Shown piece after piece: positions 1 to 64,000 of a stretch of 64,000 nucleotides of DNA (its first letter is position 1; each line of letters opens with the position of its first letter). The DNA is from Xenophilus sp. L33 (GTDB lineage Bacteria; Pseudomonadota; Gammaproteobacteria; Burkholderiales; Burkholderiaceae_C), in contig NZ_LMUW01000032.1 of assembly GCF_009765735.1 (NCBI RefSeq), forward strand, positions 1 through 64,000, given 5' to 3'. Under the pieces are notes generated by a model. It did not search any database and was not told the origin of the DNA. It saw only the letters and a list, made by a program, of their open reading frames with translations. A program made the position numbers and the translations under genes.

Positions 1-552
1 GTGGTCGCGATGAGCGGCGCGGGCGGCGCGGTGGCGCTGGCCGGCATCGGCATCCTGGCGCGCGCCGGCTGGCGGGTGGCGGCCATCACGCGGCGCATGG
101 CGCAGGCGCAGGGCCTGGTCGACATCGGCGCGCACGAGGTGGTCGACGCGGCCGTGCTGGCGCAGCCGCAGCGCCCGCTGGAACAGGCCCGCTTCGCCGC
201 CGCCATCGACAACGTCGGCGGGCCGATGCTCTCTTGGCTGCTGCGCTCGATGCAGGACGGCGGCTGCGTCGCCTCGGTCGGCAATGCCGGCGGCAACGAC
301 TTCGACGGCAGCGTGCTGCCTTTCATCATGCGGCGGGTGCAGCTCTTCGGCATCGTCGCCAACGCACCCTGGCCGCAGCGCCGGCGCCTGTGGCAGCGGC
401 TGGGCAGCGACCTCAAGCCCGACTTCGCCAGGCTGCTGCCGCACGTGCGGCACATCCGGCTCGACCAGCTGATGGACCATGCCGCGGCCCAGCTCGACGG
501 CGCGGTGTCGGGGCGGGTGCTGGTGGAGTTTCCGCGCGGGTCCGGCAGTTAA
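1..552 (+). CDS. AcuI/YhdH-type NADPH-dependent enone reductase, C-terminal part
   Basis: The frame is open from the first base, so the N-terminus lies outside the window. The 183 visible residues begin at the glycine-rich nucleotide loop of medium-chain reductases (SGAGGAVALAGIGIL) and reach a normal family C-terminus (GRVLVEF). AIDNVGG, then GGCVASVGNAGG, then PFIMRRVQLFGI is the pattern of the YhdH/AcuI branch, whose members reduce acryloyl-CoA or quinone-like enones with NADPH in the cytosol. No zinc-ligand set is seen, as expected for this branch. The 81 bases to the next gene hold no clear terminator. Family placement is firm; the substrate cannot be read from this half. Confidence 0.85.
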   Translation: MVAMSGAGGAVALAGIGILARAGWRVAAITRRMAQAQGLVDIGAHEVVDAAVLAQPQRPLEQARFAAAIDNVGGPMLSWLLRSMQDGGCVASVGNAGGNDFDGSVLPFIMRRVQLFGIVANAPWPQRRRLWQRLGSDLKPDFARLLPHVRHIRLDQLMDHAAAQLDGAVSGRVLVEFPRGSGS

Positions 553-633
553 CCCCGCGTTCATTCCCGAGGTCAATCTTTCAATTTACGCCTTCGCCCG
601 GTTGCGAAAAAATGCGCGCTCCAAGGAGACAAC

Positions 634-2424
634 ATGAGCGCCGTTTTGAAACCGTCCGGGCCATCCACCGATGACGAGGCCACATCCGAGCTGGATGCAC
701 TGGTCGATGCCTGCGAGCTGGAGGCCTATCCCGGCGAGGTGATGGAACGCCGGATCGCCCGCGGCGACTTCGCGCCCGAAGGCAAGCGCGTGGTGGTGGT
801 CAATCCGCGCGGCACGCCGCCGCCGATCCGGCGGCGCCCCATGGCCGTGCGGCCCGCGTCGCTGACCGGCAAGACGATCTACTTCGTCGACGTCCGCTTC
901 ATGAACGGCAAGAGCTTCCTGGCGGAGATCCAGAAGGTCTTCGCCGAGCGCTTCCCCGGCATCCGGACCGAGCTTCGCCAGAAGCGGGGCGGCTACACCG
1001 AGGACGATCCGGCGTTGTGGAAGGAGATCGAGGAGCAGGGCGCCTTGCTGGTGATGGCCATCGGCCATTGCAGCACCTGCGCGCCGGCCGTGGCGGTGCA
1101 CTGCATGAACATGGAAGACCGCGGCGTGCCGACCGCGCCGCTGGTGACGACCGCCTTCACCGACCTGGTCAAGGCGGTCACCTACAAGGCCGGCATGCCG
1201 GGCCTGCGCTTCACCTTCGTGCCGCATCCGGTCGGCAGCAAGCCGCCGGAAGTCCTGCGCGACTACGTGCTGGGCAACGACCCGATGACCTCCACGCCGG
1301 TCATGGAGGAGATCGTGACTGCGCTCACCGGCGCGCTCACCGCCGACGAGTCGGCGACCGGCACGCTGGAACGCCCGGTTCCCCGACTGCTCGGCGCCGA
1401 CACCGACGACGAACTGCAGGACATGTTCACCCAGGCCCGCTGGTCCGACGGGCTGCCCGTGGTGCTGCCGACCGAGGCGCGGGTCGCCGAGATGCTGAAG
1501 GCGACCCATCGACGCCCCGACGAGGTCATCGGCAAGATGCGGCCGACCGATACGCAGGAAGACTGGCAATACACGGTGGAACAGGTGGCCGCGAATGCCG
1601 TCATGTCCGGCGCGCGGCCGGCCTACTTCCCGGTGATCCTGGCCCTGGCCGCCAGCGAGGTGACGGCGATCCACAGCTCGACCAGTTCCTTCGCGGCGAT
1701 GGTCGTGGTCAATGGGCCGATCCGCGGCGAGTTGGGCATGAATTCGGGCGTCGGCGCGCTCGGGCCCTTCAACCATGCGAACTCGACCATCGGCCGTGCC
1801 TATTGCCTGTTGTCGCGCAACCTCGGCGGCGGCGCGGTGCCGGGCATGACCTACCTCGGCTCGCAGGGCAATCCGCTCAACTACAGCAGCATCTGCTTCG
1901 CGGAGAACCAGGAGCGCAGCCCCTGGGAGCCCTTCCACGTGCAGAAGGGTTTTCGCAAGGACGAGAGCGTCGTCAGCATCTTTCGCGGACGCACCTTCAG
2001 CCACCTGCTGGAGGTGCGGGCGCAGACCTGGCGAGAGCAGTTGATCAACCTGGTCTCGGGCTTCACGCCGACGCCGCGCACCAACCTGACCCTGCTGGTC
2101 GAGCCGCTGGCGGCGCGCACCCTCAAGGACCGCGAAGGCTTCGACACCAAGGAAAAGCTGCAGCAGTGGTTCCACGTGAACGCCACGCTGCCCTACAAGA
2201 CCTACTGGGACTACCAGCTGGTGATCAACTACGTCGAGCCGCAGGCGCGCAAGGGCGTCGAGCCCTTCGCCTCCTACCTGGCGCAGCCGGAGGATTCCGC
2301 CGTGCCGCGCTTTGCCGACCCGAAGGCCATCGCGGTGGTGGTGGTCGGCGGCGAGAAGAACGCCTACTGGTACGGCACCGACTTCGGCTATCTCAAGAGC
2401 GTGCGGGTCGACGACTGGCGCTGA
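634..2424 (+). CDS. UGSC-family protein, Cys variant (596 aa)
   Basis: The start follows an AAGGAG ribosome site by 6 bases. The N-terminal part (about residues 70-250) resembles the UGSC domain, a thioredoxin-like redox family named for a Sec-Gly-Ser-Cys motif. Here the motif region reads GHCSTCAP, with Cys146 and Cys149 in a CxxC arrangement, so no selenocysteine is used. The C-terminal 330 residues (from WSDGLPVVLPTEARV) are a conserved region often linked to this domain; its chemistry is unknown to me. No signal peptide is visible, so it is probably cytosolic. The last 32 bases overlap the convergent LysR gene. The family is inferred from memory of its motifs, and no function should be assumed beyond possible thiol redox activity. 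Confidence 0.7.
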   Translation: MSAVLKPSGPSTDDEATSELDALVDACELEAYPGEVMERRIARGDFAPEGKRVVVVNPRGTPPPIRRRPMAVRPASLTGKTIYFVDVRFMNGKSFLAEIQKVFAERFPGIRTELRQKRGGYTEDDPALWKEIEEQGALLVMAIGHCSTCAPAVAVHCMNMEDRGVPTAPLVTTAFTDLVKAVTYKAGMPGLRFTFVPHPVGSKPPEVLRDYVLGNDPMTSTPVMEEIVTALTGALTADESATGTLERPVPRLLGADTDDELQDMFTQARWSDGLPVVLPTEARVAEMLKATHRRPDEVIGKMRPTDTQEDWQYTVEQVAANAVMSGARPAYFPVILALAASEVTAIHSSTSSFAAMVVVNGPIRGELGMNSGVGALGPFNHANSTIGRAYCLLSRNLGGGAVPGMTYLGSQGNPLNYSSICFAENQERSPWEPFHVQKGFRKDESVVSIFRGRTFSHLLEVRAQTWREQLINLVSGFTPTPRTNLTLLVEPLAARTLKDREGFDTKEKLQQWFHVNATLPYKTYWDYQLVINYVEPQARKGVEPFASYLAQPEDSAVPRFADPKAIAVVVVGGEKNAYWYGTDFGYLKSVRVDDWR

Positions 2425-3319
2425 CCTCGTCGAGCTTCAGCGCGTGCCACACCTGGTCGAAGATCTCGACGAAGCCGTGCTGCACCACCGACATCGGGCG
2501 TGACTTGCCGCGCATGATCCTCACCAGCAGCCTCTCGTTCGACTGGAACGATCGCACCGAGAGGCCCGCCAGCAGCTCGCCCGCGATGGCGACCCGGTCG
2601 ACCACGGCGATGCCGGTGCCGGCCTGCGCGAACCAGCAGGCGGTGGTCGAGCTGGTGACCTCGATGTCGCCGTGCATGCGCGCGGCCGATGCGCCGAAGG
2701 CACGCCGCAGCGCCTGTCCGAAAGGCGTGTTCTCGGGCGACGAGATGACGCGCTGGCCCTCCAGGTCGACCGGCCGTATCAGCTTCTTCGCGGCCAGCGG
2801 ATGGTCGTCGCGCATGACGCACGCCAGTCCGCACTTGTAGTCGCGCACCGTCTCGATGTTCGGATGGTCGTGCGGCAGCAGCGCCACGCCCAGGTCGTAC
2901 GAGTGGTCGATCAAGGCAGCGCTCACCACGTCGGGCGCCACCACGCGGACCCGGCATTGCAGGCGCGGAAAGCGCTCGTACATCTTCATCATCGTGCGCG
3001 AGACGACGCTCGGCGCCAGGCTGGCCGATACCGCCAGGCGCAGGGCACCGGCCGTCGGATGCGCCAGGTCGCGCGCCACGTCGCGAACCTTTTCCACGCC
3101 GTGCCAGAGCGAATCGATCTCGGCGTAGAGCGCATGCGCCTCCGGCGTGGCCACCAGCCGGCCCTTGACCCGCTCGAACAGCACCAGCCCGGCGCTGCGG
3201 CTCGCCTGCGCGAGCGTCTTGCTGATCGCGGGCGGGGACACGTGCAGGAGTTCGGCCGCGCTGTTGACCCCACCGGCGACCATCACCGCGCGGAAGACTT
3301 CCATTTGCCTGAGGTTCAT
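2393..3319 (-). CDS. LysR-family transcriptional regulator
   Basis: This 308-residue protein has the usual LysR length. The N-terminal winged helix is clear (MNLRQMEVFRAVMVAGGVN, then ELLHVSPPAISKTLAQ), followed by a periplasmic-binding-like effector domain. I chose the ATG at 3319 because the family begins with this MxLRQMEVF sequence; upstream codons add unrelated residues. It is the last gene of a leftward run (Bug, aldo-keto reductase, Bug, LysR) and lies 52 bases after the preceding Bug gene, so it may be cotranscribed and control that operon. Its 3' end overlaps the convergent UGSC gene by 32 bases. The effector is unknown. Confidence 0.92.
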   Translation of the reverse strand: MNLRQMEVFRAVMVAGGVNSAAELLHVSPPAISKTLAQASRSAGLVLFERVKGRLVATPEAHALYAEIDSLWHGVEKVRDVARDLAHPTAGALRLAVSASLAPSVVSRTMMKMYERFPRLQCRVRVVAPDVVSAALIDHSYDLGVALLPHDHPNIETVRDYKCGLACVMRDDHPLAAKKLIRPVDLEGQRVISSPENTPFGQALRRAFGASAARMHGDIEVTSSTTACWFAQAGTGIAVVDRVAIAGELLAGLSVRSFQSNERLLVRIMRGKSRPMSVVQHGFVEIFDQVWHALKLDEVSASRRPARS

Positions 3320-3371
3320 TCGGTGCTGCCCGGGTCGTGAAGGTGCGGCGAAGTCTAGTGGGCCGCCCGGC

Positions 3372-4355
3372 TCATTCCTTCTTGAAGCCGATCCGGGCCA
3401 GCATCTGCTTCCAGAGGCCGTAGGTCGCACCGAGCGTGTCGGCCAGGGCCTGCGGCGTCGAGCCGCGGGCCTCCACGCCGCCCAGTTCGAAATCCTTGCG
3501 CAGCGTGGGTGCCTGCAGCGCCTCGCCGATGGCCTTGTTCAGTCGATCGACGGTCCCGGGCGCCATGCCGGCGGGCCCGAAGCAGCCGATCCAGCTGTCG
3601 ATGTCCATGCCCGGCACGCCTTGCTCGCCCATGGTCGGCAGGTCGGGGAAGAGAGCGCTGCGTTCGCGGGCGACCACCGCCAGCAGCCGCACCTTGCCCG
3701 ATCGTTGCAGCGCCACCGCCGCCGACGAAGAGGCGAACTGCAACTGCACGCGGCCCGCGAGGAAGTCGCTCGCCACGTCGTTGGCGCCCTTGTAAGGCAC
3801 ATGCACGATGTCGATGCCGGTCTGCCGGGCGAAGAGATCGCCGTAGATGTGCGCGGAGGTACCGACGCCTTGCGACACGTAGTTGAGCCGGCCCGGCTGC
3901 GCCTTGGCATAGGCGACCAGTTCTTTCACGCTCTGCGCGGGCACCGAGGCGTGGACCACCAGCACCAGCGGGCCGACCGCGGCCATCGAGATCGGCGTGA
4001 AGTCCTTGAACGGGTCGTAGCGCACCGCCGACAGGGTCAGCGGCACCTGCGTCAAGGTCGACGACGGCGTGTAGAGCAGCGCATGGCCGTCCGGCGCGGA
4101 GCGAGCGACTTCCATGGCGGCGATGGTCGTGCTCGCGCCCGGGCGGTTCTCGACGATGACGGTCGCACCCAGCAGGCGTGCCAGCGCCTGCCCCAGTTCG
4201 CGCGCCTGCAGGTCGGTGCCGCCGCCGGGCGGGAAGCCGACGATCAGGCGGATCGGCTTGTCGGGGATCGGGAAGTCCGCGGCCGCGGCGATTCGCAGCG
4301 TCCACGGTGAGAAGAGCAGCGGCAGGGCGATGCAGAGGCGACGGCGCCGCGACAT
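3372..4355 (-). CDS. Bug-family (TctC-like) periplasmic receptor 1
   Basis: The 327-residue product has a signal peptide (RRRR, hydrophobic stretch, AAA cleavage region) and the Bug fold signature: PIRLIVGFPPGGGTD near the mature N-terminus, VIVENRPGA, PDGHALLYT, VHVPYKGAND, LFPDLPTMGEQG. Bug proteins are two-lobed receptors of tripartite tricarboxylate transporters and bind small carboxylates or neutral ligands in the periplasm. The ATG at 4355 sits one base after the stop of the upstream aldo-keto reductase, which argues for translational coupling; a GTG at 4382 is possible. No TctA or TctB permease accompanies it. The ligand is not predictable. Confidence 0.92.
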   Translation of the reverse strand: MSRRRRLCIALPLLFSPWTLRIAAAADFPIPDKPIRLIVGFPPGGGTDLQARELGQALARLLGATVIVENRPGASTTIAAMEVARSAPDGHALLYTPSSTLTQVPLTLSAVRYDPFKDFTPISMAAVGPLVLVVHASVPAQSVKELVAYAKAQPGRLNYVSQGVGTSAHIYGDLFARQTGIDIVHVPYKGANDVASDFLAGRVQLQFASSSAAVALQRSGKVRLLAVVARERSALFPDLPTMGEQGVPGMDIDSWIGCFGPAGMAPGTVDRLNKAIGEALQAPTLRKDFELGGVEARGSTPQALADTLGATYGLWKQMLARIGFKKE

Positions 4356-4356
4356 C

Positions 4357-5487
4357 TCAATGCGCGGCCCGGCTTTGCGCACCGGCCCGTGTCGCCTGCA
4401 TCGCCTCGAATTCGTGCACCTTCTCGGGTCGAAGGGTGCGGTAGACCGGTGCCACGCTGCGGTCTTCGTCGACCAGCGTGATGCGGTCGATCTCGATCAG
4501 GTCGTCGACACTCAAGCGGATCTGCAGGGCCTGGATGTTGTCGGTGAGATGCTGCGGCTTGTCGGCACCGGCGATCACGGTGAAGGTGGCTGGGCGGGAG
4601 AGCAGCCACGCGATCGACAGCTGGGCCAGCGTCCAGCCGCGTGCCCGGGCGAATTCGGCCAGCTGCTCCTGCACCTTCCAGTTGCGCTCCGACTGCCAGG
4701 CCGGCGTGTTCGGATTGTTGGCCTGGCGCGTGCCCGGCACGAGCGCATTGCGGCCGTAGGCGCCCGCGAGCAGGCCGCCGGCCAGCGGAAAGTACGAAGT
4801 CATGCCGACGCCGTACTTGACGCAGAAAGCCTCCATCCGCTTCTCGGCGTCGCGGTAGAGCAGGTTGTAGAAATCCTGGGCGGAGATGAACGAGCCGAGC
4901 CCGTACTTCTCGGCGGTGAAGTGCGCCTCGCACAATTCCCACTCGAAAAGGTTCGAGGCGCCGATGTAGCGGACCTTGCCCGCACGCACCAGGTCGTCGA
5001 GCGCGCGCAGCGTCTCCTCGATCGGCGTCTCGCGGTCGGGCCAATGCAGTTGGTAGAGGTCGATGTAGTCGGAGCCGAGCCGCCGCAGGCTGTCCTCGCA
5101 GGCCCGCACGATCGCGATGCGGGATGCCCCCACGTCGTTGGGCCCGTCGCCCATCCGGTTGCCGAACTTCGTGGCGATCAACGCGCGCTGGCGCTTGGCG
5201 CCCTTCAACGCGAGGCCGAGCGCCGTCTCCGACTTGCCGATGCCGTAGCTGTTGGACGTGTCGAAATAGTTGATGCCCAGCTCCAGCGCATGGTCGACGA
5301 CGGACTGGACCTCGTCCTGCTTGACGAATCCACCGAACGCGAAGCAGCCGATGCCGAGGGCCGAGGCCACCAGGCCGGAGCGGCCGACATGGCGGTATTG
5401 CATGCCGCCGGTGTCCTTGGGCGTCAGGCCGATGGCGGTGATCCGTTGCTCGATGTCGTCGTCCCGCGGGTTCGTGTCGTTGCTCAT
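4357..5487 (-). CDS. Aldo/keto reductase
   Basis: The 376-residue protein shows the AKR tetrad in order: Asp and Tyr in NYFDTSNSYG, Lys in ALIATKFGNR, His in YQLHWPDRETP. It also has the typical IGASNLFEWEL and PLAGGLLAGAYGR stretches near the NADPH site. AKRs of this type reduce or oxidise carbonyl compounds with NADP(H) in the cytosol. The start ATG overlaps the stop of the upstream Bug gene (ATGA), and the next Bug gene begins one base after its stop, so all three are tightly coupled. A 40-residue N-terminal extension precedes the barrel. Catabolic use on the ligand of the flanking receptors is an inference from context. Confidence 0.92.
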   Translation of the reverse strand: MSNDTNPRDDDIEQRITAIGLTPKDTGGMQYRHVGRSGLVASALGIGCFAFGGFVKQDEVQSVVDHALELGINYFDTSNSYGIGKSETALGLALKGAKRQRALIATKFGNRMGDGPNDVGASRIAIVRACEDSLRRLGSDYIDLYQLHWPDRETPIEETLRALDDLVRAGKVRYIGASNLFEWELCEAHFTAEKYGLGSFISAQDFYNLLYRDAEKRMEAFCVKYGVGMTSYFPLAGGLLAGAYGRNALVPGTRQANNPNTPAWQSERNWKVQEQLAEFARARGWTLAQLSIAWLLSRPATFTVIAGADKPQHLTDNIQALQIRLSVDDLIEIDRITLVDEDRSVAPVYRTLRPEKVHEFEAMQATRAGAQSRAAH

Positions 5488-6470
5488 ACGTCCATCCGGA
5501 TACCGGTTTCCTTGATGATCGGCGCCCAGCGCTCGCGGTCGCGGACCACCGCGCGCTGGAACTGCTCCGGCGTGCCGCCGACGGGCACGAGGCCCATCTT
5601 GTGCAGCGATTCGACGACTTCCGGCGTGCCCAGCGCCTCGGTGGCGATGGCGGCGTATTCGGCAGCGACGCCGCTCGGAATGCCCGCCTTGCCGTAGAGG
5701 CCGAAGGAAGTGACGGCGACATAACCGGGGTAGCCGGCCTCGGCCAGCGTCGGAATGTCCGGCGCCAGCACGCTGCGCTTCTCGCTCGCGTGCGCCAGGA
5801 TCTTCAGCTTGCCGGCGCGATGCTGCTCCAGGTAGTCGGGCAGGATCGAGCCGCTGGCGGGAATCTGGTTGCCCATCAGGTCGGCCAGCAGCGGCGCGCC
5901 GCCGCGATAGGCGACCGACTGCAATGGCAGCTTGAGTTGCTTGCCCAGTTGATAGATGACCAGCGCGCTCATGCTGACCGGACTCGGCACGCCGATCGAG
6001 CCTTGCTGCGAATCCTTGCGCACCGCGCCGAAATAGTCGTCGAGCGTGTGGTGGCCCGACGCCGAATTGACGGTCAGCGCCATCGGCGCCGACGCGCATT
6101 CGACGATGGCCTGCAGGTCCTTCTCCGCGTCGAAGGTCGGGCGGCTGATGAACAGCGGAAGCAGGGAGACGGCCGAATTGGGCGCCATCATGATGTAAGA
6201 GCCGTCGGCATCGAATTGCCGCAGGTATTGCACTGCCACCAGTCCGCCCGCACCCGACTTGCTTTCCACCAGCACGTTGCGTTGAAGGCGCTTTTGCAGG
6301 CTCTTGGCCATGATGCGCGCCAGCGTGTCGGACGAGGTGCCGGGCGGCACGGTGAGGACGATGGTCAGCGGCTTGCTGCTCTGGGCGCGCACCACCGCAG
6401 GCGCGGCCAGGGCGACCGGCGCGGCCGCGAGGGCCGCCACCAGGCGTCTCCTGCTCAGCGAGGGACTCAT
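5484..6470 (-). CDS. Bug-family periplasmic receptor 2, first gene of the operon
   Basis: The product (328 residues) starts with a twin-arginine-like export signal (SRRRLVAALAAAPVALAAPAV, cleavage near VRAQ). Bug landmarks follow: PLTIVLTVPPGTSSDTLAR, VLVESKSGAGGLVAV, VAYRGGAPLLADLMG and a late APDIPTLAEAGYPGY. The usual PPGG loop is PPGTSS here, which fits a ligand pocket different from receptor 1. ATG at 6470 is preceded by a GGAGACACCG leader. A sigma-70-like promoter lies about 90 bases upstream. It opens the Bug / aldo-keto reductase / Bug / LysR operon. The ligand is unknown. Confidence 0.92.
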   Translation of the reverse strand: MSPSLSRRRLVAALAAAPVALAAPAVVRAQSSKPLTIVLTVPPGTSSDTLARIMAKSLQKRLQRNVLVESKSGAGGLVAVQYLRQFDADGSYIMMAPNSAVSLLPLFISRPTFDAEKDLQAIVECASAPMALTVNSASGHHTLDDYFGAVRKDSQQGSIGVPSPVSMSALVIYQLGKQLKLPLQSVAYRGGAPLLADLMGNQIPASGSILPDYLEQHRAGKLKILAHASEKRSVLAPDIPTLAEAGYPGYVAVTSFGLYGKAGIPSGVAAEYAAIATEALGTPEVVESLHKMGLVPVGGTPEQFQRAVVRDRERWAPIIKETGIRMDV

Positions 6471-6560
6471 CGGTGTCTCCGCAGGACGTTGTCGCCCCGT
6501 CGTTCTCAGGTTAATGGCTGTTCGATTGCGACTCGCGGATGTTCCGCAGGGACAGGACGC

Positions 6561-6589
6561 ATTATTGACAGGCGCCGAATCGGCATCAA
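6561..6589 (-). promoter_or_regulatory. Sigma-70-like promoter of the Bug/aldo-keto reductase operon
   Basis: On the minus strand a -35 box TTGATG (6589-6584) is followed after exactly 17 bases by a -10 box AATAAT (6566-6561). It points at the Bug gene that begins at 6470 and would give a leader of about 85 bases. It lies in an AT-rich island of an otherwise GC-rich region. Consensus match by eye only. Confidence 0.55.
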
Positions 6590-6721
6590 ATGAAAAAAAT
6601 GAGGAAGGTGTTAGCCACGGGTTAACGACCGTGCCGGAAAGTCGGGTGTGCGTGCATGTCTGGCGCAGGTTGTCCACGGTGGTCGTGTAGCCGAGCCAGC
6701 CGATGAGGAACCCGGCAAGGC

Positions 6722-7171
6722 TCATTCGCTCCGGATCGTTGCCGTGAGCCCGGCACCCTTGCCGACCTTGCCCATCAGCAGGGCGAAAGTCGCGGTGCTG
6801 GCGTTGACGCCGAGGCCATGCGGCGGCATCGACATGATCCGCTGTCCGACCGCGACGCAGCCGCGCAACTGAAACGGCCAATTGGCGGAGTGGATCTCGC
6901 ACAGGCTGCGGCCCGCGACGCCGTTCGGCACCATGTCCGGCGTGCCGTAGATGTTCAGGTCGGGGTTGTGAAAGACGAAGGTGTGGCCGTGCGCCGGGGA
7001 GTTGTACGGCAGGAGCTGGTAGTCGCCTTCCGGAATGCACGACGCATTGGCAATGTTGTTGTTCCAGGGCTGCTCGCAGGTGAAGCAGATCCTCGCGCCG
7101 TCGAGCAGCATGCGTGCGTATTCGCCGACGTTGGAGGAGAGGGACTTGTCTCGGATGATGTCGATGTGCAT
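6722..7171 (-). CDS. DUF5675-family protein
   Basis: The 149-residue protein starts MHIDIIRDK and carries the family pattern: an early CFTCEQPWNNN stretch, a central IPEGDY, then HPD-like HNPDLNIYGTPDMVPNG, and a late IHSANWPFQLRGCVAVG. DUF5675 proteins occur in phage lysis or tail regions and as isolated bacterial genes; the biochemical role is unknown to me. There is no signal peptide and no phage gene near it. A perfect TTGACA (7225-7220, minus strand) lies about 50 bases upstream, but no good -10 box follows. The 139 bases between it and the next gene are AT-rich and hold nothing else I can name. Confidence 0.7.
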   Translation of the reverse strand: MHIDIIRDKSLSSNVGEYARMLLDGARICFTCEQPWNNNIANASCIPEGDYQLLPYNSPAHGHTFVFHNPDLNIYGTPDMVPNGVAGRSLCEIHSANWPFQLRGCVAVGQRIMSMPPHGLGVNASTATFALLMGKVGKGAGLTATIRSE

Positions 7172-7310
7172 GGTTTCGGGTCGTTGTTTTGCCGCGAGTC
7201 TCGATACGTGATCATTCGTTGTCAATTCGCCGAATGCCACACGACCCCAATGTCCCAACGTCAGTACAGGCAAGCTCCAATATTTAACATAAGATGCATT
7301 GTGTACTTTT

Positions 7311-8852
7311 TCATTGTAGGCCCCGAGTAGCGTAGGGCGCGAACACCCGCGCCTCGAACGCCACCGTCACTCCGAAGCGATCCACCGAAAACGACGGGTC
7401 GCTCTCGCGAACCTGCTGCGCGTGCTGCGCGGCATCGGCCGCGGCGCCGACCCGCCAAAGCGCTGCTGCCAGGAAGGCCCGCGAGACGCTGAAGCTCGGG
7501 CTGTAAGCCACGGATTGCAATGCGGCATCGCGCGATGCTTCGTAATCCTGCAATGAGTAGCGTGCAATGGCCAGTGCGTTGAAGGCCACGAAATTCAGCG
7601 GATCGAACGGACTCAATTCGATTGCACGCCCGGCACGCTCCATCGCGATGTCCGATCGACCCGACCACGCCATGATGAGTGCCGAGAAGCGCAGCGCGAA
7701 GACACCCGACGCGCTGATCTCCAGCGCACGATCGAACAGGGTGTGCGCGGTCGCCTGATCGTGCTCGTCCAGCGAAATCACGAAGCCGGCCATGGCCAGC
7801 GAATTCGGATCGTCCGCGCCGTCGCGCAAGGACGCGCGCGCATGGAACACCGCGGCGAGCCGATCTTCCTCGCGCAGGCCGCCGCGGCTGAATCGCGAAT
7901 GAAAGCACAGGGCGAGCGAAGCGTGTGCGGCCGCGTAGTGCGGGTCGAGCGAGAGCGCGTTGCGCAGGAACGGAATCGCGACGTCAGCATCCGCGGCCAG
8001 ATGGGTATGGACGTGCGGCATCGCGCGAAGCACCTGGTCGTAGGCATCGAGACTCTCCGGCCGCTTGCGGGCCACGCGTTCCATCTCGGCTCTGCGCAGG
8101 CTGGGCTCGATCGCGCCGATCACCGTGACGGTGATCTCGTCCTGCAGTGCGAACAGATCTCCGTATTGGCGGTCGTAGCGCTCGGCCCAGAGTTGAACGC
8201 CGGATTCGGCATCGACCAGCCGCACCGAGATGCGCACCCGATCGCCGCCTCGCCGCACCATGCCTTCGACGAGATAGCGCGCCCCCAGTTCACGGCCGAT
8301 CCGCTGCAGCGGCACATTCCTTCCCCGGAAGGCCATGCTGGAATTTCGTGCAATGGCGCTGAGCCAACGGATGCGCGACAAGCCGGTGATGATCTCCTCG
8401 ACCATGCCGTCGACGAAGTAGTCCTCGGCAGGATCGTTGCTGAGGTTCGTGAACGGAAGGACGGCGATCGAGCGGTGGTCGCGGACCGGCAGTTCGATCT
8501 CCGCAACGGGCTCGACGCCGATCAACGGGTGGGTGCCACTCCCCTCGCCCGCCGCAAGTCGATAGCCACGACCCTGCACGGTGACGATCGGCGACGCGCC
8601 GCCGAGCCCATCCGCCAGCGCCCTGCGGAGCGCCGACACGTGGACGTGAAGCGTGTTTTCCTCGACCACCTCGCTGGGCCAGACGCGTTCGATGAGCGCT
8701 GTCTTGGAGACAACCGCCCCCTTGGCCTCGGCCAGCGCGCACAGCAGGTCGATCGCACGGCTGCCCAGGCGCACCGGAATCTCGTCACGCAACAGGGCAC
8801 GCCGCACCAGATCGAGGCGGAACGGTCCGAGCGCGATGTCGCCGTGGGTCAA
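7311..8852 (-). CDS. Winged-helix regulator with TolB-like and TPR domains
   Basis: The 513-residue protein has three parts. Residues 1-100 are an OmpR/CadC-type winged helix (VSKTALIERVWPSEVVEENT, HVSALRRAL, GRGYRL). Residues about 125-260 are a TolB/adenylate-cyclase-linked domain (SIAVLPFTNLSND, YFVDGMVEEIITGLSR, YLVEGMVRR). The rest is TPR-like helical repeats (residues about 290-500). No transmembrane segment is seen between DNA-binding and sensor parts, unlike CadC, so it should be cytosolic. It has no receiver domain. It stands alone in transcription direction relative to the small exported proteins that start 185 bases upstream. Target genes are unknown. Confidence 0.85.
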   Translation of the reverse strand: MTHGDIALGPFRLDLVRRALLRDEIPVRLGSRAIDLLCALAEAKGAVVSKTALIERVWPSEVVEENTLHVHVSALRRALADGLGGASPIVTVQGRGYRLAAGEGSGTHPLIGVEPVAEIELPVRDHRSIAVLPFTNLSNDPAEDYFVDGMVEEIITGLSRIRWLSAIARNSSMAFRGRNVPLQRIGRELGARYLVEGMVRRGGDRVRISVRLVDAESGVQLWAERYDRQYGDLFALQDEITVTVIGAIEPSLRRAEMERVARKRPESLDAYDQVLRAMPHVHTHLAADADVAIPFLRNALSLDPHYAAAHASLALCFHSRFSRGGLREEDRLAAVFHARASLRDGADDPNSLAMAGFVISLDEHDQATAHTLFDRALEISASGVFALRFSALIMAWSGRSDIAMERAGRAIELSPFDPLNFVAFNALAIARYSLQDYEASRDAALQSVAYSPSFSVSRAFLAAALWRVGAAADAAQHAQQVRESDPSFSVDRFGVTVAFEARVFAPYATRGLQ

Positions 8853-9036
8853 CGATTTCCTCCGCGGCCTTCAGAAATCTTCAGGGACTGAATCAGTGGT
8901 TGTCGCGCACCATCTCGTCGCGATTCGAATTGCACCGAAGCGCGACGTTCGAGTGGGGGCTTCGAAGGCTCCCGGGAATTATCTGTCCAATGTCATCGGG
9001 ACGTCCGATCCGATGATCGCAATCAAGGAGTTGGCC

Positions 9037-9216
9037 ATGAAAGTGACTGCGTGTGCGCTCGTCCTCCTGCTTCTCGGTGGCTGTGAGGAAGGTCGGTTTA
9101 CAGGGCTCGACTTCTCGAAGATGGAGACGGAGTGCGCGGCGCCATCGGCCAGGTCCGCGGACACGGATGCCGCCGCGAAGCAAGCGGTGGCCGGCAATTC
9201 GGAAATGGCGAATTGA
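9037..9216 (+). CDS. Small lipoprotein (59 aa)
   Basis: An AAGGAG site at 9025-9030 precedes the ATG at 9037. The N-terminus is a clear type II signal peptide: Lys, a leucine-rich core, and the lipobox LLGGC with Cys19 as the acylated residue. The mature part is only about 40 residues, acidic and low in complexity, with one further cysteine. It would be a small membrane-anchored lipoprotein. I do not recognise a family. It is divergent from the TolB-type regulator and precedes other small exported proteins, but no shared operon can be shown. Confidence 0.6.
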   Translation: MKVTACALVLLLLGGCEEGRFTGLDFSKMETECAAPSARSADTDAAAKQAVAGNSEMAN

Positions 9217-9327
9217 ACCGTCGACACCGAAGCGCTGTTGCGGCGGCCGAATCGTTCAGGGTTCTCCCTCAAACCCCCTGTCCGGGAGAGGCGTAGCTTA
9301 GAGGCGTGGTCATTCTGGAGACAAGCC

Positions 9328-9534
9328 ATGCTGACCCTCGTCAAGATCTGTGCGTGTTCCGCCGCAGCCGTCGCTTTGTCGTCGCCGACATCGATCGAAA
9401 CCCCCACCTTTGCCTCCGAAGTCGCCGACGCGCAAGCGCCCGCGATGCTGGATCTCGCGCTGCCGTCGGACGGGACGACGCAGCCGACCTGCCAGCAATG
9501 CAATTTCTGGGCGGCGCTGGCGGCAGCGCGCTAG
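9328..9534 (+). CDS. Small secreted protein (68 aa), unknown
   Basis: ATG at 9328 follows a TGGAGA ribosome site by 6 bases. The first 30 residues look like a signal peptide (MLTLVKICACSAAAVALSS). The mature part carries a CQQC pair close to the C-terminus, which could bind metal or form a disulfide. No family is recognised. Being short, it could be spurious, but the ribosome site and the exported N-terminus support it. Confidence 0.45.
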   Translation: MLTLVKICACSAAAVALSSPTSIETPTFASEVADAQAPAMLDLALPSDGTTQPTCQQCNFWAALAAAR

Positions 9535-9650
9535 GTTCGGACGTCGCGCCCGCGGAGTCGCCCGCGCAAGCGGGCCGGTGCGCGCGCGAATCACGCATAC
9601 CCATCGTCCGTCATATTGACGGCCTCCGAGGCGTCCCCATACTGGCGCCG

Positions 9651-10148
9651 ATGAAGAGCTCTTACCGCCCTTTCCTTCTGCTTCTCCCGTTGCTGTCGCC
9701 CGCGGCCTTCGGCGCCGCGCTCTCGCCGGCCTGCAAGCCGATCATGGAGGCCATGGAGAAGACACTTCTCGCGGATCACACCACCACGACCACCCGCGCC
9801 GGGAGCGACGTCAACGGCATCACGGTCGGCGGCACGATGTACATCCAGATCAAGGGTGCCTGGCGCAAGAGTCCGATGTCGGCGCAGGACGCGCTGGCGA
9901 ACTCGCGCGAGAACCTGCAAGCGGCGAAGGAATTCAATTGCTCGCCACTCGCCGATTCGGTCATCGACGGCACGCCCGTCGCCAATTACGCGACGCATGA
10001 AGTCAGCGAGGACGGCGGCAACGACGGGAAGGTCTCGATCAGCAGGAGTTCGGGACTCGTCATCCGGGTAGAGAACGACCTGAAGGGCGGTCCGGAGTCG
10101 CACTACGTGACGCGCTACGGGTTCGGGAGCGTGAAGGCGCCGATGTAG
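9651..10148 (+). CDS. Secreted protein of unknown function (165 aa)
   Basis: The start MKSSYRPFLLLLPLLSPAAFGA is a type I signal peptide with cleavage expected after AFGA. The mature protein has about 145 residues, two cysteines (CKPIMEAMEK and NCSPLAD) that could pair, and a beta-rich pattern (GITVGGTMYIQIKGAWRKS, then VANYATHEVSEDGG). This resembles periplasmic proteins that hold a single ligand or measure a substrate, but I cannot name the family. It follows two other small exported proteins and precedes two exported hydrolases in the same direction. Confidence 0.65.
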   Translation: MKSSYRPFLLLLPLLSPAAFGAALSPACKPIMEAMEKTLLADHTTTTTRAGSDVNGITVGGTMYIQIKGAWRKSPMSAQDALANSRENLQAAKEFNCSPLADSVIDGTPVANYATHEVSEDGGNDGKVSISRSSGLVIRVENDLKGGPESHYVTRYGFGSVKAPM

Positions 10149-10270
10149 GCAGCTCTGCCGACGGGCAAGGTGCGCGGAGTCCTTTGACGACCGGACTCCC
10201 TAAACTCGCATCTTCGCCATCCATCCGCGACGGAGACAACGCGCGGACCTTCGACAGAACAAGGCCTCGA

Positions 10271-11917
10271 ATGAAAGCAAGCGCGCTCGCGACAGCAACA
10301 GCCATTGCAACGGTGATCCTCGGATCCCTCGCCGCCTGCTCGACACCACCCGCGACGACGCCGGTCGCACGCGTCACCCCACCCACCGACTGCACCGCCT
10401 GGGCCGGCACCGACCGCAACGCGATGCTGCCCGGCTATCTTCTTGCCCAACCCGACGGCAGCACGCAGTGCGTGCAGTTGCTGGTCACGGCCAACAAGCC
10501 GCCCGCGGGCTACCAGGGCGACTACTACGTCGACGAGTTCACCGACGCGAAGCTCAAGGCGCGCTGGGCCGCCTGCAAGGCGGACGCCGCCTGCTTCAAG
10601 CGCGTCAACGACCAGATGCAGCGCTGGCTGCCCCCCAACAAGGAGCGCGCCACGCGCGTCACCGGCATGGTCGATCCGGTCGGCAAGATCGATTCGGACG
10701 GCGACGTCGATCTTCGGCAGATCCGCAAGCCCGGCTTCTTCGCCAAGGCGCCGTACGGCGAGGCGGTGGCCCAGGCCGACGGCCGCACGAGCGTGGTCGA
10801 GTTCACGGTGCCGCGCGATCCGCTCGAACGGCTCAAGCTGAACATGCCCGGCGACATCAAGCTGCGCGGCTGGTACGTGGAAGGCGCCGGCGTCGACGAC
10901 GGCCACGGCGGCCGGCGGCGCGCGCTGGTGATCATGAGCGCCGGTGGCGGCGGCCAGCTGACCGCGATCCAGGACCCGCGCGACGTCGCGATCACCATCG
11001 ACCCGGCCACGCGCATCGCCACGCCGGTCAGCTTCCCCAACAAGACCACCGAAGGCATCGGCATGCGGGCCTGGCGCGACCAGCTGGCCGCGCTGAACCG
11101 CGCGGGCTTCGACGTGCTGGCCTACGACCGGCGCGGCGAAGGCATCTCCGGCGGCTTCAGCGACACCAACACGCTGGAGCAGAGCGAAGACATCTTCCGG
11201 GTGCTGGACCAGATGGAGAGCGGCCGCGGCATGCGCCTGCTGACGCCGGCCGGCGAGCTGCTCGAAGGCCCGGCCGCCGGCGGCCGCCTGATGGCCGGCA
11301 TGAAGGCCCGCGAGATCCCGCTGCTGCTGCTCGGCTACTCGCGCGGGACCATGGCCACCGGCTGGGCCATGACCAAGAACTACGCGGGCGGCTGCAGCTA
11401 CGACCTGCCGGTCGTGACCTGCACCGGCCCTCGCGGCTTCACCAACATCAAGGGTGCGATCCTGTTCTCGTCCTTCGTGAGCGGCGCGGGCTACCTGCCG
11501 CAGGCGCGCGACCTGGCCGACCGCAACCTCTTTCTCGGCGGCATGGCGGCGGACAACGACGTGGCCTTCTACCCGAACTCCGCGGTGCTCGCGAGCATGG
11601 ACAAATGGCCGGCGGTCTTCTTCGCCAAGGGCCTGTGGGACCGCGCCGAGAGCGTCGAAGGCACGATCGCCGCCTACGACCGCGTGCACGGCCTGAAGGA
11701 GATCGTCGCGGTGCGCGGCCCGCACGGCATGGACACCTGGCCGCAGCAGGAAATCGACCGGGTGCAGGATCGCTCGGTGGCCTTCGCGGTCGCGGCGGTG
11801 CAGGGCCGCAAGACGCTCCCGGGCAGCCCGGTGTGGAACAACGTCAAGCAGCTGGCCGCCACCAGCGACCCGGTCTGGGAACCTTCTTCGCGGCCGCTTC
11901 CCGGGAAAACCCCGTGA
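10271..11917 (+). CDS. Alpha/beta-hydrolase lipoprotein
   Basis: The 548-residue product begins with a lipoprotein signal ending in LAAC (Cys23). The alpha/beta-hydrolase core follows: a strand ALVIMSAGGGGQ with the oxyanion glycines, VLAYDRRGEG, and the nucleophile elbow GYSRGT with Ser357. A late HGMDTW may supply the catalytic His. The first 200 residues are a beta-rich domain with four cysteines. It is probably an outer-membrane or periplasmic esterase or lipase-like enzyme. Its stop overlaps the start of the next hydrolase gene (TGATG), so the two are translated together. The substrate is not known. Confidence 0.8.
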   Translation: MKASALATATAIATVILGSLAACSTPPATTPVARVTPPTDCTAWAGTDRNAMLPGYLLAQPDGSTQCVQLLVTANKPPAGYQGDYYVDEFTDAKLKARWAACKADAACFKRVNDQMQRWLPPNKERATRVTGMVDPVGKIDSDGDVDLRQIRKPGFFAKAPYGEAVAQADGRTSVVEFTVPRDPLERLKLNMPGDIKLRGWYVEGAGVDDGHGGRRRALVIMSAGGGGQLTAIQDPRDVAITIDPATRIATPVSFPNKTTEGIGMRAWRDQLAALNRAGFDVLAYDRRGEGISGGFSDTNTLEQSEDIFRVLDQMESGRGMRLLTPAGELLEGPAAGGRLMAGMKAREIPLLLLGYSRGTMATGWAMTKNYAGGCSYDLPVVTCTGPRGFTNIKGAILFSSFVSGAGYLPQARDLADRNLFLGGMAADNDVAFYPNSAVLASMDKWPAVFFAKGLWDRAESVEGTIAAYDRVHGLKEIVAVRGPHGMDTWPQQEIDRVQDRSVAFAVAAVQGRKTLPGSPVWNNVKQLAATSDPVWEPSSRPLPGKTP

Positions 11918-13995
11918 TGCGACGCCCGACACGGCACACCGCCATTGCCCTTTGCATCGGCGCCCTCGCCTTCTCTGCCGCGCTCGTCGCACAGGCCCGC
12001 GTCACCCGCATCGCGATCGACAGGACCGAGCCGCTCGACGGCGGCCGCTACGAGGCGATCACCGGCCGCGCCTTCGGCGAACTGGACCCTTCGGACCCGC
12101 TTGATGCGGGCATCACCGACATCACGTTCGCGCCGCGCAACGCGCGCGGGCGCGTCGAATACGTCTCGCGCTTCACGTTGACGAAGCCGGCCGACATGGC
12201 GAAGGCCTCGGGCCTGCTCTGGTACGACCTGGTGAACCGCGGCGCACCGGTCGAGGCGGGCAAGGGCGCCACGCGACCCGAGCAGTTCGGCCACGTGGCC
12301 CTGATCAGCGGCTGGCAGGCCGACCTGCCGCAGACCGACAGGAACTGGGCCGTGCAGGCGCCGATCGCCAGGAACCCCGACGGCAGCGCGATCACCGGTC
12401 CCGTGCTGGCGCGCATCGTCAACCTGAAGGACACCCACACTGCCCGGCTGGCGATGCTCGCCAACGCGATCCCCTACGACGCGGCCTCGCTCGACACCCA
12501 CCGCGCCAGGCTGGTGATGAAAGGCGCCGAAGCCCGCTCCGGCGTGCTGGGTCCGGTGCGCGAGGTGCCGGCCGACGACTGGGCCTTCGCCGACTGCGGC
12601 AAGCTGCCGTTTCCCGGCACGCCGAACCCCCGGATGCTCTGCCTGAGGCAGCCCTTCGATCCGGCCTACCTCTACGAACTGGTCTACGACGTCAAGGACC
12701 CGATCGTGCTCGGCACCGGCCTGGCCGCGCTGCGCGACGTGGTCTCGTTCTTCCGCTACGAGACGGCCGACAGCCAGGGCACGCCGAACCCGGTGGCCGG
12801 CCGGATCCACCATGCGGTCGCGCAAGGCATCTCGCAATCGGGCAATGCGCTCAAGACCTTCCTGCTGCAGGGCTTCAACGAGGACGAGTCGCACCGCATC
12901 GTCTTCGACGGCGCCAACCCGCACATCGCCGGCCGGCTGACCTCGGTGAACGTGCGGTTCGGCCTGCCGAGCGGCTCCGGCACGCTCTACGAGCCCGGCG
13001 GCGAAGGCACCTTGTGGTGGACCCGCTATACCGATGCGGTGCGCGGCCGCGCGACGAGCAGCCTGCTCGACCGCTGCACGGCGAGCCACACCTGCCCGAA
13101 GATCTTCGAGACCTTCGGCGCCACCGAATTCAATGCGCGGCTGATGACGGTCGCGCTCACCGGCACCGACAGCCGCGCCGACCTGCCGCTGCCGGCCAAC
13201 GTGCGCCGCTACTACTTCCCGGGCACCACCCACGGCGGCGACCTCGAGGGCGGCTTCGACCCGGCACCGGTCGCCAGTCCCGGATGCACGCTCGCGAAGA
13301 ACCCGAACCCCGAAACCGAGCAGATGAACGCACTGCAGATCGCCCTCGCCGACTGGGTGCTGCACGGCAAGGAACCGCCGCCGAGCGTCTACCCGACTCT
13401 GCGCCACCATGACCTGGCAGCCAACGACGCGGCATCGATGGGCTACCCCGCGATCCCGGATTCGACGCCGCCGACCGGTCTCGCGATCGGCCTCTTCGAC
13501 TACGACTTCGGGCCGGAGCTCGACTACGCGGACTTCAGGGGCGTCATCTCGAAGCAGCCGCCCGCGATCCGGCGCATCCAGCCGGCGCTGATGCCGCGCG
13601 TGAACGCCGACGGCAACGAGACCGCGGGCATCCCCTCGGTGCTGCAGCAGGCGCCGCTCGGCACCTACACCGGATGGAACACGACCGCCGGCGGCTTCTT
13701 CAAGGGCCAGCCCTGCGGCGGCGGACTGGCCGGTGGCTACCTCCCCTTCGCCAGGACCGCGGCCGAGCGCACCGCCCGCCACGACCCGCGGCCCTCGCTC
13801 GAAGAGCGCTACGGCGACCTGCGCGGCTACCTCTGCGTCGTGAACAAGGCGATCGCCCGCGAGCAACTGCGCCGCATGCTGCTGCCGCAGGATGCCCAGC
13901 GGCTGCGGCTGCAGGCGGTCGGGAGCGATGCGCTGCCGATGGCGGCGGCGAACGACGCGCAGCGTGCAGCAGAGGCGCGCGCGTGTTCGGGTTGA
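11917..13995 (+). CDS. Secreted alpha/beta hydrolase, Abhydrolase_10 type (692 aa)
   Basis: The protein has a cleavable signal peptide (HTAIALCIGALAFSAALVAQA). The middle holds the hallmark stretch GISQSGNALKTFLLQGFNED, which matches the nucleophile region of the alpha/beta hydrolase domain family PF20091, whose members are large exported hydrolases of unknown substrate. HGGD near residue 440 is a candidate part of the catalytic site. Several cysteines (CGKLPFPG, CTASHTCPK, CGGG) suggest disulfides in the periplasm. It starts inside the stop of the lipoprotein hydrolase gene. The two probably act on the same exported or surface substrate, but this is inference. Confidence 0.8.
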   Translation: MRRPTRHTAIALCIGALAFSAALVAQARVTRIAIDRTEPLDGGRYEAITGRAFGELDPSDPLDAGITDITFAPRNARGRVEYVSRFTLTKPADMAKASGLLWYDLVNRGAPVEAGKGATRPEQFGHVALISGWQADLPQTDRNWAVQAPIARNPDGSAITGPVLARIVNLKDTHTARLAMLANAIPYDAASLDTHRARLVMKGAEARSGVLGPVREVPADDWAFADCGKLPFPGTPNPRMLCLRQPFDPAYLYELVYDVKDPIVLGTGLAALRDVVSFFRYETADSQGTPNPVAGRIHHAVAQGISQSGNALKTFLLQGFNEDESHRIVFDGANPHIAGRLTSVNVRFGLPSGSGTLYEPGGEGTLWWTRYTDAVRGRATSSLLDRCTASHTCPKIFETFGATEFNARLMTVALTGTDSRADLPLPANVRRYYFPGTTHGGDLEGGFDPAPVASPGCTLAKNPNPETEQMNALQIALADWVLHGKEPPPSVYPTLRHHDLAANDAASMGYPAIPDSTPPTGLAIGLFDYDFGPELDYADFRGVISKQPPAIRRIQPALMPRVNADGNETAGIPSVLQQAPLGTYTGWNTTAGGFFKGQPCGGGLAGGYLPFARTAAERTARHDPRPSLEERYGDLRGYLCVVNKAIAREQLRRMLLPQDAQRLRLQAVGSDALPMAAANDAQRAAEARACSG

Positions 13996-14013
13996 CGGCT
14001 GGGCGCTCCGCGC

Positions 14014-14976
14014 CTATTCGACCGTCGCTCCGGAATCCTTGACCGCCCTGCCCCACTTGTCGACCTCCGATGAAACGAAGTCGGCGGTCTCCGCGCGGGA
14101 GCGTGGAATCGGCTGCGCGCCGTTGGTCTCCAGCCACTTGCGCACCTCGGGCGTGTCGAGTGCGGCGCGCACTGCCGCGTCGAGCCGGTCGAGAATGTCG
14201 CCCGGCGTGCCCTTGGGCGCCCACAAGGCGGCCCAGCCGATCGCTTCGTAGCCCGGCAGGCCGGATTCGGCCACCGTCGGCACCTGCGGCAGTTGAGGAA
14301 TGCGCTTGGCCGAGGTGACCGCGAGAGGCACCGCGGTGCCGGCCTTGATGTTCGGAAGGGCCGAGGTGACCGAGTCGATCATCAACGGCAGCTGGTTGCC
14401 CAGGAAGTCGGTCTGCGCGGGACCGCTGCCCTTGTAGGCCACATGCTGGATGGAGATGCCCGCCTGGGCCCGGATCATTTCCATCGCGAGATGCTGCGAC
14501 CCGCCGATGCCCGGGCTGGCGTAGCTGAGCTTGCCCGGATCGGCCTTGGCCTGCGCGATCAGGTCCGCCAGCGACCGGATGCCGGACTGCGGCGTGGCCA
14601 GCACGACCAGCGGCACGCTGAACGCCGTCGTCACCGGCGCCAGGTCCTTGCGGATGTCGAAGCGCAGGTTCTTGTAGAGCGTCTGGTTGATGGCCATCGC
14701 GCTGGCGCCGAGCAGCAGCGTGTAGCCATCGGGTGCCGCGCGCACCACGGCCTCGACGCCGATCGAGCCGCCGGCGCCGGCGCGGTTGTCGACGATGACC
14801 GGTTGCCCGAGCGCCTGCGTCAGGCGCTCGGCGAGGATCCGGGCGAAGAGGTCGGTCGCCTGCCCGGGAGGAAACGGAACGATGAGCTTGATGGGCCTGT
14901 CGGGGTACGCGTCGGCCGAAGCCCTTGCCCAGACGGCCGCGAGCGAGAGTCCCAGGAGCGCGGTTCTTCTTTTCAT
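14014..14976 (-). CDS. Bug-family periplasmic receptor 3
   Basis: The 320-residue protein has a signal peptide ([21 protein letters not shown]) and the full Bug pattern: [70 protein letters not shown]. It is the last gene of the long leftward run that starts with the GntR regulator at 22876, and begins 35 bases after the VOC gene. Its place after an ABC importer in the same operon suggests a second uptake or sensing route for a related compound or a pathway product. No TctA or TctB is present. Confidence 0.92.
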
Positions 14977-15011
14977 CGGCGCATTTTCCCACTCGCGCCA
15001 CCGCGGGATAT

Positions 15012-15416
15012 TCAGCGCGAGGCCGTCACCGGATGGCTGAAGTTGAGCCGGAACACGTTGCCCTCCGGATCCCGCAGCACCGCCTGGAAGCGCTGGTAGT
15101 AGGTGAGGTAGGGCGCCTTCACCAGCTCGGCGCCCTCCTCCACCGCGGCCTGCGCCAGCGCGCACACCTCGCCGTCGGAGCCGAGCTCGAAGTTCAGCAT
15201 GAAGCGTGCGCCTTCGCTGTGGGTCGACGCCGGCACCGACAGCAGCGCATGCGCGTCCGGCGCATTGAAGCCGAGATTGACCGCGCCGGCCGCGAGCAGC
15301 CGGAAGATCGGCGAGCGATAGCTCTCGACCTCCGCGAAGCCGAACACCCGCTGGTAGAAGCCGGCCTGCGCCGCCATGTCCTGGCAGAACAGGTTGATGT
15401 GCGAGATCACGGCCAT
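15012..15416 (-). CDS. VOC (glyoxalase/bleomycin resistance) family protein
   Basis: The 134-residue protein is one VOC module: [23 protein letters not shown] at the start forms the first beta-alpha-beta unit and [14 protein letters not shown] the last. VOC proteins bind a divalent metal and act as lyases, isomerases, dioxygenases or binding proteins. It lies 5 bases after the stop of the 2OG-Fe(II)-type oxygenase in the same operon. A role on an intermediate of that pathway is plausible, but the reaction type cannot be read from sequence. Confidence 0.85.
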
Positions 15417-15421
15417 GGCGC

Positions 15422-16414
15422 TCAGGCGGCCTCCGACTTCGTCATGTTCTGCGTCTTCAGGTGCTTGCCGAGGAACAGCTCGCCGAAGGGCATCGGCTCG
15501 TACTTGGTCGGCGCGCTCGGGTCGATGCAGCGGATCTCGGCGTCGAAGTTCGGGTTGTGGAAGAAGGCGACCGAGAAGCGCGGCGTGCCCGCGTGCGCCG
15601 GCGGCGGGTTGGCCACCCGGTGCACGTTGGAGAGCCAGCGGTCGTTGGTCCAGCGCATCATCAGGTCGCCGATGTTGCACACGAAGCTGTCCGGCGCCGG
15701 ATGCACGTCGATCCACTCGCCGCTGCGCAGCCGCACCTGCAGGCCGCCGGGCACGTCGTCGCCGCGCAGGATGGTCAGCGCACCGTAGTCGGTGTGCGCG
15801 CCGGCGCGCAGCTGCCCTTCCAGCGGCGGCGTCGATTGCGCCGGATAGAGCAGCGCCCGCATCGTGCTGGTGTGCTGGTCGATCTTGTCGTCGAAGTAGC
15901 GTTCGTCGAGGTCGAGCGCCACGGCGAACATGCGCAGCACCTCGCCGGCCAATGCATTGGCGCGGCCGTAGTAGTCCTCGAAGGCCGCCTGGAAGCCTTC
16001 CGGCGCGGCCGGCCAGTAGTTGGGCATGAAGAAGCGCGTGGCCGCCTCGGTGCCGGCGATGTAGGCCGGCGCAGCCTCGATCGGCCCCATGGCGTAGCTC
16101 TGCTGCAGGTCCGGCGGCGTGGCGTCGCCCATCGAATAGGCGAGCGCGCGGCTGGCCTGCGCCGAATAGCCGCGGCTCACCTTCGAGGCCGGCTGGGCGC
16201 TCTTCATGCGCAGGTCTTCCGGCAGCGCGAAGAATTCCAGCGCCTTGGCGCGCATCGCCTCGTACGAGGCCATCGGCACGCCGTGGCCGACGATGGTGAA
16301 GAAGCCGATCTGCTCGCAGGCGTCGCGGATCTGCGTGGCGACCCGCCGCTTGTCGGCGGCGCCGCCTTCGAGGAATGGCCGGACGTCGATGACGGGAACG
16401 GTGGTCATCGGCAT
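15422..16414 (-). CDS. Isopenicillin-N-synthase-like 2OG-Fe(II) oxygenase
   Basis: The 330-residue protein has the N-terminal DIOX_N pattern ([28 protein letters not shown]) and the C-terminal jelly roll with the iron triad His207, Asp209 (HTDYG) and His265 (NVHRV). Arg279 and Ser281 (RFS) form the usual 2-oxoglutarate carboxylate site. Such enzymes hydroxylate, desaturate or oxidatively cleave small molecules in the cytosol. The ATG shares one base with the stop of the ABC binding-protein gene. With an FMN monooxygenase two genes upstream, this gives the operon two oxygenases of different chemistry. The substrate is unknown. Confidence 0.9.
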
Positions 16415-17439
16415 CAGTCCACCGACAGCTTGCGGCCGGCCAGCGGGATCGCGTTGAGGAAGGAGCTGTCGAAGGCCTTGTCGAAGTCGACCGGCTTCTC
16501 GAGCACCTTGGCCTCGATCAGGATGTCCTGGTCCTTCTTGTAGGTCGGCAGGTCCATGTAGAAGATGCCGTCCTTGGGCGCGGTTCCGGCCGTCATCAGG
16601 CGCAGGGCTTCCTTCAGGGCCTTCTCCTGGTGCGGTCGCTCCAGCGTCGGCGCGACCTTGAGCATCGTGTCGACCGCGCCGTTCGGATCGCGGGCCACCT
16701 CCTGCCAGCCCTTGATGGTCGCGCGCAGGAAGGCCTTGACCAGTTCCGGCTTCTCCTTGGCGGTCTTCTCCGAGACGATCAGCACGTCGCGCGGGAAGCT
16801 GATGCCGTAGTCCTCGGGCACGAAGATGCGCAGCTTGTCGGCGCCGCCGACGCGGCTCTCGATGGTCAGCAGCTCGTTGTAGCGGGTGGCCGCGGCGATG
16901 TCGGTCTCGCCGTCGACGAAGGGCGTGACGCTCACCTGCTGCGGCGTGATGCTCAGCTCGGTCGGCGAGATGTGCTTGTTGGCGAGCATCCCGTACAGCA
17001 CCAGTTGCGAGCCGGTGAACCAGGCGGTCGCCTTCTTGCCGCGGAAGTCCTCGATGGTCTTCACCGGGCCGTCCTTCTTGGCGACGAAGACGAAGGGCGT
17101 GATCTGGTGCGTCATGCCGATGGCCACCAGCGGCAGGTTCTTGTCGCGCGCGGCCAGGATCGACTCGATGCCGCCGCCGAGGCCGAAGGTGTCGGCGCCC
17201 GAGGCCACCAGGTTCTCGGCCAGCAGGTTGGGGCCGCCGGGGTTGATCGTGAGGTCGATGCCCTCGTCCTTGTAGTAGCCCTTGGCCTGCGCCACGTAGA
17301 AGCCGGCGTAGCCGGCCTGCGGCAGCCACTTGAGGCGCAGCGACACCTTGGTCAGGTCTGCCGCCTGGACACTCATCACCGCGCCGGCGGTGACGGCGAC
17401 GGCGGCGATGACGCATCGCCTGAGGAAATTCTTGAACAT
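16414..17439 (-). CDS. NMT1/THI5-like ABC substrate-binding protein
   Basis: The product (341 residues) has a signal peptide ending at SVQAAD. Mature sequence begins VSLRLKWLPQAGYAGFYVAQ and continues YYKDEGIDLTINPGG, the pattern of the NMT1/THI5/SsuA group that binds thiamin-precursor pyrimidines, flavins, sulfonates or nitrate-like ligands. The aromatic-rich WLPQAGYAGFY stretch is closest to the pyrimidine and riboflavin binders of this group. I chose ATG at 17439 because AGGAG lies 5 bases upstream; a GTG at 17445 would be too close to it. It serves the permeases and ATPase encoded just upstream. The ligand class is a hypothesis only. Confidence 0.88.
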   Translation of the reverse strand: MFKNFLRRCVIAAVAVTAGAVMSVQAADLTKVSLRLKWLPQAGYAGFYVAQAKGYYKDEGIDLTINPGGPNLLAENLVASGADTFGLGGGIESILAARDKNLPLVAIGMTHQITPFVFVAKKDGPVKTIEDFRGKKATAWFTGSQLVLYGMLANKHISPTELSITPQQVSVTPFVDGETDIAAATRYNELLTIESRVGGADKLRIFVPEDYGISFPRDVLIVSEKTAKEKPELVKAFLRATIKGWQEVARDPNGAVDTMLKVAPTLERPHQEKALKEALRLMTAGTAPKDGIFYMDLPTYKKDQDILIEAKVLEKPVDFDKAFDSSFLNAIPLAGRKLSVD

Positions 17440-17482
17440 GCTCACTCCTGTGGATGGATGAAAAATCGAAAAGCGGAACGGG

Positions 17483-18784
17483 CTAAGCGGTGGCGCGATC
17501 GGCCGGCCGGTCCAGCCCGAACTGGTCGCGCAGCATCGGACCTTCGTAGGCGGTGCGGAACAGGCCGCGGCGCTGCAGGATCGGGACGACCAGGTCGACG
17601 AAGTCGTCGAAGCCTTCGTGGAAGTACGGCGGCATGACGTTGAAGCCGTCGGCGGCGCCGGTGCTGAACCAGTCCTCCAGCGTGTCGGCGATGGTCTCGG
17701 GCGAACCGCACAGCACCCAGTGACCGCGCGCCGCGGCGGTGAGGCTGTACAGGTCGCGCAGCGTCATGCCCTCGCGCCGGGCCTTCGACAGCAGCACGCG
17801 GGTGAAGGCCTGGTAGGCGTCGGAGGGCGGCAACTCCGGCACCGGCGCATCCAGGTCGTAGCGGGAAAGGTCGACGCCGAAGCGCTCCGACAGCACGCCC
17901 AGCGCATTGCCGGTGCCGATGAAGCCCTGCAGCGTGTTGAGCCTGGCGCGGGCTTCGGCGTCCGTCCGGCCGACCACCGGCATCACGCCCGGCAGTACCG
18001 AGACGTCTTCCGGGCGGCGGCCGTGGCGGACCAGCTTGTTCTTCAGTACCGCATAGGCGGCGCGCGCCTCGTCGATGTCCTGCACCACCGAGAACACGAC
18101 GTCGGCCGTGCGCGCGGCCAGGTCGGTGCCGGGCTCGGAGCCGCCGGCCTGCAGCACGATCGGGCGGCCCTGCGGCGTGCGGCTGATGTTGAGCGGGCCC
18201 TTGACCTTGAAGAAGCTGCCCTCGTGGTCGATCGGATGCACCTTGCGGGTGTCGACGTAGGTGCCGGTCTCGAGATCGGCGACGAAGGCGTCGTCGTCCC
18301 AGCCGTCCCACAGCGCCTTGACGACGTCGACGAACTCGCCGGCCATCTCGTAGCGCCGCGCATGGTCGGGATGCACCGTGCCGAAGTTCGCGGCGGCGCC
18401 GGCGTGCGAGGTGGTCACCGCGTTCCAGGCCGCGCGGCCGCCGCTCATGTGGTCGAGCGAGGCGAAGAGGCGCGCCACCGTGAACGGATCGCTGTAGGTG
18501 GTCGACATCGTCGCGCCGAGGCCGATGTGCGTGGTGCAGGTCGAGAGCGCGGCCAGCAGGGTCAGCGGCTCGTAGCGCAGCGTGTACGACGGATGCGAGC
18601 CGAAGTCGGCGTTGAGGTTGTCGCCCAGGAAGATCAGGTCGAAGAGGCCGCGCTCGGCGGTCTCGGCGATGCGGCGCAGCGCCGGCATGTCGAGGAAGCT
18701 TTTGACCGCGCCGGGATAGCGCCAGCCGGAGGTGTGGCTGCCGGTCCCGAGCAGGAAGAGGCCCAGGTGCATGTGTCGGTTCAT
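17483..18784 (-). CDS. FMN-dependent monooxygenase, NtaA/SnaA/DszA family
   Basis: The 433-residue protein is a luciferase-like flavin monooxygenase of the NtaA/SnaA/DszA class: LGLFLLGTGSHTSGWRYPGA at the start, FLGDNLNADFG, then GRAAWNAVTTSH and the late RTPQGRPIVLQAGGSEPG. These enzymes use reduced FMN made by a separate reductase and oxidise chelators, sulfones or N-heterocycles. A flavin reductase gene sits at 23006-23518, on the other side of the regulator. The start ATG at 18784 is chosen over a TTG at 18793 by family alignment. It lies between the ABC permeases and the binding protein, so the transported compound is the likely substrate. Confidence 0.92.
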   Translation of the reverse strand: MNRHMHLGLFLLGTGSHTSGWRYPGAVKSFLDMPALRRIAETAERGLFDLIFLGDNLNADFGSHPSYTLRYEPLTLLAALSTCTTHIGLGATMSTTYSDPFTVARLFASLDHMSGGRAAWNAVTTSHAGAAANFGTVHPDHARRYEMAGEFVDVVKALWDGWDDDAFVADLETGTYVDTRKVHPIDHEGSFFKVKGPLNISRTPQGRPIVLQAGGSEPGTDLAARTADVVFSVVQDIDEARAAYAVLKNKLVRHGRRPEDVSVLPGVMPVVGRTDAEARARLNTLQGFIGTGNALGVLSERFGVDLSRYDLDAPVPELPPSDAYQAFTRVLLSKARREGMTLRDLYSLTAAARGHWVLCGSPETIADTLEDWFSTGAADGFNVMPPYFHEGFDDFVDLVVPILQRRGLFRTAYEGPMLRDQFGLDRPADRATA

Positions 18785-18797
18785 CGAAGGCAAGGGT

Positions 18798-19586
18798 TCA
18801 GTTCCAGAAGATCAGGCGGCGCTCGGCGTAGGAGACGAGGCCGAAGAAGAAGAGGCTGGCCGCCGAGGCCACCAGCACGGCGGACCAGACCTGCACGAAG
18901 TCGATCTGCACCACCGCCTGGTAGATGAGCTGGCCGAGGCCCGCGTTGGCGCCGAGCATCTCGGTCACCACGGCGATCAGCACGCTGCGCGCGGTCGCCA
19001 CCCTGAGGCCCGCGAAGGTGAGCGGCAGCGCTGCCGGCACCCGGATGCGCCAGAAGATCGAGCCGCCGCCGGCGCCGAAGCTGCGCATCAGGTCGACCAC
19101 CTTGCGGTCCACCCGGTCCATGCCGGCCAGCGCGCTCAGGAACAAGGTGAAGCTGATCGCCAGCGCCACCATCACGACCTTCGACGACATGCCCATGCCG
19201 AACCACAGGAGGATGAGCGGCGACCAGGCGATCACCGGCACCGAATTGAAGGCGGTCGCCACCGGCAGCACGACGCGGCGCGTGCGCGGCTGCAGCACCA
19301 CCAGCACCGCCAGGGCGATGCCGATCGAGGCGCCGAGCAGGTAGCCCGCGACCGCCTCGAACAGCGTCACGACGGCGGCGCCGGCCAGCGCCTGACGCTG
19401 CGCGGCGACCCGCGCCAGGATCGACGAGACCGTCGGCAGCGTGTAGGCCGGCAGGTCGAAGCCGCGCGCCACGCCTTCCCACAGGGCGAGCAGCAGGATG
19501 GCGCCGAGCAGCCCGCGCTGCGCCGCGACGGATGGCATCCAGCGCTTGCGGGAGGCACCGCTACCGGTGCCGATGACGGCGCTCAT
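18798..19586 (-). CDS. ABC transporter permease, SsuC-like (1)
   Basis: The 262-residue membrane protein has about six hydrophobic segments and the cytoplasmic coupling loop of BPD importers (DLMRSFGAGGGSIFWRIRVPAALP). The N-terminus is cytosolic with basic residues. Its start codon overlaps the stop of the second permease (ATGA). Together the two permeases form a heterodimeric channel for the NMT1-type importer, which differs from the homodimer expected for classical SsuC or TauC systems. Confidence 0.92.
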   Translation of the reverse strand: MSAVIGTGSGASRKRWMPSVAAQRGLLGAILLLALWEGVARGFDLPAYTLPTVSSILARVAAQRQALAGAAVVTLFEAVAGYLLGASIGIALAVLVVLQPRTRRVVLPVATAFNSVPVIAWSPLILLWFGMGMSSKVVMVALAISFTLFLSALAGMDRVDRKVVDLMRSFGAGGGSIFWRIRVPAALPLTFAGLRVATARSVLIAVVTEMLGANAGLGQLIYQAVVQIDFVQVWSAVLVASAASLFFFGLVSYAERRLIFWN

Positions 19587-20386
19587 TGCTCGCTCCCCCA
19601 GAAGACGACACGGCGCTCGACCCAGGCCACCGCGGCATAGCACAGCGTGCCGAGCAGCGCGCAGGCCAGCAGCGCGGCCCAGAGGCCGACGCTGTTCTCG
19701 TTGTACATCGCCTGCAGCAGCAGCACGCCGAGGCCGGTGGTGTCGCCGAACCATTCGCCGACGATGGCGCCGACCAGGCTCAGCGAGGCGCCCAGCCGCA
19801 GCGCGACGAAGATCTGCGGCAGCGCCGCCGGCAACTGCAGCGACCAGAACAGCTTGCGGCCGGTCGCGCCGAAGCTGCGCAGCAGCTGCATCTGCCGCGG
19901 GTCGACCGACTTCAATCCCGCCAGCGTGTTGATGGTCACCGGGAAGAAGGTGACGTAGAAGGCGATCACCGCCTTGGCCAGCAAGGTGTTGCCGAACCAG
20001 AGCACGACCAGCGCGCCGAAGGCGATCACCGGAATGGTCTGCGACACGATGAAGAGCGGGAAGACCATGTCCTTGAGCACTTCGTTGCGCGAGAAGGCCA
20101 TCGCGATCGCGACGCCCACCACCGCGCCCGCGAGGAAGCCGGTGGCGGCTTCGGCGAAGGTGCGCAGGAAGCCGTCGACGTAGGGCTGCGGCGTGCTCGC
20201 GACCGCCTGCAGGATCGCGCTCGGCCGCGGCAGCGTGCTGGGCCGCACGTGCAGCAGCATCACCAGCAGCTCCCAGGCCGCGGCGACGGCGACCAGCCAC
20301 GCCAGCACGGACAACAGGCGGGTCACGCGGCCGGGCATCGACGGCAGTCGCGGCGGCGTGGCGGCGGAAAAGACCTGGGCGCTCAT
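19583..20386 (-). CDS. ABC transporter permease, SsuC-like (2)
   Basis: The 267-residue protein has six predicted membrane segments and the coupling loop LLRSFGATGRKLFWSLQLPAALP. SQTIPVIAFGALVVLWFG is a typical central segment of the SsuC/TauC permease family. It is linked by stop-start overlap on both sides: to the ATPase (TGATG) and to permease 1 (ATGA). It is the partner of permease 1 in the same importer. Confidence 0.92.
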   Translation of the reverse strand: MSAQVFSAATPPRLPSMPGRVTRLLSVLAWLVAVAAAWELLVMLLHVRPSTLPRPSAILQAVASTPQPYVDGFLRTFAEAATGFLAGAVVGVAIAMAFSRNEVLKDMVFPLFIVSQTIPVIAFGALVVLWFGNTLLAKAVIAFYVTFFPVTINTLAGLKSVDPRQMQLLRSFGATGRKLFWSLQLPAALPQIFVALRLGASLSLVGAIVGEWFGDTTGLGVLLLQAMYNENSVGLWAALLACALLGTLCYAAVAWVERRVVFWGSEQ

Positions 20387-21252
20387 CAGGAAGGCGCCTT
20401 CTGCAGGTCGAAGGACTTGAGGCTCTCTTCCTCGATCGCGTCGAGCAGCTGGCGCTTCAAGCCGATGAACGCCGGGTCGGTCACCAGGTCGTGGCGGCGC
20501 GGGCGCTCCAGCTTGACGTCCAGCGCCAGCTTGACCTTGCCCGGGCGCGCCGACATGGCGAGCACCCGGTCGCCGAGGAAGATCGCCTCGTCGACGTCGT
20601 GCGTGATGAAGAGCACGGTGCGCTTGTGCTGCTCCCAGACGTCGAGCAGCCAGCGCTGCATCAGGGTGCGCGTGAGTGCGTCCAGGGCGCCGAAGGGCTC
20701 GTCGAGCAGCATCAGGTCGCGCTTGAAGAGGAAGGTGCGCATCAGCGCCACGCGCTGGCGCATGCCGCCGGACAGCTGCTGCGGATACTGGTTTTCGAAA
20801 CCCGCGAGGCCGAACTGCGGCAGCATGGCCATCGCCTGCGCGCGCGCTTCCTTGCGCGGCGTGCCCTCGACCTCGATCGCGAGGATCGCGTTGTCGACCA
20901 CCGTGCGCCACGGCAGCAGCAGGTCGCGCTGCGGCATGAAGGACACCTGCCCGAGCAGGTCGGTCGCCAGCACCGAGCGGCCGGCGTAGCGGATGGTGCC
21001 GCCGACGTCCGGCTCCTCCAGCCCGGCGACGATGTTGAAGAGGGTGCTCTTGCCGCAGCCGCTCGGGCCGACCACGGTCACCAGCTCGCCGGGATGCACC
21101 GCCACGTCGAGGCCGTCGAGCGCGGTGACCGCGCCGAAGGTCTTGCGGATGCCGCGAAGCTCGAGCAGGGGCTCGCCGACCGTGTCCGCCTTCGTGAAGG
21201 CGGGCATGGCGGCAGCGGCGGCGAAATCGGGCTTCACGATGCCGGCCCTCAT
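20386..21252 (-). CDS. ABC transporter ATPase, SsuB/TauB-like
   Basis: The 288-residue ATPase has Walker A GPSGCGKST (residues 62-70), the Q-loop SFMPQRDLLLPW, the signature LSGGMRQR, Walker B LMLLDEPFGALD and the switch His in ITHDVDEA. The Q-loop motif PQRDLLLPW is typical of the nitrate/sulfonate/taurine subfamily. About 30 extra residues precede the domain. Its start overlaps the stop of the SDR gene (ATGA). It powers the importer whose other parts follow it. Confidence 0.93.
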   Translation of the reverse strand: MRAGIVKPDFAAAAAMPAFTKADTVGEPLLELRGIRKTFGAVTALDGLDVAVHPGELVTVVGPSGCGKSTLFNIVAGLEEPDVGGTIRYAGRSVLATDLLGQVSFMPQRDLLLPWRTVVDNAILAIEVEGTPRKEARAQAMAMLPQFGLAGFENQYPQQLSGGMRQRVALMRTFLFKRDLMLLDEPFGALDALTRTLMQRWLLDVWEQHKRTVLFITHDVDEAIFLGDRVLAMSARPGKVKLALDVKLERPRRHDLVTDPAFIGLKRQLLDAIEEESLKSFDLQKAPS

Positions 21253-22115
21253 GCAGTCGCAGCGGACTTGGCCGCCGGAGCCGTGGCGGCCGTCAGGGCC
21301 GCCATCGCCTCGATGGCCTTCTTCGACGTCTTGATGATCGAGCCGCGCGACGCGATCCCGCCGTCGATGGTGATGACGGTGCCGGTGATGTAGGCCGCGC
21401 TCGGCGAGGCCAGGAAGAGCATCAGCTCCGCCACCTCGAGCGCCTCCGCCGGCCGGCCGCCCGGGTACTGGATGAAGAGTTCCTGCCAGCGGCCTTCGTC
21501 GCCGTACATGTCGACGGCGCGGCGCTTCATCAGCTTGACCATGCGGTCGGTGGCGACCGGGCCCGGGTTGACGCCCACCACGCGGATGTTGTCGTCCAGG
21601 CTGACGCCGCCGAGCGCGCGGGTGAAGGCCATCACCGCGGCGTTGCCGGTGGAGCCGGCGATGTAGTTGGCGTCCCAGTTCTCGCCGGAGTTGCCGATGT
21701 CGTTGACGATCACGCCGCCGCCCGCTTCCTTCATGCGCTGGTACATGTACTGCGTGAGTTCCATGTAGCCGAGCACCTTGAGCGAGAAGCCGCGCCGCAC
21801 CGCGTCGAAGTCCAGCGACTCGAGCGGGCCGGAAGGAATGTCGCCCGCGTTGTTGATCAGGATGTCGACCGTGCCGACGTTGTCGGCCAGCGTCTTCATC
21901 GCGCCGGGCGCGGCGAGGTCCATGGGGTGGATCGTGACCTGCACGTCGTGCGTCGAGACGATCTCGGCCTGCGCCACGGCGAGCGCGGCACCGTCGCGGG
22001 CCGCGAGGTGCAGATGGCAGCCGGACTTCGCGAAGACGTGCGCGGCGGCCAGGCCGATGCCCTTGGATGCGCCGGTGATGAGGACGGTCTTGCCTTTGAG
22101 TTCGGTGATGAGCAT
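21249..22115 (-). CDS. Short-chain dehydrogenase, PRK06125-like, without YxxxK
   Basis: The 288-residue protein has a normal Rossmann start (VLITGASKGIGLAAAHVF) and the NNAG motif. At the active site, where SDRs carry YxxxK, it reads NYIAGSTGNAAVMAF, so the catalytic lysine is missing. From memory, the PRK06125 group shares this sequence, so it is a subfamily trait and not local decay. NPGPVATDRM and TVITIDGGI follow as usual. The C-terminus has a 25-residue alanine-rich tail. It is the first enzyme gene after the GntR regulator and overlaps the ATPase gene. It may bind NAD(P) with altered chemistry. Confidence 0.88.
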   Translation of the reverse strand: MLITELKGKTVLITGASKGIGLAAAHVFAKSGCHLHLAARDGAALAVAQAEIVSTHDVQVTIHPMDLAAPGAMKTLADNVGTVDILINNAGDIPSGPLESLDFDAVRRGFSLKVLGYMELTQYMYQRMKEAGGGVIVNDIGNSGENWDANYIAGSTGNAAVMAFTRALGGVSLDDNIRVVGVNPGPVATDRMVKLMKRRAVDMYGDEGRWQELFIQYPGGRPAEALEVAELMLFLASPSAAYITGTVITIDGGIASRGSIIKTSKKAIEAMAALTAATAPAAKSAATA

Positions 22116-22126
22116 GGGAGTGAGGT

Positions 22127-22876
22127 TCAGGTGTTGTCGGAGTGATTGGCGGAGATGGCGGCGATCAGGTCGACCATGTCGTCCTGCAGCAGGTTGACGT
22201 GATCGGCGGCGGTGGCGAAGGCGGCCTCGGCGTCGAAGCGCTCGATCGCGTCGATGATGGCCAGGTGCTCGCCGATGGTGGCCGCCATGCGACCGGGCTG
22301 GAAGGTCACGTGGCGGCGGTAGATGGACACCCGCCGGCGCAGCGCCCGCGTCTGCTCGGCCAGGTAGGTGGTGTTGGACGCCGCGTAGAGCGCGTCGTGG
22401 AACTCGCGGTTCACTTCATAGAACTGCTCGTGGTCGCTGGAGAGCACCTCGGTCAGCCGGTCGTGGATCTCGCGCAGCTGGGCGCGCTGCACCGCGGTGG
22501 CGCGACGCGCCGCATGCTTGGCGCACAGGCCCTCCATCACCGACATGATCTGGAACATCTCGATCAGCACCGGCAGCGAGATGACGGCGACGAAGGCACC
22601 GCGCTGCCCGCGCATCTCGACCAGGCCGCTGCCGGCCAGGCCCTTGAAGGCCTCTCGCAACGGCGTGCGCGAGATCTGGAAGCGCGCCGCCAGCGCGGCC
22701 TCGTCCAGCCGCGCGCCGGGCTTGAGCGCACCGCTCACGATGAGGTCGGCCAATGTCTCCTGGACTTCCTCGGCCAGCGTGGATGCCTTCTCTCTCGGCG
22801 CCTTCGGCGCCTTGGGTGGCTTCACCGCGACGACGGAGGCCTTCTCGCTCGCACCGGGTTCGATTTTTTTTCTCAT
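22127..22876 (-). CDS. GntR-family regulator with FCD domain
   Basis: The 249-residue protein has an N-terminal Lys/Pro/Ala-rich arm (residues 1-30), a GntR winged helix (EVQETLADLIVSGALKPG, then LAARFQISRTPLREAFKGLAG) and a helical FCD effector domain with metal-ligand-like residues (EVNREFHDALY, GEHLAIIDAIE, ATAADHVNLL). FCD regulators usually bind small carboxylates and repress catabolic genes. It is the first gene of the leftward operon and diverges from the flavin reductase. TTGCATGCAA at 22921 between the two is a likely operator. ATG at 22876 is chosen because codons above it are rich in His and Pro and unlike the family. Confidence 0.92.
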   Translation of the reverse strand: MRKKIEPGASEKASVVAVKPPKAPKAPREKASTLAEEVQETLADLIVSGALKPGARLDEAALAARFQISRTPLREAFKGLAGSGLVEMRGQRGAFVAVISLPVLIEMFQIMSVMEGLCAKHAARRATAVQRAQLREIHDRLTEVLSSDHEQFYEVNREFHDALYAASNTTYLAEQTRALRRRVSIYRRHVTFQPGRMAATIGEHLAIIDAIERFDAEAAFATAADHVNLLQDDMVDLIAAISANHSDNT

Positions 22877-22920
22877 GTGGATTCGAAGTGACGGATGGTT
22901 CGGATGCATGCGCAGCGTGT

Positions 22921-22930
22921 TTGCATGCAA
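22921..22930. promoter_or_regulatory. Candidate GntR/FCD operator TTGCATGCAA
   Basis: A perfect 10-base palindrome lies between the divergent GntR and flavin reductase genes. It fits the TTG-N4-CAA shape bound by FCD-type GntR regulators. The half-type TTGCATG recurs at 23538-23545 and 23624-23630 ahead of the aminotransferase gene, and hardly elsewhere in this area by eye. Binding by the adjacent regulator is inferred. Confidence 0.5.
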
Positions 22931-22963
22931 TCACCATCAAGCAGTTAGCGTGCCAGCGGGACT

Positions 22964-22978
22964 TGGCACATCACTTGC
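22964..22978 (+). promoter_or_regulatory. Sigma-54-like -24/-12 element before the flavin reductase
   Basis: TGGCAC, five bases, then TTGC gives GG-N10-GC, the sigma-54 (RpoN) spacing rule. The predicted start lies near 22990, 16 bases before the ATG at 23006, with an AGGA ribosome site between. TGGCAC is also the right arm of an inverted repeat with GTGCCA at 22950-22955. No RpoN activator gene is in the window. Confidence 0.45.
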
Positions 22979-23005
22979 GCTGCGATCGGCACAGGAACAC
23001 ATCCC

Positions 23006-23518
23006 ATGCACACATCCAACGCTCCACTCGATGCCATTGCCTTTCGCGGCGCCATGTCGCGCCTCGGCGCGGCGGTCAATCTCGTCACGACGAACGGACC
23101 CGGCGGTTTCGGGGGCTTCGCGGCCACTGCCGTGTGCAGCGTCACGGATTCACCGCCCACGCTGCTGGTGTGCATCCAGCGCGCCTCGTCCGCCTATGCG
23201 GCCGTGGCGGCCAATCGCGTGCTGTGCGTCAACACGCTCGACCTTGCGCACCAGGGCCTCGCGGCGCTCTTCGGCGGCAAGACGCCGACGCTGGAGCGCG
23301 AGGCCGCCGCCGAGTGGCAGTGCCTGGCGACCGGCGCACCCGTGCTTCCGGATGCCCGCGTCGCCTTCGACTGCCGCATCGCCTCGCAATGGACCGTGGG
23401 CACGCACGACGTGCTGGTGTGCGAGGTGCAGGCGATCGCGGTGGCCGAAAGCCGGGGCGCCGGGCTGCTCTACATCGACCGCATGTACGCCACGATCGCG
23501 CCGATCGAAGTCGAGTGA
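23006..23518 (+). CDS. Flavin reductase (FMN_red/HpaC-like)
   Basis: The 170-residue protein shows the split-barrel flavin reductase pattern: [47 protein letters not shown]-like RVLCVNTL, and the late [11 protein letters not shown]. Such enzymes reduce free FMN or FAD with NAD(P)H and pass it to two-component monooxygenases. It is divergent from the GntR gene and is the obvious partner of the FMN monooxygenase at 17483-18784. A -24/-12 element stands just upstream. The pairing is inferred from context. Confidence 0.9.
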
Positions 23519-23628
23519 ATATGCAAACCATCTGTTTTTGCATGCGCCAATGCCGTGCGTGTGCACCGTTTGCCGTCGCGATGCGCACAGCATCGGGGCC
23601 CGAGGCGATTTCGCACGGCGCTTTTGCA

Positions 23629-23643
23629 TGGCATGTCTCTTGC
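23629..23643 (+). promoter_or_regulatory. Sigma-54-like -24/-12 element before the aminotransferase
   Basis: TGGCAT, five bases, then TTGC again gives GG-N10-GC. Over 18 bases it matches the element at 22964 at 14 positions. The predicted start near 23655 is only 2 bases before the ATG at 23657, so the transcript would be nearly leaderless or the true start is further in. It overlaps a TTGCATG candidate operator half-site at 23624. Confidence 0.35.
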
Positions 23644-23656
23644 GCGTTTCGTTGAC

Positions 23657-24805
23657 ATGAACACACCCGCCCGATTCGCCTTCGAAGAGCGCAACGCCTA
23701 CTTCGACCGCCTCTGCAACACGCCCGGCCTGATGTGGCTCGGCCAGAACACCAACCACTTCGACCCGCATCCCAGCGTCATCGAGGCCGTGGTCGATGCG
23801 CTGCGCGAAGGCAGCTACCACGCCTATGCGCCACCGGCAGGCTTCGAGGAACTGCGCACGCTGATCGCCGCCGACGCCGGCATCCCGGATGCGTCGGTGT
23901 TCGTCACCGACGGCGCGGTCGAGGCGCTCTACAACGTCTGCAGCAACCTCTGCGAGCCCGGCACCGAGTTCCTCACCACCGACCCGAGCTGGGCCTGGCC
24001 GATGCACTTCGCGCGCAAGGCCGGCGCCCGCGTGGTCGAGCTGCCGATCTACGACGCCGCGCAGGACTACAAGCTGACGCCCGCGCAGCTCGCCGCCGCG
24101 GTCAACGAGAAGACCCGCGTGATCTACCTCGTCGACCCGAACAACCCGCTCGGCACCTGCCACACGGCCGACGAGATCCGCGCCTTCACCGAGATCGCGC
24201 GCTCGGTCGGCGCCTACCTGATCCACGACGCGACCTACTCGCAGTTCGCCGAGGGCTTCTCGCCCGCCTTCCTCCACTACCCGGAAAAGGCGATCGTCAT
24301 CTACAGCTTCTCGAAGTGGCTCGGGCTCGCGGGCATGCGCCTGGGCGCGGTGCTGGCGCGGCCCGAGATCATCGAGCGCTTCGCCAGTGCGCCGCCCAAC
24401 AACCTGGGCAGCAACGTGCTGTCGCAGCGCGCCGCGATCGCGGGCCTCAAGTCCAAGGCGGAATGGTTTCCCGAAGTGCTCCGGCGGCTGCGCGCCAACC
24501 AGAAGGCGGTGTTCGACGCGGTGGCGGCGGTGCCGGGCCTGCACATCCCGGTGTATCCGTCGCATGCCAACCTGCTGGTGATCGAGACGGTCGACGCCGG
24601 CATCAAGCCGGAGGCGCTGGTCGCCGCCTACCAGCCCGAGAACATCATGATCCGCCAGGGCACCTACCACACGAAGACCTTCGGCGACCGCTTCGTGAAG
24701 GTCAGCCTCTCGGTGCCCGAGCACTGGGTCGCGCGCTTCTGCGAGCTGCTGCCGGCGATGGTCGACAAGGCCCGCCATCTCGCGCCCTCCACGTCCCTCT
24801 TCTGA
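23657..24805 (+). CDS. Class I/II PLP aminotransferase
   Basis: The 382-residue protein has the fold-type I landmarks: GSYHAYAPPAGFEELR, the PLP-phosphate region, PNNPLG (161-166), Asp191 that pairs with the pyridine nitrogen, and the Schiff-base lysine Lys220 in YSFSKWLGLAGMRLG. Such enzymes transaminate amino acids or act as C-S lyases or deaminases. It is the second gene of the rightward arm of the GntR region. ATG at 23657 agrees with the family N-terminus; M27 at 23735 is the alternative if the upstream promoter reading is right. The substrate is unknown. Confidence 0.92.
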   Translation: MNTPARFAFEERNAYFDRLCNTPGLMWLGQNTNHFDPHPSVIEAVVDALREGSYHAYAPPAGFEELRTLIAADAGIPDASVFVTDGAVEALYNVCSNLCEPGTEFLTTDPSWAWPMHFARKAGARVVELPIYDAAQDYKLTPAQLAAAVNEKTRVIYLVDPNNPLGTCHTADEIRAFTEIARSVGAYLIHDATYSQFAEGFSPAFLHYPEKAIVIYSFSKWLGLAGMRLGAVLARPEIIERFASAPPNNLGSNVLSQRAAIAGLKSKAEWFPEVLRRLRANQKAVFDAVAAVPGLHIPVYPSHANLLVIETVDAGIKPEALVAAYQPENIMIRQGTYHTKTFGDRFVKVSLSVPEHWVARFCELLPAMVDKARHLAPSTSLF

Positions 24806-24820
24806 TTTCTCGAGCATCCC

Positions 24821-25702
24821 ATGCCCACCATCCAGACCCGCGACGGCATCCGCCTTCACTACGAGGAGGCCGGCAGCGGCACTCCGATCATCTTCGTGCA
24901 CGAGTTCGGCGGCGACTGGCGCAGCTGGGAACCGCAGATGCGCCACTTCACCCGCCGCTACCGCTGCATCACGTTCAGCGCGCGCGGCTTCCTGCCGTCC
25001 GACGTGCCGGACGACGTCGAGCGCTATTCGCAGCAGATCGCGACCGACGACATCGCCGACGTGCTCGACGGTCTCGGCATCGAGTCGGCGCACGTCGTGG
25101 GCCTGTCGATGGGCGGCTTCGCGACCCTGCACTTCGGCCTGCGCTATCCGCAACGCGCGCGCTCGCTGGTGGTGGCCGGTGCGGGCTACGGCGCGGAGAA
25201 GGCGCTGGAGGCCTACTTTCGCGACGTGTCGCTCGAGGTGGCGCGCAAGTTCGAGGCGCTCGGTTCGGTCGAGTTCGCCAAGATCTATTCGACCGCGGCC
25301 TCGCGCATCGTGTTCCAGCTGAAGGACCCGCGCGGCTGGCAGGAATTCGCCACGCAGCTGTCCGAGCACTCCGCGGTCGGCTCGGCCCGCACGATGCAGG
25401 GCGTGCAGGCGCGCCGGCCGTCGATCTACGACCTCGAGGCCGAATTGAAGGCGATGACCGTGCCCACGCTGATCGTCGTCGGCGACGAGGACGATCACTG
25501 CCTGCAGCCCGGCATCTTCCTCAAGAAGACGATTCCCGCCAGCGGCCTGCTGGTGCTGCCGAAGACCGGCCACACGCTCAACATCGACGAACCGGCGCTG
25601 TTCAACCAGTTCGTCTCCGACTTCCTGGCCACCGTCGAGCAAGGCAGGTACCTGCCGCGCGATCCGCGCTCGATGCCCGCCGAGATCATGAAGACGTCAT
25701 GA
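24821..25702 (+). CDS. Alpha/beta hydrolase
   Basis: The 293-residue protein has the classic layout: IIFVHEFGGDWRSW with the oxyanion loop HEFGG (family usually HGxGG), TFSARGFLPS, nucleophile elbow GLSMGG with Ser96, acid in VVGDEDD and His in TGHTLN. No signal peptide is seen, so it is cytosolic. The family covers esterases, C-C hydrolases and carbamate or aminoacrylate hydrolases. It begins 15 bases after the aminotransferase and its stop overlaps the amidohydrolase start (ATGA), which puts it in the same pathway. Confidence 0.92.
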   Translation: MPTIQTRDGIRLHYEEAGSGTPIIFVHEFGGDWRSWEPQMRHFTRRYRCITFSARGFLPSDVPDDVERYSQQIATDDIADVLDGLGIESAHVVGLSMGGFATLHFGLRYPQRARSLVVAGAGYGAEKALEAYFRDVSLEVARKFEALGSVEFAKIYSTAASRIVFQLKDPRGWQEFATQLSEHSAVGSARTMQGVQARRPSIYDLEAELKAMTVPTLIVVGDEDDHCLQPGIFLKKTIPASGLLVLPKTGHTLNIDEPALFNQFVSDFLATVEQGRYLPRDPRSMPAEIMKTS

Positions 25703-26979
25703 GCGCGACGACTGCATCCACCGGCGCTGCCGCAGCCATCGACGAAGCGCGGCTCTGGGAGCGTCACATGGCGATGGCGCGCTTCGGCGCCACCGCCGCC
25801 GGCGGCGTGAACCGCCAGGCGCTCTCGGCGGAAGACTTCGTGGCCCAGGCCGAACTGGTCCGCTGGGGCGAAGCGCTGGGCCTCGCTGCCTCGCGCGACC
25901 GCATCGGCAACCTGTTCCTTCGCCTGCCCGGCACCGACCCGGACGCAGCGCCCGTGCTCTCCGGTTCGCACCTCGACAGCCAGCCCACGGGCGGCCGCTT
26001 CGACGGCGTCTACGGCGTGCTGGCCGCCTTCGAGGCGGTGCAGGCGATCATCGAGCGCGGCGTCGCGCACCGGCATCCGATCGAGGTCGTGGCCTGGATG
26101 AACGAGGAAGGCTCGCGCTTCGCGCCCGGCATGATGGGCTCGGCCGTCTTCGCCGGCGCCCGCACCGAGGAAGAGACCGTGTCGGTGCGCGATGCCGCCG
26201 GCGTCAGCGTCGCCGATGCGCTCGCGCAATGCGACATCGCCATGGCGCAGGTGCCGCTGCGCGCGCTCGGCGGCCCGGTGCATGCCTACGTCGAGGCGCA
26301 CATCGAGCAGGGTCCGGTGCTGGAGCGCGAAGGCATCCCGGTCGGCGTGGTGAGCGGCATCCAGGGCAAGCACACCTTCCGGGTCGAGGTGCTCGGCGAG
26401 CCTTCGCACGCCGGCACTTCCGAGCGGCGCGAGCGCAAGGACGCGCTGATCGCCGCCACCGCGATGGTGCAGGCGCTGGCGGCGGAATTCCACGACGCCG
26501 AGGACATCACCAAGTTCACCGTGGGCCGCTTCGAGGTCTTTCCCAATGCGCCATCTGTGGTGGCCGGCAAGGTCGTGTTCTCGATCGACCTGCGGCATCC
26601 GCGGTCGGACCGGCTGCGCGCGATGAGCGCCCGCATCGAGCCCATCTGCCGCGCGGTCCAGGGACCTTGCGAGGTCGTCGTCACGCGGCTCTCGGCCGCC
26701 GACTCGCTGGAATTCCCGACCGCCTTGCGCGACCGCATCCGCAGCATCGCCGGTCGACTCGACATCCCGAGCCTCGACCTGCCTTCGGCGGCGGGCCACG
26801 ATGCGCGCTACCTGCATCCGATCGCGCCCTCCGCCATGATCTTCGTGCCCTGCCACCTGGGGATCACGCACAACGAAGCCGAATCGGCCGAGCCCGGCGA
26901 CCTCGCCGCCGGCGCGCGCGTGCTGGCCGACCTGCTGGTCGAACTCGCCAACGAACCCGCCCGCAAGGAAAGCGAATGA
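25699..26979 (+). CDS. M20-family amidohydrolase (allantoate / N-carbamoyl amino acid hydrolase type)
   Basis: The 426-residue protein has the metal and substrate motifs of the allantoate amidohydrolase / beta-ureidopropionase / N-carbamoyl-L-amino acid hydrolase group: SGSHLDSQPTGGRFDGVYG, MNEEGSRF, EAHIEQGPVLE, PSHAGT, AAGHDA and ITHNEAE. These are dinuclear Zn or Mn enzymes that release ammonia and CO2 from ureido compounds. The gene overlaps its neighbours on both sides by ATGA. In a cluster with a flavin monooxygenase, flavin reductase and alpha/beta hydrolase it suggests breakdown of a ureido intermediate, as in pyrimidine or hydantoin catabolism. Confidence 0.92.
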   Translation: MSATTASTGAAAAIDEARLWERHMAMARFGATAAGGVNRQALSAEDFVAQAELVRWGEALGLAASRDRIGNLFLRLPGTDPDAAPVLSGSHLDSQPTGGRFDGVYGVLAAFEAVQAIIERGVAHRHPIEVVAWMNEEGSRFAPGMMGSAVFAGARTEEETVSVRDAAGVSVADALAQCDIAMAQVPLRALGGPVHAYVEAHIEQGPVLEREGIPVGVVSGIQGKHTFRVEVLGEPSHAGTSERRERKDALIAATAMVQALAAEFHDAEDITKFTVGRFEVFPNAPSVVAGKVVFSIDLRHPRSDRLRAMSARIEPICRAVQGPCEVVVTRLSAADSLEFPTALRDRIRSIAGRLDIPSLDLPSAAGHDARYLHPIAPSAMIFVPCHLGITHNEAESAEPGDLAAGARVLADLLVELANEPARKESE

Positions 26980-27749
26980 AGCCGTCGCACATCGCCGACA
27001 GCGAATGGAAGGCCCGCGTCGACCTCGCCGCCTGCTACCGGCTGGTCGCGCAGCTCGGGCTGGACGACATGATCTACAACCACATCTCGCTGCGCGTGCC
27101 CGGGCACCATGACCAGTTCCTGATCAATCCCTACGGCCTGATGTTCGAGGAGATCACGGCCTCCAGCTTGGTCAAGATCGACCTGCAGGGACGTAAGGCC
27201 GAGCCCTCGCCGCACGAGGTCAACGTGGCGGCCTTCGTGATCCACGGCGCCATCCACCAGGGGCGCGAGGACGCCGCCTGCGTGCTGCACACCCACTCCG
27301 ACGCGACCATCGCGGTCTCGGCCCAGCTTTCGGGCCTGCTGCCGCTGTCGCAGTTCGCGATGCGCTTCTACCAGCGCCAGGCCTTCCACGACTACGAGGG
27401 CGTCGCCATCGACCTCGACGAGCAGGCGCGCCTCGTGCGCGACTTCGGCGCCCATCCGGTGATGCTGATGCGCAACCACGGCATCCTCACCCTCGGCCGC
27501 ACGGTCGCGGAGGCCTTCATGCTGCTCTACGGCTTCGAGCGCGCGGCGCGCATCCAGCTCCGGATGCAGGCCGCCGCCGCCAGCGCCGGCCCGATCGTGG
27601 CGCCGCCGCACGCGGTCTGCGAGCACGCGGCGCGGCAGTTCTGGGAGCAGCACGGCGACATCCTGGTGGCCGGCGAACGCGAGTGGCCGGGCCTGCTGCG
27701 CAAGCTCGAACGCGACGCTTCTCCTTCGGTGCCGCGCTTCGATTCGTGA
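26976..27749 (+). CDS. Class II aldolase/adducin family protein
   Basis: The 257-residue protein has the family zinc ligands in VLHTHSD and MRNHG and the early YNHISLRVPG stretch, with GLMFEEITASSLVKID. Members are fuculose/ribulose-phosphate aldolases, decarboxylases or scaffold-like adducin heads. Its start overlaps the M20 gene by ATGA, and it is the last gene of the rightward arm; the convergent SDR of the next operon ends only 3 bases after it. It may cleave or decarboxylate the carbon skeleton left after nitrogen removal. Confidence 0.9.
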   Translation: MKPSHIADSEWKARVDLAACYRLVAQLGLDDMIYNHISLRVPGHHDQFLINPYGLMFEEITASSLVKIDLQGRKAEPSPHEVNVAAFVIHGAIHQGREDAACVLHTHSDATIAVSAQLSGLLPLSQFAMRFYQRQAFHDYEGVAIDLDEQARLVRDFGAHPVMLMRNHGILTLGRTVAEAFMLLYGFERAARIQLRMQAAAASAGPIVAPPHAVCEHAARQFWEQHGDILVAGEREWPGLLRKLERDASPSVPRFDS

Positions 27750-27752
27750 GCC

Positions 27753-28553
27753 TCAATGCGCCATCGTGCAGGTCACGCCGCCGTCGATCGGTATCACGGT
27801 GCCGGTGATGTACTTGGACTCGTCCGACGCCAGGAACACCGCCGCGTTGGCCACGTCCCAGACATCGCCCATCCGCTTCATCGGCACCGCGGCGGAGCGC
27901 GACTTGCGCATCTTCTCGACGTCGCCGTCGTAGAACGACAGCACGGTCACGTGGATGCGCGGTGAATCGATCAGGCCGGGCAGGATGCTGTTGCAACGGA
28001 TGTTGTCGGCGCCGTGCTGCACCGCGACCATCCGGGTCAGCTGGTTCAGCGCCGCCTTCGACGCGTGGTAGGAGATGAACGGGTGCCCGGTCCAGGTGAT
28101 GCTGGCGATCGACGACACGTGGATGATCGAGCCGCCGCCCTGCGCCTGCATGATCGGTATCACCGCCTTGCAGCTCAGGTAGGCGCCCTTGATGTTGACG
28201 TCCATCACGCGGTCCCAGTCGGCCTCCTCGGTCTCGACGACGCCGCCGCGCTGGTTGATGCCGGCGTTGTTGTGCAGGATGTCGATGCGCCCGAAGCGTC
28301 CCATGGTCAGCGCGACCGCCTCGTCGATCTGCGCCTTGTTCGCCACGTCGGCCACGACGTGGACCGCGTCGCCGCCTTCCGCGCGGACCTGCTCGGCGGC
28401 ACGGCGGGCCGCCGCCTCGTTCACGTCGGCGCAGACCACGTTGGCGCCCTGCCGCGCGAAGGCGACCGCGGTCGCATTGCCGTTGCCCCAGCCCTCCGGG
28501 TCGACGCAGCCGGCGCCGAGCACCAGCGCCGTCTTTCCTTCCAGTCTCTTCAT
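27753..28553 (-). CDS. Short-chain dehydrogenase/reductase
   Basis: The 266-residue protein is a classical SDR with Ser148, Tyr162 and Lys166 (SYHASKAALN) and NNAG near residue 97. The glycine-rich loop is unusual: LGAGCVDPEGWGNGNATAV inserts several residues between the glycines, as in a small subgroup of catabolic SDRs. TVIPIDGGVT closes the domain. It is the last gene of the LacI-controlled leftward operon, 37 bases after a Bug gene. It probably oxidises a hydroxy intermediate with NAD. Confidence 0.92.
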   Translation of the reverse strand: MKRLEGKTALVLGAGCVDPEGWGNGNATAVAFARQGANVVCADVNEAAARRAAEQVRAEGGDAVHVVADVANKAQIDEAVALTMGRFGRIDILHNNAGINQRGGVVETEEADWDRVMDVNIKGAYLSCKAVIPIMQAQGGGSIIHVSSIASITWTGHPFISYHASKAALNQLTRMVAVQHGADNIRCNSILPGLIDSPRIHVTVLSFYDGDVEKMRKSRSAAVPMKRMGDVWDVANAAVFLASDESKYITGTVIPIDGGVTCTMAH

Positions 28554-28590
28554 GTCGTTTCCGTTCTGCGGCCGGCGGCCGCGTTGAGGT

Positions 28591-29625
28591 TCATCTCGAT
28601 GGCGACGCGGCCGCCGCGCCAGCCACGCAGTCCAAGCCGCGCATGCTGCATGGCAGGCGTTCGACCACCTTGCGCCACTTGTCCGATTCGGCGGCGATCG
28701 TCTTCTTCAGCTGCTCGGGGCTGGACGCATAGGCGTGATAGCCCATGAATTCCAGCTGCTTCTGGTAGGCCGGGTCCTCCTGCACCTTGGCGATGGCGGC
28801 TTCGAGCTTCCGCGCGACGTCGGGCGGCAGCCGGGCCGGCCCGATCAATGCGAACCAGCCGGTGGCCTCGTAGCCCGGCACCGTCTCCGCGACCGCCGGC
28901 ACGCCGGGCATCAGGCTGGAGCGCGTCGGCGCGGTGGTGGCCAGCGCCCTGAGCTTGCCGGCATCGATCAGCGACTTGGACCCGCCGATGACGTCGAACA
29001 TGAAGTCGGTGCGACCCGACGCGACGTCGATCGCGGCCGGACTGCCGCCGCGGTAGGGGATGCTGTTGAACTCGACCTTGGCGAGGTCGCCGAGCAGCGC
29101 GCCCGCGAGATGGTTGCCGGTGCCGACGCCCGAGGAGCCGTACGACACCGTGCCGGGCGATTGCCGGGCCTTGGCCAGCAGCGACGGCAGGTCCTTGAAG
29201 GGCGAGTCGGGCCCCGTGACCATCACGTACTCGAAGGAAGCGTAGGTGCCGAGCCAGGTGAAATCGGCCACCGGGTCGTAGGGCAGCTTCGACATGTGCG
29301 GCGCGACCGTGTGCAGGCTGTTGGCGGTGGCGCCCAGGGTGTAGCCGTCGGGCTCCGAGCCCGCGAGGCGGTTGAGCGCGATCTCGCCCGAGGCGCCGGC
29401 GACGTTCTCGGCCACCACCGACTGGCCGAGCGCATCGCCGAGGCGGGCGGCGAAGACGCGCGCTGCCTTGTCGGTGGCGCCGCCGGCGGCCAGCGGGATG
29501 AGAAGCCGGATCGGCCGCGAAGGCCACGCCTCGGCCGATGCGGCCGAAGCCGCCGCGCAGTGGCCGATCAGCAGCAGGCCGAGGGCCCACGCACCGCGCC
29601 GCCAGGTGTGGCGTGCCGTCGTCAT
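28591..29625 (-). CDS. Bug-family periplasmic receptor 4
   Basis: The 344-residue product has a long signal peptide (WRRGAWALGLLLIGHCAAASAASA) and the Bug landmarks PIRLLIPLAAGGATD, VVAENVAGASGEIA, PDGYTLGATANS, IPYRGGSPAAIDV and MPGVPAVAETVPGYE. The common PFPPGG loop is LAAGG here. It ends with about 20 extra residues rich in Ala and Cys that other receptors in the window lack. The start overlaps the GMC oxidoreductase stop (ATGA). It is one of three receptors in one operon. Confidence 0.9.
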   Translation of the reverse strand: MTTARHTWRRGAWALGLLLIGHCAAASAASAEAWPSRPIRLLIPLAAGGATDKAARVFAARLGDALGQSVVAENVAGASGEIALNRLAGSEPDGYTLGATANSLHTVAPHMSKLPYDPVADFTWLGTYASFEYVMVTGPDSPFKDLPSLLAKARQSPGTVSYGSSGVGTGNHLAGALLGDLAKVEFNSIPYRGGSPAAIDVASGRTDFMFDVIGGSKSLIDAGKLRALATTAPTRSSLMPGVPAVAETVPGYEATGWFALIGPARLPPDVARKLEAAIAKVQEDPAYQKQLEFMGYHAYASSPEQLKKTIAAESDKWRKVVERLPCSMRGLDCVAGAAAASPSR

Positions 29626-31277
29626 GCCGCTACCGCCTGCCGCGTTGCGAGGCCGGCCTTGCGCACCTCGCTGCCACGCCCCAGCAGCAGGTCCGCCGCC
29701 TTCTCCGCGATCATCACGGTCGCCGCGCAGGTGTTGGCCGAGGTGATCGTCGGCATCACCGAGGCGTCGATGACCCGCAGGCCGTCCACGCCGTGCACCC
29801 GCAGCGCCGGGTCGACCACCGCCAGCCGGTCGGAGGCCGGCCCCATCTTGCAGGTGCCGACCACGTGGTAGCCGGTGACGGCGTAGCGCCGCACGAAGTC
29901 GAGGAACTCGTCGTCGCTCTGCACCGCCGGTCCGGGCAGCAGCTCGGCCTGGATGAGCTTTCGCATCGGCTCGGTGGCGAAGATGCGCCGCACGCAGCGC
30001 AGCGCATCGACCACCACCCGTTGATCGGTCGGGTGCGACAGGTAGTTGGGCTGGATCGTCGGCGCCGCCTGCCAGTCGGTGCCGTGGATGCGCACGTGGC
30101 CCTGGCTTTCCGGCCGCAGCTGCCAGGCGCCGCAGGTGAGGCCCGGCTCGTCGTCGACCTCGCCGAGGCGTCCGAGCGAATAGCTGGCCGAGATGAACGA
30201 CAGCGCGAAGTCCGGCGACGGCAGCTCGGCCCGCGTCTTCCAGAAGCCGTAGATGAGGATCGGGCTGATCGCGAGGATGCTCGGCCGCCCGAGCGCCCAG
30301 GCGGCGACCTCGCGCGCCAGGCGCAGCCCGCGCACCCGCTTGTTGATGCTGTCGGCGCCGGGGCTGACGCGGGCCACGAAGCGCGGGCAGAAGTGGTCGC
30401 GCAGGTTCTCGCCGACGCCGTCGAGGGCACGCAGCACCTCGATGCCGTGCTGCTGCAGCAGTGCCGCGGGGCCGATGCCCGACAGCTGCAGCAACTTGGG
30501 GCTCTGGATCGCGCCCGCGCAGACCAGCACCTCGCGCCGCGCCACGAGCCGTTCGGCGGGCGCGGCCGGACCGCGGTGGAAGACGACGCCGGTCGCGCGG
30601 CCGTTCTCGATCACCAGCCGGCTCACCGTCGCGCCGGTGATGACGTGGGTGCGGAAGCGCTGCTGCGCCGGATGCAGGAAGGCCTGCGCCGTGCTCCAGC
30701 GCCGGCCCTTGTGGATCACGCTCTGGGTGTAGGCGACGCCGGCCTGGCTGGCGCCGTTGTAGTCCTTCGTGCGCGGAATGCCCGCGGCCTCGGCGCCGTC
30801 GAGGAAGCTCTCGCAGAGCGCGTCGCGCCAGGTCGTCTGCTGCACGCGGACCGGGCCTTCGCGGCCGTGGTAGGCGTCGTCGGCCGGGCCGACGAAGCCT
30901 TCGCTGCGGCGGAAGTACGGCAGCACGTCGCGGTAGCCCCAGCCCGGGTTGCCCAGCCGTTCCCAGGTGTCGAAGTCGAGCGGCTGGCCGCGGCTGTAGA
31001 CCGCGCCGTTGACCGCGCTCGAGCCGCCGAGCGTGCGGCCCTGGACCAGCGCGGTGCGGCGGCCGGCGGTGCCTTCGGAGGCCTCGCATTCGAGCTGCCA
31101 GCTGTAGCGCGGATCGCGCAGCAGCCGCGTGAAGCCCGCGGGGATGCGGGTCCAGGCGCTGTCGTCCGGCGGACCGGCCTCGAGCACGCAGACGCTGTGC
31201 CCGGCCTCGCCCAGCCGATAGGCCAGCACGCTGGCGGCGGTGCCGCCGCCGACGATGACGTAGTCGAAGGAGTCCAA
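29622..31277 (-). CDS. GMC-family FAD-dependent oxidoreductase
   Basis: The 551-residue protein opens with the FAD-binding motif DYVIVGGGTAASVLAYRL and shows the GMC signatures GRTLGGSSAVNGAVYSRG and GAIQSPKLLQLSGIGP. The catalytic His region is YHVVGTCKMG, and the end is SANTCAATVMIAEKAADLL. GMC enzymes oxidise alcohols such as choline, alkanols or polyethylene glycol. The likely start is TTG at 31277, which begins exactly at the family N-terminus and 11 bases after the preceding Bug gene stops. No signal peptide is present. It probably oxidises an alcohol group of the operon's substrate. Confidence 0.92.
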   Translation of the reverse strand: MDSFDYVIVGGGTAASVLAYRLGEAGHSVCVLEAGPPDDSAWTRIPAGFTRLLRDPRYSWQLECEASEGTAGRRTALVQGRTLGGSSAVNGAVYSRGQPLDFDTWERLGNPGWGYRDVLPYFRRSEGFVGPADDAYHGREGPVRVQQTTWRDALCESFLDGAEAAGIPRTKDYNGASQAGVAYTQSVIHKGRRWSTAQAFLHPAQQRFRTHVITGATVSRLVIENGRATGVVFHRGPAAPAERLVARREVLVCAGAIQSPKLLQLSGIGPAALLQQHGIEVLRALDGVGENLRDHFCPRFVARVSPGADSINKRVRGLRLAREVAAWALGRPSILAISPILIYGFWKTRAELPSPDFALSFISASYSLGRLGEVDDEPGLTCGAWQLRPESQGHVRIHGTDWQAAPTIQPNYLSHPTDQRVVVDALRCVRRIFATEPMRKLIQAELLPGPAVQSDDEFLDFVRRYAVTGYHVVGTCKMGPASDRLAVVDPALRVHGVDGLRVIDASVMPTITSANTCAATVMIAEKAADLLLGRGSEVRKAGLATRQAVAA

Positions 31278-31288
31278 GCGTCGGTCCC

Positions 31289-32293
31289 TCAGTCGATGGT
31301 CAGCGACAGCTTGGACACCAGCCCGCGCCACTTCTGCTGCTCGGCGGCCATGATGCCGCTCAGCTCAGTGCCGGAAGTCACGCGCGGCACCAGGTTGTTG
31401 GTCTTCATGTACTCGGCGATCTGCGGGTCCTTCGATGCGGCGCGGATCGCGGCGTCGAGCCTGGCGACGATCTCAGGCGGCGTCTTCTTAGGCGCCACGA
31501 TGCCCATGAAGGCCGACACGCTGAGCGCCGGCATGCCCAGCTCGGCGAAGGTCGGCACGTCGGGCAGCTTGTCCATGCGCTTGTCGCCGGAGACGGCCAG
31601 CACCTTCATCTTGCCGGTGCTGATGTACTGCACCGAGGTCGAGATGTCGTTGAACATCACCTGAACCTGGCCGCCGATCAGGTCGGTGATGGCGGCCGAG
31701 GCGCCCTTGTACGGCACGTGGATCACCTCGGTGCCGGTGACCGCCTTGAAGTTCTCCATGCCCAGGTGCGGCAGGCCGCCGGACGCAGTGCTGGCGTAGT
31801 TGAGCTGGTTCGGATGCGACTTGGCGTAGGCGATGAACTCCTTCACGTTGTTCGCTGGCACGGTGCTGCTGATCGCCAGGCCGAGCGGGATCTCCGCCAC
31901 CGAGGTGACCGGCACGAAGTCGCGCGTGAGGTCGTAGGGCGGCTGCTTGTAGAGGTAGGCGTTGTACGAGAGCAGCGACAGGTCCATGAAGAAGATGGTG
32001 TAGCCGTCCGGCGGCGACGCGGCCACGACCTGCGTCGCGATCAGCGTGTTGCCGCCCGGCTTGTTCTCGACCACCACGCCCTCGCCGAGCTTGTCGCCGA
32101 TGGCGCGGGCGAAGGCGCGCGCCATGACGTCGGTCACGCCGCCCGGCAGGTAGGGCACGATCATGCGGATCGGGTGCGAGGGATAGGTGTCGGCCAGCGC
32201 GGGTGTAGCGGCGGCTGCAACCAGCGAGGCGCCGATCGCCTGCAGGCACAGGCGGCGCGAGAGTCGTCGGAAGGAACGGGCGGCAAGGGTCAC
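31289..32293 (-). CDS. Bug-family periplasmic receptor 5
   Basis: The 334-residue protein has a twin-arginine-like signal (RRLSRRLCLQAIGASLVAAAA, cleavage near ALA-D). Mature landmarks are PIRMIVPYLPGGVTDVMAR, VVVENKPGGNTLIA, PDGYTIFFMD, IHVPYKGASAAITDL and LPDVPTFAELG. It starts at GTG 32293 with AGGAG 9 bases upstream. It is the second Bug gene of the LacI-controlled operon, between DUF35 and GMC genes. The pocket loop differs from receptors 4 and 6, so the three need not bind the same ligand. Confidence 0.92.
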   Translation of the reverse strand: MTLAARSFRRLSRRLCLQAIGASLVAAAATPALADTYPSHPIRMIVPYLPGGVTDVMARAFARAIGDKLGEGVVVENKPGGNTLIATQVVAASPPDGYTIFFMDLSLLSYNAYLYKQPPYDLTRDFVPVTSVAEIPLGLAISSTVPANNVKEFIAYAKSHPNQLNYASTASGGLPHLGMENFKAVTGTEVIHVPYKGASAAITDLIGGQVQVMFNDISTSVQYISTGKMKVLAVSGDKRMDKLPDVPTFAELGMPALSVSAFMGIVAPKKTPPEIVARLDAAIRAASKDPQIAEYMKTNNLVPRVTSGTELSGIMAAEQQKWRGLVSKLSLTID

Positions 32294-32357
32294 GGAAGTC
32301 GTCTCCTGGTCTGGGTCTCTTGGAAGGAAGGAAGCGGCGCGGGAGGGCCGCCGGGGT

Positions 32358-32759
32358 TCAGTGCCGGGGCCGGAAGACCGGCGCCATGCGGCCCTGGTCG
32401 GTCGGCCGGAAGGCGACCTCCAGCGGCAGGCCGATCGAGATGGCCTGCGGCTCGCAATCGATCACGTTGCTCATCAGCAGCACGCCCTCCTCGAGCCGCA
32501 CGTAGGCCAGCACCCGCGGCAGCGTCGGATGCCGGATGTACGAGAAGGTGTGGACCTCGCCGCGTCCCGAGGCCGGGCGCCAGTCGATCGCATCGGCATG
32601 GCAGAACGGACAGAAGGCGCGCGGATGCCAGTGCGTGCGGTCGCAGGCGCTGCAGTACGGCAGCAGCAGCACGCCCTTGGCCGCGGCCTGCCAGAAGGCC
32701 TGGGTCTCGGGGAAGGCCTGGACGAAAGGGTCCTGCATCGTCGGATCGGTCGTGCTCAT
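32358..32759 (-). CDS. DUF35 (Zn-ribbon plus OB-fold) acyl-CoA-associated protein
   Basis: The 133-residue protein has a rubredoxin-like zinc ribbon with Cys36, Cys39, Cys50 and Cys53, then an OB fold (GRGEVHTFSYIRHPTL). DUF35 proteins bind acyl-CoA and form complexes with SCP2-type thiolases, as in steroid side-chain retro-aldolases and acetoacetyl-CoA systems. Its start overlaps the thiolase stop (ATGA), so the pair is made together. It likely stabilises or feeds that enzyme. Confidence 0.93.
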   Translation of the reverse strand: MSTTDPTMQDPFVQAFPETQAFWQAAAKGVLLLPYCSACDRTHWHPRAFCPFCHADAIDWRPASGRGEVHTFSYIRHPTLPRVLAYVRLEEGVLLMSNVIDCEPQAISIGLPLEVAFRPTDQGRMAPVFRPRH

Positions 32760-33928
32760 TGCAGACGCTCCAGCACGACCGTGGCGTGCGTGTGGCCGAT
32801 GCCGAAGACCAGCCCGGGGCCGCTGGCGATCGCGATGTCGCAGTTCGGCACCTGCACCGCAGGATGCGCTTCGCCGCGCAGCTGCCGCACCGCCTCGATC
32901 ACCTTGGTCATGCCGCCGCGGTTCTGCGGATGGTTGTTGCAGAGGCCGCCGCCGTCGGTGTTCCAGGGCAGCTTGCCGACGCCGGAGATGAGGCCGCCGT
33001 CGGCCACGAAGCGGCCGCCCTCGCCCGGCGCGCAGAAGCCGAGGTCTTCCAGCTGCATGACCACCATGATCGTGAAGTTGTCGTAGATCGACGCGTATTT
33101 CACGTCGGCCGGCTTCAGCGCCGCCTGCTCGAAGGCCTGGCGGCCCGACTCGGCGGCACCGGTGCGCAGGATGTCGAGGCCACCCGCCTCGCCGGTCCGC
33201 ACCGATTCACCGAAGCCGCGCACCCCGACCAGCGGCCGGCCGAGCGAGCGAGCGATCTCGGGCCGGGTCACGACCAGCGCGCCGCCGCCGTCGCTGATGA
33301 CGCAGCAGTCCAGGCGGTGCAGCGGATCCGCGACCATCGGCGAATTCAGCACGTCGTCGACGCTCACCACCTTGCGCAGCATCGCGTTCGGGTTGTGCTG
33401 GGCATGGGTGGAGGCAGCCACCTTGACCCAGGCGAGCTGCTCGCTGGTGGTGCCCCACTCGTGCATGTGTCGCTGGGCGAGGCAGCCGTAGATGCCGGCC
33501 ACGGTCCAGCCGAAGGGGCTCTCCCAGGCCGACCAGGGCCGGTCGGGCGGCAGCACGCGCAGCTCGGTGCCGGTCGCCTGGCCGCTGCTGCGCGGTTTGC
33601 CGGCCAGCGTGATCAGCGCCACCGAGCAGCGGCCCTGCGCGATCGCCTCTGCCGCACGACTGACGTGCCGGATGTAGGAGCAGCCGCCGGACTCGGTGCC
33701 GTCGACGTGGCGCACCTTGAGGTTCATGTAGTCGACCATCAGCGCCGGGATGCCGCCGGGCGTATCGGCGGCGCTGAAGTAGCCGTCGACGTCGCCGAAG
33801 CCGAGGCCGGCGTCGGCCAGTGCGCCGCGCGCGCACTCGTAGTGCAGTTGCGCCACCGACTTGTCGGGCGCGTAGCGTGTGGGATGCTCGAAGGCACCGG
33901 CGATGCAGGCGGTGGGCGATGCGCTCAT
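32756..33928 (-). CDS. SCP2-type thiolase (lipid-transfer-protein thiolase)
   Basis: The 390-residue protein is of the SCP-x/Ltp type: VRHVDGTESGGCSYIRHVSRAA, then GKPRSSGQATGTE, DCCVISDGGGALVV, YDNFTIMVVMQLEDLGF and the terminal HATVVLERL. The C-terminal HPQNRGG takes the place of the GHPxGATG loop of ordinary thiolases, and no thiolase CxG motif is seen near the end. Some members of this group are retro-aldolases and not thiolases. The adjacent DUF35 gene supports a two-subunit acyl-CoA lyase. It follows a Bug gene by 11 bases. Confidence 0.88.
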   Translation of the reverse strand: MSASPTACIAGAFEHPTRYAPDKSVAQLHYECARGALADAGLGFGDVDGYFSAADTPGGIPALMVDYMNLKVRHVDGTESGGCSYIRHVSRAAEAIAQGRCSVALITLAGKPRSSGQATGTELRVLPPDRPWSAWESPFGWTVAGIYGCLAQRHMHEWGTTSEQLAWVKVAASTHAQHNPNAMLRKVVSVDDVLNSPMVADPLHRLDCCVISDGGGALVVTRPEIARSLGRPLVGVRGFGESVRTGEAGGLDILRTGAAESGRQAFEQAALKPADVKYASIYDNFTIMVVMQLEDLGFCAPGEGGRFVADGGLISGVGKLPWNTDGGGLCNNHPQNRGGMTKVIEAVRQLRGEAHPAVQVPNCDIAIASGPGLVFGIGHTHATVVLERLQ

Positions 33929-33939
33929 GGTGGTGCGTC

Positions 33940-34923
33940 CTATTCGGGCTTGGCGCCGCTGTCGCGCACCACCTGCAGCCAGTGCGCGCGCTCGGCCGCG
34001 ATCGTCTTCTGCCATTCGGCATGGCCGGTGAAGCCGGCCTCCATGCCGATGGATTTCGTGAAGGCGGCGAAGGCGGCGCTGCGCGCCACGTCGCCGATGG
34101 CGTCCGACATCTTGTCGACGATGGCTTCCGGGGTGCCGGCCGGCGCGAAGAAGAAGGTGTTGGCCACGTAGTCGTAGCCCGGCACGCCCGCCTCGGCGAC
34201 GGTCGGCACGTCCGGATACGAGGACGACCGCTCGCTGCCGCTGGTCGCCAGGATCCGGAGCTTGCCGGCCTCGACCAGCGGCCGCGCCGTGGTGATCGCG
34301 GCGAAGGAGAAGTCCACTTCACCGGTCGAGGTCGCCACTGCCGCCGGCACCTGGCCCTTGTACGGCACGTGCAGGAACTGCGCGCCGGTGAGCGTCGAGA
34401 GCATCGACGGCGCGAGATGCTGCGAGCTTCCGGTGCCGCCCGACGCGTAGCCGAGCTTGCCGGGATGGGCCTTGGCAAAGTCCAGGAGCTCCTTGACGCT
34501 GTGGAAAGGCGAGGTCGACGGCACGACCAGCAGCAGTTGCACGGCACCCACCTTGGCCACCGGCACGAAGGACTTGAGCGGGTCGTAGCCGATCTTGGCG
34601 ACCAGCGCCTCGTTGGTGAAATAGCCGGTGGAGGTGATCATCATCGTGTAGCCGTCCGGCGCCGCGCGAGCGGCGACGTCGGTGCCGATGAGCCCGTTGG
34701 CGCCGACCCGATGGTCCATTACCAGCGCGACCTTCCAGCGTTCGCCGATGCGCTGGGCGATGAAGCGCGAAGACGCGTCCGTGGCCGTGCCGGGCGCGTA
34801 AGGCTGTATCAGCGTGATCGCGTGATCGGGCCAGTTCGCCGCCTGCCCTTGTGCCCGCGCCGCGCCCATCGCGCCGCTCGCGCAGGCGACCAGGGCCGCC
34901 TCGAGGATCTGCCGTCGGTTCAT
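33940..34923 (-). CDS. Bug-family periplasmic receptor 6
   Basis: The 327-residue protein has a signal peptide (RRQILEAALVACASGAMGAARA) and the landmarks ITLIQPYAPGTATDASSR, ALVMDHRVGANGLIG, PDGYTMMITSTG, LHVPYKGQVPAAVA and YPDVPTVAEAGVPGYD. The pocket loop APGTATD differs from the common PPGG form. It lies 13 bases after the acyl-CoA ligase gene and 11 bases before the thiolase, so it is in the middle of the metabolic genes. It is the third receptor of the operon. Confidence 0.92.
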   Translation of the reverse strand: MNRRQILEAALVACASGAMGAARAQGQAANWPDHAITLIQPYAPGTATDASSRFIAQRIGERWKVALVMDHRVGANGLIGTDVAARAAPDGYTMMITSTGYFTNEALVAKIGYDPLKSFVPVAKVGAVQLLLVVPSTSPFHSVKELLDFAKAHPGKLGYASGGTGSSQHLAPSMLSTLTGAQFLHVPYKGQVPAAVATSTGEVDFSFAAITTARPLVEAGKLRILATSGSERSSSYPDVPTVAEAGVPGYDYVANTFFFAPAGTPEAIVDKMSDAIGDVARSAAFAAFTKSIGMEAGFTGHAEWQKTIAAERAHWLQVVRDSGAKPE

Positions 34924-34936
34924 GTTGATGTCTCCT

Positions 34937-36493
34937 TCAGACGCGCCGCTCGTTGCCGACCCAGAAGCGCTCGCGGATGTCCCGCTTCAGCACCTTGCCG
35001 ACCGCGCTGCGCGGCAGCTGCGGCCACACCTCGATGCTCTTGGGCGTCTTCATGCTGCCCAGGCGTTCGCGGCACAGCGCCAGCGCGGCGGCTTCGTCGA
35101 GCCGGTGGCCGGGCTTGAGCTCCACCACCGCCTTGACCGCCTCGCCCCACACCGGATCGGGCACGCCGATGACCGCGCAGTCGCTCACCGCGGGCAAGGT
35201 CCAGAGCACCTGCTCGATCTCGCTCGGCGAGATGTTGAAGCCGCCCGAGACGATCAGGTCCTTGAGCCGGTCGACGATGTAGTAGTAGCCGTGCGCGTCG
35301 CGCAGGCCGACGTCGCCGGTGTGCAGCCAGCCGTCGCGCAGGGTCTCGGCGGTCTTCGCGGGGTCGGCGTAGTAGCCCTTCATCACGAGGTCGCCCTGGA
35401 TCACCAGCTCGCCGCGTTCGCCCGCGTCGAGCAGGCGTCCCTGCGGATCCATCACCGCCACGCGCACGAAGGGCGAGGCACGTCCGCAACTCGCGAGCTG
35501 GGGATGCAGCGCCTCGTCGGCCAGGATCTCGGCGTGGTCCTGCGCGGTCAGGCAGGTGGCGACGAAGGGCGCCTCGGCCTGGCCGTAGCACTGCACCATC
35601 ACCGGGCCGAACACCTCCAGCGCCTCGCGCAGCTTCTCGACCGACATCGGCGCCGCCGAATAGATGAAGTAGCGCAGCGACCGGTAGTCGTGCTCGCGCA
35701 AGGACGGATGGGCCAGCAGCTTGTAGATGACGGTCGGCGGCAGGAAGAGCTGCGTGACGCGATGGGCCTCGATGGCCTGCAGGATCGCGGCGGGATCCGC
35801 CGAAGGCAGCACGACGGTGCTGCCGCCATAGGCCATGGTCATGAAGCAGACCGCGCCCGCCGCATGGGTCATCGGCGCGACCGCCAGGTGCACCGGCCGC
35901 CCGCTCACCGGCATCGAGGCGAACCAGTTGGCCATCATCGCGCCGTAGACCCGGTGGGTCACCATCACGCCCTTGGGCAGGCCGGTGGTGCCGCCGGTGC
36001 CGCGGATCGCGACCACGTCGTCGACCCGCGCGGCGCTGCGGTACGGCGTCGCCGGAAAGCCGGCGGCCCACGTTTCCAGGTCGGGCACGTCGCCGAACGC
36101 ACGGTCGATGCAGACCACGCCGAGCAGGTCGGGGATGGCCTCGCGCAACGCCGGCAACTGTTCGGAGAAGCTGCTGTGGATGAAGAGGAAGCGGCAACCG
36201 CCGCGCGCCAGGATGTTGATGTTCTCTTCGGCGGAATTGCGCGCATTGACCGGCAGCCAGATGCCGCTGGAGCGCACGGTGCCGAGCACGGCCACCATCG
36301 TCAGCAGGTGGTTGGCGGTCAAGAGGCCGACCTGGCAGCTTGCGTCGATGCCCGCCGCCGCGATGCCGTTGGCGATGCGGTGGGTCAGCGCCGCGACTTC
36401 GGCGTAGCTGAGGCTGCGGCCGCCCGGCTCGACCAGGCAGGGTGCGTCGGCCCCGAGGCTGGCGCCGCGGTCGAAGAAGTCGATCAGTTGCAT
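34937..36493 (-). CDS. AMP-forming acyl-CoA ligase, first gene of the LacI-controlled operon
   Basis: The 518-residue enzyme has the adenylate-forming P-loop RGTGGTTGLPKGV (164-176), the CYGQAEAP region, the GWLHTGDVG hinge-linked motif, DRLKDLIVSGGFN and the C-terminal lysine in SAVGKVLKRDIRE. It activates a carboxylic acid to its CoA thioester in the cytosol using ATP. ATG at 36493 fits the family start; codons above it run into the operator. It is the first gene after the divergent LacI regulator. The substrate is probably an organic acid brought in or made by the operon. Confidence 0.92.
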   Translation of the reverse strand: MQLIDFFDRGASLGADAPCLVEPGGRSLSYAEVAALTHRIANGIAAAGIDASCQVGLLTANHLLTMVAVLGTVRSSGIWLPVNARNSAEENINILARGGCRFLFIHSSFSEQLPALREAIPDLLGVVCIDRAFGDVPDLETWAAGFPATPYRSAARVDDVVAIRGTGGTTGLPKGVMVTHRVYGAMMANWFASMPVSGRPVHLAVAPMTHAAGAVCFMTMAYGGSTVVLPSADPAAILQAIEAHRVTQLFLPPTVIYKLLAHPSLREHDYRSLRYFIYSAAPMSVEKLREALEVFGPVMVQCYGQAEAPFVATCLTAQDHAEILADEALHPQLASCGRASPFVRVAVMDPQGRLLDAGERGELVIQGDLVMKGYYADPAKTAETLRDGWLHTGDVGLRDAHGYYYIVDRLKDLIVSGGFNISPSEIEQVLWTLPAVSDCAVIGVPDPVWGEAVKAVVELKPGHRLDEAAALALCRERLGSMKTPKSIEVWPQLPRSAVGKVLKRDIRERFWVGNERRV

Positions 36494-36504
36494 GGCGCTG
36501 TTTG

Positions 36505-36518
36505 TGGAAACGTTTTCA
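36505..36518. promoter_or_regulatory. LacI-family operator (main site)
   Basis: TGGAAACGTTTTCA is a near-perfect palindrome with the central CG and AAA/TTT arms of LacI/GalR operators. It lies between the acyl-CoA ligase start (36493) and its promoter -10 box (36533-36528 on the minus strand), where a bound repressor would block transcription. Binding by the LacI protein encoded next door is inferred. Confidence 0.7.
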
Positions 36519-36527
36519 TGTCGATCG

Positions 36528-36556
36528 ACTCTACAATTCGAGGCCACGGCGAACAA
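36528..36556 (-). promoter_or_regulatory. Sigma-70-like promoter of the LacI-controlled operon
   Basis: On the minus strand TTGTTC (36556-36551), exactly 17 bases, then TAGAGT (36533-36528). It points at the acyl-CoA ligase gene. The main LacI-type operator begins 10 bases past the -10 box. On the plus strand TACAAT at 36532-36537 may serve the lacI-type gene, but its -35 is poor. Confidence 0.5.
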
Positions 36557-36560
36557 GCCT

Positions 36561-36575
36561 GTGGAACGTTTTCAT
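36561..36575. promoter_or_regulatory. Second, imperfect LacI-type operator
   Basis: The sequence GTGGAACGTTTTCAT repeats the first operator with one A deleted from the left arm, so its palindrome is weaker. The centres are 56 bases apart. It ends 11 bases before the ATG of the LacI-type regulator and would give autoregulation or cooperative looping. Confidence 0.5.
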
Positions 36576-36586
36576 ACTGGTAAACG

Positions 36587-37600
36587 ATGACTCAACGTAT
36601 CTCCGTCCGCGACGTGGCCGACGCTGCGGGCGTCGCCATCGGCAGCGTCTCGCGGGTGCTCAACCAGAGCGGCTACGCCTCCGAGAGCCTGCGCAAGCGC
36701 GTGATGGACGCGGTCCAGAAGCTCGGCTACGAGCCCGACTTCACCGCCCGCCATCTGCGCACCGGCCACAGCAGGACCATCGGCTACCTGCTCGCGAACA
36801 TCGCCAATCCCTCGCTGGCGGCGCACCTGAGCGAGGTCGAGCGGCTCACGCAGGCGGCGGGCTACTCGCTGCTGGTGGGAAGCTCGGAGCGGCAGGCGCG
36901 CGACCGCGAGCTGGTCGCCTTCTTCGAGAACCGTCGGCTCGAAGGCATCATCGCGTCGCCCAGCTTCGAATATCCCGATCCCGCGGACTGCCCGTTCGCC
37001 AACTCGAAGCTGCCGGTGGTGATCTGCGACCGCGCCATGGGCCACGACTTCGACAGCGTGCTGATCGAGCATGCGAAGGGGCTGCGCCGGGCCATGGACT
37101 ACCTGCTGTCGCTCGGCCATCGGCGCATCGCCCTCTTCGTGTCGAGCGCGAACCTGCGGCCCGGCCGCGAGAAGCTGATCGGCTACCAGGCGGCGCTGGC
37201 GTCGGCCGGCATCGCCTACGACGAGCGGCTGATCTACATGCCCAATTCGTGGATCGAGTCTTCCGGCGAAAGCATGGCGGAGATGCTCAAGCTCGACGAG
37301 CCGCCGACGGCCATCATCGCGCTCGGCACGCGCATGCTGTCGGGCGCCATCCATGTGGCGCGCGAAGCGGGGCTGGACATTCCGCGCGACCTCTCGGTGA
37401 TCGGAATCGGCATCATGTCGACGCTCGAACTGATGTATCCGCCCTTGACGGTGCTGCGCTACAACTACGAGGCCAGCGCGCAACTCACGGTGCAGCTGAT
37501 GCTCGACCGGATCGCCGGCGACTCGCCGCCCGGCGTGCGCAAGCTCCAGGTCGAGTGGGACCTGGTCATCGGCCGGTCCTGCGCGGTGGCCGCGCGCTGA
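36587..37600 (+). CDS. LacI-family transcriptional regulator
   Basis: The 337-residue protein has the LacI helix-turn-helix and hinge at residues 1-60 (ISVRDVADAAGVAIGSVSRVLN, LGYEPD) and a sugar-binding-like effector domain (TIGYLLANIANPSLAAHLSEV, VVICDRAMGHDFDSV, LGHRRIALFV, DLSVIGIG). It diverges from the acyl-CoA ligase gene. Two LacI-type operators in the 93-base spacer imply that it represses the leftward operon and itself. The effector is likely an operon substrate or intermediate, although the fold is shared with sugar binders. Confidence 0.93.
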   Translation: MTQRISVRDVADAAGVAIGSVSRVLNQSGYASESLRKRVMDAVQKLGYEPDFTARHLRTGHSRTIGYLLANIANPSLAAHLSEVERLTQAAGYSLLVGSSERQARDRELVAFFENRRLEGIIASPSFEYPDPADCPFANSKLPVVICDRAMGHDFDSVLIEHAKGLRRAMDYLLSLGHRRIALFVSSANLRPGREKLIGYQAALASAGIAYDERLIYMPNSWIESSGESMAEMLKLDEPPTAIIALGTRMLSGAIHVAREAGLDIPRDLSVIGIGIMSTLELMYPPLTVLRYNYEASAQLTVQLMLDRIAGDSPPGVRKLQVEWDLVIGRSCAVAAR

Positions 37601-37629
37601 ATCCGGGGCCGCGCGACCGATCCACGACA

Positions 37630-37836
37630 ATGCGCCTCATGGATTCCATGAGCGATGAAGAACTCGCATCGGCCGCCTTCGTGCTTCGCAAGCGCGCCGA
37701 ACACGGCGACACCGCGGCGCTGAGGCAGGCCGAGAAGCTCGAGGCCGAATTGCGCGAGCGGCTCGGCCCGACACCCTCCCGGCAAGGGCCGCTGGTCGAA
37801 TTGCCGAAGCCGCGGCCCTGGTGGCGCTTCTGGTAG
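37630..37836 (+). CDS. Small PWW-tail protein (68 aa), copy 1
   Basis: The short protein starts near MDSMSDEEL, has a charged helical middle (LRKRAEHGDTAALRQAEKLEAEL) and ends PWWRFW. A second gene at 55957-56163 encodes a protein of the same length with the same plan: LSDDE start, LRARAMRGDVAARSAAE middle, PWWQLW end. The conservation of two otherwise unlinked copies supports both as real genes. No signal peptide or known domain is visible. It begins 29 bases after the LacI-type gene and ends 10 bases before the convergent Bug gene. Function unknown. Confidence 0.7.
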   Translation: MRLMDSMSDEELASAAFVLRKRAEHGDTAALRQAEKLEAELRERLGPTPSRQGPLVELPKPRPWWRFW

Positions 37837-37846
37837 CGGCCCGGCG

Positions 37847-38821
37847 TCAATCGAGCCTGGCGCCGGTCTTCGCGATGATCGGCTTCCACTTCGCGGTCTC
37901 CGCCACCAGGTAGGCCTGGTACTGCTCCGGCGTCGAGCCGATCGGTTCCTGCCCGATGTCGCGGATGCGGGCAAGCATCGCCGGCTCCTGCAGGATCGCC
38001 GCGATGTCGTCGCGGACCTGCCGGACGGTCTGCGGCGGCGTGCCGGCGCGTGTCACCAGGCCGAAGGCGCCCGAGAAGTCGAAGCCCGGCACGGCGGTGT
38101 TCACCAGCGTCGCATCCGGCGCCATCTCCGGATGCTGAGCGCCCATGGTGCCGATCAGCTTGAGCTTGCCGCTCTTGACCTGGTCCAGCGCCGACGCGGT
38201 CAGCGGATCGATCAGGAGCGGCACGTGGCCGCCGAGCAGGTCGGTCATGGCCTGCGCGCTGCCCTTGTACGGCACGTTGCGCATGCGCACGCCGGCCATC
38301 GAATTCAGCAACTCCATCGCCAGGTAGGTCTGCGTGGTCGCGTAGGCGTAGGCCACGCCGTCCGGCTCGGCGCGCGCGGCCGCCATCAGCTCCATCGGCG
38401 TCGACGGCGCGAACGACGGATGGGCGTAGAGCGCCATGTGGAAGCGCGTCAGCAGCATCACGCCCGTCAGGTCGTGCGCGGTGTCGTAGGGCATGTGCGA
38501 GGTCAGCAGCGGGTTGATGACGTGCGAGCCGGTGACCAGGCCGAGCGTCTGCCCGTCCGGCGCGGCGTGCGCGACGGCCTCGGTGCCGAGCATGGTGTTG
38601 GCGCCGGGGCGGTTTTCCACCAGCACCGTCATGTTCCAGCGCGTGCCGAGGTTCTCCGCGATCTGCCGCGCCAGGGCGTCGGTCGCGCCGCCCGGCGGGA
38701 ACGGAACGATCAGGCGCACGGGGCGCGACGGATTGAAGGTGGCGGGCGCTTGCGCCCGCGCGATCGGTGCCAGCGCCAGGCCGGCGGAGGCGGCCAGCAG
38801 GCTGCGGCGTGAAAGGGGCAT
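37847..38821 (-). CDS. Bug-family periplasmic receptor 7
   Basis: The 324-residue protein has a signal peptide (RRSLLAASAGLALAPIARAQ) and the landmarks [62 protein letters not shown] and VNTAVPGFDFS. The usual DVPT stretch before the last domain is DATLVNTAVPG, a divergent form. It is a single-gene unit, divergent from an SDR gene 114 bases away, which may share its regulation. The ligand is unknown and no TctA or TctB is present. Confidence 0.92.
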   Translation of the reverse strand: MPLSRRSLLAASAGLALAPIARAQAPATFNPSRPVRLIVPFPPGGATDALARQIAENLGTRWNMTVLVENRPGANTMLGTEAVAHAAPDGQTLGLVTGSHVINPLLTSHMPYDTAHDLTGVMLLTRFHMALYAHPSFAPSTPMELMAAARAEPDGVAYAYATTQTYLAMELLNSMAGVRMRNVPYKGSAQAMTDLLGGHVPLLIDPLTASALDQVKSGKLKLIGTMGAQHPEMAPDATLVNTAVPGFDFSGAFGLVTRAGTPPQTVRQVRDDIAAILQEPAMLARIRDIGQEPIGSTPEQYQAYLVAETAKWKPIIAKTGARLD

Positions 38822-38867
38822 GGATGTCTCCGGTCTTCGAGGGTGTTCGGTTCGAGCGGCGGTCGGC

Positions 38868-38896
38868 TTGACCCCGCCAATGGGCGGTCTTCTAAT
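38868..38896 (+). promoter_or_regulatory. Sigma-70-like promoter of the SDR gene
   Basis: TTGACC (38868-38873), exactly 17 bases, then TCTAAT (38891-38896). It reads toward the SDR start at 38936 and gives a leader of roughly 33 bases. The -35 box differs from consensus at one base. Confidence 0.6.
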
Positions 38897-38935
38897 TCAG
38901 CGGACCAACCATTGAGATTCTCGACACTTCCCATC

Positions 38936-39718
38936 ATGACCGACTCGTTGAATGGCCAGATCGCACTGGTGACCGGCGCCGCCCGCGGCATCGGACGCGC
39001 CGTCGCCGCGGAACTCGGGCGCCTCGGGGCGCGCGTGTGGGTGGCCGACCTGAATGCCGCCGCGCTCGACGCCACCGTGGCCGCGCTGGCCGACGCCGGG
39101 ATTTCAGCCACCGCCATCGCGCTGGACGTCAGCGACCGGAGCGCGGCGTTCGCCGCCGTCGATGCGATCGTCGAAGGCGCCGGCAGGCTGGACGTGCTGG
39201 TCAACGCAGCCGGCCTTTACACCTCCGCCGCCTTCCTGGACACGCGCATCGAGGACTTCGGCCGCCTGCTCGACGTCAACCTGTTCGGCACGGTGAACCT
39301 GATGCAGGCAGCGCTGCCCGGCATGCGCGCGCGCGGCGTGGGCCGCATCATCAACATCGCTTCGACGGCCGGCAAGATGGGATCGCTCAACCAGAGCGCC
39401 TACAACGTCTCCAAGCACGCGGTCGTCGGTCTGACCCGCTGCGTCGCGATGGAGTTCGCCAAGACCGGCGTGACCGTGAACGCCATCTGCCCGGGCCCGG
39501 TGCGCACCGAGATGCTCAACGGCCTGTGGGAATCGCAGGCGAAGGTGCGCGGCGTCCCGGTCGATGCGGTGAAGGCCGAGATGATCGGCCGCGTGCCGCT
39601 CGGGCGCTTTATCGAGCCGGACGAGATCGCATCGATGGCCGGCTACCTCGCATCGCCCGCCGCGGCCGCGGTGACGGCGCAGTCCTTTGCGGTGGATGGG
39701 GGCAGCGTGCAGGTCTAG
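38936..39718 (+). CDS. Short-chain dehydrogenase/reductase (FabG-like)
   Basis: The 260-residue protein is a classical SDR: ALVTGAARGIGRAVAAEL, VNAAG (here NAAG replaces NNAG), Ser143, Tyr156 and Lys160 (AYNVSKHAVVGL), NAICPGPVRTEML and a final SFAVDGGSVQV. It oxidises or reduces a hydroxyl or keto group with NAD(P). ATG at 38936 has a weak leader but agrees with the family start. It is divergent from Bug receptor 7, and convergent with the frameshifted glycosyltransferase-like gene 24 bases further on. Confidence 0.93.
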   Translation: MTDSLNGQIALVTGAARGIGRAVAAELGRLGARVWVADLNAAALDATVAALADAGISATAIALDVSDRSAAFAAVDAIVEGAGRLDVLVNAAGLYTSAAFLDTRIEDFGRLLDVNLFGTVNLMQAALPGMRARGVGRIINIASTAGKMGSLNQSAYNVSKHAVVGLTRCVAMEFAKTGVTVNAICPGPVRTEMLNGLWESQAKVRGVPVDAVKAEMIGRVPLGRFIEPDEIASMAGYLASPAAAAVTAQSFAVDGGSVQV

Positions 39719-39742
39719 CACGCCTCGGCGGCAAGCGAACCG

Positions 39743-40562
39743 TCAGCGCCCGCCCGCCAGCGCCGCGGCCATGCCGAATTCGCTGATGTGCGTCGGCGTC
39801 AGGCTGCGCAGGCGGGTCAGGTTGCCGGCCAGCACGTGGGGCCGGAACAGCGCCCTTGCGCATGAAGCAGGAATGCCAGACCGCGCGGGTCTGGCTGTGG
39901 GCATTGCCGTGGCCGACCCGGTAGACCGAGCCCGGAAAGGGCAAGGGCGCCAGCGGATGCCCCAGGGCGACGAATTCCTCGGTGATCCGCGCGTGGGTGC
40001 CCAGCCAGCGGACGTGCTCCTGCGGTGCCTCGGCGAAGGTCGGCGGGATCTTCATGAGGTCGCGGTGGACGATGTGGGTGGTGCCGCAGTGCTTGTGCAG
40101 CGACGGGAACTTGAAGATCCAGTGGCTGCCTTCGGACCACATGTAGCCGTCGGTGATGTACCAGCCGTTCGCGGTCGGATGACGCTCCACGAAGCCGGCG
40201 AGGCGCGAGGAGACGAAGTCGTCGTCGTCCACCACCATGTAGTGGTTGCTGTTCGGCGCATGCAGCAGGCCGGCCAGGACGCGGCGGCCCTTGTCGTAGC
40301 GAAAGGCTTCGTACTTGTCGGGCCAGCTGGTGAAGTCCTGCCCCAGGTCGTGGATCGGGTTCGGCGAGAAGTCCACCCAGGCGACTTCGAAGCCGCGCGG
40401 CAGGGGCGGCAGGTCGGAGCCGGTGTTGGCTACGACGACCGCGCGCCAGGCACCGGATTCCTGCCCCGCGATGGAGGCGGCCGTTTGTCCCAGAACGTAC
40501 TTGACCCGGCCCCAATCCTTCGCGTTCTGCGGGTGCCGCACCGGGATGATGAAAGTCAGCAT
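39743..40562 (-). pseudogene. Glycosyltransferase-like (GT-A fold) gene with a frameshift near its 3' end
   Basis: The N-terminal 235 residues read as a GT-A-type protein: MLTFIIPVRHPQN, WRAVVVANTGS, and a DDDD cluster at 112-115 that could be the metal site. In the starting frame the sequence turns into Arg/Pro-rich nonsense after FMRKG. A different frame of the same strand then continues as FRPHVLAGNLTRLRSL and ends EFGMAAALAGGR with a stop at 39743. One surplus G in the GGG run near 39853-39855 would explain this. It may be a real inactivating mutation or a sequence error. The donor and acceptor are unknown. Confidence 0.65.
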
Positions 40563-40768
40563 CGGAATTCTTGCCTTCCAGGAAGAGGTTCGCCGCGATT
40601 TTTACTTACAGACGAGACAGATTTGAACCTGTGCAGGAAATGACTCTCCATGGGCCTGCGCGGAACATGGCAAAGTTCACGGATGCATATTCTGACCAAT
40701 GCAGCGAGCGCCCTCGCCGGCTCTCTTGATTTCGCCCGGTGCGGCACCGGGATCGTCCGCGTACCGCG

Positions 40769-41887
40769 ATGCGCCGCGGCGTCGTGATCCCGCTCGTGGC
40801 CCTCGCAGCGATTGCGGCAGCGGCGGCGCTCACGCTGGCGCTGTGGAACGACGGCATGGGCGACGTGGCCGCCGCCCACCAGGCCGAATCCCCGCCGGGC
40901 GCCATTCCGCTGGCCGTGCTCGGCGACTCCAACAGCCAGTCCTACCACGACGACCAGTGGTTCCCGCCCGCGAACGGCGAGCGCGGCGGCACCCTGCGTG
41001 ACCGCACCTTTCAGTGGACGGAGGTGATGGCGCGCCTGCGCGGCCAGGAACTCGACCTCGGTTCCTGGGTGCACTGGGGCCGGCCCGGCGTGGTGGCCCG
41101 GGCCCGCGAATGGCTGGGCATGAGCGGCGGCCGGGCGCCGCAGAAGTGGGACTACCTCTACAACTTCGCCAACTCCGGGGCGTCTTGCAAGAACATCATG
41201 GGCGGCCGCTTCCGCCAGGCGCCGCGGCTGGTCGCGCTGATGGACCAGGACCCGGCCCGCTGGCAGCGCGGCGTGGTCGTGATCGCGATCGGCGACAACG
41301 ACTATTCCGGTTTTCTCGACCTCCAGGCCCGCGACCCGAACGCGCCCGAGTTGCGCCAGGTCATCGGCTACTGCGCCGGCGAGATCGGCCGGGCGGTAAC
41401 GCTGATCCACGCCTCGCATCCGTCGACCCGCGTGTTGCTGGTCGGTCTCGGCAATGCGGCCGACGATCCCACCAACCAGGACAAGCTGCAGTCGCCCGAA
41501 CCACTGCGCAACTACCGCATCGCGCTGGATGCCTACAACGCGGCGATCCGCAAGGTCGCCGCGGACAATCCGCAGACCGCCTATTTCGATGCCGACCGCT
41601 GGCAATTCGATCTCTTCGGCACTCGCAACGCCGAAGGCAAGCCCGTCTACAAGACGGTGCCGCTCGGCCCGAACCTGCAGCTCACCTACACGATGGGCGA
41701 CACGCCGAACAATGCGGTGCTGGCCGACGATCATTCGGGTCTGGCCTGGAACGCACTCTGGGCGCAGGCGCTGGTGGCCCGCATGAAGGAGGCCTTCGGC
41801 CTGCCCCTGACGCCGATCTCTGACGACGAGGTGATCCGCTTCCTCGACCCGCTGGTCGCCTTGCCCGCCAAGCCGCCGGGCTCCTGA
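40769..41887 (+). CDS. SGNH-type hydrolase, membrane-anchored or secreted
   Basis: The 372-residue protein has a hydrophobic N-terminal segment (VVIPLVALAAIAAAAALTLAL) that acts as a signal anchor. The SGNH blocks follow: block I LGDSNSQSY with Ser54, block III IAIGDNDYSG, and block V DDHSG with Asp and His. Such enzymes deacetylate or hydrolyse esters of sugars or lipids. It is divergent from the glycosyltransferase-like gene across 206 bases, which suggests a shared surface-carbohydrate task. I chose ATG 40769; a GTG at 40739 would only add a short arm. Confidence 0.82.
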   Translation: MRRGVVIPLVALAAIAAAAALTLALWNDGMGDVAAAHQAESPPGAIPLAVLGDSNSQSYHDDQWFPPANGERGGTLRDRTFQWTEVMARLRGQELDLGSWVHWGRPGVVARAREWLGMSGGRAPQKWDYLYNFANSGASCKNIMGGRFRQAPRLVALMDQDPARWQRGVVVIAIGDNDYSGFLDLQARDPNAPELRQVIGYCAGEIGRAVTLIHASHPSTRVLLVGLGNAADDPTNQDKLQSPEPLRNYRIALDAYNAAIRKVAADNPQTAYFDADRWQFDLFGTRNAEGKPVYKTVPLGPNLQLTYTMGDTPNNAVLADDHSGLAWNALWAQALVARMKEAFGLPLTPISDDEVIRFLDPLVALPAKPPGS

Positions 41888-41986
41888 GGTGCGGATCCGG
41901 CTCGCAGGCATCGCCGCCCACGAACCTCAGCCGCGTGGCGTCGCCTCCTACAAGGCGGTCGGGTGCGAGGTGGCATCAACGACTCC

Positions 41987-42232
41987 ATGGACAGCAGCAG
42001 CAAAGCGTTGTTGAGAGAACAGGCCGCCGAGGCCACGCGTCTGGCGCGCGTGGCACAGCGCCAGGTTCTCGAGGCCCGGCAGGCGGCGATCGCCGGCACG
42101 GGCGCCGGACCAAGTGCCGAGGCGATCGAGTCCGAGCGGATGCGCGGCGCGCTGGAGCACCTGGCCTGGCAGCGCTACTTCACGCACGTGTGCCGCGACG
42201 CCGCGCAGGAACCGGTGAAGGCCGCGGCGTAG
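41987..42232 (+). CDS. Small helical protein (81 aa), unknown
   Basis: ATG at 41987 opens an 81-residue frame rich in Ala, Arg, Glu and Gln (LLREQAAEATRLARVAQRQVLEARQ), which would form a long amphipathic helix. A GTG at 41963 would add 8 residues. Near the end it has two aromatic-rich turns (LAWQRYFTHVC). I do not recognise a family. The GC bias at third positions is normal for real genes of this region. It follows the SGNH hydrolase by 99 bases. Confidence 0.5.
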   Translation: MDSSSKALLREQAAEATRLARVAQRQVLEARQAAIAGTGAGPSAEAIESERMRGALEHLAWQRYFTHVCRDAAQEPVKAAA

Positions 42233-42241
42233 CGAGCCGAA

Positions 42242-42271
42242 GGCCCGGGAGCGGATCCGAGCGGCCGGGCC
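42242..42271 (+). terminator. GC-rich hairpin after the small helical gene
   Basis: GGCCCGG (42242-42248) pairs with CCGGGCC (42265-42271) around a 16-base loop that itself contains GGATCC. It begins 9 bases after a stop codon and precedes the sensor-kinase gene. Only a short pyrimidine run follows, without a U-tract, so it is a weak candidate terminator. Confidence 0.3.
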
Positions 42272-42373
42272 CTGCGTTATCCTTTCCGACTTCGTCTCCC
42301 CTCCGTCGGTCCCAGTTCCCGTCATGCCCACCGGCCTTTCGCATCGCCGCCTCGTCGTCGTGCCCGCGAGCGC

Positions 42374-44845
42374 ATGACCGCGCCTTCCTCGGCCTTCCGC
42401 TCCGGCGGCGGCACCATGGGCGCCCGGCTGCGTGCCTTCGACTGGAGCGGCACGCCGCTCGGACCCATCGACAGCTGGCCGGCGGCGTTGCGCATCGCGG
42501 TCGACGCGGCGCTGGCTTCGGACTTTCCGGCCTGCCTCTTCTGGGGCCAGGACCTGATCGCGATCTACAACGACGGCTACCGCACCCTGCTGGGCCAGAA
42601 GCCCGAGGCGCTGGGGCAGCCCTTGCGGGTCACCTGGAGCGAGGCCTGGGACGCACTGAGGCCGATCGCCGAACGTGCGCTGGCCGGCAGCTCGACCTTC
42701 ATCGAGGACTACCGGCTGCAGACCGATCGCCACGGCACGCTGGCCGACGGCTACTTCACCTTCTGCTACAGCCCGGTGCATGACGAGCACGGCGAGATCC
42801 GCGGCGTGCTCGACACCGTGGTCGAGACCACGTCGAAGGTGATCGCCGAACGCCAGCGCCGCGACGACATGGCGCGCCAGCAGCGCCTGCTGCAGCAGAT
42901 GCCCGGCTTCGTGGCGGTGCTCTCGGGTCCGACCCACGTCTTCGTCTACGTCAACGACGCCTACATCGCGATCGCCGGGCCGCGCGACTACCTCGGCCGC
43001 ACCGTCCGCGAGGCCTTCCCCGAACTCGAAAGCCAGGGCATCTACGAGATGCTGGACGGCGTCTACGCCACCGGCGCGCCGGTGCATGCCCGGGCCTTGC
43101 CGATCGACCTTGCCGGCGAAACCGCGACCCGCTACATCGACCTGCTCTACGAGCCGATCCGCGACGCGCAGGACCGCGTCTCCGGCATCTTCGTCGGCGG
43201 CTACGACGTGACCGATCACGTGCGGGTGAAGTCGGACCTGCTGGCCAGCGAGGCGCGCCTGCGCGAGCTGAGCGATTCGCTGGCGCAGCAGGTCGAGGAG
43301 CGCACCCAGGCGCTGCGCGATTCCGAGGACTTCACCCGGCTCGCGCTCGGCGCCACCGGCGGCGTCGGCGTCTGGACCTATGTCGTCGAGAGCGACAAGT
43401 TCTTCTGCGACGCCGCCATCTCCGAGCTCTACGGCCTGGACGCGGAGCGCGCCGCCCACGGCATTCTGCGCAGCGAATTCCTGGGCCACGTGCATCCGGA
43501 CGACCGGGCGCAGTTGGCCGCGGTCATGGCGGCCAGCCTGCGCGACGGCGGCCCGGTCGAGCTCGAATACCGCATCCGCCATCCGGACGGGTCGCTGCGC
43601 TGGGTGCTGTCGCGCGGCCACACCTACCTGGACGACGCCGGCCGGCCGACGCGCCGCACCGGCGTCGGCCTCGACATGACCAAGCAGCGCCAGCTGGAGG
43701 AGCAGCTGCGCCAGTCGCAGAAGATGGATGCGCTCGGCCAGCTCACCGGCGGCATCGCGCACGACTTCAACAACATGCTGCAAGGCATCGTGATGCCGCT
43801 GCAGCTGATCCGCAAGCGGCTCGAATCGCAGCGCTTCGACGGCCTGGAGCGTTACGTGCAGGCCGGCCTCGACTCGGCCAGCCGCGCCGCCTCCATCACC
43901 CAGCGCCTCCTGGCCTTCTCGCGCCGCCAGCCGCTGGCGAACCGCAGCATCGCGCTGGGCCGCACCCTGCTGGGCCTGGAGGAGATCCTGCGCAACGCGG
44001 TCGGCGAGAACGTGAGCCTCGGCTTCGAGATCCCGGACGACCTCTGGCACGTGATGACCGACGCCCACCAGCTCGACAGCGCGCTGCTCAACCTCGCGAT
44101 CAACGCCCGCGACGCGATGCCCGACGGCGGCGCGATCACGGTGAGCGCGCGCAACGTCGAGCTGACGCCGGCCATGGCGGCGGCGATCGGCGGGCTCGCC
44201 GCCGGTGCCTACGCCCGGGTCAGCGTGCGCGACACCGGCGTCGGCATGTCGCGCGAAGTCATCGCCCAGGCCTTCGAGCCCTTCTTCACCACCAAGCCGA
44301 TGGGCCGCGGCACCGGCCTCGGGCTGTCGATGATCTACGGCTACGCCCGGCAATCGAAGGGCAGCGTGGCGATCGAGAGCGTCGAAGGCCGGGGCACCAG
44401 CGTGCACCTGTACCTGCCGCGCGCGATGGCGCCCGAGACGCCCGCCGAGGTCGCGCCCGACGCGCCCGCCGCCTCGGCGGCGCCGCGCTGCATCCTGGTG
44501 GTCGAGGACGACGAGGTGGTGCGCCGGCTGGCCGCGGAGGTGCTGCGCGACCAGGGCTACCACGTGCTGGAAGCCGGCGACGGCCATGCGGCGATGGCGC
44601 TGCTCGAAGGCTCGATCGCGGTCGACCTGCTGATCTCCGACGTCGGCCTGCCCGGGCCGAACGGCCGCCAGCTGGCGGATTTCGCGCTCGAGCGCCGCAG
44701 CGGCATCCAGGTGATCCTGATCACCGGCTATGCCGCCCACGTCGCCACCGACACCGCCTTGCTGCAAGGCGGCGTCGAGCTGATGACCAAGCCCTTCGAC
44801 ACCGACATGTTGCTGCGCAAGGTGCACCAGCTTTTTGGCGACTGA
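42374..44845 (+). CDS. Hybrid sensor histidine kinase with PAS domains and a receiver
   Basis: The 823-residue protein has no transmembrane segment, so it is a cytosolic sensor. An N-terminal PAS-like region (residues about 20-160) is followed by a second PAS (about 175-290), a short coiled coil ([18 protein letters not shown]), and a third PAS with a PAC tail ([24 protein letters not shown]). The dimerisation helix carries His463 ([12 protein letters not shown]), then the ATPase boxes N ([10 protein letters not shown]), G1 (VRDTGVGM) and G2 ([13 protein letters not shown]). A receiver at the C-terminus has Asp756 (ISDVGLPG) and the Lys of MTKPFD. The signal is unknown and no separate response regulator lies beside it. 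Confidence 0.93.
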
Positions 44846-44996
44846 CTCCGGCGACTGATTTCTCCCCGATTCGGGTTCGCCCTATCAGGCACGGATGCTG
44901 CTTTGCATCAGACTGGTTGCAAACGGCAACTATTGAACTGTGCATCTGTCGCCGTTGCCTGTCGCAGTGAAATCAACCCTCGAGGAGTCCGTGTCC

Positions 44997-46568
44997 ATGA
45001 AGTTCAAGAAAACCCTGATGTCCGTGCTGCTCGGCAGCGTGCTGGCTTTTGGTGCAGCGGCGCACGCCGAATCGGTGCTGCGCATCGTTCCGCAGAGCGA
45101 CCTGAAGATCCTCGACCCGATCTGGACCACCGCGTTCATCACCCGCGACTACGGCTACGCGGTGTACGACACGCTCTTCGGCGTGGACGCCCAAGGCAAG
45201 GTGCAGCCGCAGATGGTCGGCGCCTACACGACCAGCGCCGACGGCAGGACCTGGACCTTCACCCTGCGCGACGGCCTGGCCTTCCACGACGGCAAGCCGG
45301 TCACCTCGGCCGACGTGATTCCCTCGATCCAGCGCTGGGGCCAGCGCGACACGCTGGGCCAGCGCATGATGGCCGCGCTCGACAGCTTCACCGCCAAGGA
45401 CGACAAGACCTTCGTGATGACCTTCAAGCAGCCCTTCGGCATGGTGCTGGAGGCGCTGTCCAAGCCGTCGTCGAACCCGCCCTTCATCATGCCGAAGGCG
45501 GTCGCCGAAACGCCGGCCGACCAGCAGATCAAGAGCACCGTCGGCTCCGGTCCGTTCGTCTTCAAGGCCGATGAATACCGGCCCGGCGAGCGCATCGTGT
45601 TCCTCAAGAACACGAAGTACGTGCCGCGCAAGGAGCCGGCATCCGGCACGGCCGGCGGCAAGGTGGTGAACGTCGACCGCATGGAATGGGTGGTGCAGAA
45701 CGACCCGCAGACCGCCGCCAACGCGCTGGCCAACGGCGAGGTCGACATGCTCGAGTTCCTGCCGCCGGAGCAGTTCAAGGCGCTCTCGGACAACCCGAAG
45801 ATCGTGCTCGACACCCAGGTGCCCTCGGGCTCCTACGCGCTGCACCTCAACCGCCTGGTGCCGCCCTTCAACAACACGAAGATCGCGCAGGCCGCCTTCA
45901 TGGCGATCAACCAGGAAGCGCTGATGCGCGCCGGCATGAACTTCAAGGAGCTCTACAACACCAACACCTCGATCTACCCGACCGGCTCGACCTACCACTC
46001 CGACCAGACCTCCTACTTCACCGGCAAGCCGCAGTTCGAGAAGGCCAAGGCGTTGCTGAAGGAAGCCGGCTACAAGGGCGAGCCGATCGTGCTGATGAAC
46101 CCGTCCACCTTCCCGGTGCTCAACAAGTTCCCGCCGGTGCTGGCCGCGCTGCTGCGCCAGGCGGGCTTCACGGTCGACGTGCAGTCGATGGACTGGCCCA
46201 CGCTGGTCACCCGGCGGGCCTCGAAGAGCCCGGCCGACCAGGGCGGCTGGAACGCCTTCATCACCGGCTGGTTCTACGCCGACAACTTCAACCCGATGTA
46301 CGACGCGCCGATGACCGGCACCGGCGAGAAGGGCTGGTTCGGCTGGACCACCGACGAGAAGCTGGAACAACTCAAGACCGACTTCATCGGCGCCACCACC
46401 GACGACGATCGCAAGAAGATCGCCACCGCCATCCAGCAGCGCGTCTACGACGCCGCCGTGTTCGCGCCCATCGGCGAATACAAGCCGCTGACCGCCTGGC
46501 GCAAGGACGTGGTCACCGGCCTGGTCAAGGCGCCGGTGCAGGTGTTCTGGGGCCTGAAGAAGAACTGA
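44997..46568 (+). CDS. Dipeptide/oligopeptide-type ABC substrate-binding protein
   Basis: The 523-residue protein has a signal peptide (KFKKTLMSVLLGSVLAFGAAAHA) and the family 5 solute-binding layout: LRIVPQSDLKILDPIWTT, LRDGLAFHDGKPVTSADV, VGSGPFVFK, ANGEVDML. It binds peptides or similar solutes in the periplasm. A GAGGAG ribosome site precedes ATG 44997. It heads a dipeptide-type import operon with two permeases and a fused ATPase. Ahead of it, 44846-44996 holds a short inverted repeat (GTTGC/GCAAC near 44914-44927) and no clear promoter. Confidence 0.93.
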   Translation: MKFKKTLMSVLLGSVLAFGAAAHAESVLRIVPQSDLKILDPIWTTAFITRDYGYAVYDTLFGVDAQGKVQPQMVGAYTTSADGRTWTFTLRDGLAFHDGKPVTSADVIPSIQRWGQRDTLGQRMMAALDSFTAKDDKTFVMTFKQPFGMVLEALSKPSSNPPFIMPKAVAETPADQQIKSTVGSGPFVFKADEYRPGERIVFLKNTKYVPRKEPASGTAGGKVVNVDRMEWVVQNDPQTAANALANGEVDMLEFLPPEQFKALSDNPKIVLDTQVPSGSYALHLNRLVPPFNNTKIAQAAFMAINQEALMRAGMNFKELYNTNTSIYPTGSTYHSDQTSYFTGKPQFEKAKALLKEAGYKGEPIVLMNPSTFPVLNKFPPVLAALLRQAGFTVDVQSMDWPTLVTRRASKSPADQGGWNAFITGWFYADNFNPMYDAPMTGTGEKGWFGWTTDEKLEQLKTDFIGATTDDDRKKIATAIQQRVYDAAVFAPIGEYKPLTAWRKDVVTGLVKAPVQVFWGLKKN

Positions 46569-46575
46569 GGCCGCC

Positions 46576-47516
46576 ATGCTCGCCTTCCTGATGCGGCGCG
46601 TCGTCGCCACGCTGCCGGTGCTGGTGGTCGTGGCGGCGATCGTCTTCCTCATGACCCGCCTGGCGCCGGGCGACCCGGCCGCCGCCATGCTGGGCGACAA
46701 CGCCACCGCCGAGAACGTGCAGAAGGTGCGCGCGCAACTGGGCCTCGACGATTCGATCGCGGTGCAGTTCGTGCGCTGGGGCTCGCACATGGTGCGGGGC
46801 GACCTCGGCCAGTCCTACATCGTGAAGATGCCGGTGAGCCGGCTGATCGCCCAGCGCATCGAGCCCACGATCTCGCTGGCGGCCATCACGCTGGTCTTCA
46901 CGCTGGCGGTGGCGATCCGCTCGGCGTGATCGCCGCCTGGCGCCATGGCGGCTGGCTCGATCGCGTGCTGATGGGCTTCTCGTCGCTGGGCTTCTCGGTG
47001 CCGATCTTCGTCGTCGGCTACCTGCTCATCTGGGTCTTCGCGCTCAAGCTGCAATGGCTGCCGGTGCAGGGCTACGACCGGCTCTCGGCCGGCCTCTGGC
47101 CCTGGCTCAGCCACCTCCTGATGCCGGCGCTGGCGCTCTCGGTGATCTACATCGCGCTCATCGCCCGGGTCACGCGCGCCTCCGTGGCCGAGGCGATGAC
47201 CGAGGACTACATCCGCACCGCGCGCGCCAAGGGCATCGGCGAGAAGCAGGTGCTGGTGCGCCATGCGCTGGCCAACGCGGCGGTGCCGATCGTGACCGTG
47301 ATCGGCATCGGCGTCGCCCTGCTGATCGGCGGCGTGGTGGTCACCGAGTCGGTCTTCAACATCCCCGGGCTCGGCAGCCTGACGGTCGATGCGGTGCTGT
47401 CGCGCGACTTCCCGCTGATCCAGGGCATCACCCTCTTCTTCTCGGTGATCTACGTGCTCATCAACCTGCTGGTCGACGTCAGCTACCTGGTGTTCGATCC
47501 GCGCATTCGCTACTGA
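46576..47516 (+). pseudogene. Dipeptide-type ABC permease (DppB-like), frameshifted
   Basis: The first 115 codons read as a DppB N-terminus (MRRVVATLPVLVVVAAIVFLMTRLAPGDPA) until LAVAIRSA and a stop at 46929. The +1 frame then continues without loss: VIAAWRHGGWLDRVLMGF through VFDPRIRY with a stop at 47516. The family reads AIPLGVIAA at the junction, so one C is missing from the CC run at 46917-46918. Whether this is a natural mutation or a sequencing error cannot be told. All other genes of this operon are intact, which slightly favours an error. An in-frame ATG at 46926 does not restore a full permease. Confidence 0.85.
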
Positions 47517-47525
47517 AAAACGACC

Positions 47526-48461
47526 ATGACCGAGGGAATTCTTCGCATGCCCGAGACCGCCGACCCAGCGCCGCCGCGCCGCCGCCGTTCGCTGCCCGCC
47601 AAGGTGCTGGCCAACACATCGGTCCGCCTCGGCGGCGGCTTCCTGTGCCTGCTGCTGCTGATGGCGCTGGCCGCTCCGTGGCTCGGCACCATCGACCCGA
47701 CCGAGATGGACCCGTCGAGCGGCAACCTGCTGCCCTTCACCTTCGGCGAATTCAACAGCCTGTCGGGCGAGACCTTCCATCACTTCTTCCTGATGGGCAC
47801 CGACAGCCTGGGCCGCGACATCTGGAGCCGCACCGTCTACGGTGCGCGCGTGTCGCTGGTCGTCGGCGTGGCCGTCTCGGTAGTGACGCTGGTCCTCGGG
47901 CTGGCGATCGGCCTCCTGGCGGGCTACTTCCGGCGGCTCGACGGCGTGGTGATGCGCCTGATGGACGGCGTCATGGCCATTCCCGGCATCCTCTTCGCGG
48001 TGAGCCTGGTGGCGATGTTCGGCGGCAGCATGGCGACCGTCATCCTCGCGATCACGGTGCCGGAGATCCCGCGCGTGGCGCGGCTGGTGCGCTCGGTGGT
48101 GCTGAGCGTGCGCGAGGAGCCCTACGTCGAAGCCGCGATCGCGCTCGACACGCCGACCTGGAAGCTCATGCTCCGGCACATCCTGCCGAATGCGGTGGCG
48201 CCGCTCGTGATCCAGGCGACCTACGTGTGCGCGGCGGCGATCCTGGTGGAGGCGATCCTGTCCTTCCTCGGCGTCGGCCTTCCGGCCGAGACGGCCACCT
48301 GGGGAAACATCATGGCCGAGGGCCGGGCGCAGTTCAACCAGTTCCCGCACAACGTGCTGTTCCCGGGCGTGCTGCTGGCGCTGACGGTGCTGTCGATCAA
48401 CATGCTGGGCGACGGGCTGCGCGACACGCTCGACCCCAAGTTCAACAAGCGCGGGGAGTGA
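47526..48461 (+). CDS. Dipeptide-type ABC permease, DppC-like
   Basis: The 311-residue protein has an N-terminal cytosolic arm, about six membrane segments and the family marks LMGTDSLGRDIWSRTVYGARVSL near residue 90 and the coupling loop EAAIALDTPTWKLMLRHILPNAVAPL. It is the partner of the frameshifted DppB-like permease and starts 10 bases after it. The ending GDGLRDTLDPKF is normal for the family. Confidence 0.93.
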   Translation: MTEGILRMPETADPAPPRRRRSLPAKVLANTSVRLGGGFLCLLLLMALAAPWLGTIDPTEMDPSSGNLLPFTFGEFNSLSGETFHHFFLMGTDSLGRDIWSRTVYGARVSLVVGVAVSVVTLVLGLAIGLLAGYFRRLDGVVMRLMDGVMAIPGILFAVSLVAMFGGSMATVILAITVPEIPRVARLVRSVVLSVREEPYVEAAIALDTPTWKLMLRHILPNAVAPLVIQATYVCAAAILVEAILSFLGVGLPAETATWGNIMAEGRAQFNQFPHNVLFPGVLLALTVLSINMLGDGLRDTLDPKFNKRGE

Positions 48462-48468
48462 GGCGGTG

Positions 48469-50106
48469 ATGACGGAAAACAGCAACGTGCAGGTGCACGA
48501 CCCGGTCCTGGCGGTGCGCGACCTGGCCATCGCGCTGCCGCGCGGCGGCGACCGGCCGCATGCGGTGACGCAGATCGACTTCGAGGTGCGGCCGGGCCGG
48601 ACCACCTGCCTGCTCGGCGAATCGGGCTCGGGCAAGTCCGTCATCGCCAGCGCGGTGATGGGCCTGCTGCCGGCCGGCCTGGTGCCCACCCAGGGCTCGA
48701 TCCGCCTGCTCGGGCGCGAGCTGGTCGGCGCGCCGCAGACCGAGTTCCGCGCGCTGCGCGGACCGGCCATGGCCATGGTCTTCCAGGAGCCGATGACCGC
48801 GCTCAACCCGGTCATGACCTGCGGCGAGCAGATCGACGAGATGCTGGCCGCGCACCTCGTGCTGGGCCGCGCCGAACGCCGCCGCCGCATCCTCGAGATC
48901 ATGGAGCGCGTGCGCCTGCCGGAGCCCGAGCGCATCTTCGCGTCCTATCCGCACCAGCTCTCGGGCGGCCAGCGCCAGCGCATCGTGATCGCCATCGCGC
49001 TGATCCTGCGGCCCGCGCTGCTGATCTGCGACGAGCCGACCACCGCGCTCGACGTCACGACCCAGGCCGAGATCCTGAAGCTGATCCGCGAGCTGCAGGC
49101 CGAGAACGGCACTGCGGTGCTGTTCATCACCCACGACTTCGGCGTGGTGGCCGATATCGCCGACGAGGTGGTCGTGCTGCAACTCGGCCGCATGGTCGAG
49201 CGCGGCCCGGCGGGCACGGTGCTCACCCGGCCGGGCGAGCCCTACACGAAGATGCTGCTGGCCGCCGTGCCCGAACTGGCGCCGCATTCGCGCCCGCCCG
49301 TGACCGACAGCTTCCCGCTGCTGGACGCCCGCGGCATCGTCAAGACCTATGTCAGCGGCAGCTGGCCCGGCCGGCGGCGCGAGGTGCGCGCGGTGCAGGC
49401 AGCCTCGCTGGTGGTGCGCCCGCGCGAGACGGTCGGCATCGTCGGCGAGTCGGGTTCGGGCAAGTCGACCCTGGCGCGCTGCATCGCCCGGCTGGTCGAC
49501 CCGACCGCAGGCGAGATCCACGCCAACGGCCGATCGGTGGCGCACCTGCGCGGGCGCGGGCTCTCGCCCTTCCGCCGCGACGTGCAGGTGATCTTCCAGG
49601 ACCCGTACCGCTCGCTCAACCCGCGCCAGACCGTGGGCACCTCGATCGTCGAAGGGCCGGTCAACTTCGGCGTGCCCAAGGCCGAGGCCTGGCAGCGCGC
49701 CGAATCGCTGATGCGCCTGGTGCGCCTCGACCCCGCTGTGCTGCATCGCTACCCGAGCGAATTCTCCGGCGGCCAGCGCCAGCGCATCTCGATCGCCCGC
49801 GCGCTGGCCTGCGAGCCGAAGCTGCTGATCGCCGACGAGGCCGTCTCGGCGCTGGACGTCTCGGTGCAGGCGCAGATCCTGAAGCTGCTCGACGAGATCC
49901 AGCAGCAGACCGGCATCGGCATTCTCTTTATCACCCACGACCTGCGCGTGGCCAGCCAGATCTGCGACCGGGTCATCGTCATGCGGCAAGGCCGCATCGT
50001 CGAGGAAGGCGCCGCGCACGACGTGCTGCTGGCGCCGCGCGAGGCCTACACTCGCGCCCTGCTGGCGGCCGCGCCCGGACAGGGCTTCGCCTTCGGCCAG
50101 GGCTGA
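48469..50106 (+). CDS. Fused dipeptide-type ABC ATPase (DppD-DppF)
   Basis: The 545-residue protein has two complete ATPase modules in one chain. Module 1 has Walker [10 protein letters not shown] (residues 50-58) and LSGGQRQR; module 2 has GESGSGKST (326-334), FSGGQRQR and [12 protein letters not shown]. The peptide-transporter C-terminal region follows each module ([26 protein letters not shown]). One polypeptide thus replaces the separate DppD and DppF. ATG 48469 is preferred over GTG 48466 and follows the permease stop by 7 bases. Confidence 0.92.
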
Positions 50107-50140
50107 CCGCGCACCCGCTACCCCAAGGACGACACGCACC

Positions 50141-51643
50141 ATGAACATCTTCATCGCCGGCTTCCAGCACGAGACCAACACCTTCGCACCCAGCAAGGCC
50201 GACTGGGCCGCCTTCGAGGCCGGCTCGGGCTTCCCGGCCTATCGCCGCGGCGCCTCGATCATCCAGGCCTACCGCGGCCGCGCGATCCCGATCGGCGGCT
50301 TCATCGATCGGGCGGACGAGAACGGCTGGTCGCTGGTCGGCTCGGTCTGGGCCGGCGCCAATCCGTCGGCCCACGTGACCGAAGACGCCTTCGAGCGCAT
50401 CGCCGGCGAGATCGTCGAAGACCTGCAGGCCGCGATCGCGCAAGCGCCGGTCGACGCGGTCTACCTCGACCTGCACGGCGCCGCCGTGACCGAGCACCTG
50501 GAAGACCCGGAAGGCGAATTGCTCGCCCGCATCCGCCGCGTGGTCGGTCCGAACGTGCCGATCGTCGCCAGCCTCGACCTGCACGCCAACGTCACCGCCG
50601 GGATGCTGGCGCAGGCCGACGCCCTCGCCGCCTACCGCACCTATCCGCACATCGACATGGCGGCCACCGGCGGGCTGGCGGCCCAGCTGCTGGAGCGCCG
50701 CATCGCGCGCGGCAGCCGCGAGCCGCTGGCGGTGCGGCGACTGCCCTTCCTGCTCTCGCTCAACGTGCAGTGCACGATGATGGCGCCGGCCGATGCGGTC
50801 TACGCCGAGCTGCTCGCACTGGATGCGAAGCACGGCACGTTGCTGAGCTTCGCCATGGGCTTCCCGGCGGCCGACATCGCCGAGTGCGGCCCGGTGATCT
50901 GGGGCTACGGCGACCAGGCCGAGGCCGCGGTCGAGGCGCTGTTCGCCCGCGTCGACCAGCCGCGCAGCCAATGGCGGCTCGACCTGCGCGATCCCGACGA
51001 AGCGGTGCGCGAAGCCCTCGCGCTGGCCGCCGATGCCGACAAGCCGGTGGTCATCGCCGACACGCAGGACAACCCGGGCGCGGGCGGCGACGGCAACACC
51101 ACCGGCATGCTGCACGCGCTGCTGCGCGCAAAGGCCGGCGCGCGCTTCCCCGGCCGGGTGGCGATCGGCGTGCTGGCCGACCCGCGCACCGCGGCCCAGG
51201 CCCATGCGGCGGGCGAAGGCGCACGCATCGAGGTGCTGCTGGGCGAATCGGTGCCGACCTGGGGCGGCCAGTTCAGCGACCCGCCGGTGAAGGCGACCGC
51301 CACCGTGCGCAAGCTCTCGGACGGCAAGGTCACGATGAAGGGCCCGATGGGCATGGGCGGCAGCGTCACGCTGGGCCCGAGCGCCTGCCTGGACGTCGAC
51401 GGCGTGCTGGTCGCCGTCTCCACCCTCAAGACGCAGAACCTCGACCGCGAGTTCTTCCGCTTCGTCGGCATCGAGCCCGAGGCGGCGAAGGTGCTGGTCA
51501 ACAAGAGCTCGGTGCACTTCCGTGCCGACTACGCGCCGATCGCGAGCCACATCCTGGTCGCCAAGGCCGCGGGCCCGATGGCGGTCGATCCGGCCGACCT
51601 GCCCTGGACCCGGCTGCCGGATTCGATGGCGCTCAGGCCCTGA
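50141..51643 (+). CDS. M81-family metallopeptidase (MlrC-like)
   Basis: The 500-residue protein has the M81 N-terminal domain (IFIAGFQHETNTFAPSKADW, DAVYLDLHGAAV, SLDLHANVT, YRTYPHIDM) with the zinc-ligand-like HET and DLH residues, and the MlrC C-terminal domain (GSVTLGPSACLDVDGVLV). MlrC opens linearised microcystin and other linear peptides; related enzymes act on D-amino acid or isoaspartyl bonds. It lies 34 bases after the peptide importer ATPase, so it probably hydrolyses the imported compound in the cytosol. It is the last catabolic gene before a MarR regulator. Confidence 0.93.
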   Translation: MNIFIAGFQHETNTFAPSKADWAAFEAGSGFPAYRRGASIIQAYRGRAIPIGGFIDRADENGWSLVGSVWAGANPSAHVTEDAFERIAGEIVEDLQAAIAQAPVDAVYLDLHGAAVTEHLEDPEGELLARIRRVVGPNVPIVASLDLHANVTAGMLAQADALAAYRTYPHIDMAATGGLAAQLLERRIARGSREPLAVRRLPFLLSLNVQCTMMAPADAVYAELLALDAKHGTLLSFAMGFPAADIAECGPVIWGYGDQAEAAVEALFARVDQPRSQWRLDLRDPDEAVREALALAADADKPVVIADTQDNPGAGGDGNTTGMLHALLRAKAGARFPGRVAIGVLADPRTAAQAHAAGEGARIEVLLGESVPTWGGQFSDPPVKATATVRKLSDGKVTMKGPMGMGGSVTLGPSACLDVDGVLVAVSTLKTQNLDREFFRFVGIEPEAAKVLVNKSSVHFRADYAPIASHILVAKAAGPMAVDPADLPWTRLPDSMALRP

Positions 51644-51678
51644 ACGTTCGAGAACGACAACGACTTCGAGGAATCCGC

Positions 51679-52149
51679 ATGGCGCGTCCCGCGATCGACT
51701 TTCTGACCTTCCGGCTGGACGTGCTGAACGAACGCGCGAAGCGCCAGGCCTCGCAGATCTACGAGGAGGCCTGCGGGGTCGGGATTCGCGAACTGCGGGT
51801 CATGCGGCTGGCTCACGTGCAGCCCGGCATCACGCAAAGCGAAGTCGTCGCCGCCGGCTACCTAGAGAAGACGCTGGTGTCCAAGCTGCTGACCTCGCTG
51901 GTGCGACGCGGACTCATCCGACGCCAGATCGGCGAGGAGGACGCGCGCTGGGTGCAGTTGTTCCTCACCGACGCCGGCCGCGACATCGTGCGGCAATGCA
52001 ACCGCATGGGGCGCCAGATGGAGAAGGCCTGGCTGGCACCGCTCGACCCGGCCGAGGTGGCGGTGTTCGAACAGCTGCTGGCCAAGCTCACCGCGGCCTG
52101 GGAAAACCAGCCGGCCAAGGCGCGCGGCCGCGCCGCCAAGGCGGACTGA
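51679..52149 (+). CDS. MarR-family transcriptional regulator
   Basis: The 156-residue protein has the MarR winged helix: GIRELRVMRLAHVQPGITQSE, then EKTLVSKLLTSLVRRGLIRRQ and the wing EEDARWVQLFLTDAGRD. A helical C-terminal dimer region follows. It starts 35 bases after the M81 gene in the same direction and may control that operon in response to its ligand. The convergent cytochrome gene ends 12 bases beyond its stop. Confidence 0.92.
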   Translation: MARPAIDFLTFRLDVLNERAKRQASQIYEEACGVGIRELRVMRLAHVQPGITQSEVVAAGYLEKTLVSKLLTSLVRRGLIRRQIGEEDARWVQLFLTDAGRDIVRQCNRMGRQMEKAWLAPLDPAEVAVFEQLLAKLTAAWENQPAKARGRAAKAD

Positions 52150-52161
52150 ACCAGGCGGTCC

Positions 52162-52707
52162 TCAGTCGCGCCGTGTCGCGAACGGCCACATCGTCTCGAA
52201 CACGCCGTCGCGCCGCACCCAGGCATGCAGCAGCGCAGCCGCCAGGTGCAGCAGGATGAGCGCGAAGAAGCACAGCGCCAGGATCTGGTGCGCGCTCCAC
52301 AAGAGGCTGTGCAGCGACGCGCTCGGCGGCACGATCGCCGGCAGCCGCAGGCCGCCGACCATCACCGGATAGTCGGCGGCCGACAGCATCGCCCAGCCGA
52401 TCAGGGGCATCGCGATCATCAGCAGGTAGAAGACGAAGTGCGACAACCGCGCCGCCAGCTTCATCACCTCGGGCATGTTCGCCGGCAGCGGCGGCGCACC
52501 GTAGCGCCAGCGCACCGCCAGCCGCAGCAGCGCCAGCAGCAGGATCAGGATGCCGAGCGGCTTGTGGATCGACACCAGCGTCAGGTAGTCGGGCGAGACG
52601 GTCGACACCATGCCGACGCCGATGAACAGCATCGCCAGGATGCAGATCGCCATGAGCCAGTGCAGCACGCGCTGCAGCGGCGTGAACCGGGGGTGGATCT
52701 CGTTCAC
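52162..52707 (-). CDS. Cytochrome b561
   Basis: The 181-residue membrane protein has four hydrophobic segments and the b561 landmarks FTPLQRVLHWLMA at the start with a heme His, then the HKPLGILILLLALLRLAVRW segment and LSHFVFYLLMIAMPLIGW. It carries electrons across the inner membrane through two hemes. The start is GTG at 52707, with AGGAG 6 bases upstream, and it overlaps the stop of the catalase-like gene (GTGA). It probably supplies electrons to that enzyme. Confidence 0.92.
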   Translation of the reverse strand: MNEIHPRFTPLQRVLHWLMAICILAMLFIGVGMVSTVSPDYLTLVSIHKPLGILILLLALLRLAVRWRYGAPPLPANMPEVMKLAARLSHFVFYLLMIAMPLIGWAMLSAADYPVMVGGLRLPAIVPPSASLHSLLWSAHQILALCFFALILLHLAAALLHAWVRRDGVFETMWPFATRRD

Positions 52708-53762
52708 GGCTTTGCTCCTGGCGCGGTGCGCGGATAGTCCTTTTCCTCGGCGGTGCGGCGGTCGTAGCTGACCGCGTAGGCGGCCGAGCGCGCCGCCGGG
52801 AACGGGTCGTCGGAGGTCCGCATGCCCGGCGGCAACACGGTCGGATCGAAGTTGAGGTCGCGGCAGGGACCGTCCGGCTCGGCCTCGATCTTGTTCACCA
52901 CCAGCGTGCCGACCTCGACCTTGCGGCGGTCGTCCGGCCAGACCTTGGTCGGGTCGGCGGTCGGGTCGCCCGGGTTGGCGACGGTCACCGCGAGGGTCCA
53001 TTTCTGCGGCGCCTGGGCCACGCGGTCGGCGATGTCCTTCTCCAGGAAGTCGGGGCCGCGCTGCTTGAGCTCATCGGGCGGCACCGCCATCGGCGCCGCG
53101 GCCGGCACGAAGGACCAGCGCACCGCCTGCTCCTGCCCCTGGGCGTTGGTGAAGATGAAGCTGTCCAGACTGTTGAAGCGGGTATCGGCATAGGAGCCCG
53201 TGAAGGGCGCACTGGCGGCCCAGCCGCCGAAGGCCTTGATCTCCGGATGCGCGCCGGCGAAGGCCTTCATCGCGTTCGGGTCGCTGCTGTGCGAGGCGGT
53301 CTGCAATTCGTAGAAGGCCTCCGGCGTCGAGACCGCGAAGAAGGGCGGATCGATCATCGCGGTGCGCCATTCCGCGCCCTGCGGCGCCTGCACCCGCAGG
53401 CCCAGGCCGCGCACCCGCGCGCTGCCGTCGGTGGCCTTGGGATCGGGCACGCCGAGGTTGAAGCGACCGGTCGCCGGAAAGCTGCCGGCGGCGAACATCG
53501 GCGCGCTCGTCAGGGCGGCGCCGGCGCCGTTGGATTCGAAGGTGCCGGTGAAGCAGATGCCCTTGGCATGGTTGCGGCGGTAGCCCGGTACCGCGCCGCC
53601 GGGCGGTGCCAGCGAGCCGACCAGCTTGTCGGGCGTGAGGCGCTGCGGGGAGAAGAAGCCGGCGGTCCAGGCGAAGGCGGCGGCCACCACCGCCACCACC
53701 ACCGCGATCAGCAGCAGGCTGCCGAGCGCCGCGCCGCCACTCCGAGACTTTCTGTCGTTCAT
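52704..53762 (-). CDS. Catalase-family peroxidase, membrane-anchored (SrpA-like)
   Basis: The 352-residue protein has one N-terminal membrane segment (residues about 13-34) with the rest outside the cytosol. The catalase-related core has His65 in RRNHAKG, VRGLGLRVQAP, TPEAFYEL and the proximal heme region RSAAYAVSYDRR. It is shorter than true catalases, as in the SrpA / catalase-related peroxidase group. The coupled cytochrome b561 gene suggests a membrane-linked peroxidase. Substrate unknown. Confidence 0.88.
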   Translation of the reverse strand: MNDRKSRSGGAALGSLLLIAVVVAVVAAAFAWTAGFFSPQRLTPDKLVGSLAPPGGAVPGYRRNHAKGICFTGTFESNGAGAALTSAPMFAAGSFPATGRFNLGVPDPKATDGSARVRGLGLRVQAPQGAEWRTAMIDPPFFAVSTPEAFYELQTASHSSDPNAMKAFAGAHPEIKAFGGWAASAPFTGSYADTRFNSLDSFIFTNAQGQEQAVRWSFVPAAAPMAVPPDELKQRGPDFLEKDIADRVAQAPQKWTLAVTVANPGDPTADPTKVWPDDRRKVEVGTLVVNKIEAEPDGPCRDLNFDPTVLPPGMRTSDDPFPAARSAAYAVSYDRRTAEEKDYPRTAPGAKP

Positions 53763-53843
53763 CGCGTCCGCCCTTTTCGCGTGGCACAAGCGGAGCAATC
53801 TAGCAGTTTCCGGCCCGGCCCATGTTTCGGCCGCGCCTCGGGC

Positions 53844-55019
53844 TCAACCCATCGCCCGGATCGCCTGCACCAGTGCGTCGATGTCGGACGCGTCGTTGTA
53901 GCAGTGCGGCGAGGCCCGCAGCACCGTCGGCAGGCCGCGCGCCAGCGCGTCGAGCAGGGTCGACTCCGGCTTCGAATGGCTGACGTTGATGCCTGCCGCG
54001 AAGAGCCGCGCGTTGACCGCCAGGGCATCGTGCCGCTCCAGCGTGAAGGACACGATCGCCGCCGGATCGGCGCCGAGGTCGTGGATCGTGACGCCGTCGA
54101 TCGCCGCCAGCGCAGCGCGCAGCGCGGCCGCCTTGGCGCGGCACTGGCGCTCGATCTCGTCGACGCCGATCGCCAGCGCGTAGTCGACCGCCACGCCGAG
54201 GCCGAGCCGCGCGGCGTAGTTGTTCTCCCAGGTCTCGAAGCGGCGCGCGTCCGGGCGCAGCTCGTAGCGGTCCGGCGCCACCCAGGGCGCGCCGAAGTGA
54301 TCGATCATCGGCGGCTCCAGTTGCAGCAGCAGCTCGCGCTTCATGTAGAGAAAGCCGGTGCCGCGCGGACCGCGCAGGAACTTGCGGCCGGTCGCGGTCA
54401 GCATGTCGCAGTTCAGCGCCTCGACGTCGATCGGCATCTGCCCGACCGCCTGGCAGGCGTCGAGCAGGTAGCGGATGCCGTGGGCCTTGGCGATCCGGCC
54501 GATCTCCGCCGCCGGGTTCACCAGGCCGCCGTTGGTCGGCACCCAGGTCACCGCGATCAGCCGCACGCGCTCGTCGATCATCGCCTCGAGCGCCTGCGGG
54601 TCGAGCGCGCCGCTGGCGTCGTCCGGCACCACCTCGATCACCGCGCCGGTGCGCTTCGCCACCTGCAGGAAGGCGACGTGGTTGGCCGCATATTCGGCCC
54701 GCGCGGTGAGGATGCGGTCGCCCTTCCTGAACGCGAGCGAATAGAAGGCCATCTGCCAGGCGACGGTCGCGTTCTCGGTCAGCGCGATCTCGTCGCGGGA
54801 GGCACCCACCAGCCGGGCGACGCTGTCGTAGACGCGTTCCAGCCGCGCCGCCGACTCGAAGGCCGCTTCGTAGCCGCCGATCTGCGCTTCGCGCTGCAGG
54901 TAGCCGACCATCGCCTCCAGCACCGGCGCGGGCATCAATGCGGCACCGGCATTGTTGAGGTGCACCCGGTGCGCCACGCCGGGCGTCTCGCGACGCAGGC
55001 GTTCGACGTCGAAAGTCAT
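53844..55019 (-). CDS. Class V PLP aminotransferase (NifS/isopenicillin N epimerase-like)
   Basis: The 391-residue protein has LNNAGAALMPAPVLEAM at the start, Asp187 in LLDACQAVGQMPID and the Schiff-base lysine Lys213 in ATGRKFLRGPRGTGFLY. These are class V marks shared with isopenicillin N epimerase-like and cysteine desulfurase-like enzymes. The Cys-loop of desulfurases is not seen, so a transaminase or epimerase-like role is more likely. It lies 10 bases after the family 3 binding-protein gene and may act on the amino acid captured by it. Confidence 0.92.
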   Translation of the reverse strand: MTFDVERLRRETPGVAHRVHLNNAGAALMPAPVLEAMVGYLQREAQIGGYEAAFESAARLERVYDSVARLVGASRDEIALTENATVAWQMAFYSLAFRKGDRILTARAEYAANHVAFLQVAKRTGAVIEVVPDDASGALDPQALEAMIDERVRLIAVTWVPTNGGLVNPAAEIGRIAKAHGIRYLLDACQAVGQMPIDVEALNCDMLTATGRKFLRGPRGTGFLYMKRELLLQLEPPMIDHFGAPWVAPDRYELRPDARRFETWENNYAARLGLGVAVDYALAIGVDEIERQCRAKAAALRAALAAIDGVTIHDLGADPAAIVSFTLERHDALAVNARLFAAGINVSHSKPESTLLDALARGLPTVLRASPHCYNDASDIDALVQAIRAMG

Positions 55020-55029
55020 CGGTCAGCCC

Positions 55030-55866
55030 TCAGCCGGGCAGCTGGAGCTTGTAGCTGCGCTGCGGCGGCGGATCGACCTTGAACCACTTGCGGTAGAGCG
55101 CGCCGTATTCCACGTACGAATAGCCGGTGGTGAGGTCGGTCACGAAGCCGTCGAGAAACTGCATCCAGGCAAGCTCGCCCATCTTGTAGGCGATGCCGTA
55201 GTTCTGGAAGCCGCCGAAGGTTTCCGGCACCACCTTCAGGTCCGGGTTGTTGGCCGCGATGTACATGCCGATCGGCAGGTCGACGAAGATCGCCTGCGCG
55301 CGGCCGGAGCGCAGCGCCAGCGCCTGCTGCTCGGTCGATCCGAAGCTCGCGACCGTCGCCTTCGGTGCCATCAGCTTGACCAGGTCGAGCTGCTCGGGAA
55401 CGGTCAGCGTCGCGATCGTCACGCTCGGCGTGTTCAGGTCGGCGATCTTCCCGATCTTCGAATCCTTGGCGACGACCACGGTCAGGCCGGTATCGAAGTA
55501 GCGCGGCGTGAAGGCTGCGCGAACCAGCCGCGAGGGCGTGATCGTGGCCGAATGGGCCAGCATGTCGACCTGGTCGTTCTGCAGCGCCGACCAGCGGGCC
55601 TCGTTGCTGAGCAACTCGAACTTGATCTTGGTGGGATCGCCGAACAGCGCCTTGGCAATCAGCCGGCTCATGTCGACGTCGAAACCGACCAGCTCGCCCT
55701 TCTCGTCCTTGAAGCCGAAGGGCGGCGTGGCGCTGGTGGTGCCGACGATCAGGTAGCCGCGCTTGAGCACGTCGGCGAGCTTGTCGGCGTGGGCGACCAG
55801 CGGAGAGATGGCGGCGGCGAGCGCAAGCGCCAGGGCCAACCGATGGGTGAGGGTCTTGAAAGTCAC
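55030..55866 (-). CDS. Family 3 amino-acid-type ABC substrate-binding protein
   Basis: The 278-residue product has a signal peptide (RLALALALAAAISPLVAHA) and the family 3 layout: GYLIVGTTSATPPFGFKDEKGELVGFDVDMSRLIAKAL, then QVDMLAHSATITPSR. The usual serine/threonine and arginine ligand contacts are present (TTSATPP; TPSR). It starts at GTG 55866 with GAGG 5 bases before it. No permease or ATPase is beside it, so it relies on another transporter or is orphan. It forms a two-gene unit with the class V aminotransferase. Confidence 0.92.
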   Translation of the reverse strand: MTFKTLTHRLALALALAAAISPLVAHADKLADVLKRGYLIVGTTSATPPFGFKDEKGELVGFDVDMSRLIAKALFGDPTKIKFELLSNEARWSALQNDQVDMLAHSATITPSRLVRAAFTPRYFDTGLTVVVAKDSKIGKIADLNTPSVTIATLTVPEQLDLVKLMAPKATVASFGSTEQQALALRSGRAQAIFVDLPIGMYIAANNPDLKVVPETFGGFQNYGIAYKMGELAWMQFLDGFVTDLTTGYSYVEYGALYRKWFKVDPPPQRSYKLQLPG

Positions 55867-55956
55867 GGGGACCTCGCAGGCGTGATGAGTTTGTCGGGCC
55901 GGTATTTACTGTACCGGCCAGACTGTACACCTGCAGACCCTAAAAAGTCGAATCGA

Positions 55957-56163
55957 CTACCAGAGTTGCCACCAGGGCCGCTTGCTCGGCGGACTTTCGA
56001 GCGACGCGGCCAGCGTGGTCGCGGCGCTGAAACGCCGCCGTGCTTCCCTCACGCATCGTTCGGCGGCTGATCTCGCGGCGACATCCCCACGCATCGCGCG
56101 TGCGCGCAATGCCTGAGCCTGCTTGAAGATTTCATCGTCCGACAGATGGTCCAGCTCATTCAT
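55957..56163 (-). CDS. Small PWW-tail protein (68 aa), copy 2
   Basis: The frame encodes ELDHLSDDEIFKQAQALRARAMRGD, a basic middle and the end KRPWWQLW. It is a paralogue of the protein at 37630-37836, with equal length when the ATG at 56163 is used; an ATG at 56172 would add three residues. The shared pattern is SDxE, then LRxRAxxGDxAA, AE, and a terminal PWWxxW. No domain is recognised. It stands alone between the family 3 binding protein and the DUF1185 gene, on the same strand. Function unknown. Confidence 0.7.
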   Translation of the reverse strand: MNELDHLSDDEIFKQAQALRARAMRGDVAARSAAERCVREARRRFSAATTLAASLESPPSKRPWWQLW

Positions 56164-56252
56164 GGCCGCCATTTTGCGGGGCCTCGCGGTCGGCGTGCAC
56201 CACCGCCGCCACGGCCAGTTTCGAAGACCGTGCAAATGTCACTGAAGCGCAT

Positions 56253-56834
56253 TCAGCGCTGGCCGTCGTGGACCGACACCTTGTCCTTGGCGAGGCCGCC
56301 GAGCCGGGAATGCACCCGTCCGCCGTCGCCCATCACCAGCGCGAAAAGGATCTCGCTCGGGCGCGGCGCGTCCTGGATGCCGACCTCGATGCTGTTGAAG
56401 TGGCTGCGCACATACGAGGCGTGGATGTAGTGAACCGGCACCATCAGGCGGTAGCCGGCGGAAGCCACCGCCTTGCTGGCCGGCACCATCGCCTTCGGCT
56501 CGCCGAGCACGCTGCGCATCGCCCAGCCGCCGGCCTCGTGCCAGACCGCGCCGTGCTCCATTTCGCCGTCGACGCCGACGATCGCGGCCTTGCTGTAGAC
56601 CTCGACCTTGTCCTTGCCGCCGAGCGTCTCGACCAGCTCGGTCGCCAGTTCGGTGCCGAGCGCACGCAGCTCCTGCATGAAGGGCATCAGGTCGGGCTCG
56701 TAGCGGCCGGCGTAGGGGTTGTGGATGACCGCGCAGGCGGCCGCCAGGCGCAGCGGCTTCGCGGGTGCCGGACCGCCTTCGTGGTAGGTCGTCTCGACGA
56801 GCAGTGCGCGCTTGCGGATCTTGATGAGGGACAT
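56253..56834 (-). CDS. Amino acid synthesis family protein (DUF1185)
   Basis: The 193-residue protein matches the AA_synth/DUF1185 pattern: KRALLVETTYHEGG, AACAVIHNPYAGRY, KAAIVGVDGEMEHGAVW, MVPASKAVASAG and VGIQDAPRPSEILFAL. Members sit in catabolic clusters and are related to ring-opening or amidohydrolase-type enzymes; the reaction is not settled to my knowledge. It starts 3 bases after the 3-hydroxyisobutyrate-dehydrogenase-like gene, so the pair is cotranscribed. Confidence 0.88.
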   Translation of the reverse strand: MSLIKIRKRALLVETTYHEGGPAPAKPLRLAAACAVIHNPYAGRYEPDLMPFMQELRALGTELATELVETLGGKDKVEVYSKAAIVGVDGEMEHGAVWHEAGGWAMRSVLGEPKAMVPASKAVASAGYRLMVPVHYIHASYVRSHFNSIEVGIQDAPRPSEILFALVMGDGGRVHSRLGGLAKDKVSVHDGQR

Positions 56835-56837
56835 GGA

Positions 56838-57743
56838 TCAGGTCTCTTCGGAAGGAATGGGTGAAGCGTGGGATTCCACCACGCGCAGGATCTCGGTGTT
56901 GTCGGCCTTCGCATCGAGCCCGGCCGCGGCCTGGCGCCAGAAGTCGGCGCACAGCGCGAGCTGCGGCGCCTCGACGCCGGTGACCGCGCGCAGGTCGCTG
57001 GCGGTCGCCAAGTCCTTGGCTTGCAGCCGCAGCTGGAAGCCGCCGTTGAAGGTGCGCGGCAGGACGAACTGCTTGAGCTTGGTCTCGGTCGCGACATTGC
57101 GGCCGCTGGAGGCGTTCAGCACCTCGGCGAAGACGTCGAGGTCGAGGTCGAAGCGGCCCGCGATCGCGACCGCCTCCGACATCGCCAGCAGCCCGGCGGC
57201 ATAGACGTAGTTGTTGAGCGCCTTCATCGCGTGGGCAGAGCCGGCCTCGCCGGTGCGGATCAGGTTGCTGCCCATGGTCTCGAGCACCGGCCGCACCCGC
57301 TCGACCGCGGCCTCGCTGCCGCCCAGCATGATGGTCAGCGTGCCGGAGCGCGCCTTGGCGACCGAGCCGGAGACCGGTGCATCGAGCAGGTCGAACTGCC
57401 GAGCCTTCGCCGTGGCTGCCAGCTCGCGCGTGGAGACCGGGTGCGACGAGCCCATGTCGACGATCACCGCGCCGGCCGCGAGCCGCGGCAGCAGCCCTTC
57501 GACCACCGAGGCGGTGATGGTGCTGTTGGGCAGCATCGTGATCACGATCGCGCAGTTGGCCAGCGCCTCGAGGTCGTCGGCCCAATGCAGCGATCGGCCC
57601 CAGCCGGGCAACGCTTCCAGCTTCGCGCGCGGGCCGGCGTCGGCGTCGTGCGCCAGCACACGGATGCCGGGTGCGGAAGAAAGATGCTCGACCATCGGCA
57701 GGCCCATCATGCCGAGGCCGACGAAGCCGACGAGGTGGTCCAA
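56838..57743 (-). CDS. 3-Hydroxyisobutyrate dehydrogenase-family NAD(P) oxidoreductase
   Basis: The 301-residue protein has the GFVGLGMMGLPMVEHL dinucleotide motif, LDAPVSGSVAKARSGTLTIMLGG, and the catalytic lysine in SAHAMKALNNYVYA. The family reduces or oxidises beta-hydroxy acids such as 3-hydroxyisobutyrate, tartronate semialdehyde or 6-phosphogluconate. The start is TTG at 57743 with AGGAG 7 bases upstream. It diverges from the SMP-30 lactonase and is coupled to DUF1185. Together they suggest a hydroxy-acid or lactone pathway. Confidence 0.92.
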   Translation of the reverse strand: MDHLVGFVGLGMMGLPMVEHLSSAPGIRVLAHDADAGPRAKLEALPGWGRSLHWADDLEALANCAIVITMLPNSTITASVVEGLLPRLAAGAVIVDMGSSHPVSTRELAATAKARQFDLLDAPVSGSVAKARSGTLTIMLGGSEAAVERVRPVLETMGSNLIRTGEAGSAHAMKALNNYVYAAGLLAMSEAVAIAGRFDLDLDVFAEVLNASSGRNVATETKLKQFVLPRTFNGGFQLRLQAKDLATASDLRAVTGVEAPQLALCADFWRQAAAGLDAKADNTEILRVVESHASPIPSEET

Positions 57744-57903
57744 GGCGCGTCTCCTGTTTTTTTGATGTCCTCGATGCTAGGCCGCCCGCTGGCAGCCGTC
57801 CTATGCCGAGTTGTGCCCGAGGTATGCGCTTTGGTTATCCGGATTCGCCGGGAAGGCGCTGCGCGATACAGTCGGTGCCGATCGACGCACACATGGAGAC
57901 AGC

Positions 57904-58824
57904 ATGGAAGACGACATCAGCGTGGTGGCCAGCGGCCTCGAATTCCCGGAAGGTCCGGTCTGGCTGCCCGACGGCAGCCTGCTCGTGGTGGAGATCCGCG
58001 GGCAGCGCCTGACGCGCATCCGACCCGGCGGCGAGCGCCAGACGGTCGCGCAGATCGCCGGCGGCCCCAACGGCGCGGCCATCGGCCCGGACGGCCTTTG
58101 CTGGATCTGCAACAACGGCGGCTTTCGTTGGCATTCCGGCAGCAGCGGGCCGATCCGGCCGGTGGGCGCCGCCGAGGACTACAAGGGCGGCTCGATCCAG
58201 CGGGTCGACCTGGCGAGCGGCGCGGTCGAGACGATCTACACGCATTGCGACGGCGTGCCGCTGCACGGACCGAACGACATCGTCTTCGACGGCGACGGCG
58301 GCTTCTGGTTCACCGACATGGGCAAGGTCTTCGACGACCGCATGATGCGCGGCGCCCTCTTCTACGCGCGCTGCGACGGCAGCCTGATCCGGCGCGCGGC
58401 CTTTGGCCTCCTGACACCGAACGGCGTTGGCCTCGCGCCCGACGGCCGCACCGTCTACGTGTCCGAAACCGAGACCAGCCGCCTCTGGTCCTTCGCCATC
58501 GAAGGCCGCGGCACGCTGAAGCAGGAGCCCTGGCCCTCGCCCAACGGCGGCCGGCTGGTGCATGGTTCGCCCGGCTACCAGCGCTTCGATTCGATGGCGG
58601 TCGAGGCCGGCGGCCTGGTGTGCGTCGCGACCCTGGTGCGCGGCGGCATCAGCGTCATCTCGCCCGAGGGCGAACTGGTCGAATTCCATCCGGTGCCGGA
58701 CATCTACTGCACCAACATCTGCTTCGGCGGGCCGGACCTGCGCACCGCCTACATCACGCTCTCGGGCACCGGCGAACTGATCGCCATGCCGTGGCCGCGC
58801 CCCGGCCTGGCCTTGATCGCCTGA
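57904..58824 (+). CDS. SMP-30/gluconolactonase-family lactonase
   Basis: The 306-residue beta-propeller protein shows LEFPEGPVWLPDGSLLVVEI with the metal-binding Glu, GGPNGAAIGPDG, GPNDIVFDGDGGFWFTDMG and the PNGVGLAPDG motif. It hydrolyses lactones in the cytosol using Ca or Zn. It diverges from the dehydrogenase gene across 160 bases and is followed after 7 bases by a LysR gene, which may regulate both directions. The spacer holds ATCCGGAT and two ATGC repeats but no clear promoter. Confidence 0.92.
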   Translation: MEDDISVVASGLEFPEGPVWLPDGSLLVVEIRGQRLTRIRPGGERQTVAQIAGGPNGAAIGPDGLCWICNNGGFRWHSGSSGPIRPVGAAEDYKGGSIQRVDLASGAVETIYTHCDGVPLHGPNDIVFDGDGGFWFTDMGKVFDDRMMRGALFYARCDGSLIRRAAFGLLTPNGVGLAPDGRTVYVSETETSRLWSFAIEGRGTLKQEPWPSPNGGRLVHGSPGYQRFDSMAVEAGGLVCVATLVRGGISVISPEGELVEFHPVPDIYCTNICFGGPDLRTAYITLSGTGELIAMPWPRPGLALIA

Positions 58825-58831
58825 ACCGCCG

Positions 58832-59749
58832 ATGAGTTTCAAGCTGCGGCACATGGAGGTGTTCCGGGCGGTGATGCTCACCGGCTCCACCAATGCCGCG
58901 GCACAACTGCTCTTCGTGTCGCAACCGGCGGTCAGCCGCCAGATCGCCTACATGGAGCAGAGCCTGAACCTGCGGCTCTTCCTGCGCGAGAAGGGCAAGC
59001 TGATCCCCACGGCCGAGGCGCACCTGCTCTTTCGCGAAGTGGGCTCGCTCTACGAGCAGGCGGTGCAGGTCGACGAGTTCGCGCGCAGCCTGGCCTCGCG
59101 GCCGCGCGGGCTGCTCTCGGTCTGCTCGAGCCCGAGCCTGGCGCTCAACTTCATCCCGCCGGTGATCGCCGCGCTGCGCGAGGCCTGGCCCGACGTGCGG
59201 CTCAAGTTCCGCACCGTGCTGCTGAGCGACATGCCGCACGAGGTGCTCGGGCGCAAGGTCGAACTGGCGGTGTCGGTGCTGCCGCTGGACCATCCGAACC
59301 TGCTGATCGAGTCCTTCGCGACCGGCAGCATGGTCTGCATCGTGCCGCGCGGCCATGCGCTGTCGGGCCGCGGCGTGGTGAGCCTGGCGGACATCGCCGC
59401 CTATCCGCTGGTGCTTTACAGCCGGCGCATCCCCTTCGGGCAACTGGTCGCCGGCGCCTTCCAGCGCGCCGGCGTCGAATGGGAGGCCGCTGTCGACATC
59501 GAGCGCGCCGAGAACGCCTGCGCGCTGGTGCAGGCGGGCGTCGGCATCGCGATCGTCGACGAGTTCTCGGTCGGGGGCCAGGGCTGGCACGGCGTCGAGG
59601 TGCTGCGCATCCGCGAGGAGATCAGCCTCACGCTCAGCATCGTGCGCTCGCGCTTCGAGCCGAGCAGCCGGCTGGCGCTGGAGTTCATCCGGCTGCTGCG
59701 CTTGCAGGCTGCGGGGATGGCGATGCTTGGCGTGGAATCTAGAACCTGA
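58832..59749 (+). CDS. LysR-family transcriptional regulator (2)
   Basis: The 305-residue protein has the LysR winged helix (FKLRHMEVFRAVMLTGSTNAA, LLFVSQPAVSRQIAYME) and a full effector domain (LSVCSSPSLALNFIPPVI, VELAVSVLPLDHPNL). Its N-terminus resembles the LysR at 2393-3319, so both belong to the same sublineage. It follows the lactonase gene by 7 bases in an apparent operon. The last 11 bases overlap the convergent small secreted gene. Confidence 0.93.
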   Translation: MSFKLRHMEVFRAVMLTGSTNAAAQLLFVSQPAVSRQIAYMEQSLNLRLFLREKGKLIPTAEAHLLFREVGSLYEQAVQVDEFARSLASRPRGLLSVCSSPSLALNFIPPVIAALREAWPDVRLKFRTVLLSDMPHEVLGRKVELAVSVLPLDHPNLLIESFATGSMVCIVPRGHALSGRGVVSLADIAAYPLVLYSRRIPFGQLVAGAFQRAGVEWEAAVDIERAENACALVQAGVGIAIVDEFSVGGQGWHGVEVLRIREEISLTLSIVRSRFEPSSRLALEFIRLLRLQAAGMAMLGVESRT

Positions 59750-60152
59750 ACTCCACAGACCGCGGCCCGCCGCCGACGGCCACGGTGCGGGTCTGGCGCT
59801 TCTTGCCATGGGACTCGGCCTCGATCGTGTAGCGGCCGTCCGGGATGTCGATCAGGCAGATCGGGCCGTTCGAGGAGGCGATCGACAGCACCTCGGTGCC
59901 GGCGTTGTTCTTGATCGAGACCTCGACCGAGGCCATGAATTCGCCGCGCGTGTTCACGAACATCAGCGACAGCGGATGGTTGCGCATGGCCTGGCGCATC
60001 AGGGTCGACTGGCCGGATCCGATGCCGCCGCAGACGTACTTCACGTCGCCTTGCGCCTGCATCGGCTGGATCTGCGCCTGGGCCATCCATGGAACGGCGA
60101 TGGCGGCGAGGACGAGGGTGCGCCTGGCCAGGGCCGGCAAGAGTCGAAGCAT
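59739..60152 (-). CDS. Small secreted protein with a carboxypeptidase-regulatory-like domain
   Basis: The 137-residue protein begins with a signal peptide (LARRTLVLAAIAVPWMAQAQ). After a segment with one Cys (YVCGGIGSGQSTLMRQAMR) it has a beta-sandwich-like tail: SLMFVNTRGEFMASVEVSI, ICLIDIPDGRYTIEAESHGKKRQTR, as in CarbopepD_reg-type domains. It probably binds a surface or periplasmic partner. I do not know the family. Its end overlaps the LysR stop by 11 bases. Confidence 0.65.
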   Translation of the reverse strand: MLRLLPALARRTLVLAAIAVPWMAQAQIQPMQAQGDVKYVCGGIGSGQSTLMRQAMRNHPLSLMFVNTRGEFMASVEVSIKNNAGTEVLSIASSNGPICLIDIPDGRYTIEAESHGKKRQTRTVAVGGGPRSVEFRF

Positions 60153-60218
60153 GTTGTTGTCCAGAGTCGGGGAAAAGAAATCTTCGATGCCGCCCCGGAG
60201 GCTGTCAACCGTCATTGA

Positions 60219-61076
60219 TCACAGGTGGCGCAGCACGAATCCCAGCCACTGCACCACCGCCGCGCGCAGGTCGCCGCTGCTGCGATGCCGCTCCCAGATG
60301 AAGCGTGCACCGGTCGTCACTTCGTCGGCCAGCACCAGCGCGGTGGTGGTCCGATGCTCGGTCGCCACTTCCAGCGATGAAGCGATCTCGCCCGCCAGCA
60401 CGCAGCACAGCGCCGCGTGCCAGGCCAGCGCATCGGGGTCGCTGCGCACGTCGTCGCCGGCCATGGGATCGAGCGTGAAGATGGCCGCCGAGTGCAAGGC
60501 GAGCACGACCTCGGCGGCGCGGCGCAGGTGCGCCTCCTCGGGTGCGAAGTCGCCACCGCCCACGTTGCCGGCACGGCCCGCACGCGCTGCCGCGTCGGCC
60601 ATCAGCTGCTGGCCGGCCCTGTCGAAGCCCTGCTCGTGCACGAACACGTCGGACCAGCCCTTGACGCTCAGCCAGTGCTTGTAGCGCCAGAAGTGGTCCT
60701 GGGTGAAGGCGCGCAACTCGGCCCGCGAATCCTCCGCCGGCTTGCCGCCCGCGAAATAGATGGCCGAAGAAGGCAGGAGCGCCGCGGGGTCGCGGAACGG
60801 CCCGTCGGCGCCAAGCAGATGGGCGGCCGCACGGTCGGCGGTGCGCAACATCATCGCGGTGGTGCGGATCGCCATGCCGAGCGGCTCGGCCAGGAGTGCC
60901 AGGGGCTGGCCGTCGGCCTCGGGCGGATGAGCGACGGCCTCGACGCTTTCCGCGAGCCGGCGCGCGCGGCGGCGCAGGCGGAAGCGCACTTCGCGCACGC
61001 CGTCGCGCACGGCCAGGGGCACATCCTCGGGTCGGAAGGGCAAAGCGGGCTTCTGTGAACTATTGTCGGGCATCAT
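60219..61076 (-). CDS. Uncharacterised protein (285 aa), divergent from SorC regulator
   Basis: This is a soluble, mostly helical protein with no signal peptide or motif I recognise. It has a basic N-terminal part (REVRFRLRRRARRLAES), a central aromatic stretch (TQDHFWRYKHWLSVKGWSDVFVHEQGFD) and a C-terminal EVATEHRTTTALVLADE region. Two adjacent ATGs, at 61076 and 61073, both work; MPDNSS is the first distinctive sequence. It is divergent from the SorC-family regulator 86 bases away. The full third-position GC bias supports it as a gene. Confidence 0.65.
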   Translation of the reverse strand: MMPDNSSQKPALPFRPEDVPLAVRDGVREVRFRLRRRARRLAESVEAVAHPPEADGQPLALLAEPLGMAIRTTAMMLRTADRAAAHLLGADGPFRDPAALLPSSAIYFAGGKPAEDSRAELRAFTQDHFWRYKHWLSVKGWSDVFVHEQGFDRAGQQLMADAAARAGRAGNVGGGDFAPEEAHLRRAAEVVLALHSAAIFTLDPMAGDDVRSDPDALAWHAALCCVLAGEIASSLEVATEHRTTTALVLADEVTTGARFIWERHRSSGDLRAAVVQWLGFVLRHL

Positions 61077-61162
61077 GAACTCCAGTTCGCGAAAATAGCA
61101 TTCGCCAGCATAGTCAATTCGCTCCTGCACCGGAGCACTTCGAGAGAGATAGAGGGTTCACC

Positions 61163-62245
61163 TTGAGCAAGAAGAGCAGCAAGGCAGCCGTCGCGGACGC
61201 CGCGATCGATTCCGAAACGCCGTCGGGCGAACGCAGCATCGCCAACGCGCGCAATCGCCGGCTGCGGCTGCGCGCCGCGTGGATGTACTTCATCGAGGAG
61301 ATGACGCAGCAGGACATCGCCGAGCACCTGGGCGTCGGCCGGGTGACCGTAGTGCGGCTGCTGTCGGATGCGCGCGAGCGCCACGAGATCAAGTTCAGCA
61401 TCGAGAGCGGCCTGCCCGAGTGCGTCGACCTGGAGCGCCAGCTCGAAAAGCAGTTCGGCCTGGCCGAGGCGATCGTGGTGCCGATGACCGATCCGGAGGC
61501 CGACGCGACCCGCGCCATCAGCGCGTCGACCGGCCTCTACCTGTCGAACTTCGTACGCCCGGGCATGAAGATCGGCGTCGGCTGGGGCCGCACCCTGCTC
61601 GAGTCGCTGCGCTACATCCACGAGGCGCCGATGGCCGACATGTCGGTGGTCTCGCTGCTGGGCGGCATCACGCACGTCAAGCGCTTCAACCCGTCCGAAT
61701 TCGCCTGGCGCTTCTCGAGCCTGTTCCAGGCCGAGTGCTACCTGATGCCGGCGCCGGCGATCGTCGATGCACCACAGACCCGCCAGGCGCTGATCGAGCG
61801 CTGCGGCCTCGGCGAGGGTTTCGAGCGGGCCAAGGCGCTCGATGCGGTGCTGATCAGCGTCGGCAACCTGGAGACCACCGGCACCGCCTACCGCGACGGC
61901 TTCGTGGCCGACGACATCCGCCGCTCGATGATCCGGCAGGGCGCGGTCGGCGAAATGCTCTTTCACTACTTCGACGCCGAGGGCAAGCAGATCGAGCATC
62001 CGATCCACGACCGGGTCATGGCGGTGCCGGTGAGCACCCTGCAGCACGTGCCGCAGCGCGTCATGGCCTCGGGCGGCATCGACAAGGCGGCCGCGATGCT
62101 CGGTGCGCTGCGGCTCCTGAAGCCGACCGTGCTGGTGACCGACGAGGCCGCCGCCGGGCGGATCCTCGAACTGGCGCGTCAACCTGCCGCCGCCGAGCCA
62201 CGGCGCGACGCCAAGGAAGGCAAGCGGGCCGCAGCCCGCTCCTGA
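61163..62245 (+). CDS. SorC/DeoR-family sugar-binding transcriptional regulator
   Basis: The 360-residue protein has an N-terminal helix-turn-helix (MTQQDIAEHLGVGRVTVVRLLSDA, residues about 47-71) and the SorC sugar-binding C-terminal domain (GVGWGRTLLESLR, VSLLGGIT, LISVGNLETTGT). Regulators of this group respond to sugar or sugar-acid phosphates. The start is TTG at 61163 with GAGGG 6 bases upstream; residues 1-40 are a charged arm. It reads toward a SAF-domain oxidoreductase operon. A gapped inverted repeat at 62396-62427 ahead of that operon is a candidate operator. Confidence 0.92.
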   Translation: MSKKSSKAAVADAAIDSETPSGERSIANARNRRLRLRAAWMYFIEEMTQQDIAEHLGVGRVTVVRLLSDARERHEIKFSIESGLPECVDLERQLEKQFGLAEAIVVPMTDPEADATRAISASTGLYLSNFVRPGMKIGVGWGRTLLESLRYIHEAPMADMSVVSLLGGITHVKRFNPSEFAWRFSSLFQAECYLMPAPAIVDAPQTRQALIERCGLGEGFERAKALDAVLISVGNLETTGTAYRDGFVADDIRRSMIRQGAVGEMLFHYFDAEGKQIEHPIHDRVMAVPVSTLQHVPQRVMASGGIDKAAAMLGALRLLKPTVLVTDEAAAGRILELARQPAAAEPRRDAKEGKRAAARS

Positions 62246-62382
62246 GCCCGCGGCGGCCGGCCCGACCGCCCGCCAGGAACGAACCCCTCGTCCACTTGCG
62301 ATCGCCGCACTAGCGGCCCTCGCGGCGCACGCCTGCGCGCGCCATTTCCGACCGCTAAGGGAATCTACGGAGAAGCCTCGAC

Positions 62383-62412
62383 TTGCCCGAAACATGAACA
62401 TTACGCCACAAT
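62383..62412 (+). promoter_or_regulatory. Sigma-70-like promoter of the SAF-oxidoreductase operon
   Basis: TTGCCC (62383-62388), 18 bases, then CACAAT (62407-62412). It lies in an AT-richer patch just before the SAF oxidoreductase gene and overlaps the left arm of the inverted repeat at 62396. Both boxes deviate from consensus, so the call is tentative. Confidence 0.4.
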
Positions 62413-62427
62413 AGAATGCAAATGTTC
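62396..62427. promoter_or_regulatory. GAACATT/AATGTTC inverted repeat, candidate SorC operator
   Basis: GAACATT (62396-62402) and AATGTTC (62421-62427) are exact complements with centres 25 bases apart, so the arms lie on nearly the same face of the helix over two to three turns. It overlaps the putative -10 box. A SorC-type protein is encoded directly upstream. No copy is seen ahead of the regulator gene itself. Confidence 0.5.
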
Positions 62428-62432
62428 CACCA

Positions 62433-62454
62433 CGGCCGGTTTCGAATCCGGCCG
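62433..62454 (+). other. Hairpin in the 5' leader of the SAF oxidoreductase
   Basis: CGGCCGG (62433-62439) pairs with CCGGCCG (62448-62454) around an 8-base loop. It ends 9 bases before the AGGAG ribosome site and 20 bases before the TTG start, so it could affect translation or mRNA stability. It is not a tRNA arm, although its loop reads TTTCGAAT. Confidence 0.4.
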
Positions 62455-62474
62455 CAACCTGCCAGGAGACTCCC

Positions 62475-63806
62475 TTGGACTCAATCATTCCCAGCGGCCT
62501 CGCGGCCGACCTGCAAGCCCGCGCCGCCACCGGCAAACCGATCCGGATCGGGCTGATCGGCTCCGGCATGATGGGCGGCGACATCGTCACGCAGGTGCTG
62601 CAGATGAAGGGCATCGTGGTCGCCGCGATCGCGGACATCCACATCCCGGGCGCGATCGCCGCGCTGAAGGACGCCGGCCATCCGGCGGACGCCCATCGCG
62701 AAGCCTCGTCCCAGGGCGCGCTCGACCAGGCGATCCGCGACGGCCGCATTGCGCTCACGCAGGACGCTCAATTGGTCTGCCGCAGCGGCCTCGTCGACGT
62801 GGTGGTCGACGCCACCGGCAAGCCGGCGGTCGGTGCCGAGATCGGCCTGGTGGCCATGGAACACGGCAAGCACCTGGTGATGATGAACGTCGAGGCCGAC
62901 GTCACCATCGGCGCCTACCTCAAGCACGAGGCCGACCGGCTCGGCGTGGTGTATTCGCTGGGCGCCGGCGACGAGCCCAGCTCGACCATCGAGCTGATCC
63001 AGTTCGTCAACGCGCTCGGCTACCCGGTGATCGCCGCCGGCAAGGGCAAGAACAACCCGCTCAACTTCGACGCCACGCCCGACGACTACGCCGAGGAAGC
63101 GCGCAGCAAGCACCTCAACCCGCGCATGCTGGTCGAATTCGTCGACGGCTCGAAGACCGCGGTCGAGATGTCGGCCATCGCCAACGCCACCGGCCTTGTG
63201 CCCGACGTGCCCGGCATGCACGGCCCGTCGGCGAGCCTGGAGGACCTGCACAAGGTGCTGTGCCCGAAGCAGGACGGCGGCATCCTCACGCGCAAGGGCG
63301 TGGTCGACTACACCATCGGCAAGGGCGTGGCCCCCGGCGTCTTCGTGGTGGCCGAGATGGCGCATCCGCGGCTGCGCGAGCGCATGGACTACCTGAAGCT
63401 CGGCACCGGTCCCTACTACACCTTCTACCGCCCGTACCACCTGTGCAGCCTGGAGGTGCCGCTCACCTGCGCCCGCGCGGTGCTCTACAAGCGCGCCGAC
63501 ATGGCGCCGATCGCGCGGCCGACCGCCGAGGTCTGCGCGGTCGCCAAGCGCGACCTGCGCGTGGGCGACCGGCTCGACGCGATCGGCGAATACACCTACC
63601 GCGCCTGGGCGCTGACGGCCACCGACGCGCGCCGCGACGGCGCGGTGCCCTGCGGCCTGCTGGAGAAGGGCACCGTCACCGCGCCGATCCGCAAGGGCGA
63701 GCTGCTGACGCAGGCCAACGTCGCGGTCGACGCGACTTCGCGCATCGTCGAGTTCCGCCGCCGCCAGGACGAGCTGATCCACGGCAAAGAGGCGGTGCCG
63801 GCATGA
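62475..63806 (+). CDS. SAF-domain homoserine-dehydrogenase-like oxidoreductase
   Basis: The 443-residue protein has an N-terminal Rossmann part ([36 protein letters not shown]), an alpha/beta middle ([20 protein letters not shown]) and a C-terminal SAF region (ICAVAKRDL-like [21 protein letters not shown]). Proteins of this type occur in sugar-alcohol or tetronate catabolism next to TPP enzymes. The start is TTG at 62475 with AGGAG 6 bases upstream. Its stop overlaps the start of the TPP-dependent dehydrogenase alpha gene (ATGA). The substrate is not known. Confidence 0.88.
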
Positions 63807-64000
63807 CGGCCGAGCTCACCAGCGAAGGCATTCCGCAGGTCTTCGAGCGCTTCAGCCAGCGCCAGTTGCACGGCGTGCTGCGCCAGATGCACCTGATCCG
63901 CCAGTTCGAGGAAGGCGCCGAGCAGGCCTACATGCGCGGCCTGGTGCACGGCACGATGCACCTCTCGATCGGCCAGGAGGCCAGCGCCACCGGCGTCTGC
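63803..64000 (+). CDS. TPP-dependent dehydrogenase E1 alpha subunit, N-terminal part
   Basis: The 66 visible codons start with ATG inside the preceding stop. The sequence [45 protein letters not shown] is the N-terminus of acetoin/pyruvate/2-oxoacid dehydrogenase alpha subunits, with the conserved RxFEE and HLSxGQEA pattern. The gene runs off the end of the window. It probably forms an E1 with a following beta subunit and cleaves a product of the SAF oxidoreductase. Confidence 0.88.

Follow-up and report, generated by a model that had tools for sequence, protein, structure and literature searches.

Bug receptors number more than 100 in some betaproteobacteria, and few of them have known ligands. 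Bordetella bronchiseptica is reported to have 181 Bug genes, in a genus with at most four membrane components (PMC5994714), and Variovorax paradoxus TBEA6 to have 130 (PMC8102459). The Bug TphC is encoded within the catabolic operon of its ligand, terephthalate, with one tphC per tph operon (PMC8556258). The orphan Bugs AdpC, Bug27 and Bug69 (the last two from PMC11452294) serve as a further comparison. On the enzyme side, Ltp2–ChsH2 (DUF35) and Sal–Shy (DUF35) are steroid side-chain aldolases whose second catalytic residue is Tyr344 in Ltp2 and Cys304 in Sal (PMC12329534). The ibuprofen genes ipfF and ipfDE encode an acyl-CoA ligase and a thiolase-like/OB-fold (DUF35-type) pair leading to a short acyl-CoA (PMC11347016).

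The locus described here lies in a 64,000-nucleotide stretch of the Xenophilus sp. L33 genome (the window). Compared by description, it shares with the Ipf system an acyl-CoA ligase and a thiolase-like/DUF35-type pair; Ipf has a ring dioxygenase, and the window has GMC, SDR and Bug genes instead. As in the tph operons, Bug genes lie inside a predicted catabolic operon, with three receptors of different orthogroups in place of the single tphC. No published operon of such a kind was found among the titles and abstracts that searches of the open-licence PMC literature returned. We consider it reasonably probable that the locus is a catabolic operon under LacI repression that carries its own orphan Bugs, and that several Burkholderiales genera have further versions of the gene set in shuffled order.

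Gene run and its recurrence in relatives

The eight genes run on the minus strand from 36493 to 27753 in the order acyl-CoA ligase, Bug3, thiolase-like protein, DUF35, Bug2, GMC oxidoreductase, Bug1 and SDR (Table 1). The successive gaps are 13, 11, -4, 64, 11, -4 and 37 bp, and no internal stop codons were seen in the eight genes. The gene order, strand and coordinates given by the first-pass annotation hold, as does its largest gap of 64 bp. The source organism is a soil bacterium.

Table 1 Features of the gene run and the adjoining regulatory gap.
Feature	Position	Strand	Remarks
LacI-family regulator, divergent	36587..37600	+	PF00356 + PF13377
Operator box A, core one base shorter, GTGGAACGTTTTCAT	36561..36575		within conserved 26-bp block 36561-36586
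Putative core promoter TTGTTC-17-TAGAGT, between boxes	36528..36556	-	-35 at 36556-36551, -10 at 36533-36528
Operator box B, LacI-type, GTGGAAACGTTTTCAT	36504..36519		immediately upstream of ligase start
AMP-forming acyl-CoA ligase, 518 aa	34937..36493	-	ATG; PF00501 + PF13193
Bug3, TctC-family periplasmic receptor	33940..34923	-	ATG; PF03401; motif variant PYAPGTATD
Thiolase-fold protein, NF006010 subfamily	32756..33928	-	ATG; aldolase-like active site GGCS / YDNF / NHPQ
DUF35/ChsH2-type partner	32358..32759	-	ATG; zf-ChsH2 + OB_ChsH2_C
64-bp gap DUF35/Bug2	32294..32357	-	site of operator pair and aldehyde dehydrogenase gene in V. paradoxus VAI-C
Bug2, TctC-family receptor	31289..32293	-	GTG start; PF03401
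GMC (glucose-methanol-choline) flavin alcohol dehydrogenase/oxidase	29622..31277	-	TTG start; GMC domains
Bug1, TctC-family receptor	28591..29625	-	ATG; PF03401
SDR oxidoreductase	27753..28553	-	ATG; adh_short_C2

V. paradoxus VAI-C has the identical gene order plus an extra aldehyde dehydrogenase (ALDH) gene with its own operator pair, and reshuffled or shorter versions are present in Advenella, Bordetella, Ramlibacter and two further genera. The Advenella order is ALDH-Bug2-GMC-ligase-SDR-Bug1, with the thiolase-like gene, DUF35 and a Bug across LacI on the opposite side; genomes G416 and G259 share the order Bug3-ligase-SDR-Bug1-thiolase-like-DUF35-BugX. Because these two genomes are near-duplicates (90–94% identical, DUF35 77%), the independent rearrangements are few. 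The LacI proteins at eight other loci of the set (island loci) are 65–82% identical. Ligase orthologues (66–74%) also occur in G699, Lacisediminimonas and three Achromobacter without LacI, thiolase-like or Bug1–3 orthologues, and in a plasmid search with the ligase 405 of 406 records were less than 60% identical. Recurrence in other genera refutes the possibility, raised at first pass, that no relative conserves the operon, and conservation in VAI-C and, reshuffled, elsewhere rules out a recent one-off assembly.

Putative operator boxes and promoter in the LacI gap

The 93-bp gap between the ligase and the divergent LacI gene contains two LacI-type operator boxes flanking a sigma70-like core promoter, an arrangement found in other genera too. 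Box B gave one match against 0.11 expected when up to three mismatches were allowed, and it has 0–3 mismatches in the relatives, in a scan that covered the first of the two Bordetella loci. The exact sequence TGRAAACGTTTYCA occurs once in the strain's own genome, with two further places at one mismatch. A 13-mer and a 14-mer box (0–3 mismatches) with centres approximately 55–61 bp apart are present in the LacI gap of the window, VAI-C (G014), G122, G416, G259, the first locus of Bordetella BOR01 and Ramlibacter; Advenella retains box A alone. In nine of the ten regions aligned, the pattern TTnnnn-17-TAnnnT lies 3–5 nt past box A, against a mean of 0.03 after shuffling. A search of eight genomes with the 26-bp block containing box A (up to three mismatches) returned 12 sites, and none for the reversed pattern. 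Ten of the 12 are those from which the pattern was written; the two new ones each stand at the head of a LacI-ligase-Bug set.

As regards separate transcription of the receptors, which was named at first pass as a refuting condition, the eight genes of the window are tightly packed and no second operator box was found inside their run; in VAI-C a second pair precedes ALDH-Bug2-GMC-Bug1-SDR. A generic promoter scan of 27600–37700 gave zero reports and carries little weight, since it missed even the promoter proposed in the LacI gap. Terminator-like matches in the same interval equalled the shuffled mean (3 versus 2.7).

The window has the divergent LacI gene and the palindromic, CG-centred operator-like boxes at the promoter that mark a LacI-controlled operon, and the LacI control proposed in the first-pass annotation agrees with the single operator/promoter region that appears to head the run and is conserved across genera. 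Operator-like boxes, promoter and gene packing can be read directly from the DNA, and from these we infer binding, induction and a single transcript. LacI would occupy box A, just ahead of the -35 element, and box B, just ahead of the first gene, and so block the promoter. An inducer, probably the substrate or an intermediate of the CoA pathway, would free the promoter from LacI, and one transcript would then supply all eight proteins.

The thiolase-fold/DUF35 pair and the predicted route

The nearest solved relatives of the ligase are FadD8-type and feruloyl/fatty acyl-CoA synthetases. The GMC protein matches GMC_oxred_N (173 bits) and GMC_oxred_C (139.5 bits), and its nearest solved structures are choline dehydrogenase, a chloramphenicol-inactivating oxidoreductase, fatty acid photodecarboxylase and alcohol oxidases. 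An aldehyde dehydrogenase belongs to the gene set in VAI-C and Advenella. The operon of the window strain is without one; the strain's closest ALDH (64% to that of VAI-C) is encoded on another contig in a stretch with VanA-type Rieske genes, adjoins a MarR gene and gave no site in the operator searches. The polyethylene glycol operon comprises a GMC dehydrogenase, an aldehyde dehydrogenase and an acyl-CoA ligase, the same alcohol-to-acid-to-CoA function set as in the window.

As judged from protein families and active-site residues, the operon probably oxidises an alcohol, activates the product and cleaves it. The GMC enzyme would oxidise a primary alcohol. An aldehyde dehydrogenase encoded elsewhere in the genome may then yield the acid, from which the ligase would form the CoA thioester, and the SDR may work on a hydroxyl or carbonyl group. 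The thiolase-fold/DUF35 pair would finally cleave a 3-hydroxyacyl-CoA by a retro-aldol reaction to an aldehyde or ketone and a short acyl-CoA. Of the route first proposed for this locus, the conversion of alcohol to acid to CoA ester is thus retained, with the missing ALDH present in the VAI-C and Advenella sets, and the thiolytic cleavage implied by the label "SCP2 thiolase" is not.

The position aligned with the nucleophilic Cys of thiolase 7yvy is Gly in all eight island proteins, which have a Cys one residue later, and in all 18 readable paralogues. YDNF (8/8 island proteins) or YDSF stands where thiolases have HDxF. The Gly at the nucleophile position does not support a thiolytic step and makes retro-aldol cleavage likelier; the presence of the catalytic Tyr of the YDxF/Y motif together with the absence of the nucleophilic Cys (8/8) is the combination expected of a retro-aldolase. 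The alternative is thiolytic beta-oxidation: once a 3-hydroxy acid (from a 1,3-diol, for instance) has been activated with CoA, the SDR would oxidise it to a 3-ketoacyl-CoA, which a true SCP2-type thiolase would cut. On paper the gene set (GMC, ligase, SDR, thiolase fold) fits, and the third-motif His (NHP) is retained as in thiolases. A structural model of the protein (pLDDT 74.7, pTM 0.83) was ranked by Foldseek in the order 4u4e, Sal, 7yvy and Ltp2, which puts the thiolase third, whereas the highest Z scores in VIA-align belong to the aldolases and 4u4e (Ltp2 41.3, Sal 41.0, 4u4e 40.3, tied) ahead of 7yvy (38.5); the top rows are close in both lists, and a nearer family is possible. Given the Gly substitution and the YDNF/YDSF motif, we regard thiolysis as quite unlikely.

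The window pair shares with the Ltp2 and Sal systems the thiolase fold, a paired DUF35 protein with a zinc ribbon, no thiolase nucleophile, and the catalytic Tyr of YDxF/Y (PMC12329534). Their second catalytic residue is not conserved (His at Tyr344 of Ltp2, Asn at Cys304 of Sal), and for this reason the protein is classed as working like Ltp2 and Sal rather than filed as either, and its retro-aldol chemistry is putative. At the position of the second Tyr of Ltp2, Sal has Gln; at the third-motif residue, Ltp2 has His and Sal its essential Cys. The DUF35 protein has the zinc ligands C-x2-C-x10-C-x2-C and, unlike in the Ltp2 and Sal systems, is a free small protein with no hydratase domain fused. 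Domain searches placed none of the eight genes in a steroid-specific family. An active-site set of Tyr, Asn and His, distinct from both Ltp2 and Sal, deserves attention for C–C cleavage.

Three Bug receptors and their enzyme neighbours

We count 97 Bug genes in the strain's genome (from 99 matches, with each of two broken genes counted once). The run in the window is its sole cluster of three same-strand Bugs at gaps of up to 2 kb, and uniform random placement gave a mean of 0.034 three-Bug clusters (maximum 2 in 2000 trials). At a limit of 3.5 kb another three-Bug cluster appears, on C159. Bugs are generally clustered in this genome, with eight two-Bug clusters besides the window's run versus approximately 1.8 clusters of at least two expected. 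Proximity to enzyme genes is nothing unusual: in 20 hand-picked stretches, 8 of 32 Bugs had a same-strand gene of the families sought no more than 300 bp away. The earlier remark that three receptors between metabolic genes are unusual stands for the cluster at up to 2 kb, and not for Bug clustering or enzyme adjacency, which are common in the genome.

These general habits favour the view that the three Bugs are redundant or were simply picked up, as hitch-hikers with any catabolic operon, and that at most one serves these enzymes. In the same direction, the slot after DUF35 is filled by differing genes (BugX, BugE, Bug2, or ALDH in VAI-C), and the ligase, SDR and thiolase-like–DUF35 genes are elsewhere found in the absence of Bug3 or Bug1: no Bug3 accompanies the ligase in G122, in Advenella or at either Bordetella locus, and no Bug1 accompanies the SDR in G122. 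Against this, Bug1, Bug2 and Bug3 are separate orthogroups, each with the same enzyme neighbour in other genera. All six loci of the Bug1 orthogroup have Bug1 next to the SDR, all five Bug3 loci have Bug3 next to the ligase (with the Ramlibacter member just 49–54% identical), and at all three Bug2 loci the receptor precedes GMC. Orthologues of Bug2 and GMC were both present in three of eight genomes and both unfound in five, a missed Bug2 being possible since just 150 candidates were scored in seven of the eight. The receptor–enzyme pairs anticipated at first pass are accordingly a tendency and not a rule.

Pocket residues also argue against mere capture, clearly for Bug1 and Bug2. In 12 ligand-contact columns, several of which fall in family-wide motifs and whose mapping is approximate (contact positions of TphC transferred by motif to an alignment with 8hka), identity within groups is 100% for Bug1, 89% for Bug2 and 77% for Bug3, versus 64–68% elsewhere in the proteins; between the three groups the same columns are 18–28% identical. 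The excess for Bug3 is weak, being matched by 145 of 2000 random column sets. An AlphaFold model of Bug1 reached a pLDDT of 49.3, and the pocket statements rest on the alignment to 8hka. The different pockets noted in the first-pass annotation thus appear to be kept within groups and to differ between them, if weakly for Bug3, and we consider capture unlikely.

No TctA or TctB gene was found among the eight genes, so that the run is not a complete TTT transporter operon, and the three TctA genes of the genome all lie on other contigs. This scarcity would suit a sensory role of the Bugs, which is on record for TTT binding proteins (PMC5994714). The 23 features annotated around the VAI-C locus include neither a sensor kinase nor a chemoreceptor, and LacI already accounts for regulation, which leaves a sensory role rather improbable. 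In the operon model that we prefer, the three Bugs would hold different ligands of the route in the periplasm and hand them over to one of the few TctA-type permeases or to a sensor.

A tentative extension, unlikely as it stands, assigns one receptor to each step: Bug3 to the ligase, Bug2 to GMC-ALDH, Bug1 to the SDR and BugX or BugE to aldolase-DUF35, each binding the metabolite that enters there. The cell would then join the pathway at several points through intermediates from its neighbours, and modules would reassort between genera with receptor, enzyme and operator tending to stay together. If true, this would be a general answer to the coexistence of approximately 100 orphan Bugs with few TctAB permeases. 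Linkage, co-occurrence and a common operator tie several Bug orthogroups to defined enzymes, so that the ligand question for orphan Bugs becomes one of testable receptor–substrate pairs. Relatives that keep the parts and the switch in shuffled order offer a way into the function of these very common receptors.

A fourth receptor gene, Bug4, is a possible further member and lies beyond LacI at 37847–38821; no partner at 48% or above was found among 34 Bugs compared, and no operator box. We reject a recent tandem duplication as the origin of the three Bugs, as their group means are 32–34% identical to one another once the pocket columns are set aside. Copies in the window are 58–76% identical to their orthologues and 50% to the second Ramlibacter Bug. 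Their PF03401 scores are 198–240 bits against a curated cut-off of 27, and the N-termini are hydrophobic and signal-like as judged by eye. Bug2 conforms to the motif P-[FY]-x-x-G-G-x-x-D; in Bug1 Leu takes the place of the aromatic residue, and in Bug3 and its four relatives G-G is replaced by G-T.

Gene set and operator-like boxes

The eight minus-strand genes contain no inner stops and are separated, in order, by 13, 11, -4, 64, 11, -4 and 37 bp. Coordinates together with Pfam and NCBIfam calls confirmed the gene order and the largest gap of 64 bp proposed in the first-pass annotation. The third gene encodes a thiolase-like protein (THL; NF006010, 682 bits against a cut-off of 462) and the fourth its DUF35 partner, with zf-ChsH2 and OB_ChsH2_C domains.

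Coordinates of features in the window and at related loci.
Feature	Position	Strand	Description
Eight-gene run	36493-27753	minus	AMP-binding ligase, TctC (Bug3), thiolase C-terminal domain (THL), DUF35, TctC (Bug2), GMC, TctC (Bug1), SDR
Box B	36504-36519		GTGGAAACGTTTTCAT; in the 93-bp ligase/LacI gap
Box A	36561-36575		GTGGAACGTTTTCAT; in the 93-bp ligase/LacI gap
LacI-family gene	from 36587		divergent from ligase
Convergent genes	24821-27749	plus	alpha/beta hydrolase, M20-type amidohydrolase, class II aldolase; the last ends 3 bp short of the SDR stop (operon end)
Monooxygenase pair	16414-18811	minus	bacterial-luciferase-type monooxygenase adjoining NMT1/THI5-like binding protein
Bug4	37847-38821	minus	beyond LacI and convergent with it
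Ramlibacter terrae Bug3 orthologue	L039 9031-9995		between LacI and ligase, split across two frames
VAI-C sister locus	L109 5391-10612 (G014 C1)		distant LacI, SDR, Bug and ligase
VAI-C plasmid record	L110 2491-9756		behind LacI, same strand: three acyl-CoA dehydrogenases, enoyl-CoA hydratase, AMP-binding ligase, phosphotransferase
Own genome C142	L120 5890-8354		second THL/DUF35/Bug trio, distant from the window trio

The core TGRAAACGTTTYCA of the LacI-type operator-like boxes has its sole exact copy in the genome in this gap, with one-mismatch copies at two other places. Both boxes (0–3 mismatches, centres about 55–61 bp apart) recur in the LacI gaps of V. paradoxus VAI-C (G014), the relatives G122, G416 and G259, Bordetella sp. 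BOR01 (first locus) and Ramlibacter terrae; the Advenella gap has box A only. VAI-C carries a second pair upstream of its aldehyde dehydrogenase (ALDH) gene, and Advenella a weak box A upstream of its THL gene. Between the boxes, the pattern TTnnnn-17-TAnnnT starts 3–5 nt past box A in nine of ten regions, the exception being the VAI-C ALDH site. Shuffled controls (50 bases past the box) gave a mean of 0.03 of ten and a maximum of 2 in 2000 rounds, a figure that is descriptive only, since the criterion was chosen with the alignment already in view and the regions share ancestry with one another. A 26-bp pattern drawn from the ten known sites matched 12 places in eight genomes with up to three mismatches, and the reversed pattern none. 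The two new matches were the second Bordetella locus (0 mismatches; LacI 65%, ligase 70%, THL 78%, DUF35 55%, BugX 78%) and the VAI-C sister locus (3 mismatches; LacI 51%, SDR 38%, Bug 49%, ligase 39%).

Receptor orthogroups and pockets

Linkage at 48% identity or above placed the three window Bugs (TctC-family periplasmic receptors) in separate orthogroups; relatives add two more, BugX and BugE. Bug1 adjoins SDR at 6/6 loci, Bug3 adjoins the ligase at 5/5 (one member 49–54% identical) and in the split Ramlibacter gene, Bug2 precedes GMC at 3/3, and BugX follows DUF35 at 4/5, counts that include two near-duplicate genomes. The Ramlibacter split reflects either a broken gene or a sequencing error. 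Of eight genomes, three yielded orthologues of both Bug2 and GMC and the other five of neither (GMC at least 64% in the former versus at most 51% in the latter; the Bug2 cut-off was E ≤ 1e-90, and only 150 candidates were scored in seven of the eight).

The pocket was defined by 12 positions, some approximate, transferred by alignment via 8hka from the TphC contacts in the consulted portion of PMC8556258. Within-group identity at these positions was 1.00 (Bug1), 0.89 (Bug2), 0.77 (Bug3), 0.97 (BugX) and 1.00 (BugE), and 0.64–0.74 outside them; of 2000 random column sets, 0, 24, 145, 3 and 14, respectively, reached the pocket value. Among Bug1, Bug2 and Bug3, pocket identity (0.18–0.28) was below that of the rest of the protein (0.32–0.34). 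Bug2 has Leu, Pro and Asp at TphC T155, S156 and N197, and its ligand may therefore lack a distal carboxylate.

The genome holds 97 Bug genes, seven of them in the window, against three TctA genes, so a partner permease must be shared or another system used. Bug4 has no operator box and no close relative among the island (gene-set) Bugs compared.

The thiolase-like protein and the aldehyde step

Glycine occupies the thiolase Cys position of THL, which also has YDNF and a His in the third motif. In a 28-row comparison (including one incomplete paralogue and one distant thiolase), GGCS/YDNF/NHPQ was common to 8/8 island proteins; in the 18 paralogues whose motifs could be read, these are GG[SA], YDSF and NHP[ASG]. 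The predicted model (pLDDT 74.7) lay nearest the Ltp2 and Sal aldolases and 4u4e by VIA-align, with thiolase 7yvy behind; Foldseek ranked 4u4e, Sal, 7yvy and Ltp2. The catalytic residues are Tyr302 and Cys304 in Sal and two tyrosines in Ltp2, according to the consulted part of PMC12329534, and THL retains the second residue of neither. Taken together, these features favour retro-aldol cleavage by THL/DUF35 with a different acid/base pair over the "SCP2 thiolase" of the first-pass annotation. The operon interpretation of that annotation is partly supported, by the recurring LacI/operator gene set and the distinct receptor pockets. Pfam found no hydratase among the eight genes, so the 3-hydroxyl would already be on the substrate or be made elsewhere.

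The window operon has no ALDH; those of VAI-C and Advenella are 72% identical. The closest homologue in the genome (64%) lies outside the operon, and operator searches gave no site there.

The individual parts are of known kinds. New within the literature searched are the recurring LacI/operator-defined set, in which several Bug orthogroups go with particular enzymes, and the aldolase-like active-site variant of THL.

Occurrence in relatives

Gene orders at related loci (a slash follows LacI).
Genome	Order
VAI-C	LacI / ligase-Bug3-THL-DUF35-ALDH-Bug2-GMC-Bug1-SDR
G416, G259 (other genera of the family)	LacI / Bug3-ligase-SDR-Bug1-THL-DUF35-BugX
G122	LacI / ligase-SDR-THL-DUF35-BugX
Bordetella	LacI / ligase-SDR-Bug1; second locus LacI / ligase-THL-DUF35-BugX
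Advenella	THL-DUF35-BugE, LacI / ALDH-Bug2-GMC-ligase-SDR-Bug1
Ramlibacter	LacI / Bug3 (two frames)-ligase-second Bug
Alcaligenaceae genome (L043)	ligase, THL, DUF35, BugX, BugE, SDR present; no LacI orthologue labelled within its 21.5 kb

Ligase orthologues (at least 70%) are confined to 3 of the 101 genus genomes sampled, the window's own among them, and turn up in two further genera of the family sample (73% and 72%; n=399) and in one more of the order sample (74%; n=399); the set is thus sporadic. Three Bugs are present at five of nine LacI-headed loci (window, VAI-C, Advenella, G416, G259). Counting against a conserved set, ligase orthologues stand without island partners in the relative G699, Lacisediminimonas and three Achromobacter. 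Despite belonging to the window's genus, G122 is nearer to the second Bordetella locus than to the window in THL (90% vs 77%), LacI (75% vs 68%) and ligase (77% vs 70%), which implies horizontal transfer or old paralogy. The genes behind LacI on the VAI-C plasmid record may extend this regulon with beta-oxidation steps.
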